Positions 1-64,000 of a stretch of DNA of 64,000 bases are shown piece after piece (the stretch's first letter is position 1; every line of letters begins with the position of its first letter). The notes beneath the pieces are model-generated. The model worked only from the letters and a program-made list of their open reading frames with translations, had not been told where the DNA came from and searched no databases. The translations under genes and the position numbers were made by a program. Source of the stretch: Brachycybe producta (taxonomy: Eukaryota; Arthropoda; Diplopoda; Playtdesmida; Andrognathidae); assembly GCA_036925085.1 (NCBI GenBank), contig JAUPFP010000115.1, positions 124,001 through 188,000 on the forward strand. Direction: 5' to 3'.

Positions 1-86
1 ACATATCTTTATATCATCCATTTCTTCATCATGTTTCATATTTAGATGTTTTCTTTATTGTGTGTCTTCTATAGTTGTTATTTGAA

Positions 87-377
87 CTCGGATTTTTATG
101 CAATATCAAGCAAATGTTTCTCAATCTTTGGCCCAAGGGCCAATCCCATTTAGATTTTTAGATCAACCAACAATTTTTTTTTTTTCCAATCAAAAATACT
201 GGTAAGAGGCTAGAACTTTTAAGTGGCAACTGATAGTAACAATACATCTACTTTCTAACCAGCCTTTTAAATTAGAAAAAAAAAAGCATAATTGCAGTTG
301 CTCTAGTGTTTACTTCACAATTGGCACTTGGGCCACACATTGAGAAACACGTCTTTGATATTGCATAAAAATCCGAG
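87..377. mobile_element. Family C foldback MITE, copy 1
   Basis: The ends are inverted copies: CTCGGATTTTTATGCAATAT at the left matches the reverse complement of the right end. The inner arms carry ATGTTTCTCAAT and its mirror CATTGAGAAAC, then GGCCCAAG and CTTGGGCC. About 290 bases with no coding capacity. Related copies occur near 11,060, 21,680 and 53,214. Confidence 0.75.
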
Positions 378-624
378 CCCTAGTTATTATTTATATCTTG
401 AAGTTTGCCTTGAAATATGTAAGATGAAAAGAAAAAAAGTTTAGCTTTTAATACAGTATAATCATTCCTTCATTAAAGTCAGTAGCATTGAAAAATATGT
501 ATGTCTTCTTAGTCACGACTTAAATAATATTTCTAAAATTTACTTTTTTATTAGAAAAACTCTCAATACAAAAAATCAGTAAGTTAAAAAAGGAAATATT
601 TGCAACTTTGGTGATGTAGAAACA

Positions 625-808
625 TAAATTCAAGAAGGAAACTTAGCACTTGAACTGCAACTTGAACACTCTGAACTTTTGGTTTCAACGTAGAAATTTT
701 TTTATTGAGTACCTTTTTTGCAAGGGTTCTTTCTGTGTTAGAACCTTGCTTAGAGGGTTCAAGTTAAAAGTTAATGTGCCATGTTTCTTTCTTGAATTTG
801 GGGTTTGT
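625..808. mobile_element. Family B MITE, copy 1
   Basis: The left arm TTCAAGAAGGAAACTTAGCA with CACTTGAACT is mirrored on the right by GGTTCAAGTTAAAAGTT and TTTCTTTCTTGAATTTG. About 180 bases, non-coding. Recurs near 13.5, 15.1, 36.9 and 61 kb. Confidence 0.65.
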
Positions 809-3800
809 AATTGTCGAATTTAAAAAAAAACTGTGCTGCTCAAGTACATTACTATAAAAATTAGCTGAATCAGCGGTTTGATTTGTTGAATACCAACTAA
901 ACTGAACTTTGAACTTGAAATATATTTTCAAGGAAGGTCAATTGCCATTAGCTAAAATAAAAATAATAATAATACTCAATACACGGACATAATTTATTAT
1001 ATAAATGTTTATTACAACATCATTTGAATAATGTATATGTCATTCTTAAAAGACTACTCATAAATCATTTTTGATATGGAAAAAGTTATTCAAAATATTT
1101 CTTTTGATTTTGTCTTCACATTCATTTTTTATGGTGAAAAGAAATCTGCATTCCAAATTAAATTATTTGAAAAATTTATTTATAACTTAGTTTTTTTTTG
1201 GTCAATTTTTTTTTTACTTGTGTAGTGATTATTTTGGTACCAGATTTTCATTTGGTTTTTGACATCACTTTACCAACAAAAATAACCTGTATTTATATAA
1301 ATAACAAAATGAAAACTTCTGTTGATGTCTGTAAAGGTTTGTTGGTGCAAATGTCATTGTTGTGATGTAAGTAATTAGTAATTCTCCACATTACATTTGA
1401 AATTTTGTAATTTGTAATTGTAATTAATTACCGTTTTTAATGAAAAATGCAGTTATAAAAATTTTAAATTCCTTTACAAAGTACTTTTGTTTATGTATTT
1501 CAAACTATGTGTTTCTCAAACCACAAGAAACTAGAGTTAACTATTCCTAATTAATGTCAAATATGATGTACGTTTGAGCATCACTTTTCATATTCAGTTT
1601 TGTACTTGTTTTTGCATTTGGTGATGCAAATTTTTCAGTCAACCTGATTTGCAATTGGAAAGTAATTGTAATGCTTTGGAAAAATGAGTAATTTTAATTA
1701 ATTTTTTTTAAATTTATTAATTGTAATTCATTTCTTTTTAAAACTTAGTAATTGTAATTAGTTTGTCACGAATTTAATTAATAATACAGTAGTAATGAAT
1801 TACTTTGAAAAGTAATATGTCCCAACAGAGGGCACTGTGCTGATTTCTGTTTCACTTTTGAGGGGGAAAAATACTGGACATAGAAACGAAACATTCCAGA
1901 CTAGGATTTCGAAGAAAAAAGCATTACACTTTTTTGTTCAGTAGTTGCATTTTTTTTTGATAACTTCTAAATTTGAACTAAGTTATTTGTGAAGAATTTT
2001 TATTGGTCTTTCAGCATTTTTTATGTTTTAAGAAGGAATGTTTAAAATACAGATGCTGAGTAATTCGATTTATGATTTTTCTATCTTTACGTGTTGTTTA
2101 GGTCCAAACAATTTATTTGTCAAAGTTTTTGTCATAAATAATTTATTTTATTAGTTTGATAGCCCTAGTCTCCAAGATTTTGTTAGGTCCTCATACAATG
2201 GCTTGTAAATTAGTACTTCCGATCTCGTCATATACCAACACCGTCTGTCAACACAAGATTACTGATTGAGTTATTTAAATGATGAGCTTGTTTTCTAAAA
2301 GTTGCATTAATGCAGACACACTAAAATCAAAAAGGGGCGTGGCAAATTAAAAAGGGCAAGTTTGTCAATATTCTCTGTCCCAATGGGCTCACTAATCAGC
2401 TAATTAGCCCACAATTGCTTATAAAAATAGTGATGATGATGATGACCGTAGTTGAAGTGTAACTAGGGTTCCTCATGCAAATTTAACTTCGAAAATTCAT
2501 TGCAAGTGAACTAGACAAGCGAGAATGGAACAGTTAGAAGCAGTGCATTCCCAAAGTAGTCTGGAAGGCAGGCATGTCTTAAATTCCAGTGTGCACTGCA
2601 TGCTTCAGTATCATATTGAATTCCTTTTCTCCTAATGGTGACATTTCATTGTACAACTAATGGTAATGCATTACCTAATTTCACCATAGTAAACTGGCAT
2701 TTTTCTCCCGATGAAATTTTCAGTTTAAAAATGGAAACACAATACCTTAAGGATTAATTTATCAGCATTTTGAAATGCTGTATATTTGGCCCGTTTAAAA
2801 AAAATGAAGATTAAAATGAAATTTAAATTATTTAATTATGATGTGCATCAAAACCAAATAATTAATTTTGACAACATGTGTGTTTTTTGCATCATTTGAG
2901 AAGAAAAAAAAAAGAATTAAGTGATGCAATTTTCAAACATCAATTATGCATAACACTTCAGATGAACAGGTTCTGATTTTTTTAGGTCTTCAAGACATTG
3001 AATATTATACACGATTATAACATTTTTCTTATTAAATTAATTGTATGTCCGAGTAACATTTCTGTTTGATATTGATGAGATTAAAAGAAGAAAAAAAAAC
3101 TTGGTAAATAAGGTGGATCCGTTATTGCGTGAAAGCAAAAAAGAAAATATCGTGATATGGCCCACCTTAGAAAATTGTACAAGACTGGATTGAAATTTAT
3201 TTATGAGCACAATTTATGACTAAAAGATAACCAGAAGACAGAAATTGCGCCAAAAAAACCAACATTTTCATTATGTTTTAAAGGGAAATTCAAGTATGCA
3301 GACTTCCACCTGATCAATGTCAATTTACCTTTTAAAATATTGGTCATGGTCTCATACAGTATGTTGCTTATGTATTATATTTTATTTTTTGCTACTGGAC
3401 ATGTCACGATATGTGTGTGTATCAAATACTTCTAAAAACATGTGGAAATTTCGTAACTAAAATTAAGGCATATATCACAAATTGAAGTAGAATATAGCCT
3501 AAAATAACAAATTTCTTTTATTACACAACCCTTGTAGTTACAGTAACATAGTGTCAGTATACTTAATACTGTCTAGCAGGATAATAATTGCTTTTCAAAT
3601 TTGTTTTTACATTTTCACACATTAAAAAATGATTTTAGGTGGTTTAAAAGTGTGAAGGTTTGTCTTTCAGAAGGAAAATTAAGATAAACTTTAAGGTCTT
3701 TTAGAAACTAGAAGCGAAAATTAAAAAAATTATAAAAAGTTAAGTTTATTTTGTATGAAAATAATCCAACTTTAATCAGATGACTTTTTTTCATTTTTTG

Positions 3801-5035
3801 GCCTATGAAAAGTTCATTTTCAAAGATATTAACTATAGTTCATAAAACATGTTATGACTGTATTTCAATAAACGAACTGGGTTTTCTCAAGTAGAAGCGT
3901 AAATACATCACTTTTAAGAGTATTTTCGTGGTCTTATGGACCACAATTTTAAAAACGTGTCTGCTAATGTCTAAAAACTTAGGTATTTTTCAAAGTGCTA
4001 TTAAAAGTTTAAAGTACTTTTAAAAATACCCTAATGTAATTCACTTACTCTTTACTTTCAAAAACACATTTTAGCTTTTCTTCATAATGTTTTGAAGGTG
4101 CACTTTTAGATAATCAAATTAGGTAATTTTCAAACCAAGTTCAGAGAAAAACCAAGTTTTGGTGGACAATGATTTTCAAATTATCATCAATTGTTTTGTT
4201 TTTTTATAAGTATGATTGTGAAATTATTTCTAGCATTATTCATTTACCTTTCTAGTTTTTAACAAGTTTTGAATTAATTTTTATAAAATTGTTTCTCAAA
4301 AAACGTTTGCCTCATCTGAGCTAATGAAGGCAAAATATTTTATTTTTTGTCAATTTGGTTTGTTTGAAATATAAAAACTAATTTCATGATATTTGTTAGC
4401 TCAATACAACTGTAGTTTCGAAGTCTACATTGCATTGTTCCTAATGTTTTCTATTGACATTAATATTAGCACATTTGTGAATTCATATACAGTATAATGG
4501 GATCATTTCTATGGCATATCAGATTGATTAATACGTAATATTCCATTTAGGTTATAAATTGCACGATTGTCTCTGACTAATTGTACAAAATTCAAATATT
4601 AATGTTCTATCAGATTTTTTTTTTCTGTTTAAAAAAATCCGGAAGAAATTTCACTTTATAAAAAAATTAAGTCATTAAAACTGTATTGTCTTGATGATTA
4701 TAGTTTTCATTTTTGAAAGGGAAGATTGTTACAATACTTATCTTGATATATAATTTATTTCCTATTCACTTTGGTTTTTGCGCTATTATAGTTAGTGTAG
4801 ATTAACTCATTATTATATAGTTATCAATTGCTTATTATTGATACACTTCTTGATAAAATACATTTAAAAAAAATTCTAAAAAGTACAATAGCTTTTTATT
4901 ACCCTGTATTTTAATAACTTAATAAGTTCAAAAAAGTGAGTTTTTCGTATCTATCATCCTAAATCTAAATCAGTCATCTTTTATAACCTGATTGTATCAG
5001 TTTTATGTATATTACCGCCAAAGTGTAAAGTTAGT

Positions 5036-5575
5036 CATTTTACAAAATTACTACCAAATGTGCAAAATCACCAATTTCATAGTAAAAGTGCATTATTCTA
5101 ATTGTTTTTGGCAATAAACAAAATCAACATTTTGACAGCAAGACTACATAATTGCTAGTATTTTAGCAATGTCAATTTGGCATTGTCAATTTGGCAGTAT
5201 TGGTGCTTAATTGCTAATTTTTTAGGCAATATACTGAATGTTTATAACAACACACACATTATCTAGAAAATTCTGTTGTTTTAGATATTCTGAACATTGC
5301 CTGTGCCTGATGTGCACATCACATCACTTGTAGCAAAAAAAGCTGCAGAATTGCATTATTGGTTGTGTTTTCGGCAATACACAAAATCACCATTTTCATA
5401 CTAAATCTGCATAATTGCTTTCATTTTTAGCAATGTACAGTTATCCATTTGGCAGTATAGCTGCATTATTAAGTACTAACTTTTTAGAGAAAATACAAAA
5501 TACCTTTAACAACAAGCACATTATCTTGAAAATTTTGTTGTTTTAGGCATTGTGAACATTGTCTGTGTCTGATAT
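5036..5575. repeat. Degenerate tandem repeat, unit about 260 bases
   Basis: Two diverged units carry the same ordered motifs (GGCAATA-ACAAAATCA, CATAATTGCT, TTTGGCAGTAT, AACATTG-CTGTG). The first unit starts near 5,105 and the second near 5,366, with a partial unit before them. No coding signal. Confidence 0.55.
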
Positions 5576-6540
5576 TTCACTTTAGTTTTAACAAAATTTA
5601 TGTTACTAGGGTGGGTTAACAACTACGTATAATTGGTTTTTTTTTCTTTCCATTCAGAGATAAAATAATTTTTTTTTTCATATAAAACATGGTTTTAGTT
5701 TAAATTTGCCCTGAAGTCTATCAGAGAAATCGCAAGTTAAATTTCTTTTTGTGTTAAAGTTGTTTCTAAAGTTTCTTCAACCCTTTTAGAATGAAAGAAA
5801 AAAAAGGTGACCGGGTCATTGGAAAAAAAGGCGAAAGTTTAGGGGAGAGTCTGTGGAATAGGTCAAGTTCATGCTCACCTAAAAAAACCAGTTGGCATTT
5901 TCAGTTATTATTATTATTATTATTGTTAATATTTTTTATTATACATGTTTATAGGCTTATAGCTCAAGTGCCGTTATTTCTGTCAGAAAGTCCATCACTA
6001 GGTTGTAATCAGTAATTGGACAGTGAGCGCCTGTAAAAAAAATCTATGGGGGCGGGGGTTGGTAGTAGGCCTACAGTATATACATTAATATGCAGTTCAC
6101 TGCCCTTCTTTTTTGGAGGGATGGCCATTTCTTTTTTATTAATTTTCTTAAGGTGCACATTTGTCTTGTAACATGCATCATGGGGGTGCTGTAATTGGTC
6201 ACTAAGTTCAAACTTTTTTAAAAAAAAAAGTGAATGCAAGTTTTTTTATTAGATTGAAAATCTTTAATAAAAAAAAGTAGTTTCTTGCTCTCAGACACTC
6301 TTTAAATGTAACTGTAATTTTTTTTTTTCAAAAAAAAAATATTTTAAGTCAATATTTTTTAATTTTAATATTTATTAAATATGGAGAGTCTCAATTATTT
6401 GTAATGAAAGCGTCATTTGTAGAATGTATAAATTAAAACAATTACATTTTTTCGCATTATTAGCTCACATGATTCAATCAGGAATATACTGGGTAGAAAA
6501 TCGTAGATTGGCAATTTCTGGCACCTGTTCTTTACCTCAA

Positions 6541-6560
6541 CCCCCCCCCCCCCCCCCCCC
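6541..6560. repeat. Homopolymer (C)20
   Basis: Twenty consecutive C residues, striking in an AT-rich setting; likely unstable in length. Confidence 0.95.
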
Positions 6561-7640
6561 TTCCCACAGACACACGCAAATTAACCAATTCAATACAGAA
6601 CCGAACATATTATGTTAAGTAGCTGTTAAATATTGGTAATCGTAAATTTACATTTCACAGTTACGCGAAACTCTTGAGGGTCACTCAATGGTTAGAGGGG
6701 TGCTTCTTAGCTTTTAGAGGCTCCATTGGGTTAAGCATTTTCTAGAGGCTCCCGGGGGCAGTTTGGAGAACATCTCTGGACCTTCATAATTTCGAGAGGC
6801 TTCTGCTGTCTTGTTTATCCGTTACCTTATTTTGTGTCATGTTGTTAACAATTAGCTTAAATTACAAAAATGTAGGTGTTAAAAGTTTTTGAAGTATGTA
6901 CAAAACGCATGTTACGTGCACTACTGGGCAGTGTACATGTATGAAATTTAAGATTTGGCATATCGGCGCCTAGAAGAACTGTCACAGGTGGCATCTGCCG
7001 CCTGACCACCCGGGCCAGTGCGTGCCTTTATTCAAACCTAAAAAGCATTTTCATGTTTTCAAGTTTTGAAGTGGACCCTAAATTTTTTTTTTCACTTAGA
7101 ACTATGGGAGTCAAATTATAGAAAGCAATAGCTTAAAAAACTAGTGACTGTCGGGCAATTGTGTGGTGTGGTTGGTGCCAACTTGGTGGTATTCACTGAC
7201 AAACAAACATCCACAGTTAATAATATGGTTGTGGCTTATAGTAATATTTTGCCTTTGAATATATATTAGGTATGTTGAACCGTATTTTATGATAATGTGT
7301 TGGTTTTTTAAAAAAAAAAAGCATTAAGGGGGCAACCCACTGTTTTTCTTGAAACAGCTATGCTCGTATTTTATTATAACACTTTTATTGATAGTTTTAA
7401 ACACATCTTCACACACCTTTAAAAAACCACTGAGAAAAAGTTATTACAAGTTATTTACATTAATTTGTATATGTTGTTTTTATTTGCATTACTTTTTATT
7501 TGATGTTATGTATTTTATGGTGTTTTGTTAATATTGGAACTATTCTTATCATAGAAGGAAACTTACTTTGAAGGTGACCATGTTGTGTAATTGACTAATA
7601 GTTTAAATGTTTTTTTTTCTCTAATCTGTCTCATTACTTT

Positions 7641-7771
7641 AGGGAAGAGTCACATACGCTGATAAACCACGAGATAATAGAAATAGAAGTACAAAATTTT
7701 GCGTTCCTTTACCACACAAATATACAGTATATGGCGCTTCAGATAAATTTAAGCGTGTGTGATTCTTCCCT
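7641..7771. mobile_element. Family F MITE, copy 1
   Basis: AGGGAAGAGTCACATACGCT at the left mirrors AGCGTGTGTGATTCTTCCCT at the right. About 130 bases. A second copy lies at 36.45-36.81 kb, and a similar element with GGCTGGATCAC ends at 34.3 kb. Confidence 0.7.
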
Positions 7772-9369
7772 TATTGTCAAAGGTTATAATATTTTGGCTT
7801 ACTTAATTTGTTGATTTTATAGAACATTTTATTTTAAGGTCATTCAAAAAAATTTACAATTTTGTTATTATTTGTAAATGTTTTTTTTTTATCAAAATCA
7901 TTTAAACATTTACGAATAATAATAACCAATATTTCTTATACATTTATATTAAATTTTATGATCCGTTTTAAATATTTTTGAAAGAATAGAATTTGTATTT
8001 GAAATTTTACCTCTATTAACTTGAAGAAAAAAAAGTTTGAGCTGAGTATAATAGCTAGTGATTTCATTATATAGTACAATAAACCTCTCACATAATTTAT
8101 AACGATGACTTGTTCTGTGTTTTTTCATTAATTACTATTATTTCCCCTACCTCTCCAAGTATAAAGTGTGAAAGCAATTTGAAAAAAAAAATTAAAGGTC
8201 TTAAAACAAGTGGTCAGTGGCCTACCATTGTTTTCACTTATTCTTTTGTCTCTTTAAAATAAATATATACAATAATATTGCGATGTCATTGACTAACAGT
8301 ATATTTGTTGAGTTTTTTGAATTGAACCATATAACTCTACCTTTAGGCATTTTTTTATCTATATTTAAATAAAACAAAAAGTGAAGAACCGTAATAGGTG
8401 GGGAATAACTGAAAGTGTTTTTCAGTGCCAAAAAAAAGAGGCCTATAGCCTCATAAAACAACATTTTTTTTTTCTCATCTTAGGTTTTATTTCTTTGAAA
8501 TAACTGTTTCTCTCTATAATTTACAGTTATTTAGTGTTAGAGAAGGTTGAAGATATTTTTTTTGTTGTTGAAACATTTCAGACATTAAAGAATCTCTCTT
8601 GCCAGACATTTTATGAGACTAAAAGAATGTTGCATTTATCTTTTTATATGACTGTCCTTACATCATTATGGCCCTGTATAATTTTTCTATACTAGTACTA
8701 GAGCTATAAAGAAAATTTACAGCATACATACAGATATATTATCTACAACTTACCAATATAACTGTTTTCTTTTTTTTAAATCTGTATCAGTAATAACTAC
8801 AAGTTTTGAAGGGAATTAGGTTAAAATTGGGTGTGGGATGTTTGTCACTTTTGATATTGGGCGTTCTAAATGGATCATAAACGTAACTGTGAATTTAAGT
8901 CGAAATACAAAGATAAAACTGGGCACTTGAACTTCAACTTAAACCTTTTGAACAGGGCCACAACCTATAAATGATTCGAGTGTCTTTTAGGCCCTATTTT
9001 GATTGGGTCAAAATAAGAGTTGAAAGTGAATTTTTATCCGGATGAAATTTTCAAGAATACTTAGAATTATAGCATTTCATTAAGAAAAAAATGACAAGAT
9101 CAAAATTCATTTTACCTCCTATATTGACCTTATGCCTATGGAAACAGACCATTAGCAGACTAAACGTACTATGTTTATTTCTTAAATTTAGATTTAAAAA
9201 AATTTCAACTGCGTTCAGCACAATTTTAATTAACAAAAATAATCTTCATTTATAATATTGAATGTAATTTCTCTTTAAATAAAAATTTAACAAAGTAAAG
9301 TTCTATAAGTTAAATATAAAATGTACAATACTATTGGGGTAACCCGTCATAAATGACGGGAGCACAATT

Positions 9370-9514
9370 CACAGACAATTGTGCCCAGCATTAGGATTTC
9401 TTTTCCTCCGCTCTTTTATGCTGTCAGACCATGTAACAAATCCAATTAAAAATTGATGACGTTCATGAAAGGGCTGAGCAAAAGAAATTCTGATGCTGGG
9501 CACAATTGCCTGTG
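9370..9514. mobile_element. Short hairpin element with about 35-base inverted arms
   Basis: The left arm CACAGACAATTGTGCCCAGC continues as ATTAGGATTTC. The right arm is its reverse complement with about four mismatches (GCTGGGCACAATTGCCTGTG at the outer end). About 145 bases in total. Probably a MITE; a structured RNA gene cannot be excluded. Confidence 0.6.
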
Positions 9515-11060
9515 ATAAACTGTAGTTTAATTTTGCTACTCTTATCCCCTCCCCTTTTTATATTTGAAAGAGAAAATGAGTTTTTCATTTTCTCTAGTGT
9601 GCGCATGCACGTCGTTTGTTCCTTTTTTACTCCTTTCATTTCAATTTCAGTTTCCCCCTCCCCCATTTTTCCTCTCTCCACGTTTCTCTCTCTCTCTCTC
9701 TCTCCCCATCTACACTTTCCAACCTTTTTCCCCCTCTCCACTTTAATATCATGGGGTTCTTGGTGGGGAGTGTGCAACATATAGTTGACCTTGAGAAAAA
9801 AAAGCAGTTCATTTATTCAAATTTAAATAAATTCCGACACAGCGTTAGTTCCCTCACACACACAGACCTGGGATATTATATATATAATAATAATTTTTGC
9901 TAGCCAAGTCAGTGGATAATGTTTTAGAATTTTCTCCATAATTTATATCAACTCTTTTAAGTTGAAGATCAACTGAGGCTCATTAAAATATCTTATACAT
10001 AATAATAATAATAATCTTGAGCTGGTAATGATGACATGTTTTGCATAAATTTTCTTTATAGCATTTTTGATGTTATTTACAGTAATAGTACTGGTGATAT
10101 GACCAATGAATATTTTTCTAGTATAATAAGTGTTAAAGCATGTTACTTTTATGAAGACACATTTGCATATAAAACATATGCAAATTATAAAACCTAAAGA
10201 AAAAATGAAAACCAGTCAACCAATGATTACTGTATGTTTACAAATGCAAATTTTGAAAAAAGCCTACCACTGAGCCAAATTTGCATAAACGTAGGCTTAT
10301 ATTAAAGTAAAAAAAAAAGATAGTTGATGGATTTTATACAAGATTCTTTTTTTTTTATTTCAAACCACATTCCTTTATTTCAACTTGACCCTGTCTTACT
10401 GTTACTTAACCCACCATTTTCATTTTTTTGGCCCACCCAAATATGATGTATTATTACTAGAAAGCAAATTCATTTTTCATAATATGCCAATGCACTTTGG
10501 TAACATTGAAAAACAAAAACAAAAATAAGATGGCGCTGAAATATTGTTATGAAAAATTAATTAAAAAAGTCTACCAACTCTTAAAACATGGCCATTAAGA
10601 CATTGATGCAATCTTGACCTTTAAAAATGACCAAACACAAATTTTATGTAAATTATCTGTCGGCTGAATAGTCTGGCTTAGAAAGCTACACTCAAGCTTA
10701 AATTTGTTAGTATGTTACACATGAGGTTATAAACTTATGAACAAAGTTTTTCACGGTCAAGCTGTTCATGTGCATGAAAAATCATGTAACCCAAAGGCAT
10801 AAATAAATAAAAGCATTTGCATAAACAGTATAAACATGGCATAACATTTGAGAAATTTCCATATTTGGATATCTTGTTTAACAAATATCTATTTTCAGGT
10901 GACAGATGTTCGAAATTTAAAAGTTGTAGAAATCATAATGTTCCATATTTACAATTAATAGAAAATCGGAATTAAAGTTGTTATTTGACAAACTTGTTTA
11001 AAAAAACTGTTTCCACTTTTGGTACTAATTTACCAAACTATATTTATACCTAATTACTAA

Positions 11061-11310
11061 GACTTGGATTTTTATGTAATATGAAGTAAATGTTTCTCAA
11101 TGTGTGGCCCATGTGCCAATTGTGAAGTTATCCTCATCAGTAGAGCAATTGCAATTATGTTTTTTCTAATCAAACATTCTGGTTAGAAGCTAGATGTCGT
11201 GCAACTATCAGTGTCAACTAGTTCTATTTTCTAGTCAGTATTTTTTTTAGAAATAGCAGTTATTATAATGATGGTGATTAGAATTGGCTTTTGAGCCACA
11301 GAATGATTAA
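11061..11310. mobile_element. Family C foldback MITE, copy 2
   Basis: It repeats the family C left arm (TTGGATTTTTATG, AAATGTTTCTCAATGTGTGG, CCAATTGTGAAG) and the central GAAGCTAGATG. The right arm is decayed but ends in ATTGGC-TTTGAGCCACA. Confidence 0.65.
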
Positions 11311-13489
11311 TTTACATATATACTCATTTTAAACATTAATTAAGTTTCCTGATGACGTGCCAGTAAAAATATACTTTGTAAATTTGTTACTAGAGGGCTC
11401 ATATATCATAACTTTGCTTGAAAATATAGTTTCCCAAATTTAAAGGAAAATGCTGTACTCGCAAAAATTATGTTTATTTTAATTCAGCTTATGATGACAT
11501 TTTATTGATACAATACATGTTCATAACAATATATAGATTAATGTTTTCATCACATATATTATGTTATAAATCTAATTGTATTTCTCAAATAGCATCATAG
11601 CCTTGGAACTGCAACTGTTTCAATCAATTGATTGAATAAGCATTTAAAATTGTTGTATCATTCAGTTATATCTTAATAAAAGTACTTGCAGAAGGCATTA
11701 CAAGTAAATTCTTTTTTTCAAAAAAATGTCTAATATTTACAATGGAAAAACCATTAATATGTTTATTAGATTATTTCTTCAATAGAACCGGATGCATCTG
11801 AACTGGAATATTTTCAACAAAAGCGGCTCAGTAGTTTTATTTATTGCAAAAGATTGTTAGGGTTGAATTCAAGAACAAAATGAAATTCTGCACATGAATT
11901 TTTAAATTGAACTCTCAGAAGTGCTGAACATTGTTCTAACAAATAAAAAAAAATACTTTAGTGAGAACAATTGATCAGTAAGTCGAAAAAAATTATGCTT
12001 TTTTCAATCAAAAACTGTTTAGAAGCTAAAATCTTAAGAGAACTCTTGGTGTACATGACAATTACCTCTAGGTGAAATCTAGCCTCTCAATATTTATTGT
12101 TATTGATCAGGGCTTTTTCTCTGTTGGAAGCCTGCTATGGGGTTTCAATTGCCAAGTGTTCTTCTTGAATTTGTGCCTTAGCCACATGTACTCTTTTTTT
12201 GCGCCTCATTATTTAATGTATAGTATAACTTCCACCCTATTGGGAACTTTTTGGGCTTTTGGGCAAGGTTGTTTGCAAAAAAAAAAAACAATTTAATAGG
12301 TTGGACCCTACATAGAGTATTTTGTGTATTGCATTGAATACCTCATGCAGGTGATTTCAAGACTGAAGACACGTACTTCACGTGACTCAAACATGTTAAA
12401 ATTCATGTAGCCCACATGTAGGCATCATAAACAGCCTGCTGATGCCCTGAAAAAAGGACCATCCCTCTGTTTTACTAACATTGCCCTAAATACCAATGTA
12501 AAAATAGATTTTCCTCCCTTCTAAATTTTCAATGTCTTGATAACTTCTGGCTATTTAAACTTCAAAGTGGGCTCTTTGGAATATCCACTTTCTTATCTAT
12601 CACACATATCGAGGTTCCACAACCATTTTATGTGTCATTGTCATACACTGGTCCTTTTAACTTTTTTGTTACCATTTCCAAAAACTCAATAGTCAATAGA
12701 CGTACATTTCTAAGATGACATATTTGTTTTCTTCTTTTCTGAAAGTGTCTGGTGAAATTAGCTTCTTGTGAATTTTGTCATCTGCATTGTAAAATTAATA
12801 TATTTGAAAAGTGGTTCTTCAAATAAATTTCTTAAATTTAGTTGACATCATTTTTGGGGACACATCTTAATTTTTTGACGTCATTGCAGCCAAAAACTGT
12901 TAAATTAGTTCAAAGCGTTTGACCTAGTGAATTTTTCAAATACATTGATTTCACCACACAAATTCCATTATGGTTTTAATTTTACTGGTTAATAGGCTTC
13001 ACTAGTTTGAATTGATACCTCATTATTAGGAAAAAATACTTGAAATATTTCATTAGAACTATAAAATGAATGAATATTTATTTGTTTGTTTGTTTGGAAA
13101 AATACATACCTCCAAAATTCATTTCTGGAACATATTGCAACATCATAATTAGAAATGTGTTTTGTGTGTCTTTCTCTCTCTCTCTCTCTCTCTCTCCCCC
13201 TCTCTCGTAAAAATAATTGAAAATACATCACAAGACTATTATGTAATTTTTTGTAGACATATAGGCACATTTTTAGACAATTTTCTTTTGAAATTAGCAA
13301 GTTTCTTGTTTTTTTTGTGTTGGTTTTTCTAAAGAAAAAAAGAAAAAATTTTGAAAACTATGTTTGAAAAAATATGTCTACTTCATAAGTATTAAGTATA
13401 TTAAGTTTTCTGTTTTAAATTTATGTATTATGTGTTTGTAATTTGTAAAGAGTTATCCGAGTTGCGTGTTGTTGAATCAGAGTATGGTC

Positions 13490-13815
13490 CAAATTCAAGA
13501 AGGATACTTAGTTAGCACTTGAAGTTCAACTTTGAACCTTTTGGACATGATTCCAACACGCACACAAAAACGGTTTTACTGAGTAGGCCCTAGTTTATGT
13601 TGGAACCCTGGCGCCTCATTAAAGAAACAATCACAAAATTGTGACAAATCATACAGTATGATGTTACTGATGTTACAATTTAATTTTGTGACCGTTCTAA
13701 GGTTATTATCTAGATGTGACAATTTACCATCATATGGCAGTCTTGTTTTCTTTCTGTAATGAGGCCCTCAGCTCAGAGGGTTCAAGTTAAAGTTCAATTA
13801 CCAAGTTTTCTTCTT
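13490..13815. mobile_element. Family B MITE, copy 2, interrupted by a family E element
   Basis: The left arm (AATTCAAGAAGGATACTTAG) runs to GTTGGAACCCTGG at 13,611. The right arm resumes with CTCAGAGGGTTCAAGTTAAAG at 13,770. The gap between them is occupied by a different inverted-repeat element at 13,613-13,765. Confidence 0.7.
13613..13765. mobile_element. Family E MITE, copy 1, nested in family B
   Basis: The ends GCCTCATTAAAGAAA and TTTCTGTAATGAGGC are inverted; the interior has AAAATTGTGACAA and its mirror AATTTTGTGAC. The related copy at 25,861-26,079 has the same ends. Confidence 0.75.
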
Positions 13816-15133
13816 GATTTTGGTTTATATTCAAGAAACTTTATTATTTTAAATGAACTTTAATATTCAGTTTACGAAGGCGTTTGATATAGTTTTAAAA
13901 CCATAACTTTTCAACTACTTAATTGATTCCTGAGAATTTCACAAACTATCAGCTAAAAAGTGAGTTTATAAAAAAAATGTCAATTTTTGTATATGGGACA
14001 TGGGAAAAACAAACATGTTTTTTAAAGAATAATAGGTGGGTTAATTTAATTCAGTTGAAATCAAAATTTGAGAAAAACAATAATAAAAAATAATGTCATT
14101 GAATTCTGTCTAGTTTAAAATTATTAAAAGTTATAGGTTTGTACCAATAACTTCAGAATGCAATATTTTCAAACAAAGAAACGACATTTTTTTTGCAAAG
14201 TCTGTTGGACATGACACATGGACATAATTGGAGGCCACCGACTTTCCTTGACAACCATATATTTATTATTGCTTTCATCGTGTATCATTTAGGAATTCAA
14301 GAAATGAACATCAGTAAAAATAATTTATTTGATTGAAGAGGGGAAGGTGACTGAAATTAGTTTTTGAACTTTGCAAGTTTCAATTATGTTTCGGGAACTT
14401 TCTAAAATGAATCAGCATTCAGCACCTTAAATTATGGATGGAACTTGACTTTTTGGTACATAAATCCATACATTGTTCATATAAAAATAATTTTAAAATG
14501 CAAATTAACAATTTTTATTGCATTTACTTAGATTAATAACTGTGCAATTTACTAATTTCTGTAAAATTAGTTAGAAGCTACAATCATTAAATTATGATAA
14601 TATTTTCCATTTTATCAGGCATATGTGTATGCATATGACCTACGATTTTCCATGCATTTATATTTGCATGTATTCCTACAGTGTATACTGTATTTTGAAA
14701 ATTTTAGTGCATATAAATCCAATCTATAGTAACTTACAATTTCTCCAAACCAGAACTATTTAACTGAAAGCGAATAAAGAGATGAATAATGTCGCCATTA
14801 TTATAAATATGCTTGACACTTTTTTACTACAAAAATTATTAAAAATTAATAAAAAAAAATTTTTTTGTTAAATATTTTGTTGTTGTTGAAAGAAACATGA
14901 AAACATAGCCATAAAATCGATTGCTTTATTGCTTGAACAACGCTACAGGGGTAACATAAATCTGCTTCATATATTTTATAGCAAGTATTCATGAAATTGC
15001 TTTTCATTGTAAGAACGCCCACCCGTTATATGGAAATTCCATTGTCAATATGTTTGGATTCGACGAGTAAACAGCTGGTATATACACTTGTATATTACAT
15101 TATACGTACATAAGGTTTTATCAAGATATTTGG

Positions 15134-15325
15134 AACCTAATTTCAAGAAGAAAATGTAACACTTGAACTTTAATTTAAACCCATGGAATGGGGTTCCAAC
15201 ATAGAAAAACACTGATTTATTTAGAATAATTTGAGTGATCTTCAGTTTTTAAACTCTTGTTTTAAAAGCTCTAAATAAAAGTTTTAAGTGCTTAGTTTCC
15301 TTCTTGAATGTGGTCCTTGCTCCAG
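15134..15325. mobile_element. Family B MITE, copy 3
   Basis: TTCAAGAAGAAAATGTAACA with CACTTGAACTTTAA at the left, and GTTTCCTTCTTGAATGTGG at the right, follow the family B pattern. Confidence 0.6.
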
Positions 15326-18300
15326 CACACTTTTACTTTCACTTTTTTCTTCCCAATGAATGTATATTTTGAAGAGGTTTTTTTAAAGATAATATGAAGA
15401 AGTATTTGCAATTCAGCACAGTCACAAATTCACAATTTACTTTTTATCTTTATATATAAGAGAATATAAGAAAAATAAGAAATATTGGGGAAAAAACCAT
15501 GCATCACTTAATTAATCCTCCTGTAAAAGCTAAAAAGAAGAGAGCTCAATTACAGGGAAAACCTCAACGTCATTACCAATTTACCAGTCTGAAAATTATT
15601 ATTTTGATTTTAATTTTTTCAGACATATTTATGGATGTTCATGTCAGTTTTCATAAGTGTTTTTCTTATTAATATTTTGAAGTTTTATACAAAAAAAAAA
15701 TGTAAACTTAAAATTTGTATGCAGTAATTTTGCTCATTAATGCCTTGTTTACATTGGATCAAAACAGGAGGCAAAAAATATATTTTGATTCGGTCAATTT
15801 CTAAAGAATTTCATAGACTCAAAAGTTTATATTTAATTTTCATCTTTTTTATCCATAGAAAACTGGACATTATGGATGTTTTATTAGTGTTAGAAAAGCT
15901 TCACTGATTATTAAGGCCAAAACCTGTATGCAAATAAAAATTCAGAAGTGTGCAAATTGTTTTCGAAATTTTGCGTTGCATTGCAACTAGAAAATAAATA
16001 AACTCACAAAATACAAAATATGCGTGAAAATTGTTTTATGCAAATAAAAATAGGCCTATCTATTTTATAAAAATACTATATTATAATTGATTGATTGTCT
16101 CTGAAGCATTTAATAGCTACAATCATCAAAAGCAATAACATAAAATGCAAATGATGAAACCTTTTGTAGAATTTTTTTCTGAAAAAGTGTTTTTTTAAGA
16201 ATTAAATGAAATTATGCAAATTTCAAAAGAACGCAATGTGTGAATTTTATGCATTTATATTTTGGATTAAACTGATGATTACTGTACATGTGGTACTCAT
16301 ATGGTATTATAGCGTATCGAAACGGGGTTGGAAGTTGGAACAGTCATTATGCGTTTTGTGCTTTATTTTTAAAATTTTTTTGGCCATAACACTGGAAATT
16401 GATAAAACAAATTCTGTCGTGGTGGGTGGCAGTAATTTGGAAATTTGATTTTTTTTTAAATCTACTCCTAAAATCGGAGGGTTTGGAATATTTCCAAATT
16501 CTAAGATCTATTCGATATGTACTGGACGTGGGATTGGTCAGAATTTTCCAGAATTTAATGGTGCTTTATACAGTAGTGTACTTTTTTTTTTTAAAAAAAA
16601 AAAAAGTTGCTTATTCTAAGAAAAAGGGATTGGTCATCTATCACCTAAAGCTTACCAGAATAGCATTTGTAACTTTTTTTTTTTTTTGCTTTATTAAAAC
16701 TTGACCATTATGTACATGTATGCATACATGCCTATCTTGTATCCTTATTCCTTACATGCAATACATTCCCATCCTGTAACATGCATGCAATAGCCACTTG
16801 GCAATTGTTATTTGCTAACAATGTTCACGTAAGAGATTATATATTTTTTCTTATCTAACTTCACAAAAATGATGCATGCAGCAAGTGTATTTGTTTTTAA
16901 AAAAATCGTGCAGCCACCTTTAATATTTATTTGAAAAACTTCACACATGTGAATCCCATTTTAAGCGCATTGTCCCAAATACCCAAATAGGCCTATGTTT
17001 GTATATATGCATATAAGTATGTATGTATATCTCAAGTTTTTTTCTGTGTGTCAGGGTTACACCAGGAAAAGTTGTTTGAAGAGCATCAGGCTTTAAAAAA
17101 TTTAAGACAAAATGAGAAGAAAAAAAATTCATTAACATATATGCTAAATGTAATCAATGATGAGTCTATCATGTTTTAGTACATTCATAGTAGAAATATT
17201 TCTGTGTTTCACTCATTAAATACATATGTAACATAGGCCTTTTAAAAATGCTGCGTGATAAAATCACATTGGGGTTTTTTTTCCTTCTTAGTGAAATTTC
17301 TGTAGGTGTTTATTATACAGTTATATGATTTTTTAAAAGGAAGTTATGTCAAATGGTGTTCTCATTACATCCATGAGGAATTCTTTCTTTATATATCTCT
17401 TAAAAAATAACAATGGAATTGATTATTATGTAGGCATTGCATCAATAGTGTCCAACAACATTGCTGTTGTGGGCCACATGCTATGAAAGAACTATGGGCC
17501 TCATGCTATGAAAGAACTATAAAGTACATGATTATAATGTTATTTCATGGTAGTATAGAAATTCTTATCAAAATTCATTATTTTGTTTAAAAAAACACCT
17601 ATTTCTTTTTATGTATACCTGACTCATCCTAAAAAAGGATTGTGTCATTTCGTTTGTTAAAAAATGGTTAATAACAAGAAAATTCAAGAATCCTTTTATT
17701 TAAAAGTGTTGAAAACGTTTCATATCATCTCTTTTTTATTATATGACTAAATGACACAATGCTAAATTTCTCGTCAATCCCTATGATGTCACAAGCTTCT
17801 TCTTAGGATGAGGCAGGTATATTAAAATCCACAACAAACCTAATACTTTTATTGTGGCTCAATAGTCATTTAAAATGTTTAAAAATGAAAAAGCAACATT
17901 AAAAATGAAAGTTTGTGCAAACTAGAATAAAATTATGTAGTTAATCTGGTTGAACTACATGTATTTTATGGTGACATATTTCAAGATAAACTATTTGTTT
18001 CTTTAAAAAAATCACATTTATTGCATCAATGTTTAGTAATACTTAAAGCGAAAAAATTATGCGTTTTTAAAGCAAAAACATTAAAATTAGGTGATGATTT
18101 CTTCTATGAGAACTCAAGCCTCCAAACAGTGTTTTAATTGCTAAAATCGTAATATTTTTCGCCTTAGTAATAATGATTTTTGTATTGTCATAAATGGTTT
18201 ATTAAATTAAAGATGAAAATACTTTAGAAAATACTTTCTTGGTTCTAACAAACAATGAATTATTTTCTGAAGTTTTTTTTTTCTTCAAGAAAAGTTAAGT

Positions 18301-21300
18301 CTACGCTGTAAATTTTAGCATGAACATTGCTAACAAATTTCAATTTTTTAGTGGGCCACTTAAATGTGTTTTGCAGGCCACAATGGCCCACATAGCCTCT
18401 AAATATTATTTATAAAGGAAAAAATTACAAAAGTAGAAACTACTTAATATGGCTTCCTATGGCACTCATGCATCATTTAATTCTGTTTTTTTACAACAAA
18501 AATAAAGAAGCGCCTATCTGAAGTGAAAAATATATACACCTGAGCCACAAACATTCTCATACAAATACAACCTTGAGTCCACTATATAAATATTACCAAC
18601 ACGTCACTCATACGATTATTTAAAAAAATATATATATAGTAAACCAATGAAGATCAGGATATAGTCCTACATTAGAAACCATGTGATATTTGACGTCAAT
18701 GTAAGGAATTTCAATGAATGGGGGGGAAATTTCAGAAGATGTAAAAAAAATTCAAAAAAGGAGGAGGAGGAGGACAAATGTGGTTTTTTTTTACGTAGGA
18801 GCATCATCATGGCCATGTGTAAAACGTCTCTGAATATATATTTATGAAGATTTTTGCGAATAAAAATGACACTTTCACATTTATTCTGTTGCTGTTGCTG
18901 GAAGCTTTTTGGCAGTTTTTGCATCCTTGTCTTGCAACCAGACTTAGTAAAAAGGGGTGGTGAAATATAAGAGAGATTTTTTTCTTAAGGGGGGAGTGAG
19001 TTTGGTTTTGAGGGGAATGAACAGGTTGTTTCTATAGATACATATATGAATATAAAAGAAGAGGTTAGACTTAACAGTTACTACATTGGTCATAGTGAAA
19101 GTGAAAGTTTTTTATTTTCTCATCTGGTTGGTTTCTTCTTTCTCTCTCTCTCTCTTTTTACCTGTCTTCTTTACCTGAGTTTTCTTTTGTAGTGGTTGGT
19201 AGTGGTAGTTTGGTGGTGTCTGTTGTACACACCTGAGGTTGTTGCTGTATATACAATTTTCAAACAGTTGTTTCTACCAGACTTTTTTTGATGCTGTGTG
19301 ACTTTATATTTTTTTTAAAGAGATCTTGTGGTATGGTTTGATTAATGAGTGAAAAACACTTTTATTATTAAAATAAATATAATTAAGGTGAAGATATCAA
19401 AAAAAGGAAGTAGTGGAATTTTTTCTTCATAAAAAAGTTCAACAAAATAAATTGAGGTAGGAAAAAGAAATGTTTATTCAGTTATTTTGTTTATTGCAAA
19501 TGATCTATGAATATTATTTACTTTTAACATAATTGTTGTAAGCACTTGGATTGATGGTTAACATTTTCGCATGTTCAATAGTTATTTGAAGCAGTATTTA
19601 TTTTGATCTTGTCTCTTGTTTGACTTTTATGAATTTGGAACAATTTGTGGTTGTCCTGTCTTGTGTACTTTTGTAGCTAAAACATAATTTGGATATAAAA
19701 AACCGTTTTGGATGCAATTTAAGTGTTTGTCTGAAGTTAAAATAATAAGAAAATATCCTGAAGAAATTTCTAACAATATTTTTAAAAATTAACTTTCATG
19801 AAAACTTAAAAAAATATTTTGAACTACATGTAAATATTGATTTAAGTAAAATTTCAACGTTTTTAAATTTTTGAAAGCTAAAAAAAAGTTATATTTAAAA
19901 ATAAATTTTCATGATAATTTGGATTTTTTTGTAATAAATGTAAACATTATGACATTTTAAAAAGGTGCTATAAAATGTTCATTTTTTAAAGTTGCATAAG
20001 AAGTTTTTTAAGATAATAATCATTAAACTCTTTTTGTCATAATAATAATTTACTTTTCTAGTTTCTAACTAATTTTCATTTTTTTTTCTTATGTTGTTTT
20101 TGAGTTAAAAGTTACAGTAATTTTAAACACCTAAAAATAATGTTTCAATGTAGAGACAATATATTGTACAAAAACAAAATAGTCTCTGTATTATTATTCC
20201 AAATCGTCACATCAATGAAGCTAAGTTAGCCTAAATAAAGTACGCTTTTACTAATATCTACACTTAATATACATGTATTAGTTACTACTTTATACATGTT
20301 CAGTTATTATATTTATTATTGGTTGTCAAGTGTAAAGCCATGAAAGACTGAGAATTCAAAAAGAATACCAAACAGTCCAAATTAAACTTCAATTCTGAAG
20401 TATAAATTTATAAAAAAAAAAATTCAATTATTGAGCAAAAAATGGTTTTATTTGTTTGCAATGGCTACTACTTAGTACAAATTAATATGAATTTGAAAAA
20501 TTACTCTGCAATCAACAAAGAAAGCTTGTGGTAGAAGGACAAAAGTCCAATTGCAGCATATAAAATGCATTGTCAAAACCCAAAGATATAAACCAAATCA
20601 ATAACAATTGCAATGTATTCTGATGCAGCTGAAATAATTGCATTGTCAGAAAATTAACAGCCATAATAATACAAGTTTATTTTCATGCAAAAAATCCTCT
20701 GCAAGATAAGTCCATTGTCATACCACCCTAGGGAAAATCTCTTAATTTTAACACAATTTAATTTTAATTTAATTTGCAATTTAATTTTAATACAAAATTT
20801 AAAAAATGCTACTGATACTAAGTTTAGGGTAAGGTAGACCCTGAAATTTTTCTGTTGAAAACACTGGTAGAAAGTGACAGAAAAACAACACCACTGACTT
20901 TTAAGAACAGAAGTTTGGTTTGTTGATAAGTAATTCAGAGGTCTAAACTTAGTGTGGTTAATTTTTATATAGGTTTACCACTTATTTAAGAAAATCATAT
21001 AGCACCCATTTTTTTAAAAAAAAATTCATTAATCAACTTCATTAATAATTGTTCTCAACATTTTTTCTCTATTTTAATTGCTTTTATGTAATTTTTTTCT
21101 GTCATTTTTGACCTTTTACTTAAGTAGCGCAAATTATGACAGGTTGAGTGTGTTAGCGGTCCTGCTAACACATTTAAAACTGTCAAAACACTGTTTAAAA
21201 TGTGTTTCTTTTTCAATTTAAAATGTTTTTCACGACAACTCGTATATTTTAAATGTTTATGTAATTTGACATGGAAACATTTTTTTTGGTAGCAGTTTTT

Positions 21301-21680
21301 TTATATGTATATTATTCTCATTTGAGTTAACTAGTTAACATTCACAATGGAAATAGAACATTTATTTGAAAACAAATGGTGCTTTTCTTTTTTAAAAGTA
21401 AAATAAGTGAAAGTTTTTTCTTCTTCTTTAGAAAATAATTTAAGTAATACTAAAAAAAAGAGAAATCACGTTCAAGTGTAATATTCTGAAAAATGTTGGA
21501 TTTCATTTTTTGTTTAAACTTCTTGTCTTTTGAATTATCATTATTTTTTAGTATGTTACATTTAATATCATATAAATAATCGTATATAAATCAATTCAAT
21601 CATTTGGTGATCAATAAATATAATTTGTTAAAGTATATTATTTTCATCTAAAAAACTAATATCTAATTTATTGATTACTA

Positions 21681-21935
21681 GGGTAGGCAAATGTTTCTCA
21701 AATTCTGGCTCAAGTGCCACTTGTGAAGTAATCGTCATCATTAGAGCAACTGCAAATAGGCTTTTTTTCTAATCGAAAGGGTTTAAAGGCTAGATGTTTG
21801 GTTACTACCAGTTGTCAGCTAGAGTTCTAGCCTCTGACCAGTGTTTTTTGATCTAAACTGGATTGTTACTTCAGAATTGGCCTTTTTGGGCCACACATTG
21901 AGAAACATTTACTTGATATTGCATAAAAATCCCAG
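21681..21935. mobile_element. Family C foldback MITE, copy 3
   Basis: GGCAAATGTTTCTCAAATTC at the left mirrors GGCCACACATTGAGAAACAT at the right, followed by TTGATATTGCATAAAAATCC. Central GGCTAGATG and TCTAGCCTC motifs also pair. Confidence 0.7.
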
Positions 21936-23944
21936 CTTGAAAAAATACAAAAAGTTGAGCTTCAAAATTTAAGTATGGTAATCTTATGTTATTATTCAAA
22001 TTTTTAAATGGAAAAAAAATTCCTTCATATTATCCTTATAATTTACAGTGTATAAAAGATGAATTGATGATTGAAGGAGAGAATATAATAAAAAAGATCA
22101 AGAAGCATCTTTAAAATTGAAAAAAATGAGGGGGATGATTTGTTTCCTTGTCTATCGCATGTTGTTATGTTATTGCTTGTTGTGAGTTGTTGAGTACAAT
22201 CGTGAGTTTGCAAGTTACATGCTCATTGCTTATAATACCATGAACATCAAGACCTACATCTATCCTATGTGACACACACACATACAGTATGTACTCATGG
22301 TACATAAATACTTCAGGTTATTATTCTTCACATGTATAAGATATACTCGAATTCGTTGTTGCTGTTGTTAGGTAGCGAAAATGTTAACCTATATTGGCAT
22401 GCAATATTGCATTCATGATAAATGAAGTACATGGTGTCTACAAATGTTTTTTTTTACTATTGACACATTAAGAATAATTGCCTCAGAGAAGTCAGAATGT
22501 ACAGTAGTATTGAGAAAAGATGCAGAATAGCTACCCTAATACACAGTATGTTCAAAATACGTCATGTTTTTATTTATATTTTGAGCTAACAAAAGTTTAA
22601 AAATACGAGCGTATAACTAATGTGTAAGCTTATATTTATACAAAAACACAATTATGTACATTATTTTCAATATGTAAAGTACAAGCTTACTTTTACATGT
22701 TCAAAATATGTGTCATGCTTTCATATATATTCTGAGGTTTTCAAAAATTAAAAATATTGCTCTAAAGTGTTTGTACAAAAACAAAATTGTGTATTTTTAG
22801 CCATAAAATGCAAGCTGCTTTAATGGTACCATTAAAATTTCTTGTAATTTTGTATTGTAAATACATGGTTTTAGTTGCATTTATGTTAAAATTGCATGTA
22901 TATATTTACCTAGCTCTGGCATTGATTCAGGTGCAATTTGTAGTGATGCTGCTTAGGCAGTGCAGCAAATGCTATCAGCCCTGTTCAATATGACACAAAA
23001 TTGAAAAGTAAAATACAAAATTGAAGAATTTTAGTTTGAATTTAAACAGTCCATTTTTTGTTTATTGTGATAGTTTTGAAACTATTCGGTGCAAAAATAA
23101 TTTTTTTTAAAACTGAAGAAGCACATTTATGCACACTTTGTATAGCTTATAGCGTATTTCAGTATTGATGGTGATACTTTCTTTTTCTTTTGCTAATTAA
23201 ATTTCTCATTTTTTTGTATTCTTCTCTTCAGGTGTTATTGTGGTTTATTAGAGGTAAAAAGCGGTGGAGGGAGTTGTAAAAACTTTCATTTTCTAATATC
23301 TTGATACTTGTCAATTGAGGCCTAAATAATAAAAAGAAAAAAAAAAAAAAACGAAAAAAAAAATAACTCAAGCCTTACAGCATAGGCAAGTTTTTCATTC
23401 TGACATTTAACAATAAAAGCGTGTAATTACATTTACAACCCAACATGACTTTTCTTCATAAATCATAATGCATGCATTTGTTTCATAGGTTAGAAAGTGA
23501 ACTACTATTGAACTAAACACATGAGCTTTTTGTTTTGTATTGATCCATTTTTTATTCTTAAATTTATTGAATAGTAGATGCTGCTAATATCTATATTTAA
23601 AAACGTGAGTTTTAATGGACGATGACAGAATTAAGACACACAATTGAATAGCACTTATTTGTTTATATTACATCTGTACAATTTACAACCCTCCCTTTCG
23701 TATTGTGGTTTTGACATGATGTTTGGTGCAAGCATGAAATGTGTTTTGACAGCCTTATTCTACCTTCATCCTTAGTATATTGACACTATTGCTAGAGTTT
23801 ATTGAATCCTTCGCCATATCTATTCTAATAAAATACTCATTATAAACTGTTTATTTAGGCCTTAGGTCCCATTTTTATTAATAGTTTGGCTAGAATTTTT
23901 GGCGTCTTTGTAGATCTTACTCCTAGATTTACAACAACCGAAAA

Positions 23945-23947
<3 letters not shown>

Positions 23948-24026
<79 letters not shown>
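23948..24026. repeat. (AT)n microsatellite, about 78 bases
   Basis: An uninterrupted alternating AT run, self-complementary and probably length-variable. Confidence 0.95.
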
Positions 24027-24029
<3 letters not shown>

Positions 24030-25860
24030 CAACCTGCTTTTTTTATCTTATGGTTATCTTAGAAACTCAATCTTATGACGTCACAAACATTTTTTTGTTC
24101 AAATTATTCATTTGGAACTGAAAGTCATCAAACCTGTCTAGTGTTCGTCTCTTGTCTTTTTTTTAGATTTTAGATATACATTATAATATCTATAAAATAA
24201 ATAGTTGTCCATTGCTTATCTTATCTTTAAAAGTTTAGGAGTTGATGTTGCTGCAACTCAAACTCGAGATAATAAAATACAATGTATTTTCATCATAATT
24301 AATTATATATAATGTTAATGTTAGCAATAATATTGGTAATCTTGTGGTTAAACTATACCAAGGTTTATTGTTAATTCAATTAGCCAACATTAAATGAAAT
24401 AGGTGAAATAAATTTTATTTTTGTGGTTTGAATCTATTAAAGCAAAGAGTTGTACTCAGATAATATTTGAAGACACAAAGTTTTTTAGGGATTTTCCAAA
24501 TTGTCTTCATGTTATCTTTTTAACAATCTTCATGCTGTGTGTAATGGTGGCAGAAAAGTCTTTTTGTGTGGTTATAAACTTATAAGTTTAGTGGCCATAG
24601 TTAAAATTGACCAAAAGACCACTTATATATCAAGTTTGGAAATTCCACATACGAGCCTCGTATATAGCACTTTTACACTAGGAGGTTACACTGGGGTACA
24701 CTGGGAGAAAGTATTTTTATACGAAAATGAACAAACAAAAAAGGACCACTGGCATTAATCTTATAAAAGCTTGCCTGTCAGTTCGGTTAACAATGTTGGT
24801 TCTACACTGTACACTTCTAATGTCCATCACTGTTCATCATCATGGATTTGAATAAGAAAAAGAAGATATTTTTTGGGGGGGGGACTGGAGGATTTAATCC
24901 TGTAGACATACAGGAAGTATATCTTAATGATGATGAATCCATCAGAATTTTGTATTTTTATTTTTAGTAAATTATAGTTATTAAAAAAGAATTTTGTCTG
25001 TTCTTCAGTGTTTGAATATTTAGGACAATGCCATATTCATCTAAAAGTGAATTTCTGGTGCTTTTGAAGACTTCATTCAGATTTTTGTGTGTGTGTAATA
25101 TTAAAATATTCACACATATATCTCATTACATTAGTTACTACCTTTAAAGGGTGAAATGTGGTCAGGGTTATTTTTATTGCAGGATATGACGTTACATATA
25201 TATGCACATGCACAGTAATACCATGTCTTTAATTTTATAATTAAAGGACATTTTGATCATGCAACTAAAGAAGAGACAATGTTGAAATTTTTGCCTCATT
25301 TTTATGAACACCTTGTATGATGTTGATTTCATACTGAAGACAACAGAGATTCTCCTTGTTTTATACTAATTGTCTTAATTACAAACTGTTTACCTTTCCA
25401 CCTCTTTTTTGTCTCCTCATCCTCCTCCTCTTCATGTTTCTTCCTTCTTCCTTACCTTAAACTTTTTTCTCTATATAATTTTTACATATCAATTTTTTTT
25501 TTAAAAGAAAAACTGTTCAAAGTCAATGGGGTGTTTACAACTGCTAAAAAAAAGCTGTCATTAAACTGTATTTTAATTTTAAGGTCACATATATAGTGAC
25601 AATGGTTTCTAATACAAATAAGACGATTCTACCTGAGAGAATTTAGTGATAATAGTATTTGCATTTTTTGAGAAACAGAAAATGCAAGATACAAATCTCT
25701 GTTCTTAAAAGTTAAGTGTGGGAAAAACGAATTGCAAGTTTTATTGTTGAGGGCCACTTTTAAATACAGATTTATATAAAAAAGACAATGCAGAAAATGC
25801 TATTTAATATATAAGTGTATACTTTCGATGATAATAAATATTTGTATTTATAAATAGGAG

Positions 25861-26079
25861 GCCTCGTCACAGAATATGTCTTAAAATTGTGACAATCATA
25901 CTTTATGGTGTCACTGCTTGCGACTGTCCTTTTTTTACTTTACACCATTCAATGACAGTCATATGACAATATTTGTCGTAATAATATTTTGTAATTTGCT
26001 TTTGTGACTGTCACAAAGTAAGAAGCTAGATATGACAATTTACTATCGTAGGACAGTTATTTTCCTTCTGTAACGAGGC
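25861..26079. mobile_element. Family E MITE, copy 2, about 140 bases upstream of the peroxidase start
   Basis: The ends GCCTCGTCACAGAA and TTCTGTAACGAGGC are near-perfect inverted repeats; the interior carries repeated GTGACAATCAT and TGACAGTCAT motifs. Its position immediately before the peroxidase first coding exon means it could lie in the promoter, 5' UTR or a 5' intron. Confidence 0.75.
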
Positions 26080-26222
26080 CCAATGTCAATAATATGTCCA
26101 GTTTATTTGATGGTGCACTAATAACCTAATACTGTCAAATCATGTTTTCTTATCTCACGTTCTAAATTGATTCATATTTTTATTAATTTTTATTATTGAA
26201 TTTTTTTTTTATTTTACAAGTT

Positions 26223-29200
26223 ATGTTTCGAAGTGATACAATTATGTACATTATCATCTTGTTGGTGCTATTTTGTTCGATGACACCCAAGTGGACAATT
26301 GCCTCCAATGAGACAGTGGCCACATCCACCATCAGTAGTTTTGAACGTCAACGTCGTCAACTTTCCGGAGAATGTTTCACTTTGGAAGGTATTCCAGGAG
26401 CATGCAATGTTCCAGACTCATGCCGTTTTCCACCGGCTGTTAAAGTACGACTGTTCCGATCATCTTGTGTCACCAGAGAGGGACAACGAGGAATATGTTG
26501 TCCAGGTGGAACTGCAACTCCAGCATTTCAACAGCAACAACAGGAGCGTTTTCAACAGTTAAGACTACAAGCGTTGACTTCAGCAAGACCAATATTTAGG
26601 CAAAGTAAGTAAGGTGACAATTTTGACAACTAATATTTGCATTTTTTTTTTTTATTGATTTACAGATGAAACAACAAATTGAGATTTTTGGATTTATAAC
26701 AACATTTACAGAGGGTGTCCATAAAGCTCTTGTACAGATTGAGTTTTTAGTAACTTAACTTCTATATAAGGTAGAAATAATCTGTAAAATACAACCAAAA
26801 GGGAATTTATTCAAATGTAGAATATTTAATTAGAAATGTTAACTTTCGACATATCCGTCATCTTTTTGGATAATCCTCCGAACTTATCCTATCACAAAGA
26901 TCGTTTAGAGAGTGAGGTTTTGTGTGTATTTCAGGTGCATTTTAAGAATTGTTTTTATCTTATATAGAAGTGACGTTATTAAAAATTGAATCTGCACAAA
27001 GACTTTATAGACACCTTGTATAATAATTTAATTTGCGGTGGTAAGATGTGGTAGGATGTCCCAGGAACAAACACTCCAGTTAGTTATAGGTGACAGTCTG
27101 TTGTTTTAAATTGAATATCTCAGAAACTTCAAAAGTTACACCTTTGAAACTTTAGGTATTTGTTAACAACATATCAAAATGTTGTTGTACAAAAGATGAA
27201 ATAAACTAGCAGATAATTAAAAAAAGTTAATGAATTTTTATTTTAAAAAACAAGGTCTAAAACTCGTTTTACTTAGGAAAAACATAATTACAATTTAATT
27301 TAAACCTGACTTTTAAAATTTTAATAACTTTTGTAAATGTTTACAAATTTGTTTCATTGTTTGTACGACTATATTTTGACATGTTTTTTAACAAATAACA
27401 CAATCCGACTTAATTTTGCAGTCGAAATCGACCACCAAAAGTGGTTTGTTTATTCCAACCATTAACAGGACATGACAACATTTTAAAACACATTTTTTTA
27501 TTAACTAATTTAAAAAATCTTAATCTAAAATCTTTAACTAGATTAGAACTATTTGGTGCCAAACTTGGTTAAGTTTTATTTGGGTAAATTTACTTGGGCG
27601 TTTAATATTGTGTAATTACTTTTATTAGTTGCTCCATTTTTTGCTGTGGTATGAAGACACGTGTCTTTCTCCACGTGGTTAGATTTTTAATAATACATTA
27701 TGTGTGTATTTAAGAGGAATGCAAAATTAACTATTGGTAGTAAGAGAGAAACCTATTAGAACAACTACTCCTGCTGTGATTTAATGTTGGTTTATGGCAA
27801 TAAATTGAGTTGACAGCTCGGAACAACTGTTTGGCGCCGAAAAGTAAATGTTGTAAATGCCTTATTTGCCTAACATAAATCTTTTTTGTTGTTGTTGTTG
27901 TTATTTTGCATCTATGTTTATATGGGTTAAAGACATTTAAAAAATGATATTGTGTTAATCTGATTTAATCAGGCTATGTTAATAATAATTGTGGGATTTA
28001 TCTATTAGGCGGTGCTGAATGAAATTTTAGTGAAAGGTGTTAAAATAATGCATATTTTTTTTTTGCAAAATTTAAATAGCATCAGTATGTTAATTCTTTA
28101 TGAGCTTGAGTTCAGACTCTCTCAAAGAACAAGTTACTTTTTAGATATTTTTTTAAGTTCTAACGGGGTTTTAGTGTCAGTCATATCATTTGTACAAAAA
28201 CCACAAGAATCTTCACGGATATATTATGTATGCTGCAACTAATCATGACATGTCAGAGACTTCTATGGTGCAGCAAATTGTAAAATCTTTACTGTAACTA
28301 TTTAGAAATGTGCAAGAGTTTGAAGGTAATATTGTATATTGAAGACAGCGCATAGCATATATCGCAAAATGGTTCCTATTTCAAAATATGTTGCACATTT
28401 AGAACCATTCATGTCATTTCTTTACAGTAGCCTACCAATATATGTAGTATGTTCTATTGTATGTAAATTTCATGCCCACATCACACTAACAACTTTTTAT
28501 GAAACTTCCGTGCAATAAAACTTGCAATGAGACAGTCCTTCAAACTTGTGTGAGACTCATTGATTCACTCAAGTAGTTACTTCTTTTTCAGTAATTTCAT
28601 TATGGTATTTATGAATTGTTAGAAAGATTAAAAAACACAACAAAAATAGTAACACTTTTCCTTGTGGTGAGCACAGAAAAAAGAACTACAAGTGAAAATA
28701 AAGAATACAATTGAAATAAATATGTGCATAGAATAAAAATCCATAATAATATATGGGTCATATTACCTGCTGGATATCTACATATTTATCTATAGGTTTT
28801 TAAATAACTATCCCCCCCCCAGTATTCAAAAAATGTTCTTTAAAATAAAGTTAAGCTTAAACCATGACGTTAGTCAAAACATTCTATAGTAAGTCTATGA
28901 AGTTCTTAAGTTTACGTTTGTTTAAGTTTCTTATTGGCTTAAATAACGTTTTCGAATACAGTACATCCTCCGTTAATGTAATTTTCAATACATGGTATAA
29001 CAAGCTTATATATGAATTTTATTTAAAAACAAGAAATATAATTTACGATGGAAAATATTTTTTTTTTGTGTAATTCAGTTACACAATTATAAAATATACT
29101 TGAATTTAAAATGCAGAATTTTTTTTTTTAAAAAAAAGAGAAAATATTTATATTCATCCCTTGACCCATACCTATTTTTTTTGGTTGTAATAAATTTATG

Positions 29201-29500
29201 AACTATGAGGACATTATGTTGTTGTTGTTGGTCACCCATAGTCAATAATTTTATGATTGACCGCTACGTACGATGTAGGGTATTTATATAGAATATATTA
29301 AATTGTTTATAAATACCCTAGTTTTATGTTATTAACTTATTACCAATATTCTACTGGTCAATCTCTTTCAAAATTCGTGATTTTCGTTACCAAATGACCT
29401 CTATTGCATTTCATTTGAGAATTTTGATGAAAAAGACCTGTTTTAGTCATTTAAATCCTGTTATTTTTTTTTTAAATCACTGATGAAAATATGCTTCTTG

Positions 29501-29567
<67 letters not shown>

Positions 29568-32500
29568 ATAAAATTCAATGTGTTCTTGTCATGTCCAATA
29601 ACATCCTTGCCAAAATAAAAGAGGAGGACTGACTGTGGCTCACCTGAAACCTTGACTTAAAAAACTTGATGATAGACTTTACAATGTTAGAAATATTATA
29701 CTTACTACATATATACCTATATATATATATATATAATACGACCTCTTTGAAGTCAAACCATGTTATTAAAAAAAAATCTTCAAATTTTACACACCTCAAT
29801 GATTAAGTCACTAACTGGAATTCTACTCTCTAAAGCTGGGTACATACGGTCAATTCTGGCTTGTTGATCCTTCCGGGGGGGGGGGGGGGGGTAATATTAC
29901 GTCGCCAACGCCTATTTTATTTTCTTCTTTTTAAATAATTTGCTCATGTTCTCATTATTGCAAAGCATAGTATTTTTGAATAGATATGTATAATTCTCTT
30001 GATCAGGATTGACAAGCCAAAACTGACCGTCTGTAACAAGCGTAAAAGAAAATACAATATTTATAAGAAAAATATAAAAAAAAATTTCCCACGCAAATTT
30101 GATAGTGATCTTTATTAGTAAATCTGATTGAAGTTTGGACACGTACAATTTTTATAACTAAAAGATTTAAGACTTCATTCAATTCAACTCTGTACACTTC
30201 AAAGTAATATAAAAATTTAAAAAATTTTTATATCTTTGTCATCATCATTCATCATCCTTATCATGATTATCATTCTTGTGCGATATTTTGCAAACGTTTA
30301 TCGAGTTTCACCATAAAATCGGCCCTCTAATGAAGAAAAAAAAACTGTCCCTCAAACTATAAGCGGGCCCATCGGAGAAAATGTCCAATTTCCCGATAGG
30401 TCAATCAGCCCCTGATCATCATCAGCAGCAACAACAACATCATCATCTTCATCATTATGACCTCAATATATTTTGTTTCAAAGGTTAATTTTTTTCTATA
30501 TACAAGGGGTTAATTAATTATGTAGATCTGTGGTTATTGGAGTTTCCATGTATTTTATAGTTAAAACCGTTTAACAAGAAATGGAAAAGACAGAAATATT
30601 TTTTCGTGAGACCGGATCGAAAATATATTTCGTGTTATCCAATTTTTCATATTGTCCTATTTTTCATGTTAAACGTTTTCACTGTATTTAATTTTATTTT
30701 CTCCTTTCTAAGATAATCTTTATATGTGGTGGATTTTTTTTACAATTTTTTCGTCTTGTGGTGTTTTTTTTTTCTGGCTAATTTTTTTGTCTTAATTTCT
30801 TATGTGATATTTTTTTGGAGGAGGAACAATTTGTATCTTATTTATTCTTGGTTGTTGTTATTTTCTTTCTTTTGTTACTTTTCTATAATCCTTCACCTGT
30901 CTCTAGATACAAATGGTCCATTTCTGGTGTCATCACCTGTTGATTTTTCTACTCCGGACAACTCTGTTAATGATTTTACCAGTTTGTGTACTGATGAATC
31001 GCAAAATTGTCTTCCTCAACAAGGTCAGAAATTACAATGATATATTACTGTATAAGTATGTATTAATATTAGGACTAAATACTAGAATTATATGGTAAAT
31101 CATTAAAAATATTATAGTTAAGGTGGCTGAATAGATATTTTTTTGTCAACACTGCAGGGACAATAATATTCCATTGGTCCTATATTATGTCTCTTCCCCT
31201 CACCAGAGGTTTTGAGAAAATTTATATTTTTAAAGAGAAAATATAAATTCCTTTATAAACTAGAAGAGTAGCTCACTTAAAAGTATTTTCATGTTTTTTT
31301 TTTAAATTGGGCAATTTTAAACTCACATTTCAAGTTTCTTTTAATTATACACTTGAAAAACAAAAAAATAATTAAGAGTGGGCGTTTTTACACATGAAAA
31401 CCATCTTAACTATTCTGATATTTTTAATGATGTCCTTTGTAATGTAAGTTAATAGAAAGGTAAAAAAAGATTAATTTATAACCTTGTTTGGTGTATTTTA
31501 TATTCAATTAAGATATTAGTCTTTCAAAGAATTTGCAATTATTTCGGCTTGTTGATGAATATACAATTTAATTAAAATATCAAACTAAAAATAGCTATTT
31601 TTAAAATTGAAATTATCTACTTTTAAACGTTTAAACCTAAACAGGTAAGTTATTTTTAATAATGTTTTGTGCTGTGTCATATCAAGGTTTTCCCCTACTA
31701 CTTCAGACATTTCAGAAACATTTGCATAGTTTTAATATAATAAGTGCTTATTTTATTACACACATATTTTTTTGTTAATGAGATATATTTACATTTATAA
31801 TTAGAAATGAAATTTAGATTGCTAACAACATCTGTCAAATTTGAAGCGATCACTCATGATGTCATTTTTTTCTTATAAAGATGACGCCAATGTTTTGTTT
31901 TGTATATTTGTATCTATAAAAAGAAGTGATTTTCTGCTGATATTAACAGTGAAAAATTTTCAGTTTACATTAGATATTTTCACTAATGAAATTATTTCAT
32001 CAAAAGACGGAAGTTTAAATTTAGAAGATTTTATAAATAGAATTCGTTAACTGCATTGTCATTGTGTTTGATGCTTTTAGAAAGCGTTAATTTTTAAATA
32101 TCAATACAAAACGAACAAAAATAGATAAATGTACAAAAAAGTGTTTTCAAAAGTACTTTTAATACCCAATTAAGGTTGATTGTTGACCATTTATTTTAAA
32201 TTACAATTATCATGTAATGTTGTTTATAATTAGGTTGTTTATTTGCCTAATTTTGATATTTATTGATAAATGCCTATTTATCAACAAACATCACTATACC
32301 AAAAATTGAACAAGTTCAAGCAATAATTAATTTGCATTATTTAACAGTTTCAACTAGAAATGAATTTATTGCATATTCAAATTAGTTACTTTTTTTAAAG
32401 ATTTATTTCATATGACTACTTAACAGTCAATGAAAATGGCTACCAAAAGTGCAAATTCAAATTTTGACAATGCATTTCTTGTGCAGTTTCAACTTTCTGG

Positions 32501-33329
32501 ACTAAATTGTCCCTCTGCCATGAATGAGGCCTGTGCACTGCTTGAGGAGTAATTATTAAAATTCAAATTTCGACAATGTATTTAGTATGAAATTTTAGTA
32601 CTAAATTGTTCGTCTGTAATAAGCCTTTTGAGCTGCTTATATAGTAATTATTCAAATTAAAATTAAAATATTGCAAAAAAAAGTGGCAATTTGGTTAACT
32701 TGTATTGAATGAATATTATTTAAACTGATTGAATTCGCTGTTTTTGCAGGAGTTGTTGTAAGAAGACCTGCTCAAAGGACATTTCGCCCATCACCATCAC
32801 AGCCATCGTCACCACTATCGAGACCTATTCCACTACAATTTACTGAACCAGTAACACCTACATTTAGACCACAACAGACACTTCAACAACAACGGCCTCA
32901 GCAACAAGTATTGCAACAACAACAACCACAACAACAACAACAAATATTGCAACAACAACAACAACAAGAACAAGAATTGAACCAAATTAACCAAGTTCCT
33001 CTAGTCACAAATAACAATCAGCAGTCATCTATTCTTCAACAACAGTAAGATTTATTTTTTAATAATGCTAAGAATTTGAATTATTCTAAATATTTTTTTT
33101 CTAAAATAGAGAAGCAGGTTTTCTTCTTCTACTTTCTAAACAAAATAACTACAACAATGACAACAACAAAATTGATTATGAAGTATGATTTGTAGGTACA
33201 GTTATAAGGCCTACAATGACTTCAATGGCATAATAAAAAACAAATAATGTCCATTATTTACTTGATGTTGACATACATTCATCAAATAGACAATGTGCAA
33301 AAATACCTATACATAGTATTATTATACAG

Positions 33330-33379
<50 letters not shown>

Positions 33380-36300
33380 AGAGTGTTCCACATTTGTCTT
33401 GAATATATATTATGATGCCTATACAAATGTATTATGTAAATTGTATTGAAATTTGTTTAGGCGACGTAATAACTTTTACTTTATATTTATATAGAAGATA
33501 TGTAGACAAAGTAGATTTTTCTCTATTCAATGGTGTGTATGTAATATGGACATTTGTTTAAAATTTCATTGTTCACATTTAGGTCATCTTATGGAATCCT
33601 AAGGTGAATAATAGAAATGTTGTCATTTTATATTATTTATTTTTTTTTAAAGAAAAATAAGATTTTTTTATTCTCATGATGTGAGTTGGTCTTCCTTATG
33701 ACTAAGGCCAAAAGTTTGCATTAAATGTTACAAAACGTCATAATGACAGTTCTCAATGTCTTTTGAGATTTTACGATACCATATAAGTGCCATATTTTTT
33801 TTTTTTTTTTTGAAATTGACTTAAAAGATTGCATAATTTCACTTACGAGCATAATTCTTTAAACCAAAAATTGCAAGAAAAATTATCCTACAACTGTTCT
33901 TAACTGAATCGGTTTGATTTTGCAATTTTAGAAGTCACAAAAAGCTTTACTAAAGCACAAAGATTAAAGAATTTTTAAAATTAGAAGAAAAAAGGCCAAA
34001 AAAATGCATAAGAAAAGCTCTAAAATTTATGAAAAAGTCACATGAGTGTTCTATCAGAACTAGAAGTCCGTAAAATGCATGAAAAATACAAACAGTCAAG
34101 AATTTTTAAAATTCGAAAAATGGAGAGAAAAAAATGAAGTGGCCGTTTTTTGAAAAAGCTAAGTTTAAAAAAAAAAACGGCCACAAATTGAACAATTTTC
34201 TGAAATAGTATGCATTTTTTTATTTATTTTGTATTTGCATTAAAATGCGTAATTTAAAAAAAAAATAATTAGCACATTTTTTTAGTTTTTATTTGGATAA
34301 AATTTTTTTGGCAATATGGCTGGATCACGCTTACAAAAGAAAACAAGTTCACTGAAATCTAAATTGCAATCTAATTTGAATAATTCCGCACGCAACGCGG
34401 AAATATATGTTAATCAGCTAATAGGAAGGAATTCTTCAGATGTATTTTTTTTCTCTTTTATAAATTCAAGAATGTTCTTTAAATGTTTTCCACTGTAACG
34501 TGTGAGAACCATTGAATGTTGGTTTATTATGCGGGTTTTAAGCATGTGTGATCCAGCCCTAACAGTCATCACCTATTAAAATTTCTTCCTTTTTTTATTA
34601 AAAATGTACTTAAAAAAGAAATCGCGTTGGTTGAAAAATAACATTTATAAGTTTATTATTGTGTGGGCTTATAATAATACCTTTGAACCCTTTCATTTTT
34701 TATTTCCTATTGCAATATAATAAACACGTGTGTGAATTGTCTAGTCTTAAAATATACAGAAAAGAAATAAGCATAAATTACTTGCTTTATTATTAATCAC
34801 GCATGACTTAATCTTTACTTAAATACTGCCTTCATCTTAATGTTTAATAACAAATCCCAAGGTTAAGAGGTGAATATGAACGTTTACTACACAAATACAG
34901 TGTGTCTCAAAAACGTATACTCTTTAGTTGTTAATAACTGCCATATTTGTTTTCTTAAATTTAATTTATTAATTTTATAAATAAGAGTAAATGTTACAAT
35001 AAAGATTAAATATAACAGCATTACATATTTTATCTTTAAATGTGGTATTATCTCAAATGTTCATTTTTTTTGAATATCAGTAATGTATTGCTAACATCTG
35101 TGAGAAATTGATCTGCAAGTTTTTACATCAATTAACGTATCTTTTGTGATAACTGTGCAAAAATTATTTTCGATTTCTTCCTGTTTATACAACTACTAGT
35201 ATGGAAAAAAATCAGAAAAGAATTGTCGCACAAATTGCAAGAGATACGTTAATTGATGTTTGTAGATCAGTTTCTTACTAATGTCAGCAAATGCGAAAAC
35301 TTGAGACGATGCCTGATGCAAAAACACGTGATGCTGTTATATCTAATCTTTATTGTAACAATTACTCTTAATAATAAAATTATAAAATGCAATTTATGAA
35401 AATAAACATGGCAATTATTAACTACCAAAGTGTGTATACAGTTTTTGAGACACACTCTGTAGATAGCATTTTTCGAGGAAACAGAAACAAAATAACAGAA
35501 AACTCATTGAGTTGGAAAAAAAAACAAAAACAATGAATCGTTAGTAAAACTTTTACATTTTCTGTAAACATGTGTTGTATATGGCCTAGGCTACATGAAA
35601 AAAAAAAGACATTTAAATATTGCCATTGACTAGAATAGAGAAGACCTTAAAAATAAATAAAACTACAGGTGGTAAAACAGTGGTTAGAATTTATAATGAT
35701 GGTCAAAGTTAACTTACGATTTAATTATGAGAATATTTGGGTCATAATGCAAACATATGTGAAAAATTATGCTTTAGTTATGGTATATTTTTAATATCAA
35801 TGTTATATGTTCTACCAAAAGTTATTTTTAATTTATTTAATGTGTGACCTGTTGCATAATAAATTATTAATTTTCAGGCTCCCTGATGATAGACAATATT
35901 AAAATATTTTTTTGTTAATGAAGTTATTAAGAGAAGATGTAATTACTTTTTTTAAAATAAGAATTTCAAAATAACTGTCAAGTAATGTCAGACAGTAAAT
36001 TAGCCTACAGCTCTTTTTTTTTTTTTAGCAATTTCTGCACACCATTTGAATGGAAATTAATATTTTTAAGTGAGATGCTGTATTTCAAATTATATTAAAA
36101 AATTTAAATTCTTAAGGTGATTTTAAACTCTTGATTATTCTGTCTTTCGTGTGCAAAAAGAAGATAAACTAGAATGTGTTTTAGAAACTGGAAGGGTAGC
36201 TCAATCAGTTAAGGATATTTACATGATCTTTCAAAATAAGCTTTTCTGTGTCTGTTTGAAACGCAGAATAATCATAATTCGAAAAACAGCTAGCTGGCTG

Positions 36301-39300
36301 TTCATAAACCATCTTAATAAAATAATTGAAAGTCTGTTTGAAGCTTTAATATAAAATAGAGTTCAGTTAAGGACATCATAACTCAGATGGACTCTTATTA
36401 CTTTAAACATCTGAATATAGTGAAATGCTAAATTAATACTTTGTTCCACTAAAGGAAGGATCACACACGCTGAATAAATCACCTGAAAATTAGAAATAGA
36501 AAATTCTGTGTTCCTTTGCACTCAAAGATATATTGCGTTTCTGGTAAATTCCTTAAAACGTGAAATTCAGTGAGATTTTATTCAGCATGTGTGATGCTCT
36601 CGTTACCTTCAGGCAGCTTATGCACTGCATACAGCATTACAGAAAAATGACGCCAAAATGACGGCACAATCGGTGCCTTGTACTACTGTACAATGCAATG
36701 CGGTACGTCATGGGTAGTGCACTAATTTTGACGTCATTTTTCTGTAATCCTGTATGCGGTGAATTAGCTGCATGAATATGTAACGAAAGTATGATTCTTC
36801 CCTAACTTAATAAATTGAAATACTCACTGGATATATTGTGTTCAATGTATGTGTCTAGCTTTTAACAGGGCTCTATAGAACATGCTTATTATTTAAATGC
36901 ATTTAACTTCTCAGGTGTGTACTAAGTATAAGGCCCACATTCAGCAACGAAACTTAGCACTTCCAACTTCAACTTGAACACTCTGAACAGGGTTTCAACA
37001 AAGAATAAACATGCTTTATTTGAGTATCTTTGAAACATGAATTTTCCATGATAAAAGCCTGTTCAGAGGGTTCAAGTTGAAGTTCAAATACCAAGTTTTC
37101 TTCTTAAATTTTGGATTTAAAGTAATTATATATTTTCTCTTTTTGAAAAAAAAAAAGAAACAGTAGTACGGTATTATTATTTTGGAAGTGGCTGCTGTTT
37201 GCATGAATTTTTACTTGCCAACCTTGACATTAAGCCATGTTTTTACTACATTGCCTTGAGGAGCAGCTGTTTTAGATAGATATTCTTCTTTTTCTTCACT
37301 AACTATACTGTATAATAACAAATATAATATATTCTTTGTATTATCTTGCCTACACACATTTTTTTTATAAGAAACATATCACATTTATTAGTTAAGTGTC
37401 TGCGTGCCATATATTGTAATGAATGATAATTATGACCGAGGGAGAAAAAAATTACTGTAGACAAAAGTGTGCAGTATTTGGGAAGACCCCAGCAACCTTT
37501 ATGGCCATATAGAAAAAGAAAAGCCTTCAGAAAAGGATGACGTTGATAAAGGAATCTCCTAAAGAATCTGAAATGTTCTTTTTTTGAGTTAACTGTGTGT
37601 ATGTGTGTGGGTAGAAAATTTTTGTTTTCCTTGGAAAAGCATTAATTTCCATGGTTTGAATATTTTATGAGATATTTATGAGAAAAACAAATTTTAATAT
37701 ATGCAAATTACATGAAAAGGTGGTTTTCTGAACTCGTCATATTTCAATTTGTAGGCGTCTAGAAAGGGTTTAAATATTTTACTTATTTTAAGAAGCCAGT
37801 AAGTCTGATAAAGAGAATAAACAGATTAATTCCGGTATTTTTAAAAGTGTAAATTGCCCATTAAACTCTCGTTTATTTTGTCTATTGGAAGTAAAATTAA
37901 AAGAAACTTGACAGTGGTTTAGAAACTAGAAGGGTAGCTCAATCACTTCAATGTCATTTCATGTTGATATCTTTTTAAATAATTTTTTTTGTCAGTTTGA
38001 AAATGTCAAAACTTTAAGCAGGTGATATTTTTTTTAATTTTATCTATAAAAATATTATAAAATATGTAAACATGAAAAAATTATTAAGCGATTGAGTTAC
38101 CTCTTCTAGTTTCTAAAACACTTTCAAGTTTCTCTTAATTGTGTTCCTACAAAACGGAATAACCAGAGTTCAAGGGGCATTTACACTTCAAAACCCATAG
38201 CCGTAAATAGGACAAAGTGAGTGAGGCCCCTCTAACTTGGGCGCAAAACCGCAGGGCGCGAATAATTAGCTAGTTACTGCTCTGTTAAAACCTCCTTAAA
38301 CAAGTCAAAATTTACAATTATTTCAGTTGTTTGTTATGAAAAAGTAGGAACTCAGTAATAGGCCTATTGTGAAGTGGTGATTTTTGTAAACAAAAAAATG
38401 CAATTGCTGCTTATTTTATTTGAAAGTAAAAATGGTTTTTTTAACTCATTTTTTACTCATGAAACAATTTTTTTATTGATTTTATTTATAGATTTCAATT
38501 GGATAATACTCAACAAGTACCACCTCAAATTCTGGAACAAATTAGTGTGACGAATCCACCTTTGAAAGGAAATTGTCCGGAAACTCCAGTTTGTTTTTCC
38601 TCCAAATATCGTACTTTTGATGGGAGTTGTAACAACTTAAAAAATCCAAATTGGGGCAAATCATTTTTTGCATTTCCTCGTCTTATGGCTCCCGTCTATG
38701 CTGATGGTACTTTACCTTTTTTTATTCTTATTATTATCATCATAAATTTTTATTTTTATGTTTAAGATAGTCTAATCTCTCTTGAATGTTGTATTTTTAT
38801 TATTTTGCCGTGACTTTACAAAACGATTTAGGTATAATCTGTAGGTAAGTGAACTATTTTTTTTTTCCTGACAAAAAAAAACCTGAATATATTATTGTTG
38901 TAAAATGTTGTCATTTAATTTCCTAATTGCCATGTAATTGAAATGTTTCTTTAAAACCACATTTTTCAGTTGTGGTTTTTATGTCAATTCATTTTTTTTG
39001 GTAAATTGATGTAGAAATGTAAAGTAGAACACTTTTGTAAAAGTATAGGTAATGGAAGATAGTGGACAAAGTATTTTTATGAAGATATCTTTAAAAATTA
39101 ACTTTGTATAGCAGTTTGCAATTGTTAATTTTCATTAATTAGTTTATATTTGCAACAAAAATAAAAACTTTATTATTTTCAAATAGACAAAAGGATTTAT
39201 TTTCAAAGATTTTGTTGTGAAAATATTAAAATTCACTATAAATACACATTTAAAATTAATTTTGTAATTCTTTTAAATGTTCTACTACAATTTTTGCACC

Positions 39301-42300
39301 AAAACTAAATATAGAAAGTGATGCCCAAACAAACACCAGTCTGCTTGACAATAAATACAAAAAATGCAATAAAATACAAAAATAAAAGAAATTTAAAAAG
39401 TAAATTCATTTTTTGTTAGAAAAGGTAATTAATTACAGTTACAAACACAATAGAATACAAAGTTTCAAATGTGATGTAGTGAATTGCTAATTACTTTAAA
39501 AAGTAATTTAATTACAGTAAATCATTACTTAGGGCCTACGGCAAATTCCTTCTCAACTGGTTATCAATGATGTTTTTAGTTTCATAGTTAGAAAACAAAA
39601 ATAGTTTAATATACAAAAACAAAAGGAATTTTAAAAATAATTATGTATTGCATTGTTATGTTTTGCACATAGTGTTTGAAATGTGATGTGGTAAATTGCT
39701 AATTACGCGAAAAAGTAATTTAATTACAGTATAGATAATTATTTTTGGTAAATTATTTCTCTACGCAGGTTAATCATAATGTTTTTTTTTTAATTTCACA
39801 TTTTAATTTTTCTTGTAAGGAATTTCAACTCCAAGAATGGCTTCTGATGGCAGTGAACTTCCAAGTCCTCGTTTAGTCAGTTCTTCTTTAATTGCTGATG
39901 CTAATGTTCCCGACAACTTTAACACAAATATGATTATGGCTTTTGGACAATTTTTGGATCATGACCTGACCAGAACTGCTGTAAATAAAGGTATAATAAT
40001 TGAAAAAAACAAAACAATATTAACCAGTTTGTTAAATTGTGTACAAGTTTTTTTTTAAATAAACACATTTATATGCAAATATGTCTTGAAAATTAGTCTT
40101 TCAATATTATTATTAGTTTAGTTAAGTATGTTTTTATCTATTGAATATAAAAACAAGGTTCTTCAAATAAAAATCGTGAATTTTGAAGCACCACATTTAA
40201 CTGTAAAAGGTTTTTTGACCACAATCATTTTAAATGATTACAATCACTAACAACATTATGAATATACATTTAATAATATGTTATTATGTACTTGATATTT
40301 AAGATGTTTTTTGAACAGCTGATTTTCGAATTCTGTTTATTCTGCAGTTTCAGAAGAGCAACACTAAGATGAAATTGAAATTGTGTTAAAAACTAGAACT
40401 GGTAGCCTGATCAGTGATCACTTAATAGTATTTTATGTTGATTATCTTTCAAAATAAACTTTTTATTTGCAAAAAAGTGAAATTATCGTCTGCTATAAGC
40501 ATGGTCTATTTAAAGTGTGGTCACTTTTAAACTGACATAAAAAGCTTATTTTAAAAGATAACAACTTGAAAATACCCTTAAATGCATTGAGCTACCGTTC
40601 TAGTTTCTAAGGCAATTTCAAGTTTCTTTTTGGGCGTTTACACTTTAAAACTAGCTTACCAAATTATAATTGTATACATGTATAATTTTTATTTGCTACT
40701 TTTAATAATATTTTATAATACATTTTATTAGGGAAAAATAACACCGGGATTGCGTGTTGTCGTCGAGAAATGATCGAGAATCCGAGTCTTCGTCATCAGG
40801 AATGTTTGCCCATCAAAATACCTGCTAATGATCCTTTCTATGCCCAATTCAATCAATCGTGTATGGAGTTTGTTCGTTCTTTGTCATCACCTAGACCAGA
40901 TTGCACTTTTGGTATGTTTTCATTTTGAATAATTTAAAATACCGATATAGTTTTCATTTGTTTTTAAATTAAAAACAAATTTAAAAAAAAAGCTAGCTTG
41001 GCTTGCTCCAAGTAGGTCTAGTTGTTTTTTGTTTAGTATTGATCAGCTGCGGCTCTAATTACTCACTGGTTGAGTTGGCTACCACCGAAGCCAAGGTGGG
41101 GATCGAATTCCCATTTAAAGAAACACCGATGTTGCTGACTTTGAAAAAAATTTACACAAACTTTTTATTTTTTAACTTTAACTTTGCATCTTTACAAATC
41201 ACTTTTCGACTTTTTGCAAATCATCAAAACTGCCTTAATCTCTGGAAATTGTCACAACTCTCTTCTTCCGTCGGAGGTCACCTCACAGTCCTCATTTTAA
41301 CTCTTTTTCCAAGAGAGAGGCGACTATCACTCAGGGGCTTAGCCACAGGTTAAACTGACCAATGGTTGAACCTCAAGTGATTACATTTCCTTATTTGGAT
41401 GGACATTTTAGAGACTTTTCACTAAAATTGTCCTGATTGACAGCTGTTCTCAGAAATAGCTTTTAAAGTTCTGCCCACCCACCCTGCAGGGTCCCAAGGC
41501 CTGTAAGGTGACTCACACATGTGCAAGTAGAGTGCACATGTGTGGATGGTGTCACCTCCCCCCCCCCCCCACCACAGTTTGTTGGAGGCATGTCTTTAGG
41601 CCTCAGAGTTTATAACCCAGTCGCTCGACTATGCGTGCCAGGCGCAATATGCGTGCAATAAAACGAAACAAAAAACAATGCAAAAGTAAATATACTTTCT
41701 TCGCTTCGGGGTCTAGCAGATCAGTCTCACTTCCTTATGGTGATGGCGGCAATGGCACGGACGGCGGTGACAGTGGTGGTTTCTCCGCCTCTCTCTTCTG
41801 CTGACGCTCGTCCTCTTGGGCGTCGAGGTGGGCAACTGGCAACATCTCCCCCATTGGCACTGTGTATGTGCCGTGGGGTGTTCGGGCGGTGGCCTCAAAC
41901 TCACTTAGATAGCTATGCCATGTTGCCCTGGTTCTTGGTGCTCCACGTTGAGGGGTTCCCTGCTGACTCATGTTAATGTCACTCACTTGTTGATTCGATC
42001 TCCAAAGTCCTTTGTTGATGAATCCACGAGTTGCTGTCAACTGAACTGTCACTTTACTTTTAAATGGTGAACTACCTACACCTTCAAAACTCGCTGTATT
42101 TTGAAAAAAAAAACTTGTTAAGAATGAGTGAAAACCTTTCCCAAACTTCTGTAGATCAGCCAAAAATGAAGGTGTCACTTTCAAAAATTGAAGAACTCAA
42201 GAAGAAAATCAAAAACCCGATCAAAAACAAATAAAACTGAGGAGAGCATACAAACAATGCTCTCACAAAACAAAAGAAAAATGGTGACTGTTACAATAAT

Positions 42301-45300
42301 TATTAAGATCGTCCAGTAGTAGTGTCCCCCCCCCCTTGGACCGTGTTTATCTTTCTTATTTTTGACACCATCCCCACTCCTGGAGCTGATAATCGATGCC
42401 GAACAACATTATGAAACAAATATTAACTCTGCTAGAAACTAAAATTTTGCTAAAAATTTAGCTAGAATTTTGCTAAAAGAAATTTCATTGCGATTTCTTA
42501 TAAAATAAACTTTTCATGGCAATTTGATACAAAAAGATGCTGTAAAAAGTTTGTTTTAAAAGTAATCTTGTTTTATTTATTAAATTGGTTCGCCAGTAAA
42601 TTTAGAAAATTTACTGGTTGAAGCAACGTCTTTCGAAAAAAAAAATCGACTTTTAAGAAAAAAAAATCCAAAATTTCTTAAAGACTAGAATATCAGCTGA
42701 CTATGCTAAACGTATTTTTTATGATGAATTAAAAATAAACTTTTCGTGGAAATTTGAAAATCACTTAATTTACAAATTAATGTACAAAACCTATAAAAAA
42801 CTAATCGTTTTCAAAGTGCTATAAAATGTTTATTTTTAAAGATATGTTTTTTTTTTTGTAAAATGCCGACAAAAACCAATATACATTTTTTAAAATGTTT
42901 GCTAAATATTCAAAACACAATTTTTATTTATTAATTTGTTTCACTACCAGTGCGGTAGTAAATTTCCTAGAATAATTTAGAAAAGCGACTCACAGAAAAA
43001 ATTAAAATGTGTTGGAGACTAGAATAGCAATTGAATATGCTAAGCTAAAAGGCATTTCATTGCAATTTTTTTTTATAAAATAAGATTTTTATTCAAAATT
43101 AAAAAAAGTATTTTATAAAAGTATTTTTATGGCGATATATTTAAAAATAAGCTTTTCATGACAATATGAAAATCATTTTTTCTAGTAAAGATTGATGTAA
43201 AAAAAAATCTTAAAAACATATCACTTTCAAATTGCTATAAAAAGTTTATTTTAAAAGATATCGTCATAAAAATACTTTATCCGAACTGTCTCACTATTCT
43301 AGTTTGTAAAGAACTTTAACAATCTTTTTTATACTGATGTATATTTTAAAATGTTTTGTTGTTTTGTTCGCAGGTGCTCGTGAGCAAATGAATCAGATCA
43401 CGTCTTTTATTGACGCCTCAAATATGTACGGATCCACCAAAGATGAATCCAATGACCTGAGAACATTCCAAGCAGGTAAATATACCCAACACAATACCTT
43501 ATTTAATTAATTTTAATTGTTTATGTTATTTGTTTCATGATCGTCCAATTATGATACTTTCCAATGTTTTTGTACAGGATGTTTCAGAACCAATGCTCCA
43601 ATCTATTATCAAACTATAAAGAGGGGAAACAATTAAATGGTTTAAAATTGAATATCTAAAAAATTATAAAAACGACAAATTTAAAACTTCAGTTGATTGA
43701 TAGAAACATATCAAAATGTAATTAATTGTAAGAATAACTATAGAGTATAATTTACAAAGAACACATTTTTAATGAATTTTTTTTAAAAAAACTTAAGGTT
43801 TATTCTGTCATTCAGGAGCAAAATTAAAATAAACTAGAAACTGTTTTAGAAACTAGAAGAGTAGCAAAAAGTATTTTATGTTGATATCTTTCAAAATAAA
43901 CTTTCTATATATAAAAATTTAAAAAAAATATATTGACTGCTTAAAGTTGCGTCATTTTCAAACTCGAGTAAAAAGCTCATTTTGAAAGATATCAACAATG
44001 GAAATACTCTTTTAGTGATTAAGCTATCCTTCTAGTTTCTAAAACACATTAGATTCTCTTCATTTTGCACCTGAAAGACAAAATAATCAGAGTTTGAGAT
44101 GCAGTTACACTTTAAAACCACCTTAACAATTTGTTGTTAAGGTGGTTTTAAAGTGTAACTGCATCTCAAACTCTGATTATTTTGTCTTTCAGGTGCAAAA
44201 TGAAGAGAATCTAATGTGTTTTAGATTCAAAATGGTTCAAATTGTAATTTTTTTCTGATGGAAACCATTTTTTTTTAATATTATAAAATAATTTTATTAA
44301 TATTATAAAATAATTTTATTAATATTATAAAATAATATTATAAAATTCAGAATTTCTATAGCTTTTTTTTAAATAAATAACATTATATTTTATTTTTTGT
44401 ACAACTACGTTTTGATATGTTTTAACAACTACAGTAAGGTTTTAAATGTTTAACATTTATAGATTCTGAGATATTAAATTTTAAACAATAAACTATGTCA
44501 TCGAGTAAAGACTTTTTAATAGATTTGAGGTGTCGGTTGTGAGACGTACTGTATAAAAAGCTTTTCTTAAAAGTAATAAATATTGCAAAATGTGTTAATT
44601 AAATGTCCTAATGCACTTTCTAAAAAAAGCATTTTGTCATGTACATGTTTAATGTTTGTTGATTTATAGACACCTCATGATAAAATGTAAAGAACCTTAA
44701 ATATTATTAAGGTGTTAAGTGTACGTTATTTTAATCGACAATAATAACCAGTTTTATTCGGTAGTTTTACAAATACTGCGAGATTTTTTGGTTGTTGCAT
44801 TTCAGAGAACTTTATTTAAATTTATTGAAACCCATCATTGCTAAAAAGAAATTTTACATGGAATTAGCAACTTGTGAATAAATATAATTAAATTTTATTC
44901 AGGAAATACATTTCGATTATGCAGTATTTACTAGTCTAATTTAATGAAATATACATACATGTATATTATGAAAGTGTTAAATGTGTTTTTTTTTAAATAA
45001 TAACCAGTTTTCTTTTTTTGGTACTTCAAATATTTTGAAGCTGTAATTTCTTGGATGATGATTTCAGCTTTGAAGATTGTGGAAGTTAATTTTTCGATAA
45101 CTTTTATTTAAGTTTATTGAAGCATATTATTGGTTAAAATGGTCAATTTGAATCAAATTTAATCTGAAGTCAGTGTTGAAAAAAATTGTTTAAAAGTAAT
45201 AAAATTTATGTAATGACATTACTATTTCAAGTATTTAATAAATTATCACTATATTAGTTTTGAAATAGGTGCAAGTTGTAATTGTACTTTATTACATTTT

Positions 45301-48300
45301 TCATTTAAAAATACAGTTACTTTAAATTGCTTTTCAATTACTTTTGGAATTGCTTTTATTTTTATATTACTGTTAATTTAACTTAGAATATTTACAATGT
45401 ACTAGTGACTTTTTCCTGACTGCTGTTAAACAGTTTTGTTATATCACTGATTAATGAAATATTGACATTTTTGCAATTAATATGATTTGTAATTAAAGAC
45501 TAATTCAAATATTTTTTAAGAAAAATCAGTAATCGTTATCTATATAATTTTTTAAAATGTAGTAGGCCCTAATTGCATTTCTAATTAATTACAGTGAAAA
45601 CCGTATAACACAAAAACCGTTAACACAAAAAATCGGACAACACGAAAAAAAAATCGTTCGGTTCGGTTCCACTGACAAGCATAAAGATTTATTTCTTTTA
45701 ATATGGAATTTTTTTAGGTCCCTTTCATTACCTGTTAAACGGTTTCTAGTGTAGTTTTCTACACTGATGTAATAATTACTAATTGTATTAATTACTTTCA
45801 AAATTTATTTATTTCAACACTGATAGAAATAATAAAAATTCACTTTCAACAACTTCCAATAATCAAATTCACGAAATATTCGTTTATTAATTCATTATTT
45901 AAATAATAATAATAAATGTTGATTATTTCACAATTTATTTCTGTTTGATGATTTGTGTGAAAATATTTTTTTGAAAAGAAACACGTTTTTCTCATTATAT
46001 TCACTTAACACCATTTAAAAAAAAATATTATTATTATTATTAAAAGGTATTTTACTGATGCTGTGCATTTTTTCGTTTACTTTGATCTCTGAAATTTATT
46101 TTTAGGAAGATTGCAGGTTTCTCGTGTAAATGATGTCGACCTACTTCCCTTTGTTACTACTAAACCTGATTTTTGCAGCAAACCGGACCAAGGTCTTTTC
46201 TGCTTCAAGGCTGGTAAAATAAAGATTTTTCAGTATTATAATAATTTTTAACTTAAATTTTAATATTAATTTTTATTTTATTCATATTGTACGAAAAAAA
46301 AGTATTTTAATTAGAAATATTTTACACGAGAAAGAAAACAAAATCCTGGTTTTGCTTAAAGGTGCATTAAAGTGTAAATGCCCCTCTTGAACTCTGATTA
46401 TTCTGTCTTTTATGAACAACATTAACTTGCAAAAGAAACTTGAGCATGTTTTAGAAAGTTAGAAACTAGAAGGGTATCTCAATCACTTAAGTGTGATTTT
46501 ATTTTCATATCTTTCAAAATAAGTTTTTTTTTTATCAGTTTGAAAATAAACCAACATGCAACAGAAGATGCATAACAGACGATATTTTTAATTTTTGTCT
46601 ATAAAAAAAGTTTATTTTGAAAGATATCAACATGAAAACACTATTAAATGATTCAGCTACCGTTCTAGTTTCTAACACACTTTTAATTTCTTCTTTAGTG
46701 TAACGCTTGAAACGCAGAATACCCAGATTTCAAAATCCAGCTGTTTGTAAACATATCGGGAGCTAAATTAAATCCTTTGAGCTCACAATGGAGACTTAAG
46801 TCCTATTCTCACGAATCACAAAATGTTTCAAATGTTATTTCAATATTTTTCTTGTATTTTTTTTTTTGATAGGTGATACGAGAGTGAATGAACAAATTAG
46901 TTTAACGATTATTCACACGGTGTGGTTACGAGAACACAATCGGATTGCTCGTGAATTGGGTGCCATTAACCCTACTTGGACAGATGAAAATATTTTTCAA
47001 GAAACACGAAGGATTGTAGGAGCAATGTTTCAGCACATTGTGTACAATGAATTTTTACCGGTTTTGTTGGGTAACATTTTTTCAATGTTTTTTCATTTTT
47101 TCAATGTTTGCGAAAGTTACTTGCAACCAAAAAGAAGAATCTCAAATTCGGAATTATACCAAGAGAATCTAAAAGAAATAACTTCAAAGTTTGTTATTAA
47201 CTGGAATAGTAATTAAATTTTTATTTTTAAAAAATATTTTCATAATAGAAATATTTAAAAATAAACATTTTTATCACAGTTTTCAAATAATAAAAATGTT
47301 TTAGTGTATTGTAAATGATTTTTGAATTATCAGTTGATTCTTGGAATTTATAGTGACATAAATAGTGTACTTTTGTCATTGTCATCAACTAATCTAGTTT
47401 CTAACAAATTTGAATATTTGTCTGAGGTCATAACTGAAGAATTTTCAAAATTAAAAAATGTCCTAAAGGCCACAAATAAAATTGATTTAAGGTGGTTTTA
47501 AAGTGTGAACGCCTTTTGAACTCTGGTTATTTTTTTCTTTCAGGGGCAAATTTAGGGGAAACTTTAAAGTATTTTGGAAACTAGAAGATGGATATTCTCA
47601 TGTTGATTTCTTTTAGAATATGTTTTTTTTTATTTTAGTTTGAAAATGTCAGAACTTTAAGCAGACGAATATTTTTTTTTAAATTTTTGTGAATAGACTA
47701 TTTATTTTGTAAGATATCAATCAACATGAAAATATTATTAACGGATTCAGTTGCCTTCTAGTTTCTAACACATTTTCAATTTATTTTGAGTGTTTGTTGC
47801 TCTTGAAACGCAGAGACTCAGAGTAACCATAGTTCGAAAATCATAAAACATCTTAATGACATTATTTTTAAAAAATGAAATTTACAGGACGCAGAACAAT
47901 GCAGTCTGCTCAACTGTTGCTTTTAAGAGAGGGGTATACATTTGATTACGATGCAACCATTAATCCTGGAGTGACCAACGAATTCGCCACTGCTGCATAC
48001 AGATTTGGACACACATTGATACCAGTAATTATTGATTTTACTTTCAAGTGTCATTCAGTCAGTGACCAAATGTGTAAATTGCATGGATGGTTTTTTTTAT
48101 TAAAGGGAAATTTCATGATGTTTGGTTCTCAAGGGCAGTCCGAAGAAGTGCCTCTAAGAGACGTATTCAATAAACCGTTTCATTTGTTCAAAACTGGTGG
48201 AATGGACAGTACGCTTCGAGGATTGTGCACGCAAAGAAGCCAGCAGTTTGACAGCTTCATAACACAAGAAGTAATCAACATATTCTGCAGATTCTGCATG

Positions 48301-50054
48301 CTGACATGGATGCCTGTGGCAGAAGGACTTGACTCACAAGAGTCATAAAGTCCACTTCACACGGGGCACACCTTTTTGCCACTTTGTGTCACCACGCAGT
48401 GGTAGACGCGGTCTGCTACACACAAAGGGTGGAGGTGTCTCGTGTGAAGCTCTCATAGGAATCAGTGGCCTGCTAAAAACAAACATTTTTTGTGTCGACA
48501 CAAAGTGTCTTGTGTGAGGCGGCTCTGCATTTATTTATTGTTTTATTGATTAAGGTCACGCAACATTTATTTCAACGTACTAGGCCTTTTGGTTTGGACT
48601 TGGTGGCCATCAACTTACAGAGAGGTAGAGACCACGGATTGCCCGGTTACAACCAGTGGCGGCGATTTTGTGGCCTCTCGATTTTTAGCACCTTTGATGA
48701 ACTTCGAAGTGAAATTAATCCGCAGTTTGTACAGACACTGCAGCAGCTTTATAGGTATACCACATTTACAATATATTTTATAATGAATATACGTGTATAC
48801 TAATTAACGATGTTTTATGAAAAGCTGATTTTTGAATTCTGGTTATTCTGCGTGTCAAAAAAAGAAACACTAAAGAGAAATTTAAAAATGTGTTAGAAAC
48901 TATAGAACAGCAGCGGGATCACTGAATAGTGTTTTCATGTCGATATCTTTTAAAATACCTGGTAAACGTTTTATTGACGAACATTAAAAAAAAATAGCAT
49001 CCGCTTAAATTTAGGCAATTTTCAAACACAAAAAAGCGTATTTAAAATATATCAACATTAAAATGAACCTTTTAGTTTCTAAAACACTTTCAAGTTTCTC
49101 TTAATTTTGCTTATGAAAAACAGAATGACCAGTTTTCGAGTGATTTTATTTACACTTGAAACGAACTTAATGTTTTCGAATAGGTCAGTAGATGATATTG
49201 ATGTGTTCGTGGCTGGCGTTGCTGAAAAACCTCTTCCTGGAGCAAAATTGGGCAGTACTTTTGCTTGTATTGTATCTGAACAGTTTAAGAGGTTAAAAAA
49301 GGGAGATCGATTCTGGTATGAAAATGGGTTCAACTCGCAATTTACACCAGGTAAGTCATCATATTTTATCGCAATTTGGAACATTTTTAATTTTTTCTAT
49401 TAATTTTTTTTTTTGGTATAGAACAATTGCAAGAAATCAGAAAAGTTACATTTGCTCGTTTAATTTGCGACAACAGTGATGGAATCGATCAAATTCAACA
49501 ATTTGTCTTTTTTGCACCTGCTCGAGGGTATGGTTGATACAATTAAAGTGGCTTAACAGTGATTTCTAGATGTATAAAGTCGACGTGAACTTTTTTAGAA
49601 GCAATATTAAGAGAAAAGTTAAAAGTGTGTTAGAAACTAGACTAGTAGGTTATTATACTGAAAGTATTTTTATGGCGAAATCTTTTAAGAATAAAATTTT
49701 TATGGCCATTTGGTAATTACATTTTTTACCACTTACCATGTAAAATATTGTACTGTATTTTCAAACTGCTATAAAACTTTTATTTTTTAAAAATTTTGCC
49801 ATCAAAATAATTTTACAATATATGCATCTGTTATTTTTTAATTAGAATTTTTCGGAAATTCTTCATGAAAATTTACATTTTGAAATAATTTATGTCACTT
49901 TGTACGAAAAAGTTAAATTACAAAATTTAGTGAAGTTGTTTCATACTTTAAAATTACATTCTGTTTGTTTATTTTCAGCAATTCCTTAATGCCTTGCCAA
50001 GGAACTTTCATTCCGAGAATGAATTTGGCATTATGGACTGGCGAACCCGTGTAG
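26223..50054 (+). CDS. Secreted animal haem peroxidase with N-terminal CLIP-like domain (15 exons)
   Basis: Exons: 26223-26604, 30907-31023, 32750-33044, 38492-38706, 39820-39990, 40732-40911, 43374-43475, 46106-46213, 46873-47070, 47888-48024, 48106-48270, 48555-48754, 49184-49350, 49422-49527, 49979-50054. They join in phase to 872 residues. Residues 8-21 are hydrophobic (signal peptide). RQRR at 42-45 resembles a proprotein-convertase site. Six cysteines at 51, 61, 67, 82, 92 and 93 have CLIP-domain spacing. About 168-265 is a Gln/Pro-rich linker. From about 280 the myeloperoxidase-type domain is complete: distal His384 with haem-ester Asp383 ([10 protein letters not shown]), calcium loop TSFIDAS (463-469), catalytic Arg527 and Glu530 (GDTRVNEQ), proximal His631 (YRFGHTLIP), and the [14 protein letters not shown] motif. 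It should use hydrogen peroxide to oxidise phenols or halides outside the cell, or to crosslink protein. The nearest family is chorion peroxidase/peroxinectin-like; the exact role is unknown. A non-coding first exon is possible because ttacaag just before the ATG could be an acceptor. Confidence 0.93.
26351..26511 (+). other. CLIP-like six-cysteine domain in peroxidase exon 1
   Basis: This part of exon 1 encodes residues 44-96. The cysteine order is C51, C61, C67, C82, then the adjacent pair C92-C93, which is the CLIP arrangement known from arthropod clip-domain serine proteases and their homologues. It follows directly after the basic RQRR stretch. Seen directly: cysteine spacing and the final CC. 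Inferred: a disulfide-bonded regulatory or protein-binding module. A profile search would confirm or reject the domain name. Confidence 0.6.
26709..27018. mobile_element. Tc1/mariner-like MITE flanked by TA, in peroxidase intron 1
   Basis: CAGAGGGTGTCCATAAAGCT at the left mirrors CTTTATAGACACCTTG at the right, with TA on both outer sides. 310 bases, non-coding. End sequence and TA duplication are typical of Tc1/mariner-derived elements. Confidence 0.7.
27050..27410. mobile_element. Remnant of the same family as the element at 43,575
   Basis: Shares AAATTGAATATCTCAGAAA, an AACATATCAAAATG block and a mirrored TTTTGACATGTTTTTTAACA block with the 43,575-44,551 element. Ends are unclear. Confidence 0.45.
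29505..29564. repeat. (AT)n microsatellite, about 60 bases
   Basis: Pure alternating AT run in peroxidase intron 1. Confidence 0.95.
29835..30038. mobile_element. Inverted-repeat element carrying a (G)17 tract, peroxidase intron 1
   Basis: TACATACGGTCAATTCTGGC at the left mirrors GACAAGCCAAAACTGACCGT at the right. A run of 17 G lies just inside the left arm (29,875-29,891). Non-coding. Confidence 0.55.
30550..30692. mobile_element. Family G short inverted element, peroxidase intron 1
   Basis: AAAACCGTTTAACAAGAAAT on the left mirrors CATGTTAAACGTTTTCAC on the right. A similar unit with AAAACCGTATAACAC lies at 45,592-45,735. Confidence 0.5.
31225..31410. mobile_element. Family A fragment, peroxidase intron 2
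   Basis: It carries AACTAGAAGAGTAGCTCA, CACATTTCAAGTTTCTTTTA and a terminal GAAAACCATCTTAA, matching the family A arms, with the centre deleted. Confidence 0.5.
32876..33044 (+). repeat. CAA-rich coding repeat (polyglutamine linker) in peroxidase exon 3
   Basis: Exon 3 is dominated by CAA and CAG codons in short runs of up to six Gln broken by Leu, Pro, Glu and Asn. The earlier half of the exon is Pro/Ser/Thr-rich. The stretch is in frame with both neighbouring exons and ends at a GTAAGA donor. It is a low-complexity spacer between the CLIP-like domain and the catalytic domain, and probably varies in length between individuals. Confidence 0.85.
33330..33379. repeat. (TAA)n microsatellite
   Basis: About 16 units of ATA/TAA in peroxidase intron 3, immediately followed by an ACAGAGTGTTCC end-like motif. 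Confidence 0.95.
34318..34558. mobile_element. Inverted-repeat MITE with GGCTGGATCAC ends
   Basis: GGCTGGATCACGCTTA at the left mirrors TAAGCATGTGTGATCCAGCC at the right; 241 bases. The short open frame inside starts in the left terminal repeat and is not a gene. Possibly related to family F. Confidence 0.7.
34898..35459. mobile_element. 562-base mariner-type foldback element flanked by TA
   Basis: CAGTGTGTCTCAAAAACGTA at the left mirrors the right end ACAGTTTTTGAGACACACTC. TA lies on both flanks. The arms continue far inward (TTACAATAAAGATTA appears on both sides, inverted), so the element is close to a full palindrome with no transposase frame. Confidence 0.8.
36114..36315. mobile_element. 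Family A MITE, internally deleted, peroxidase intron 3
   Basis: The left arm has TTAAGGTGATTTTAAACTC, TGTGTTTTAGAAACTGGAAG and GGTAGCTCAATCAG. The right end has GCTGTTCATAAACCATCTTA. The hairpin centre is missing. Confidence 0.65.
36453..36808. mobile_element. Family F MITE, copy 2, interrupted by another element
   Basis: The left end AAGGAAGGATCACACACGCT runs to the inner mirror TTCAGCATGTGTGATGCTC, and a second end GTATGATTCTTCCCT closes it at 36,808. A distinct inverted-repeat element occupies about 36,605-36,790. Confidence 0.6.
36605..36790. mobile_element. Inverted-repeat element nested in family F
   Basis: CATTACAGAAAAATGACGCC on the left arm mirrors TTTTGACGTCATTTTTCTGT on the right. 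The outer arms (AGCTTATGCACTGCATAC and GTATGCGGTGAATTAGCTGC) also pair. It is richer in GC than its surroundings. Confidence 0.65.
36928..37117. mobile_element. Family B MITE, copy 4, peroxidase intron 3
   Basis: CAACGAAACTTAGCACTTCC with CAACTTGAACACTCTGAACA at the left, and GAGGGTTCAAGTTGAAGTTC with TTTTCTTCTTAAATTTTGG at the right. Confidence 0.65.
37860..38205. mobile_element. Family A MITE, near full length, peroxidase intron 3
   Basis: The left arm GTTTAGAAACTAGAAGGGTA-GCTCAATCAC is mirrored by GTTACCTCTTCTAGTTTCTA on the right. The outer right end reads CATTTACACTTCAAAACCCA. The loop region carries the family's GCAGGTGATATTTTTTTTAA motif. Confidence 0.7.
39290..39775. repeat. Imperfect direct duplication of about 210 bases, peroxidase intron 4
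   Basis: AATGTGATGTAGTGAATTGC then TAATTTAATTACAGTA occurs near 39,467 and again, diverged, near 39,677. The second copy ends about 50 bases before exon 5. TAATTAC-rich sequence of the same style occurs near 1,340-1,820 and 45,240-45,600. Confidence 0.5.
40305..40665. mobile_element. Family A MITE, peroxidase intron 5
   Basis: The left end GAACAGCTGATTTTCGAATT and GTTAAAAACTAGAACTGGTA pair with GCTACCGTTCTAGTTTCTAA and TTACACTTTAAAACTAGCTT at the right. It ends about 65 bases before exon 6. Confidence 0.65.
41020..41120 (+). repeat. tRNA-derived SINE-like head, peroxidase intron 6
   Basis: TGGTTGAGTTGG resembles an A box and GGGATCGAATTCCC a B box of a tRNA-type internal promoter, about 33 bases apart. 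No intact cloverleaf is evident. GC content jumps here. Likely the 5' head of a SINE; the tail is not defined. Confidence 0.4.
41120..42360. mobile_element. GC-rich probable mobile-element remnant, peroxidase intron 6
   Basis: The segment is far more GC-rich than its surroundings and includes two C-homopolymer runs and a GTGACTCACACATGTGCA / TGCACATGTGTGGATGG inverted pair at 41,508-41,556. A GCGTGCAATAAAACG stretch near 41,650 resembles a retroelement R region. The longest frame (149 codons, minus strand, 41,735-42,184) has no recognised domain. The class is unresolved. Confidence 0.4.
42420..43325. mobile_element. Series of degraded family A-like arms (A' variant), peroxidase intron 6
   Basis: Three diverged units share GACTAGAATA-CAGCT, AAATAAACTTTTC-TGGCAATTTGA and GCTATAAA-AGTTTATTTTAAAAG. 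The last one closes with CTATTCTAGTTTGTAAAG about 50 bases before exon 7. They resemble family A without its outer ends. Confidence 0.45.
43788..44228. mobile_element. Family A MITE with an extra head-to-head terminal arm
   Basis: A standard hairpin (CTAGAAGAGTAGC / GCTATCCTTCTAGTTTCTAA, AAGATATCAAC centre) ends in CTTTAAAACCACCTTAA. It is followed at once by an inverted second end starting TTAAGGTGGTTTTAAAGTGT. The terminal 92 bases are perfectly mirrored. Confidence 0.75.
44038..44225. repeat. Perfect 92-base inverted repeat, 4-base loop
   Basis: Arms 44,038-44,129 and 44,134-44,225 are exact reverse complements, with TTTG at the centre (44,130-44,133). Both arms are the terminal part of family A. 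Confidence 0.9.
45592..45735. mobile_element. Family G short element, peroxidase intron 7
   Basis: CAGTGAAAACCGTATAACAC with the right-side mirror ACCTGTTAAACGGTTTC. The interior repeats AACACAAAAA and AACACGAAAA. Confidence 0.45.
46355..46755. mobile_element. Family A MITE, peroxidase intron 8
   Basis: AAAGTGTAAATGCCCCTCTT, AGAAACTAGAAGGGTATCTC and the centre AGACGATATTTTTAATTTTT pair with GTTTATTTTGAAAGATATCA, GCTACCGTTCTAGTTTCTAA and a CAGCTGTTTGTAAAC right end. It ends about 115 bases before exon 9. Confidence 0.75.
47185..47415. mobile_element. Family A' fragment, peroxidase intron 9
   Basis: CTTCAAAGTTTGTTATTAAC with ATATTTAAAAATAAACATTT at the left, and ACTAATCTAGTTTCTAACAA at the right, match degraded A' arms. 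Confidence 0.4.
47488..47857. mobile_element. Family A MITE ending 30 bases before peroxidase exon 10
   Basis: TTAAGGTGGTTTTAAAGTGT begins the left arm, AAACTAGAAGATGG pairs with GTTGCCTTCTAGTTTCTAAC, and the right end is CATAAAACATCTTAATG. The exon 10 acceptor follows at 47,887. Confidence 0.75.
48025..48105 (+). other. Short in-frame intron 10 of the peroxidase gene (81 bases, no stop)
   Basis: The segment begins GTAATT and ends in a T-rich tract plus TTAAAG. It is exactly 27 codons long and has no stop in the reading frame. With it removed, the protein reads HTLIP then [11 protein letters not shown], the expected peroxidase continuation. With it kept, 27 extra residues fall right after the proximal-histidine motif. 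The same gene has a 71-base intron (49351-49421), so this size is normal here. Removal is favoured by family conservation; transcript evidence would settle it. Confidence 0.75.
48352..48530. mobile_element. GC-rich hairpin element in peroxidase intron 11
   Basis: CTTCACACGGGGCACACCT pairs with AGGTGTCTCGTGTGAAG (to about 48,452). A third related end, GACACAAAGTGTCTTGTGTG, follows at 48,497-48,517. It fills most of the 284-base intron and ends about 25 bases before exon 12. Confidence 0.6.
48810..49172. mobile_element. Family A MITE ending about 11 bases before peroxidase exon 13
   Basis: AAAAGCTGATTTTTGAATTC and TGTGTTAGAAACTATAGAAC at the left pair with CCTTTTAGTTTCTAAAACAC, TTCAAGTTTCTCTTAATTTT and a decayed right terminus. 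The acceptor TCGAATAG is immediately adjacent (49,183). Confidence 0.7.
49545..49815. mobile_element. Family A' copy, peroxidase intron 14
   Basis: GTGTGTTAGAAACTAGACTA, TTATGGCGAAATCTTTTAAG and AAACTGCTATAAAACTTTTA follow the A' arm order; the right terminus is not clear. Confidence 0.5.
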
Positions 50055-50644
50055 CATCAGTTTAGTAATTGCATATAATGCAATTATTGTCATGTAAATA
50101 TTTTCATATGTGCTGTTCTTTCATATAATTTTTTGTGATAAATTGGAAGAAAGTAATTTTTATCATCATCATTTCGGAAACGTAGATCGTGTTTTTTTTT
50201 AATATTATTTTTATTATCAATCACTTCGAACATCATTTGAAGAAAACTACTACTATTCTGGAATTATTTTTTCGAGACCATTTGGCAATTTACAATGTAT
50301 ACATTATTATACAATCACAAAGTGCCAAGGTCTTTTTTTTCTTTCATTTTTGTGTTTCGAGAAACTTTCTGAAAGTCACTGTTTGACATTTGTTACAAGT
50401 TCATGAACATTACATATAACAACAGGATGGACTTCCTTTTTTACTACTACCGCAGGACTGGAATGTGAACTTGTATTTGCAATGTCATCTATACTGACAT
50501 TTGATCATGTTTCAACATTTTCATTTCTTTTACAGTGTGAATAACCAGTTGTTGTTTTATTGATTTTTAAAGCCTTTGAAAGGGTCTTTATTTTTATGTA
50601 CTTCATAAAGTAAAAAAACACAATTGTCGTTTCTAATTATTACA

Positions 50645-51120
50645 GTTTGGCGTCTCAGAAATGCTAGACATTTCTCAATAATAAGAATATGCCAAATAGT
50701 TCTTAATAGTAAAAAAATTATTAATGGTAAGATGCAGGCTTGAAATAATTATATTTTTCTTGGATTTATTTTTTCTCAATGCGGTAGGTTTATAAATATT
50801 ATATTTATAAATACACTTGCTAAAATTCAGAAATACCAGACATTTACTGAAAAAAAATGTGTCAGATAGTTCAAAATACAATATAAACCATTTAACATGA
50901 AATGGGAGGGACCGAAAATATTGTATTTTGCAAATACATTGAGGGTATAATACAATCTGCAAATTATCGAATGTAATTGTAATTTTATTAGAAGAAAATG
51001 GTGGTAATTGCAAATAAGTAATCTAAATATCACCACTTGTTAAACGCAGAATTGCTAGACATTTTTCATAATAAAATATGCCAAATAGTTTAAACAGTAA
51101 AAAAAATGTGCTGGTACAAT
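50645..51120. repeat. Three diverged copies of a roughly 60-base unit downstream of the peroxidase
   Basis: AGAAATGCTAGACATTTCTC...ATGCCAAATAGTT near 50,657 recurs as AGAAATACCAGACATTTACT near 50,829 and AGAATTGCTAGACATTTTTC near 51,049. Between the last two lies a short family G-like piece. Confidence 0.5.
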
Positions 51121-51378
51121 TGTAATTTTATTGATATTACATTTTGATCTCTTTGTATTTGCCTAATGGGCTTTCAGTCTCACTAGCAAAATTTTCAGTT
51201 TCTTCAAAACTGAGACATAAAATTATATAACATCAGATATAATAATAATAAAAAAATCAAAATTGGTTCAACTCATTGTTAAAACTAAAAAAATATCTTT
51301 CATGGCATTAATGGATTACAATCTTTATCTTAATCCAGAGTAGTTCAGATTAAACCCCTAATGACAACATCCACATTT

Positions 51379-51402
51379 GCTAAAAAAAAAAAAAAAAAAA
51401 AA
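51379..51402. repeat. Poly-A run
   Basis: About 24 consecutive A residues on the + strand. It could be a retroposed tail, but no retroelement body was recognised next to it. Confidence 0.85.
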
Positions 51403-51925
51403 AGGCTACTGTCCTCATTTACTTTATTGAAATATTGGGAATAATGCAATAATGTGACCTTAATTAAAGTATTTTATAGAAAAAAAACTCTTCATGATTT
51501 TTTGTTGTTGTTGTTAGGTTTGTGAGTAGTTTTATAATGAGGACACTGGTCACTTTTTATAACATCAGCATCTTGGCCAGTGACCACATAAATGAATAGG
51601 TTAGCAGTTATAATCATAAATGCCTTCTAAAATTAGTGCTAAAATTAGTATTTTTTAATGATCAGTCCACTCATGCTCGTGAAAACCTTTATGCATATGG
51701 CATGGTTCAATTTCTACAGATAATTAACTAACATTAGTAAATTTACAAATTTAAATGCATGTTAATTAGTTTTATCTGACAAAAGTGATAAATCTAAATA
51801 AGTTTAGTAATGGAAATGTCCAGTATGAGGCCAGGTATGATATCATGACAATGTTTAATCAATATACATTTATTTATTTTTTGTTGTTGTTGTTGAAAAT
51901 AAGCTTAAAAAACTAGAAATTCATC

Positions 51926-52105
51926 CTCTTTATGGTTGAAACACACAGACCACTTTTGGTGATCGATCAATATCGACTAAAAAATGAAGTCGGGTTGTCG
52001 CCAAAACCGACCACTTTGAATCTTTTCATTAAAAAAATACATTGCAACCACAGTCCTGCAAGTGCATTTTGCAGTCTAAATCAACTACCAAAAGTGGTAT
52101 TTGTG
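51926..52105. mobile_element. Inverted-repeat element with ACCACTTTTGGT ends
   Basis: GACCACTTTTGGTGATCGAT at the left pairs with CTAAATCAACTACCAAAAGT at the right. A lone similar end (GAAATCGACCACCAAAAGTG) occurs near 27,421-27,445. Confidence 0.5.
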
Positions 52106-52893
52106 ACAAGATCCTTAATGATATTCTCCAGTATGAAACTATGGCAATATTTAACTAACGTTTTTAGCATTTTTTTATTGAAAATAGGATGAATAGTAAA
52201 CTTCAGATTCATCAGTTTTTTTTATACGATAAGTGTTTTGATGGGCATTGAATTGAAAATAAATGTGTGTATTTTTAATGACTAATTAAATGTTTTTTTA
52301 GAATAAATAGGTTATAACATAGGATCATCACATTGTTTAATTAATCTTTATAATTCTTAGTTTTAAAAAAAAACTATTACATGTTACAATTTATACATGC
52401 GAAAATAAGTATTATACAGTGTTAATACAATAATTTCACTTTTTATATATCATAGAATCCCGGCTTCTAATATATTTTATAGCACTTTACGACCTAATAC
52501 TGGAAAACTTTTCCAGTGTACAAAATTGTACAATTTGTAAATTGTAAATTCCAAAGTATCTAAGTTCAAATACTATTAATCTACACAAAATAATAATTAT
52601 TTTTCTTGTATCTTGCATGCCCCGTAATGTATTGTCCGTAGTATATTAGCTATATTCTTTATGAAAAATTTTCATTGAATGTTTTTTCCCCAATATAGAA
52701 ACGTTAAAATAATTTTAGTCCCTCGAAATTGGCCTCTGATGTCCATAACATAGTTGTAGTTTTAATTTCCGTTTCAGTATCAGTATTTAAAATCGTTTTA
52801 AGTGACCTATTACCTTTTAGCATTTATATATACATATATATTTGACATGAGTGTCTTATTTTGAATGGAAAATTTGTCAAATGTAAACTAATA

Positions 52894-55800
52894 ATGTTGT
52901 TTTCGTCTTATGTACTCTGCTTAGTTTTAGCATTTTTGCTGGTATGTATGGGTATTCAATTGTTTCGGGAAGTAACCCTTTCTGCTCTAAAGCCAAATAT
53001 TATATTCATAGTTGCTGACGACCTCGGTAAGTCTTGATTATAATTATTATTATTTCAGATATTTATCATGTAATTTTTTTTTAAATTATAGACATCAATC
53101 GTAATAGATTATATTGAACATTGAAAAGATAAACTATAATGAAATGAAATTAACTACTTAGTGAAAGTGGCAATAAAATAAAATAAATAAAATGTATTAT
53201 ATATTATTATTAGAGCTCGGATCAATCTTCAATAAAAATACACTAGTTAGAGGCTAGAAGTTAGAACTGTAGTTGCCAACTTATTGTAACTAGACATCTA
53301 GCCTTTAACCAGCCTTGTTGATTAGAAAAAGCATAATTGCAGTTATTCAGACTTATTCTAATGATGATGATGATGATGATGATGATTACTACTGTAGTAC
53401 TTCACAATTGGCACTTGGCTTGTGGCTTGGCTTGTTGGAAATCGAAATTCATGATATAAAATGATACAGTATTTTAATTAGAAAAAACAATATTAATTAA
53501 TATTTATAAACTGCTGGTATAGTTAGAAAACCTGAATAAGATTATTATTGTAAAACGTCATAGCTCACAAATTATAATGACCATATTGGAAATTTTGTAG
53601 GTTGGAATGATGTTGGATGGCACAATCACGAAATGCATACTCCAAATATGAATAAATTGGCATCTGAAGGCATCATATTGAATCATTCCTACATGCAGTA
53701 TATGTGTACACCGTAAGAATGAAAGTTTATACGAAATTTAAAATAATATTTAATTAGCAAAAACATTTGTTTGAGAGCTGCTTTACCCAGTACATGCCCA
53801 TGGGAATAAGAGATTTACATAAAGATCATAGACTAGATAGTTTTTACAAACGTGGGCTTTGTGAGGCTGTGGGCTGGGTTTATACAATGTGGGTTTCTAT
53901 GTTGATATTGGGTAGCTTTGATTGAAAAAAAAACTATATTGATTAATATTAAAGTTTAATAGAAATTAGAACCCAACATTAAATGTGTATCATACATATT
54001 GTAATATGTGCAATATTGTGTGCATATTGTTAAAAAAATTAATTTTAATATACTTCTTTTTTATATAGTTCAAGATCTGCATTTATGACTGGATATTATC
54101 CGTTTCGATCAGGACTACAGGTAAAAAAAATAAATACTTGATTTATAATAAATTTAAATGTTATCCTTTTTAGCATGGTGTAATATGGCGTTTCAGTGCT
54201 GGTGGATTGCCTTTACAATTCCCTTTGTTACCACAAAAATTAAAAGAACTTGGATATGATGCACATATTGTTGGAAAGTAAGATATGTTTATTATTATTT
54301 TTGCCCTTTAAAAGTTTTTTTCTTAATTTTGCTTTAAAGTGTTTTAGAAACTAGAAGGGTAGCTCAGTCACTTAGGATATTTTCCTGTTGATATCTTTTA
54401 AAGTAATCTTTTTGTATGAGTTTGAAAATGTTCCAACTTTCAGCAGACGATATTTTATAAACATTTTCTATAAAAAGTTTATTTTGAAAGATATCACTTT
54501 CTTTTTAATGTTGTTTCTGAAACATAAAATTACGAAGTGTCCAAACAAATCATCTGTTCGTGAAACACATTGAAATCAAATAAACTTGATTTCAGATGGC
54601 ATTTAGGACACTGTCACTTAAACTACACTCCAACATACCGAGGATTTGATTCTTTTCTTGGATTGTATACAGGTCTATCTGACTATTATACACATTCATT
54701 GCCAGGTAAATATTCTTTTTGTGAATTTTTACGTTATTGAAGACATTATTTTAAAAAAACATTTGCAGGAGAACCAACAGCTCACGATTTCCATAATGGC
54801 ACCGAGAAATTAACAAGTTTTGACAATATTCACTCTTCAGTAAATAAACAAAGTGGATTCAAGCCATATATTCATAATAATAAATTTTATTTTAATATTT
54901 CCATTGCTTTTAGATTCCTTTTCGACAACAGGTTGAACAAATTCTTTCTTCGCACTCTCACTCGAAACCTTTGTTTTTATATTTACCTTTTCATCTACCA
55001 CATTCACCATTACAGGTAGTAGTTAATAACAGTAGTTTAGTAATTATTTTTTTAATTCATTACACCTGTGAATTCTTTTGCATAAATTATCGTTATGATG
55101 TTTTTTATATAGAAGGTTTCAGAAGAATATTTATCTCACTATCAAAATGTTGCAAATGAGAACAGAAGAATATACAGTGGTAATTAATAGTTTGAATGAA
55201 ATATTATCCTGATTTTTATGTCCTGTTTCCAGTTGACGAAATGATGGTGAAAAGACGTTTTAAAATGAGAAAAGCACAAATATAATCGCCCAAAAATTTG
55301 GGCCAAAATAAAAGTTGAATTTTTAATTGACCAAACATAATACAGCAATATGTACAGCATAATAAAACATACCATTGTGGTGAATAGGAGGGCCACGTCG
55401 AAATGCATTAGCTAATTTGACCAGAGAAAAGTGCCATTTTTCTCCAGTTGAAATTTTCACAGTTTAATCATTTTTACCAAAGTGGAAATAGAACATAATG
55501 AAATAATTATTGACATTTGTAATCTTTTTTTTTGAAAGGTATGGTGTCAGCTTTAGACGACGATATTGGAAGAGTATTGGAATTGTTAAGACAGTACAAA
55601 TTTTATGACAATTCCATTATTGTCTTCACATCCGATGTAAGTTTAGAAATCTGCACACCATATGATATTCTACTTATTTATATGTATATTTATTTATATC
55701 TGTTGCATTTGCTACTGCAGAATGGAGGAGAATTATATTTTGGTGGAAATAACTTTCCACTTCGTGGTAACAAAAACACAATGTTTGAAGGTGGTAGTAG

Positions 55801-57036
55801 AGCAGTTGGATTCATTCATAGTGCATTACTTCCAAAGTCTGGATTTATCTATGATGGGTAGAAATTTGAAAAATAAATCATACACTTTTATGCCCTTTAA
55901 TGGCAAAGTGGTGTAAGTCATTTTTTTTTATCAAAATCTGAATAACGGTGCAATTACATTTTATTAAGTGCACCTAATAAAAGTAAGGGTTAGTAAGTCA
56001 TGACACTATTGCGTTCAACAGAAAAACAAGAATGTTCTTAGATAATTCATATGCAAACTGGTGTTAAGGTGGCTGAATAGATATTTATTTTGTATTTGTC
56101 TCTCCGGTTGGTGCCACTGCATTGACTAATGCTAAGCTCCATGAAACCATTATTTGAAAACATGTCAAAAACGACTTACACCACTTTGCCCTTAAAGGAC
56201 TCATTTAATGTGGTAAATTTTGAAATTGTTTATTTTTTTTGTGCTAAGATTAATTCATGCTGTGGATTGGTTTGCAACATTTTTGTCATTGGCTGGTGGA
56301 AAACCAGGTTTGAAATCGTTTCCTTTGTGTCACCTTGGTACATTTATATTTAAAACAAACAAAATATATATTCAGATGTGGACATTGATGGAATGGATGT
56401 ATGGAACAATATTGTAAATAATGAACCATCACCTAGAACAGAATTCGTTTATAATATTGATAATTGGAATTTTACATCTCCAGCATTAAATGGTGCAATT
56501 AGGTGTGTTGTTATTTCGTATAATTTGTTTTTCATTTTTTTTTGGGTTTATTAATCTATTTTTAATTACTATGTAATTAAAGAGTAGGTGATTGGAAATT
56601 AATATTTGGTAAAACTGGTCTACCGGATGGTTGGTTTACACCGGAGAATTTTACAAATGAGTTGAATGTAATTGTAAATGAAGACTTTCTTAGAGATTGG
56701 CCAAATTCACCATATTTTCTACTTTTTAACATCAAAGGTTCAATTTATCGTTTCGATATGAAACAAAATTTAATACAGTAGTATACTAGAATAAAAGAGA
56801 TTTTTATTTAAATTTTAGATGATCCTTATGAACGAAATAACTTGGCTGATGCCATGCCAGCTAAAGTGGAGGAACTTCGGCAACGTGTAAACGAATATAC
56901 GAATAAATTAGTTTATCCTGTATGGGGTCCAAACGATGCTCGAGGACTCGAATCTGTAAAAGATGGATTTCTGAAACCAGATTACTGTGAACCTATTCAA
57001 CAAGTGACTCCCGTTCATACCCGAGTAGAAATATAA
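52894..57036 (+). CDS. Arylsulfatase B-like sulfatase, copy 1 (14 exons, complete)
   Basis: Exons: 52894-53026, 53601-53712, 54069-54120, 54174-54277, 54596-54705, 54769-54839, 54914-55015, 55116-55179 (or from 55113), 55539-55636, 55721-55857, 56249-56307, 56376-56502, 56583-56737, 56819-57036. They join to about 513 residues, close to human ARSB. Residues 5-22 form a signal peptide. Metal ligands Asp42 and Asp43 lie in IVADDLG. The formylglycine motif CTPSR (Cys80) is split by intron 2. KWHLGHC (134-140), the SPLQ histidine region (about 224), SDNGG (Asp282, Asn283) and RGNKNT (Lys300) complete the active site. The family removes sulfate from GalNAc-4-sulfate residues of glycosaminoglycans in lysosomes or secreted fluid; the substrate here is inferred from family only. 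A paralogue lies 3 kb downstream on the other strand. Confidence 0.93.
53214..53432. mobile_element. Family C MITE remnant, sulfatase copy 1 intron 1
   Basis: GAGCTCGGATCAATCTTCAA, GAGGCTAGAAGTTAG / ACATCTAGCCTTTAACCAGC and TTCACAATTGGCACTTGG match family C arms. A (GAT)8 microsatellite lies inside at about 53,358-53,383. Confidence 0.6.
54318..54575. mobile_element. Family A MITE, sulfatase copy 1 intron 4
   Basis: AGTGTTTTAGAAACTAGAAG with GGTAGCTCAGTCACTTAGG and the centre CAGCAGACGATATTTTATAA pair with TTTATTTTGAAAGATATCAC. The outer right arm is truncated. It ends about 20 bases before exon 5. Confidence 0.65.
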
Positions 57037-57233
57037 ATTTATATAATCATGAGGTTTTTCGTTTTGCAACGAATATCAATTAATGTTTAATTATTGTTCT
57101 TATTGTGATTTAATCATAATTTTTTTTTATATAAATTTGTCCAAAAGAATTACAGTTTTTATTATTTTTATTTGTCATTTTTACAGTTGTCTCATTGTAA
57201 ATTGAGGCTGGTGACGTCAGAGAGTTTGATAAA

Positions 57234-57239
57234 AATAAA
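57234..57239 (+). terminator. Candidate poly(A) signal AATAAA of sulfatase copy 1
   Basis: This AATAAA lies about 200 bases after the sulfatase stop codon, in AT-rich sequence. Position and motif are seen; use is inferred. Confidence 0.45.
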
Positions 57240-58353
57240 ACATAGGATTGTGTCATTTTTGTCAGATATGAAAGAGGTAATAATTAAAAGTTTTCAAGAA
57301 ACTTAATCTTTATAAACTTGTTTAGATAATTTTCTATCAGACAAAGTTGCACAATCGTAAGATTTTAATCATTCTTTATGACGACACAAGTTTCCAGTTA
57401 CAGACTGTGTTACGTCGTTGCATCGTCTAGGGGGATCGAGCGTCAAAAATATTGCACAATATTACTGAGCGCCTAGGAGCCACTTCCCACCTTTTTTTAT
57501 CAGATAAAATAACAATCATAAATTTTTCATTAATCTTTCTGTCATGATTTTGTGACATCACAAAGGTACTTCATCTAATACCTTGTACACAGTCATGAGT
57601 TAAATGAATTCAAATTAAATGTGTTTATGTGAATTATACGGAATCCAGTTAAGAACATGAACACCAAATAAAAATTGACTTTATCATTATTATTTTAAAT
57701 TGAATTACTAAATCAATATTTTGTCAATAGTTTATATTTTATATTTAAGTATTAAGTCAATATTTTCAGATTATTAACTGAATAAATTGAATTCGACGAC
57801 ATATTGTTTGTTTGTCCTTCACAGGGCTCTCTGTAGAACACATTATTTCAATGCATTTAAATTATCATGTGTAATAGTGTATGCTAGGTATAAGGGTGAC
57901 ACAAGTATATAGTCATTAACTATTCTAATTTCTAACATTGTTTGAAAAAATCATCTAAAATGATCGTCTTAGAGACCATGTCAGGAGACTCAGGACTTTG
58001 AACTTTTGTGGTAGTCAGCCAGCCTCTTTTGAAGTTCAAAAAAGTGACTACACATTGGAAGTGTCTTCTATACGGTAGGTCAGATGAAGGACAATTGTGA
58101 TAAAAAGAATAACCTATTTTCTTATTATTCACTTTATCCTTCTATCTGTCTATTGTGATACACATAAGAAGGCTAACTGTAGCTCAATGAATACTGTAGT
58201 ATGATTTGTGTGCTTACAAAGAAGGTCATTTTAGTATATAGTGAATTTTAGCTTTATTTTGTGTTGAAGTGTCTACAATCTATCTCTCTGGAACTGTCAC
58301 AAAATCAGCTTATAAGGAGTTTCACTGGTTCGTTAAAAAAAGTTTATAATAGA

Positions 58354-58605
58354 GTGATACCCCGCACTTATGACAAAATAGGTTCCAGACAACTGTCGTA
58401 AGTAGAAAATCGTCGCGACTCAAAGCAGTGTATTTTTTTTCATGTTTTTTAAAGTGATGAAAGCCGATGTGAGCGGGTAGCATTATGCCGCCAAGGTGTT
58501 GTAACCGCGAAGCAAGCGCCTGAAGTTCAGGGCATGGTGGCGATTGAAAAGTGTCGTAAATGCAAGGTGTCATAAGTCTAAGTGTCGTAAGTCAGGGTAT
58601 GACTG
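58354..58605. mobile_element. GC-rich MITE upstream of panC
   Basis: GTGATACCCCGCACTTATGA at the left pairs with TAAGTCAGGGTATGAC at the right, and GTGTCGTAAGT-type repeats line the right arm. The motif GGTTCCAGACAACT near the left end resembles DNA-transposon ends common in animals. About 250 bases. Confidence 0.65.
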
Positions 58606-58620
58606 CATAGCAATTAGTGT

Positions 58621-58957
58621 TTTAAGGTGGTTTAATGAACAGCTGATTTTCCAACTCTTGATTCTTTTGTCTTTTAGGAACAAAATTAAGAAAAACTGGA
58701 AAATGTTTAAAAACTAGAAGGGTATTCAATAATGGTTGTTTTTCATGTTACTATCTTTCAAAATAAACAAAAAAAATATATAATGGTCAGTTTAAAATTG
58801 CGACATAAAAAAGCTTATTTTGAAAATGAAAATACCTTTAAGTGATTGCGCTGCACTTCTAGTTTCTAAAACACATTCAAGTTTCTGTTCATGTTTCTCG
58901 TAAAAGACAGAATAATCAGCGTTCAAGAGGCTTTTACATTTTAAAACTACCTTAAAT
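58621..58957. mobile_element. Family A MITE ending about 110 bases before the panC start
   Basis: TTTAAGGTGGTTTAATGAAC begins the element and TTTTAAAACTACCTTAAATT ends it. ACTAGAAGGGTATTCAATAA pairs with GCGCTGCACTTCTAGTTTCT. A host transposon this close shows that panC sits in host DNA; promoter influence is possible but unproven. Confidence 0.75.
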
Positions 58958-59065
58958 TAATTTTGACTAATTTTTGATTAATTATGTTTTATTTTAATTT
59001 AAACTTAATAGAATTTGTGTCGACTGACTGTTTGAAGCAGCGTCTTGTAAAGAAAAAAAACAACG

Positions 59066-59968
59066 ATGAAAATTGTAAAAAGTGTATCAGTTCTTCGTGA
59101 AATAATTTTGAAGTTTAAAACATCAGCAATTCGTTTGGGTGAAAGTGCAGGTATTGTTGGTTTTATACCAACTATGGGTTATTTGCACGATGGCCACGAA
59201 AGTTTAATGCGAACTGCTAGAAATAAGTGTGATTTTGTTGTGGCAAGTATTTTTGTTAATCCGATTCAGTTTAACTCTCTCGAAGATCTCGATGTTTATC
59301 CGAGAGATTCAGATCGTGATCTTAAACTGGCGAAACAGTGTGGTGTCGATGTTGTATTTATGCCAGAAGTGGCCGAGATGTATCCTCGACCTGTGCTGAC
59401 CAACGTATCTGTGGCCAACATCACCGCCATCATGTGTGGCGCCACTCGACCTGGACACTTTGACGGAGTCTCCACTGTGGTCGCAAAGTTGTTCAACATT
59501 GTCCAACCAGATTATGCTTATTTTGGTATGAAAGATGCTCAGCAGGTTGCAGTCATCGAGCAGATGGTGTTTGATCTGAATATGAATGTGAACATTGTTC
59601 GGTGTCCGACGGTACGAGAAAGAGATAATTTGGCAATGAGTTCGAGAAATGTCCGTTTGACTGACGAGGAACGTCGTCAGGCGGTTGTTTTATCGCAGGC
59701 ACTGGACACGGCATCAGTGGAAATGCAGAAACAGGGAATGACATTCGGACAACTTGCAACGTTAGTCGAGAAAAAGATCAGATCAATGCCACTTGCAATT
59801 CCAATCTATAATGAAATTGCTTATTATCCATCCATGAATAAAATTGATCGGGAATGTCTTATTGTGAATGCGGAACAGCCTTTTATTGTGGGACTTGCTG
59901 TCCAATTTGGCAAAACACGATTGATCGACAATCGTATTTTTGATTCAAAAGACTTTATACCAATTTAA
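59066..59968 (+). CDS. panC: Pantothenate synthetase (pantoate--beta-alanine ligase), intronless, bacterial type
   Basis: This is a single uninterrupted frame of 300 codons, slightly longer than typical bacterial PanC (about 280-290). It joins pantoate and beta-alanine using ATP, giving pantothenate (vitamin B5), AMP and diphosphate. All signature blocks are present: FIPTMGYLHDGH (33-44, with His41 and His44), FVNPIQF (63-69), DLDVYPRD (74-81), RPGHFDGVSTVV (128-139), YFGMKDAQQ (152-160, with Lys156 and Asp157) and LAMSSRN (189-195). No signal peptide is evident, so it is probably cytosolic. An in-frame TAA 18 bases before the ATG fixes the start unless there is an upstream intron. GC content rises above the surroundings (57% in one counted 60-base line, 33% in another). 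Neighbours are spliced animal genes and host MITEs, so horizontal acquisition from bacteria is inferred and contamination is unlikely. No panB or panE lies in the window. Confidence 0.95.
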   Translation: MKIVKSVSVLREIILKFKTSAIRLGESAGIVGFIPTMGYLHDGHESLMRTARNKCDFVVASIFVNPIQFNSLEDLDVYPRDSDRDLKLAKQCGVDVVFMPEVAEMYPRPVLTNVSVANITAIMCGATRPGHFDGVSTVVAKLFNIVQPDYAYFGMKDAQQVAVIEQMVFDLNMNVNIVRCPTVRERDNLAMSSRNVRLTDEERRQAVVLSQALDTASVEMQKQGMTFGQLATLVEKKIRSMPLAIPIYNEIAYYPSMNKIDRECLIVNAEQPFIVGLAVQFGKTRLIDNRIFDSKDFIPI

Positions 59969-59990
59969 GCAATAATAATTTTTATTACTG

Positions 59991-59996
59991 AATTCT
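59991..59996 (-). terminator. Candidate poly(A) signal for sulfatase copy 2, just past the panC stop
   Basis: TTTATT on the + strand reads AATAAA on the minus strand, about 160 bases past the stop of the minus-strand sulfatase and 23 bases beyond the panC stop. Confidence 0.4.
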
Positions 59997-60059
59997 TATT
60001 ATTAGCTAAATATATTAATTGAAATCTGGTTATTTAGTAAAATGCCATATAAGCCTTAT

Positions 60060-60100
60060 AATGATTCAGTTACATTTCTAGTTTCTAAAACACAGTTAAG
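60060..60100. mobile_element. Family A fragment just downstream of panC
   Basis: GTTACATTTCTAGTTTCTAA followed by AACACAGTTAAG is a right-arm remnant, about 95 bases after the panC stop. Confidence 0.4.
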
Positions 60101-60157
60101 CATGCTTGACCATTACTTTTTTTCTGCTCATAGCATAATAGTAGTAATTTAAATTGC

Positions 60158-63100
60158 TCATTTTGCAAGACACCAGCCTGGAGAATAAACACCGCCCCAA
60201 TGAGATGGAAATCCAGCAGGGTCAGAAGGTGGACGAAGTGGTTTGACGGCCAACTTACTATATTTTAAAAGAATTTGCCAAATTTCTTTGACTTTTTGAG
60301 GTACTTTTGTTGCAATGTTGAAATGTTCGCCAGGATCGTCTATTTTCAAAGCAAAAATAACAATGTATATAAATAATAATTATCGCTTTTTTATGGGTTG
60401 AAGCAATTAATTATTTATACTTTTTAGATTAAATAAATGTAAATTGTGTTTCGAAGATTTGGATTGGTTCAGAAACATTTCTTCGGAAACATTCTTGGGA
60501 GGAATCCATCCATCGGGAAATCCAGGATCACCTACAATCAATTTATAGTCTCCAACCCTGAATACCAAAAATAAAAATGAATGGCTGCGTTCAATTTCTA
60601 AGCGTCATATGAAGCGACTCAAAAAGCTTGCCATGTATGAGACGCCTTTCATGTCATAAATAGCTAATTTATTTTCTATAAATAATTTAGTTTTTAAAGT
60701 ATAAATGGGGCTCCTCAAATGCTGGTTATTCTGTTTTTCACATTTAATTTCTCCATTGTATTGCTTATGAAACACAGAGTAACCATTGTTTGAAAATCGA
60801 CTGTTCATGAAACATATACGCGGTAAATGAAATTTTGACGTAAAAACTGCTTCATACTTTGCAAGCTCTTCGAGGTGCTTCAAAAGAGCTTAGAAACTGA
60901 ACGTTTTCAATGCGTAAATTGTTTTACTTTATGACCCAATTTAAAAAAGGACACTTAATTAATTCTCACTTGAACTCTGTGAGCAGAGAGTTCCAACATA
61001 GAAAAAACTCCGATCAAAGAAATCAATATTATATCAGGTGCAAAATAAAGATAAACTTGAAAGTGCTTTAGAAACTCGAAGGGGGTAGCTGAATCACTTA
61101 AGAGTTCTTTTCATGTTAAAATCCTTTTAAAAATAAGCGTTTTATGTGATTTTCAAAACAATCCAGCTTTAAATTATTGTCTATAAGTTTATTCTGAAAG
61201 ATTTCAACGTGAAAATATTAAGTGATGTAGTTACCCTTCTAGTTTCTAAAATACATTCAAGTTTCTCTTAGTTTTTGCTCTTGAAAGACAGAATAACCAG
61301 AGTTGGAAAGTCAGCTCTTCATAAATCATCTTAAAATAAGATGTTTTTTTTTTGTTGGAACCCTATTATGAAGTTTCAAGGTAAACGTTCAAGTGTTAAG
61401 TTTCCTTCTTGAAGTTGTGTCTTTTTGTCTAAGCAATTAATTACCTAATGGCTGCATTGAAAAGATTTTGATAGTTATCTATGTTGTAAATGAATTCTGT
61501 TCTACGAGCAGTGACATTCTCACTGATTGTGTCCCATTGATTAATCCCATCAATGCTCGAGTCTTGTTTTGTTTAAAGAAACCAAATAAATTTTTAAAAA
61601 TCAATATCTGAAATTGAAATATATATTTTATAAGATATCACCTTTGTATTCTTTTCCATTGGCCACAGATAAAATAGTTGGATACCAATCTACAGCATGG
61701 ATTAAACTAAATATATGCTTAAGTTTGTAGCTAAGTTTTGCATAATCTTTATTGTTTTATTGTTTACTTTGTATTGATATATTTCCTTTTCTTCAGAAGT
61801 GGACTGTTGACAAATGCGACACCTCTTGTGCCACCTTCCCATAGAGTATTCTTATTTCCACGCAATGGAAAATTGTTACCACCATAAATTGTTTGACCAC
61901 CATTCTGATAAATGAAAAGTTAATTATTAGTTTTTCTTTTTTTTTTTTAATTTGTGTGAATTCATTTTCACATTTGAACTTTGAAACAGTTCTGTTTCCA
62001 TTACGTCTAAATAGGAGGTGAAAATGAATTTTGATTTGGTTAGATTTTTAAAGAATATCGATCTTGTGACTTTAAAAATCATTTTTACCTCCTATTTTGA
62101 CCTAAAAGAAAAACATGCCGTTAAAAGCTGAATTTTAAACGAGAATCCAAAGTTAATTTAGGATCAAATTCCAGCAAGTAACTTGTCACTTTGATCTCTT
62201 GAACCATCAGAGTAGAATTCCGACATACTGTAGAAAAAACCCTTTTAAATAGGTACTCAGTAAACAAGAGTTTTTTCATGTTGGAACTTTTTTCAGAATT
62301 TTCTATTTCAATTTCTAATACTAATAGCTTCATTATTGAACTTAAAACTGATAATCACTTGATTTTTTTTATTCCTTTTTAATGTTTTTAATAATATTTT
62401 TTTTGTTCATTTTTACCACTTATTTTGCCAAATTTAATTCCTGAATGAAATTGCTGAACAATTTCAAATATGTTTTTTTTCTTATTTTTATTTTGCAATT
62501 ATTTTTTAAATATATTAATATTATTAAGTATAGTTATATTAAATACATTAATTTTATAATTACTAATTATTTTTCATGCTAATTCATACAAAATAAAATT
62601 TAAAAATAAATCTATTTTTCTAAATAAATAAAAATCAGTCACTCTGCTTAATTGTATTAGTGGGAGTGAATTGATTCTTTGTCAAAACTACCTTAGGATT
62701 TTCGTTTTAAATAAAAAGGACACGATGTAATATCAAAAGACATGTTTACATCAGTTGTAAAAATGATGACGGTGTTGTTATAAAGATTTAATTCTTTTAG
62801 TGTGGCCGTAATGTTTCCAACTGCATCGTCTAAACATGTTACCATTGCTTAACATTGTCAAAAAAAATTGCATAAATTATCTTTTTGTTTCTTAATTATT
62901 CTTTAGGACAGAAAAAAACAACATTTTACCACTGAAGTTTCTTCTATTTTCATCATTTATGTGGCTGTACATATCGACATATACATCAGGAACCTTGAAT
63001 GAATAATAAAATGTGTGCAGCATATATCTATATCAACTTTGTGAAATTGCCAAAAATAATAACTAATAGTCAAAACTTTACTTGTAATGGTGCATGAACG

Positions 63101-63335
63101 GCTTGAAACGGTAGATATAAGAAAAATGGCTTTGATGTGTTATGAGATCTTATTATATTAATTGCTTCTTTTCTAAATAGAAGCTGAAAAACAATTAAAT
63201 GATTAGAAATTATGTGCCATTATTTTGAATCACGGAATTGGATTTTCCATCTTCGAAATCTTACAGTTGAGTATGTGCCATTGTAATTTTTTTCTGGTTT
63301 TGTATTGTTACGAAAGTCCAAGTATCCAGCTGACC
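60158..63335 (-). CDS. Arylsulfatase B-like sulfatase, copy 2 (partial; 5' exons off the right edge)
   Basis: Nine exons read right to left: 63335-63265, 63183-63082, 62993-62930, 62847-62750, 61904-61768, 61706-61642, 61562-61445, 60557-60421, 60339-60158. All junctions are in phase and end at a TGA. The frame contains [34 protein letters not shown] (metal-binding Asp and Asn), [13 protein letters not shown] (catalytic Lys), [15 protein letters not shown] and a [16 protein letters not shown] block, all typical of arylsulfatase B. Five internal exon lengths (71, 102, 64, 98, 137) equal those of copy 1, with identical phases, so the two are paralogues. The exons with the formylglycine cysteine and the first metal ligands are not in the window, so activity cannot be judged. 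The tail differs from copy 1 and ends in a Trp/Gly/Pro-rich segment. The gene converges on panC. Confidence 0.9.
60184..60189 (+). terminator. Candidate poly(A) signal for panC, inside the opposite gene's last exon
   Basis: This is the first AATAAA on the + strand after the panC stop, about 215 bases downstream. It lies within the terminal coding exon of the minus-strand sulfatase. AATAAT occurs earlier, near 59972, and could serve instead. Confidence 0.35.
60700..60815. mobile_element. Family A remnant, sulfatase copy 2 intron
   Basis: TCAAATGCTGGTTATTCTGT at the left and ACAGAGTAACCATTGTTTGA, CGACTGTTCATGAAAC at the right are the two family A ends with the hairpin middle deleted. Confidence 0.45.
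60955..61425. mobile_element. Family B MITE, copy 5, interrupted by family A
   Basis: The left half ends with GAGAGTTCCAACATAGAAAA. The right half resumes with TTTGTTGGAACCCTATTATG, then AAACGTTCAAGTGTTAAGTT and TTCCTTCTTGAAGTTG. The intervening 61,034-61,337 is a family A element. Confidence 0.65.
61034..61337. mobile_element. Family A MITE nested in family B, sulfatase copy 2 intron
   Basis: CTTGAAAGTGCTTTAGAAAC and GGGGGTAGCTGAATCACTTA pair with GTAGTTACCCTTCTAGTTTC and TTCAAGTTTCTCTTAG. The right end is CTTCATAAATCATCTTAA. The left terminus is shortened. Confidence 0.7.
61960..62105. mobile_element. Family D short element, sulfatase copy 2 intron
   Basis: AAATAGGAGGTGAAAATGAA pairs with AATCATTTTTACCTCCTATT at the right. 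A similar unit (TTCATTTTACCTCCTATATT) lies at 8,990-9,135. Confidence 0.5.
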
Positions 63336-63439
63336 CTTCTAAATGTTTTTTTTTAAATTGTTAATTAATTATTGAATTCGTTAACTAGTTAACGACTTTT
63401 TTAAAGGGATATATATTTAATTTGGAGGTGTATTAATTA

Positions 63440-64000
63440 CTCTAAAGATACTTGCCCTACAAACAGTTATGCTAGTGTAATTTACCCTAAAAGGATGCTT
63501 GCCCCATTGATAGTTGTCTTAAAATATATGCATCAGTATCATCTGACCTAAAGGGACATTTGCCCTATAGACTCTTATTTAGGATAAGACAAAAATTGTA
63601 CTAAAATATATGCCTGACCTAAAAGGAACATTTGTCTTATAGACTTAACTTAAAATTGTACAGCCGAAAAGTAAAAATTGTCCTAAAACAATTTGTCCTA
63701 CAAGTACATTTGCACTAAAACCATTTGCTTAAAGGGGCATTTGCATTAAAGCAATTTGATTTAAAAGGACAATTGTCAGATGAAATGTTTTAGGGTAAAC
63801 GGATTTATGGAACATGTTTTTTTTTTAGAAATTTAGGGCATTTGGTTTTAGAACAATCGTTGTAATCTGAGCAATTTTAGGGCAATTTTCTCTAGGACAA
63901 ACGGATTTATGGAAAATGTTTCTTTAGAGCATGTGGTTTTATAGCAATCATTCTTTTAGGGCAAACGATTTTAGGTCTCCATATGACGAGAAATATTCTT
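63440..64000. repeat. Degenerate short repeats with TGTCCTAAA / TTTAGGGCAA motifs
   Basis: The left part repeats CCTAAAAGGACATTTGCCCT-like units every 40-60 bases with many changes. The right part carries two units of about 100 bases starting AAACGGATTTATGGAA (63,797 and 63,898). The two parts are roughly inverted relative to each other. The array lies upstream of the first visible exon of sulfatase copy 2, presumably in an intron, and runs to the window edge. No coding signal. Confidence 0.55.

Follow-up and report, generated by a model that had tools for sequence, protein, structure and literature searches.

The window analysed here is a stretch of 64,000 bases (positions 124001-188000 of contig C115, in an assembly of 295.3 Mb and 442 contigs) that carries panC, a gene of the pantothenate synthetase family. 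A split sulfatase gene lies on either side of it, the two being convergent, and it is also flanked by copies of a host repeat. The features of the window referred to below are:

38463..49400, + strand: gene for an animal haem peroxidase, matched by PF03098 in six coding stretches (Pfam)
52894..57036, + strand: gene like N-acetylgalactosamine-4-sulfatase (PF00884, E 6.6e-36, joined pieces; inferred start, predicted splicing)
58620..58965, no strand assigned: copy of a dispersed host repeat (MITE-like, family A), ending 100 bases before the panC ATG
59066..59968, + strand: panC, pantothenate synthetase gene, intronless, 300 codons (open reading frame, Pfam, NCBIfam, PDB, conserved columns)
60030..60100, no strand assigned: fragment of the MITE-like family A repeat (76% over 71 bases, E 9e-6), beginning 61 bases after the panC stop
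60158..63219, - strand: convergent downstream sulfatase gene, many separate open stretches (PF00884, E 1.1e-15, joined pieces)

The panC reading frame runs from an ATG to a TAA through 300 amino acids with zero interruptions, so that both the 300 uninterrupted codons and the lack of an intron reported in the preliminary description are borne out by a single frame. Across 20 mononucleotide shuffles of the window, no frame stayed open for more than 154 codons, and it is the family match that excludes a chance origin. This match extends over the whole length of the family and lies above the curated cut-off: the protein aligns with PF02569 over residues 3-290 (E 7.2e-98, Pfam) and scores 290.6 bits against the NCBIfam equivalog TIGR00018 (curated cut-off 212.75). 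It also matches 21 distinct PDB sequences named pantothenate synthetase (best E 1.6e-67), and its predicted structure, modelled from 39 of the 81 sequences, has a mean pLDDT of 95.2. By family, the predicted product is a pantothenate synthetase.

A pattern scan of genome contigs confirmed at least 586 relatives, the best 80 of which were kept for the tree. Of the 39 columns that are fully invariant in these 80 bacterial proteins (the best 80 of at least 586), the window protein keeps 38, and of the 23 that are 95-99% conserved it keeps 22. The motifs HxGH, FVNPxQF, KDAQQ and SSRN, which we take to be PanC motifs with their presumed roles, all retain their conserved residues. Altogether 60 of 62 near-invariant positions (those conserved in at least 95% of the same 80 rows, the best of at least 586) are kept, the exceptions being V34I and G188N. 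This count is on the low side: the protein ranks 10th lowest among the 81 rows, for which the median is full retention. By simple arithmetic (2 changes in 62 sites), it limits unconstrained evolution of panC to approximately 0.1 substitution per site.

Both sulfatase genes consist of many separate open stretches, in agreement with the split neighbours described earlier, for which exon counts of 9-15 each are only roughly supported. The upstream gene ends in a stop codon at 57034-57036 and has a best PDB match of E 5.9e-72; the downstream gene has its stop codon at 60158-60160 on the minus strand, and its outer 5' bound is approximate. The sulfatase stretches were picked by eye and then joined, and the PF00884 cut-off was passed only when they were joined; taken singly, three of four were without a Pfam match and one fell below the cut-off. 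Family A was matched at 17 merged places in the window, one of them being the query copy itself, and 20 shuffled queries gave 0 matches. It flanks panC on both sides as previously noted, at distances of 100 and 61 bases rather than about 110 and about 95.

Several further observations concern the same surroundings. The 3' ends of panC and the downstream sulfatase gene converge in 59969-60189. The first plus-strand AATAAA after panC lies at 60184, inside the open stretch with the final coding segment of the sulfatase gene on the other strand, and a minus-strand AATAAA lies at 59981, just past the panC stop; the panC and sulfatase transcripts may therefore overlap. Upstream of panC, positions 58355-58600 are richer in G+C and contain repeated GTCGTAAGT-like motifs, possibly marking another small transposable element, and no inverted repeat was reported there. 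The window yielded no Rfam family at the gathering threshold and no tRNA gene, and a cysteine-rich stretch near 26214-26600 had no Pfam match.

The origin of panC was addressed with a tree confined to bacterial rows (the best 80 of at least 586) plus the window protein. In this tree the protein falls in a 28-row set, otherwise made up of Bacillota, at 100/99, and within it groups with 15 Paenibacillaceae rows at 91/94. The closest identity among these best 80 of at least 586 is 56% over tree columns and 57% in the best segment. In AU tests, holding the 27 Bacilli together without the host protein was 29.3 log units worse (p 0.128), and holding the 15 Paenibacillus-group rows together without it gave p 0.494. 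Neither of these placements is rejected, so that a donor from Bacillota is considered likely, and a donor from the family Paenibacillaceae less sure. The protein search and phylogeny proposed earlier thus returned a Bacillota grouping, drawn from bacterial rows only and qualified by the AU value of 0.128. Viral contigs scanned with PanC gave no match. The joint transfer of a panB-panC-panD operon was also considered and rejected for the DNA beside panC: searched at E 1, the window showed nothing similar to panB and panD of the Paenibacillus loci L001 and L006, the identity of which had been verified, and the L001 panC used as a control did match.

The base composition of panC was compared with its surroundings. 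Its G+C content is 41% vs 29% for the window, distributed over the three codon positions as 0.528, 0.346 and 0.359; a rough sample of host exons (1806 bases, which may include some intron) gave 0.460, 0.389 and 0.314, and the third positions of 14 Paenibacillaceae genes among the matches listed ranged from 0.304 to 0.700. The composition of panC may have shifted towards that of the host, or it may have started low. In codon use, panC is slightly nearer to the host sample (0.086 per codon) than to Paenibacillus (-0.017). CpG is undepleted in panC (1.10, compared with 0.59 for the whole window and 0.77 for the sampled host exons), which speaks for a more recent arrival or for constraint on the coding sequence.

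A rival account is that panC reached the animal sequence through contamination by bacterial DNA or through chimeric assembly; the intronless frame, the elevated G+C content and the undepleted CpG all lean that way. Set against them are the host repeats no more than 100 bases away on both sides and the fact that none of the 80 loci retained, the best of at least 586, is more than 57% identical even in its best segment. Third-position G+C in panC is, moreover, close to that of the rough host exon sample. When 2199 open reading frames from the 80 panC loci (the best of at least 586) were compared with the window, 140 matches were obtained at E 1e-4, all of them on panC and none elsewhere. Repeats, split neighbours and the assembly itself place panC in the host chromosome, and the gene is single-copy in its own 295.3 Mb assembly (one profile match, one DNA match). 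ApbA and KARI_C, which all 14 prokaryotic genomes used as controls contain, had no match in the assembly, which argues against prokaryotic contigs, although a reduced symbiont could lack both. The six COX1 matches in the assembly (on C442, with nuclear copies on C1 and C17) all contain in-frame TGA, as expected for mitochondrial DNA and its nuclear copies, and no COX1 free of TGA was found in the assembly. Contamination is accordingly rejected as very unlikely, and we give it hardly any weight. A recently dead or dying copy, in which disabling changes have still to accumulate, is also highly improbable: two near-invariant positions are altered and expression is presumed, but 60 of 62 such columns are kept, and the end branch of 0.87 is neither the shortest nor the longest at its fork, where three single bacterial rows have 0.55, 1.0 and 1.08. 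That panC was acquired horizontally from bacteria and has been retained intact, as the preliminary description proposed, is well supported by the likely position among Bacillota in the tree of bacterial rows, the embedding in host repeats and between split genes, the single copy and the strong conservation. The gene is probably functional, judging by conservation only.

A gene for the first step of the pathway is present in the same assembly on another contig, C21 (3.9 Mb), which holds all four panB matches, three of them above the cut-off:

C21:2980167-2981976 (L086:3668-5477): panB, ketopantoate hydroxymethyltransferase, five predicted exons (profile matches, predicted splicing)

The predicted gene model comprises 342 codons, with four in-frame GT-AG introns of 79, 72, 556 and 74 bases; its first exon and start codon are least certain. 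The protein scores 310.6 bits against TIGR00222, for which the cut-off is 207.55; the aligned part starts at residue 45, and the best PDB match has E 4.6e-71. Repeats common to the window flank panB on both sides. Separately, positions 57580-57860 of the window are 88% identical to L086:2-288, upstream of panB, so that panC and panB both have a further host repeat in their vicinity. The N-terminal extension carries a net charge of +6 with one acidic residue in 41, and its helix moment does not stand out, being equalled or exceeded in 996 of 2000 shuffles; mitochondrial targeting is only suggested by this basic N-terminus. PanB keeps 44 of 51 near-invariant columns among 57 bacterial rows, below the level seen in PanC, and two of the seven lost columns are invariant in all 57.

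A panB relative was present in 66 of the 80 panC loci (the best of at least 586), of which 57 passed the filters, 23 loci being left out; the resulting tree is based on a biased sample, its 57 rows, all bacterial, coming from loci chosen for panC. Within it, a starred set (100/99) is made up of 27 rows from Bacillota and excludes the host PanB, which joins three Rhizobiaceae at only 87/79. Placing the host protein among 16 Paenibacillaceae-type rows was 14.1 log units worse but is not rejected (AU p 0.195), and placing it beside all 27 Bacillota was 0.9 log units better than the free tree (p 0.546). Since the latter tree is as good as the free one, the case for different donors is weakened, and separate origins of panB and panC are a possibility only.

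Animals normally depend on their food for vitamin B5. In its synthesis, PanB converts ketoisovalerate, obtained from valine breakdown, to ketopantoate, a reductase produces pantoate, and PanC joins pantoate and beta-alanine. The preliminary description held that the animal would need PanB- and PanE-like genes elsewhere unless it obtained pantoate from microbes or food or used the enzyme otherwise; of these genes, an intron-bearing panB was indeed found, but exon-by-exon searches of the assembly at E 0.001 gave no match to the ketopantoate reductase domains (ApbA, ApbA_C) or to the IlvC domain (KARI_C). By sequence, the first and last steps appear to be present in the assembly, and given these two genes the host may make vitamin B5 itself. 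The pantoate gap would be filled by some reductase or by pantoate from outside, an animal reductase seeming the likeliest filler and outside pantoate the next. We are fairly confident of a mechanism in which the animal acquired panC horizontally, probably from Bacillota and most like Paenibacillaceae, and retained it by purifying selection. PanC would most likely work together with the PanB encoded on C21, which would turn ketoisovalerate derived from valine into ketopantoate. Pantoate would then be produced by a host reductase of neither the PanE nor the IlvC family (or be supplied by food or microbes), and PanC would use ATP to ligate it to beta-alanine. We infer that panC is expressed and its product active, that the middle step takes place, and that the animal gains vitamin B5 from it.

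Other accounts of the pathway accept the acquisition and differ in what surrounds it. PanC could work without the host PanB by ligating pantoate from food or gut microbes, for which the missing PanE and IlvC domains provide an argument, as does the precedent of Heterodera schachtii, for which the available part of the report annotates just the final step (PMC9582021); a panB that looks complete stands against this account, which we consider doubtful. Also rather unlikely, as a single package, is a pathway from two donors, in which an older, intron-bearing and perhaps mitochondrial PanB would be linked by an ordinary animal reductase to a younger, intronless and cytosolic PanC. Ketoisovalerate is made in mitochondria, and if this arrangement were true, the animal could live with hardly any vitamin B5 in its diet, or with none. 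A different question is whether the host panB and panC descend from the same old acquisitions published for spider mites, which would make this a known event in a further relative. This bears on the identity of the host, for which contig C442 (15,359 bases) was taken as the mitochondrial genome; it is readable with the invertebrate mitochondrial code, and its gene names were assigned by eye from translations. On it, cox1 is followed by cox2 with no trnL between, nad4L, nad4 and nad5 lie on the cox1 strand, and nad1 lies on the opposite one. A trnL2 between cox1 and cox2 is a mark of insects and crustaceans, and the gene order therefore argues against such a host and, as far as this diagnostic value goes, admits a chelicerate. 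The host is probably an arthropod, and a chelicerate or a myriapod would be a guess. Most of the 25 mitochondrial tRNA calls are 58-68 bases long and the assembly measures 295.3 Mb, which seems unlike a spider mite. In favour of shared descent, tetranychid mites are reported to have both genes (PMC7738191, in the part available); on balance we regard it as improbable. The nuclear COX1 copies, near-complete and fragmentary, lie at C1:12697416-12698753 and on C17. The preferred reading remains a PanC probably derived from Bacillota that would work with the host PanB and either a reductase outside the PanE and IlvC families or outside pantoate.

Acquired panC, often together with panB, is a kind of gene already known in animals, to which one more lineage is added here. 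As far as the available parts of the reports go, the mite and whitefly precedents named in the preliminary description are correct, and nematodes and a mealybug are to be added. Horizontally acquired panC has been reported in the whitefly Bemisia tabaci (PMC5157087), and panB and panC of bacterial origin in the spider mite Tetranychus urticae and the eriophyoid mite Aculops lycopersici, a mealybug homologue being included in the tree of the same work (PMC7738191). The cyst nematode panC is reported to have been acquired horizontally (PMC9582021), as is the pantoate ligase of Longidorus elongatus (PMC5664137), and the honey bee record is considered more ambiguous by its own reporters (PMC9582021). 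Among the matches listed, in literature without most subscription journals, there was no Paenibacillus-like panC in an animal.

B. tabaci, too, has bacterial panB and panC in an animal chromosome and, in the available text, no panE (PMC5157087; PMC6167482). The host is a further lineage with panB and panC but without a recognisable reductase, as reported for the whitefly. In B. tabaci, however, the two genes are fused, contain introns and are allied to Pseudomonas (PMC5157087; PMC6167482), whereas those of the host are separate on two contigs, with an intronless, Bacillota-like panC. The whitefly may use IlvC supplied by its symbiont (PMC5157087, available part); here the assembly, which need not include symbionts, contains no IlvC domain. 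Like A. lycopersici and T. urticae, the host is apparently a non-insect arthropod with bacterial panB and panC (PMC7738191), and it differs from them in its 295.3 Mb assembly and in the four predicted introns of its panB. Since panB and panC have been gained repeatedly, a ketopantoate reductase may already exist in animal cells, an idea open to direct testing, and the host offers an animal for measuring vitamin B5 independence. An animal PanC of bacterial origin is likewise shared with H. schachtii, other plant-parasitic nematodes and L. elongatus, in which the donors are described as Actinobacteria-like or Burkholderia-like (PMC9582021; PMC5664137, available parts), in contrast to the Bacillota-like host gene. 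The H. schachtii PANC complements an E. coli panC mutant (PMC9582021). For cyst nematodes, host plants have been proposed to supply the earlier steps, and H. schachtii, in the available text, has the last step only, in a gene with several introns (PMC9582021); the present host has panB as well, and its panC is intronless.
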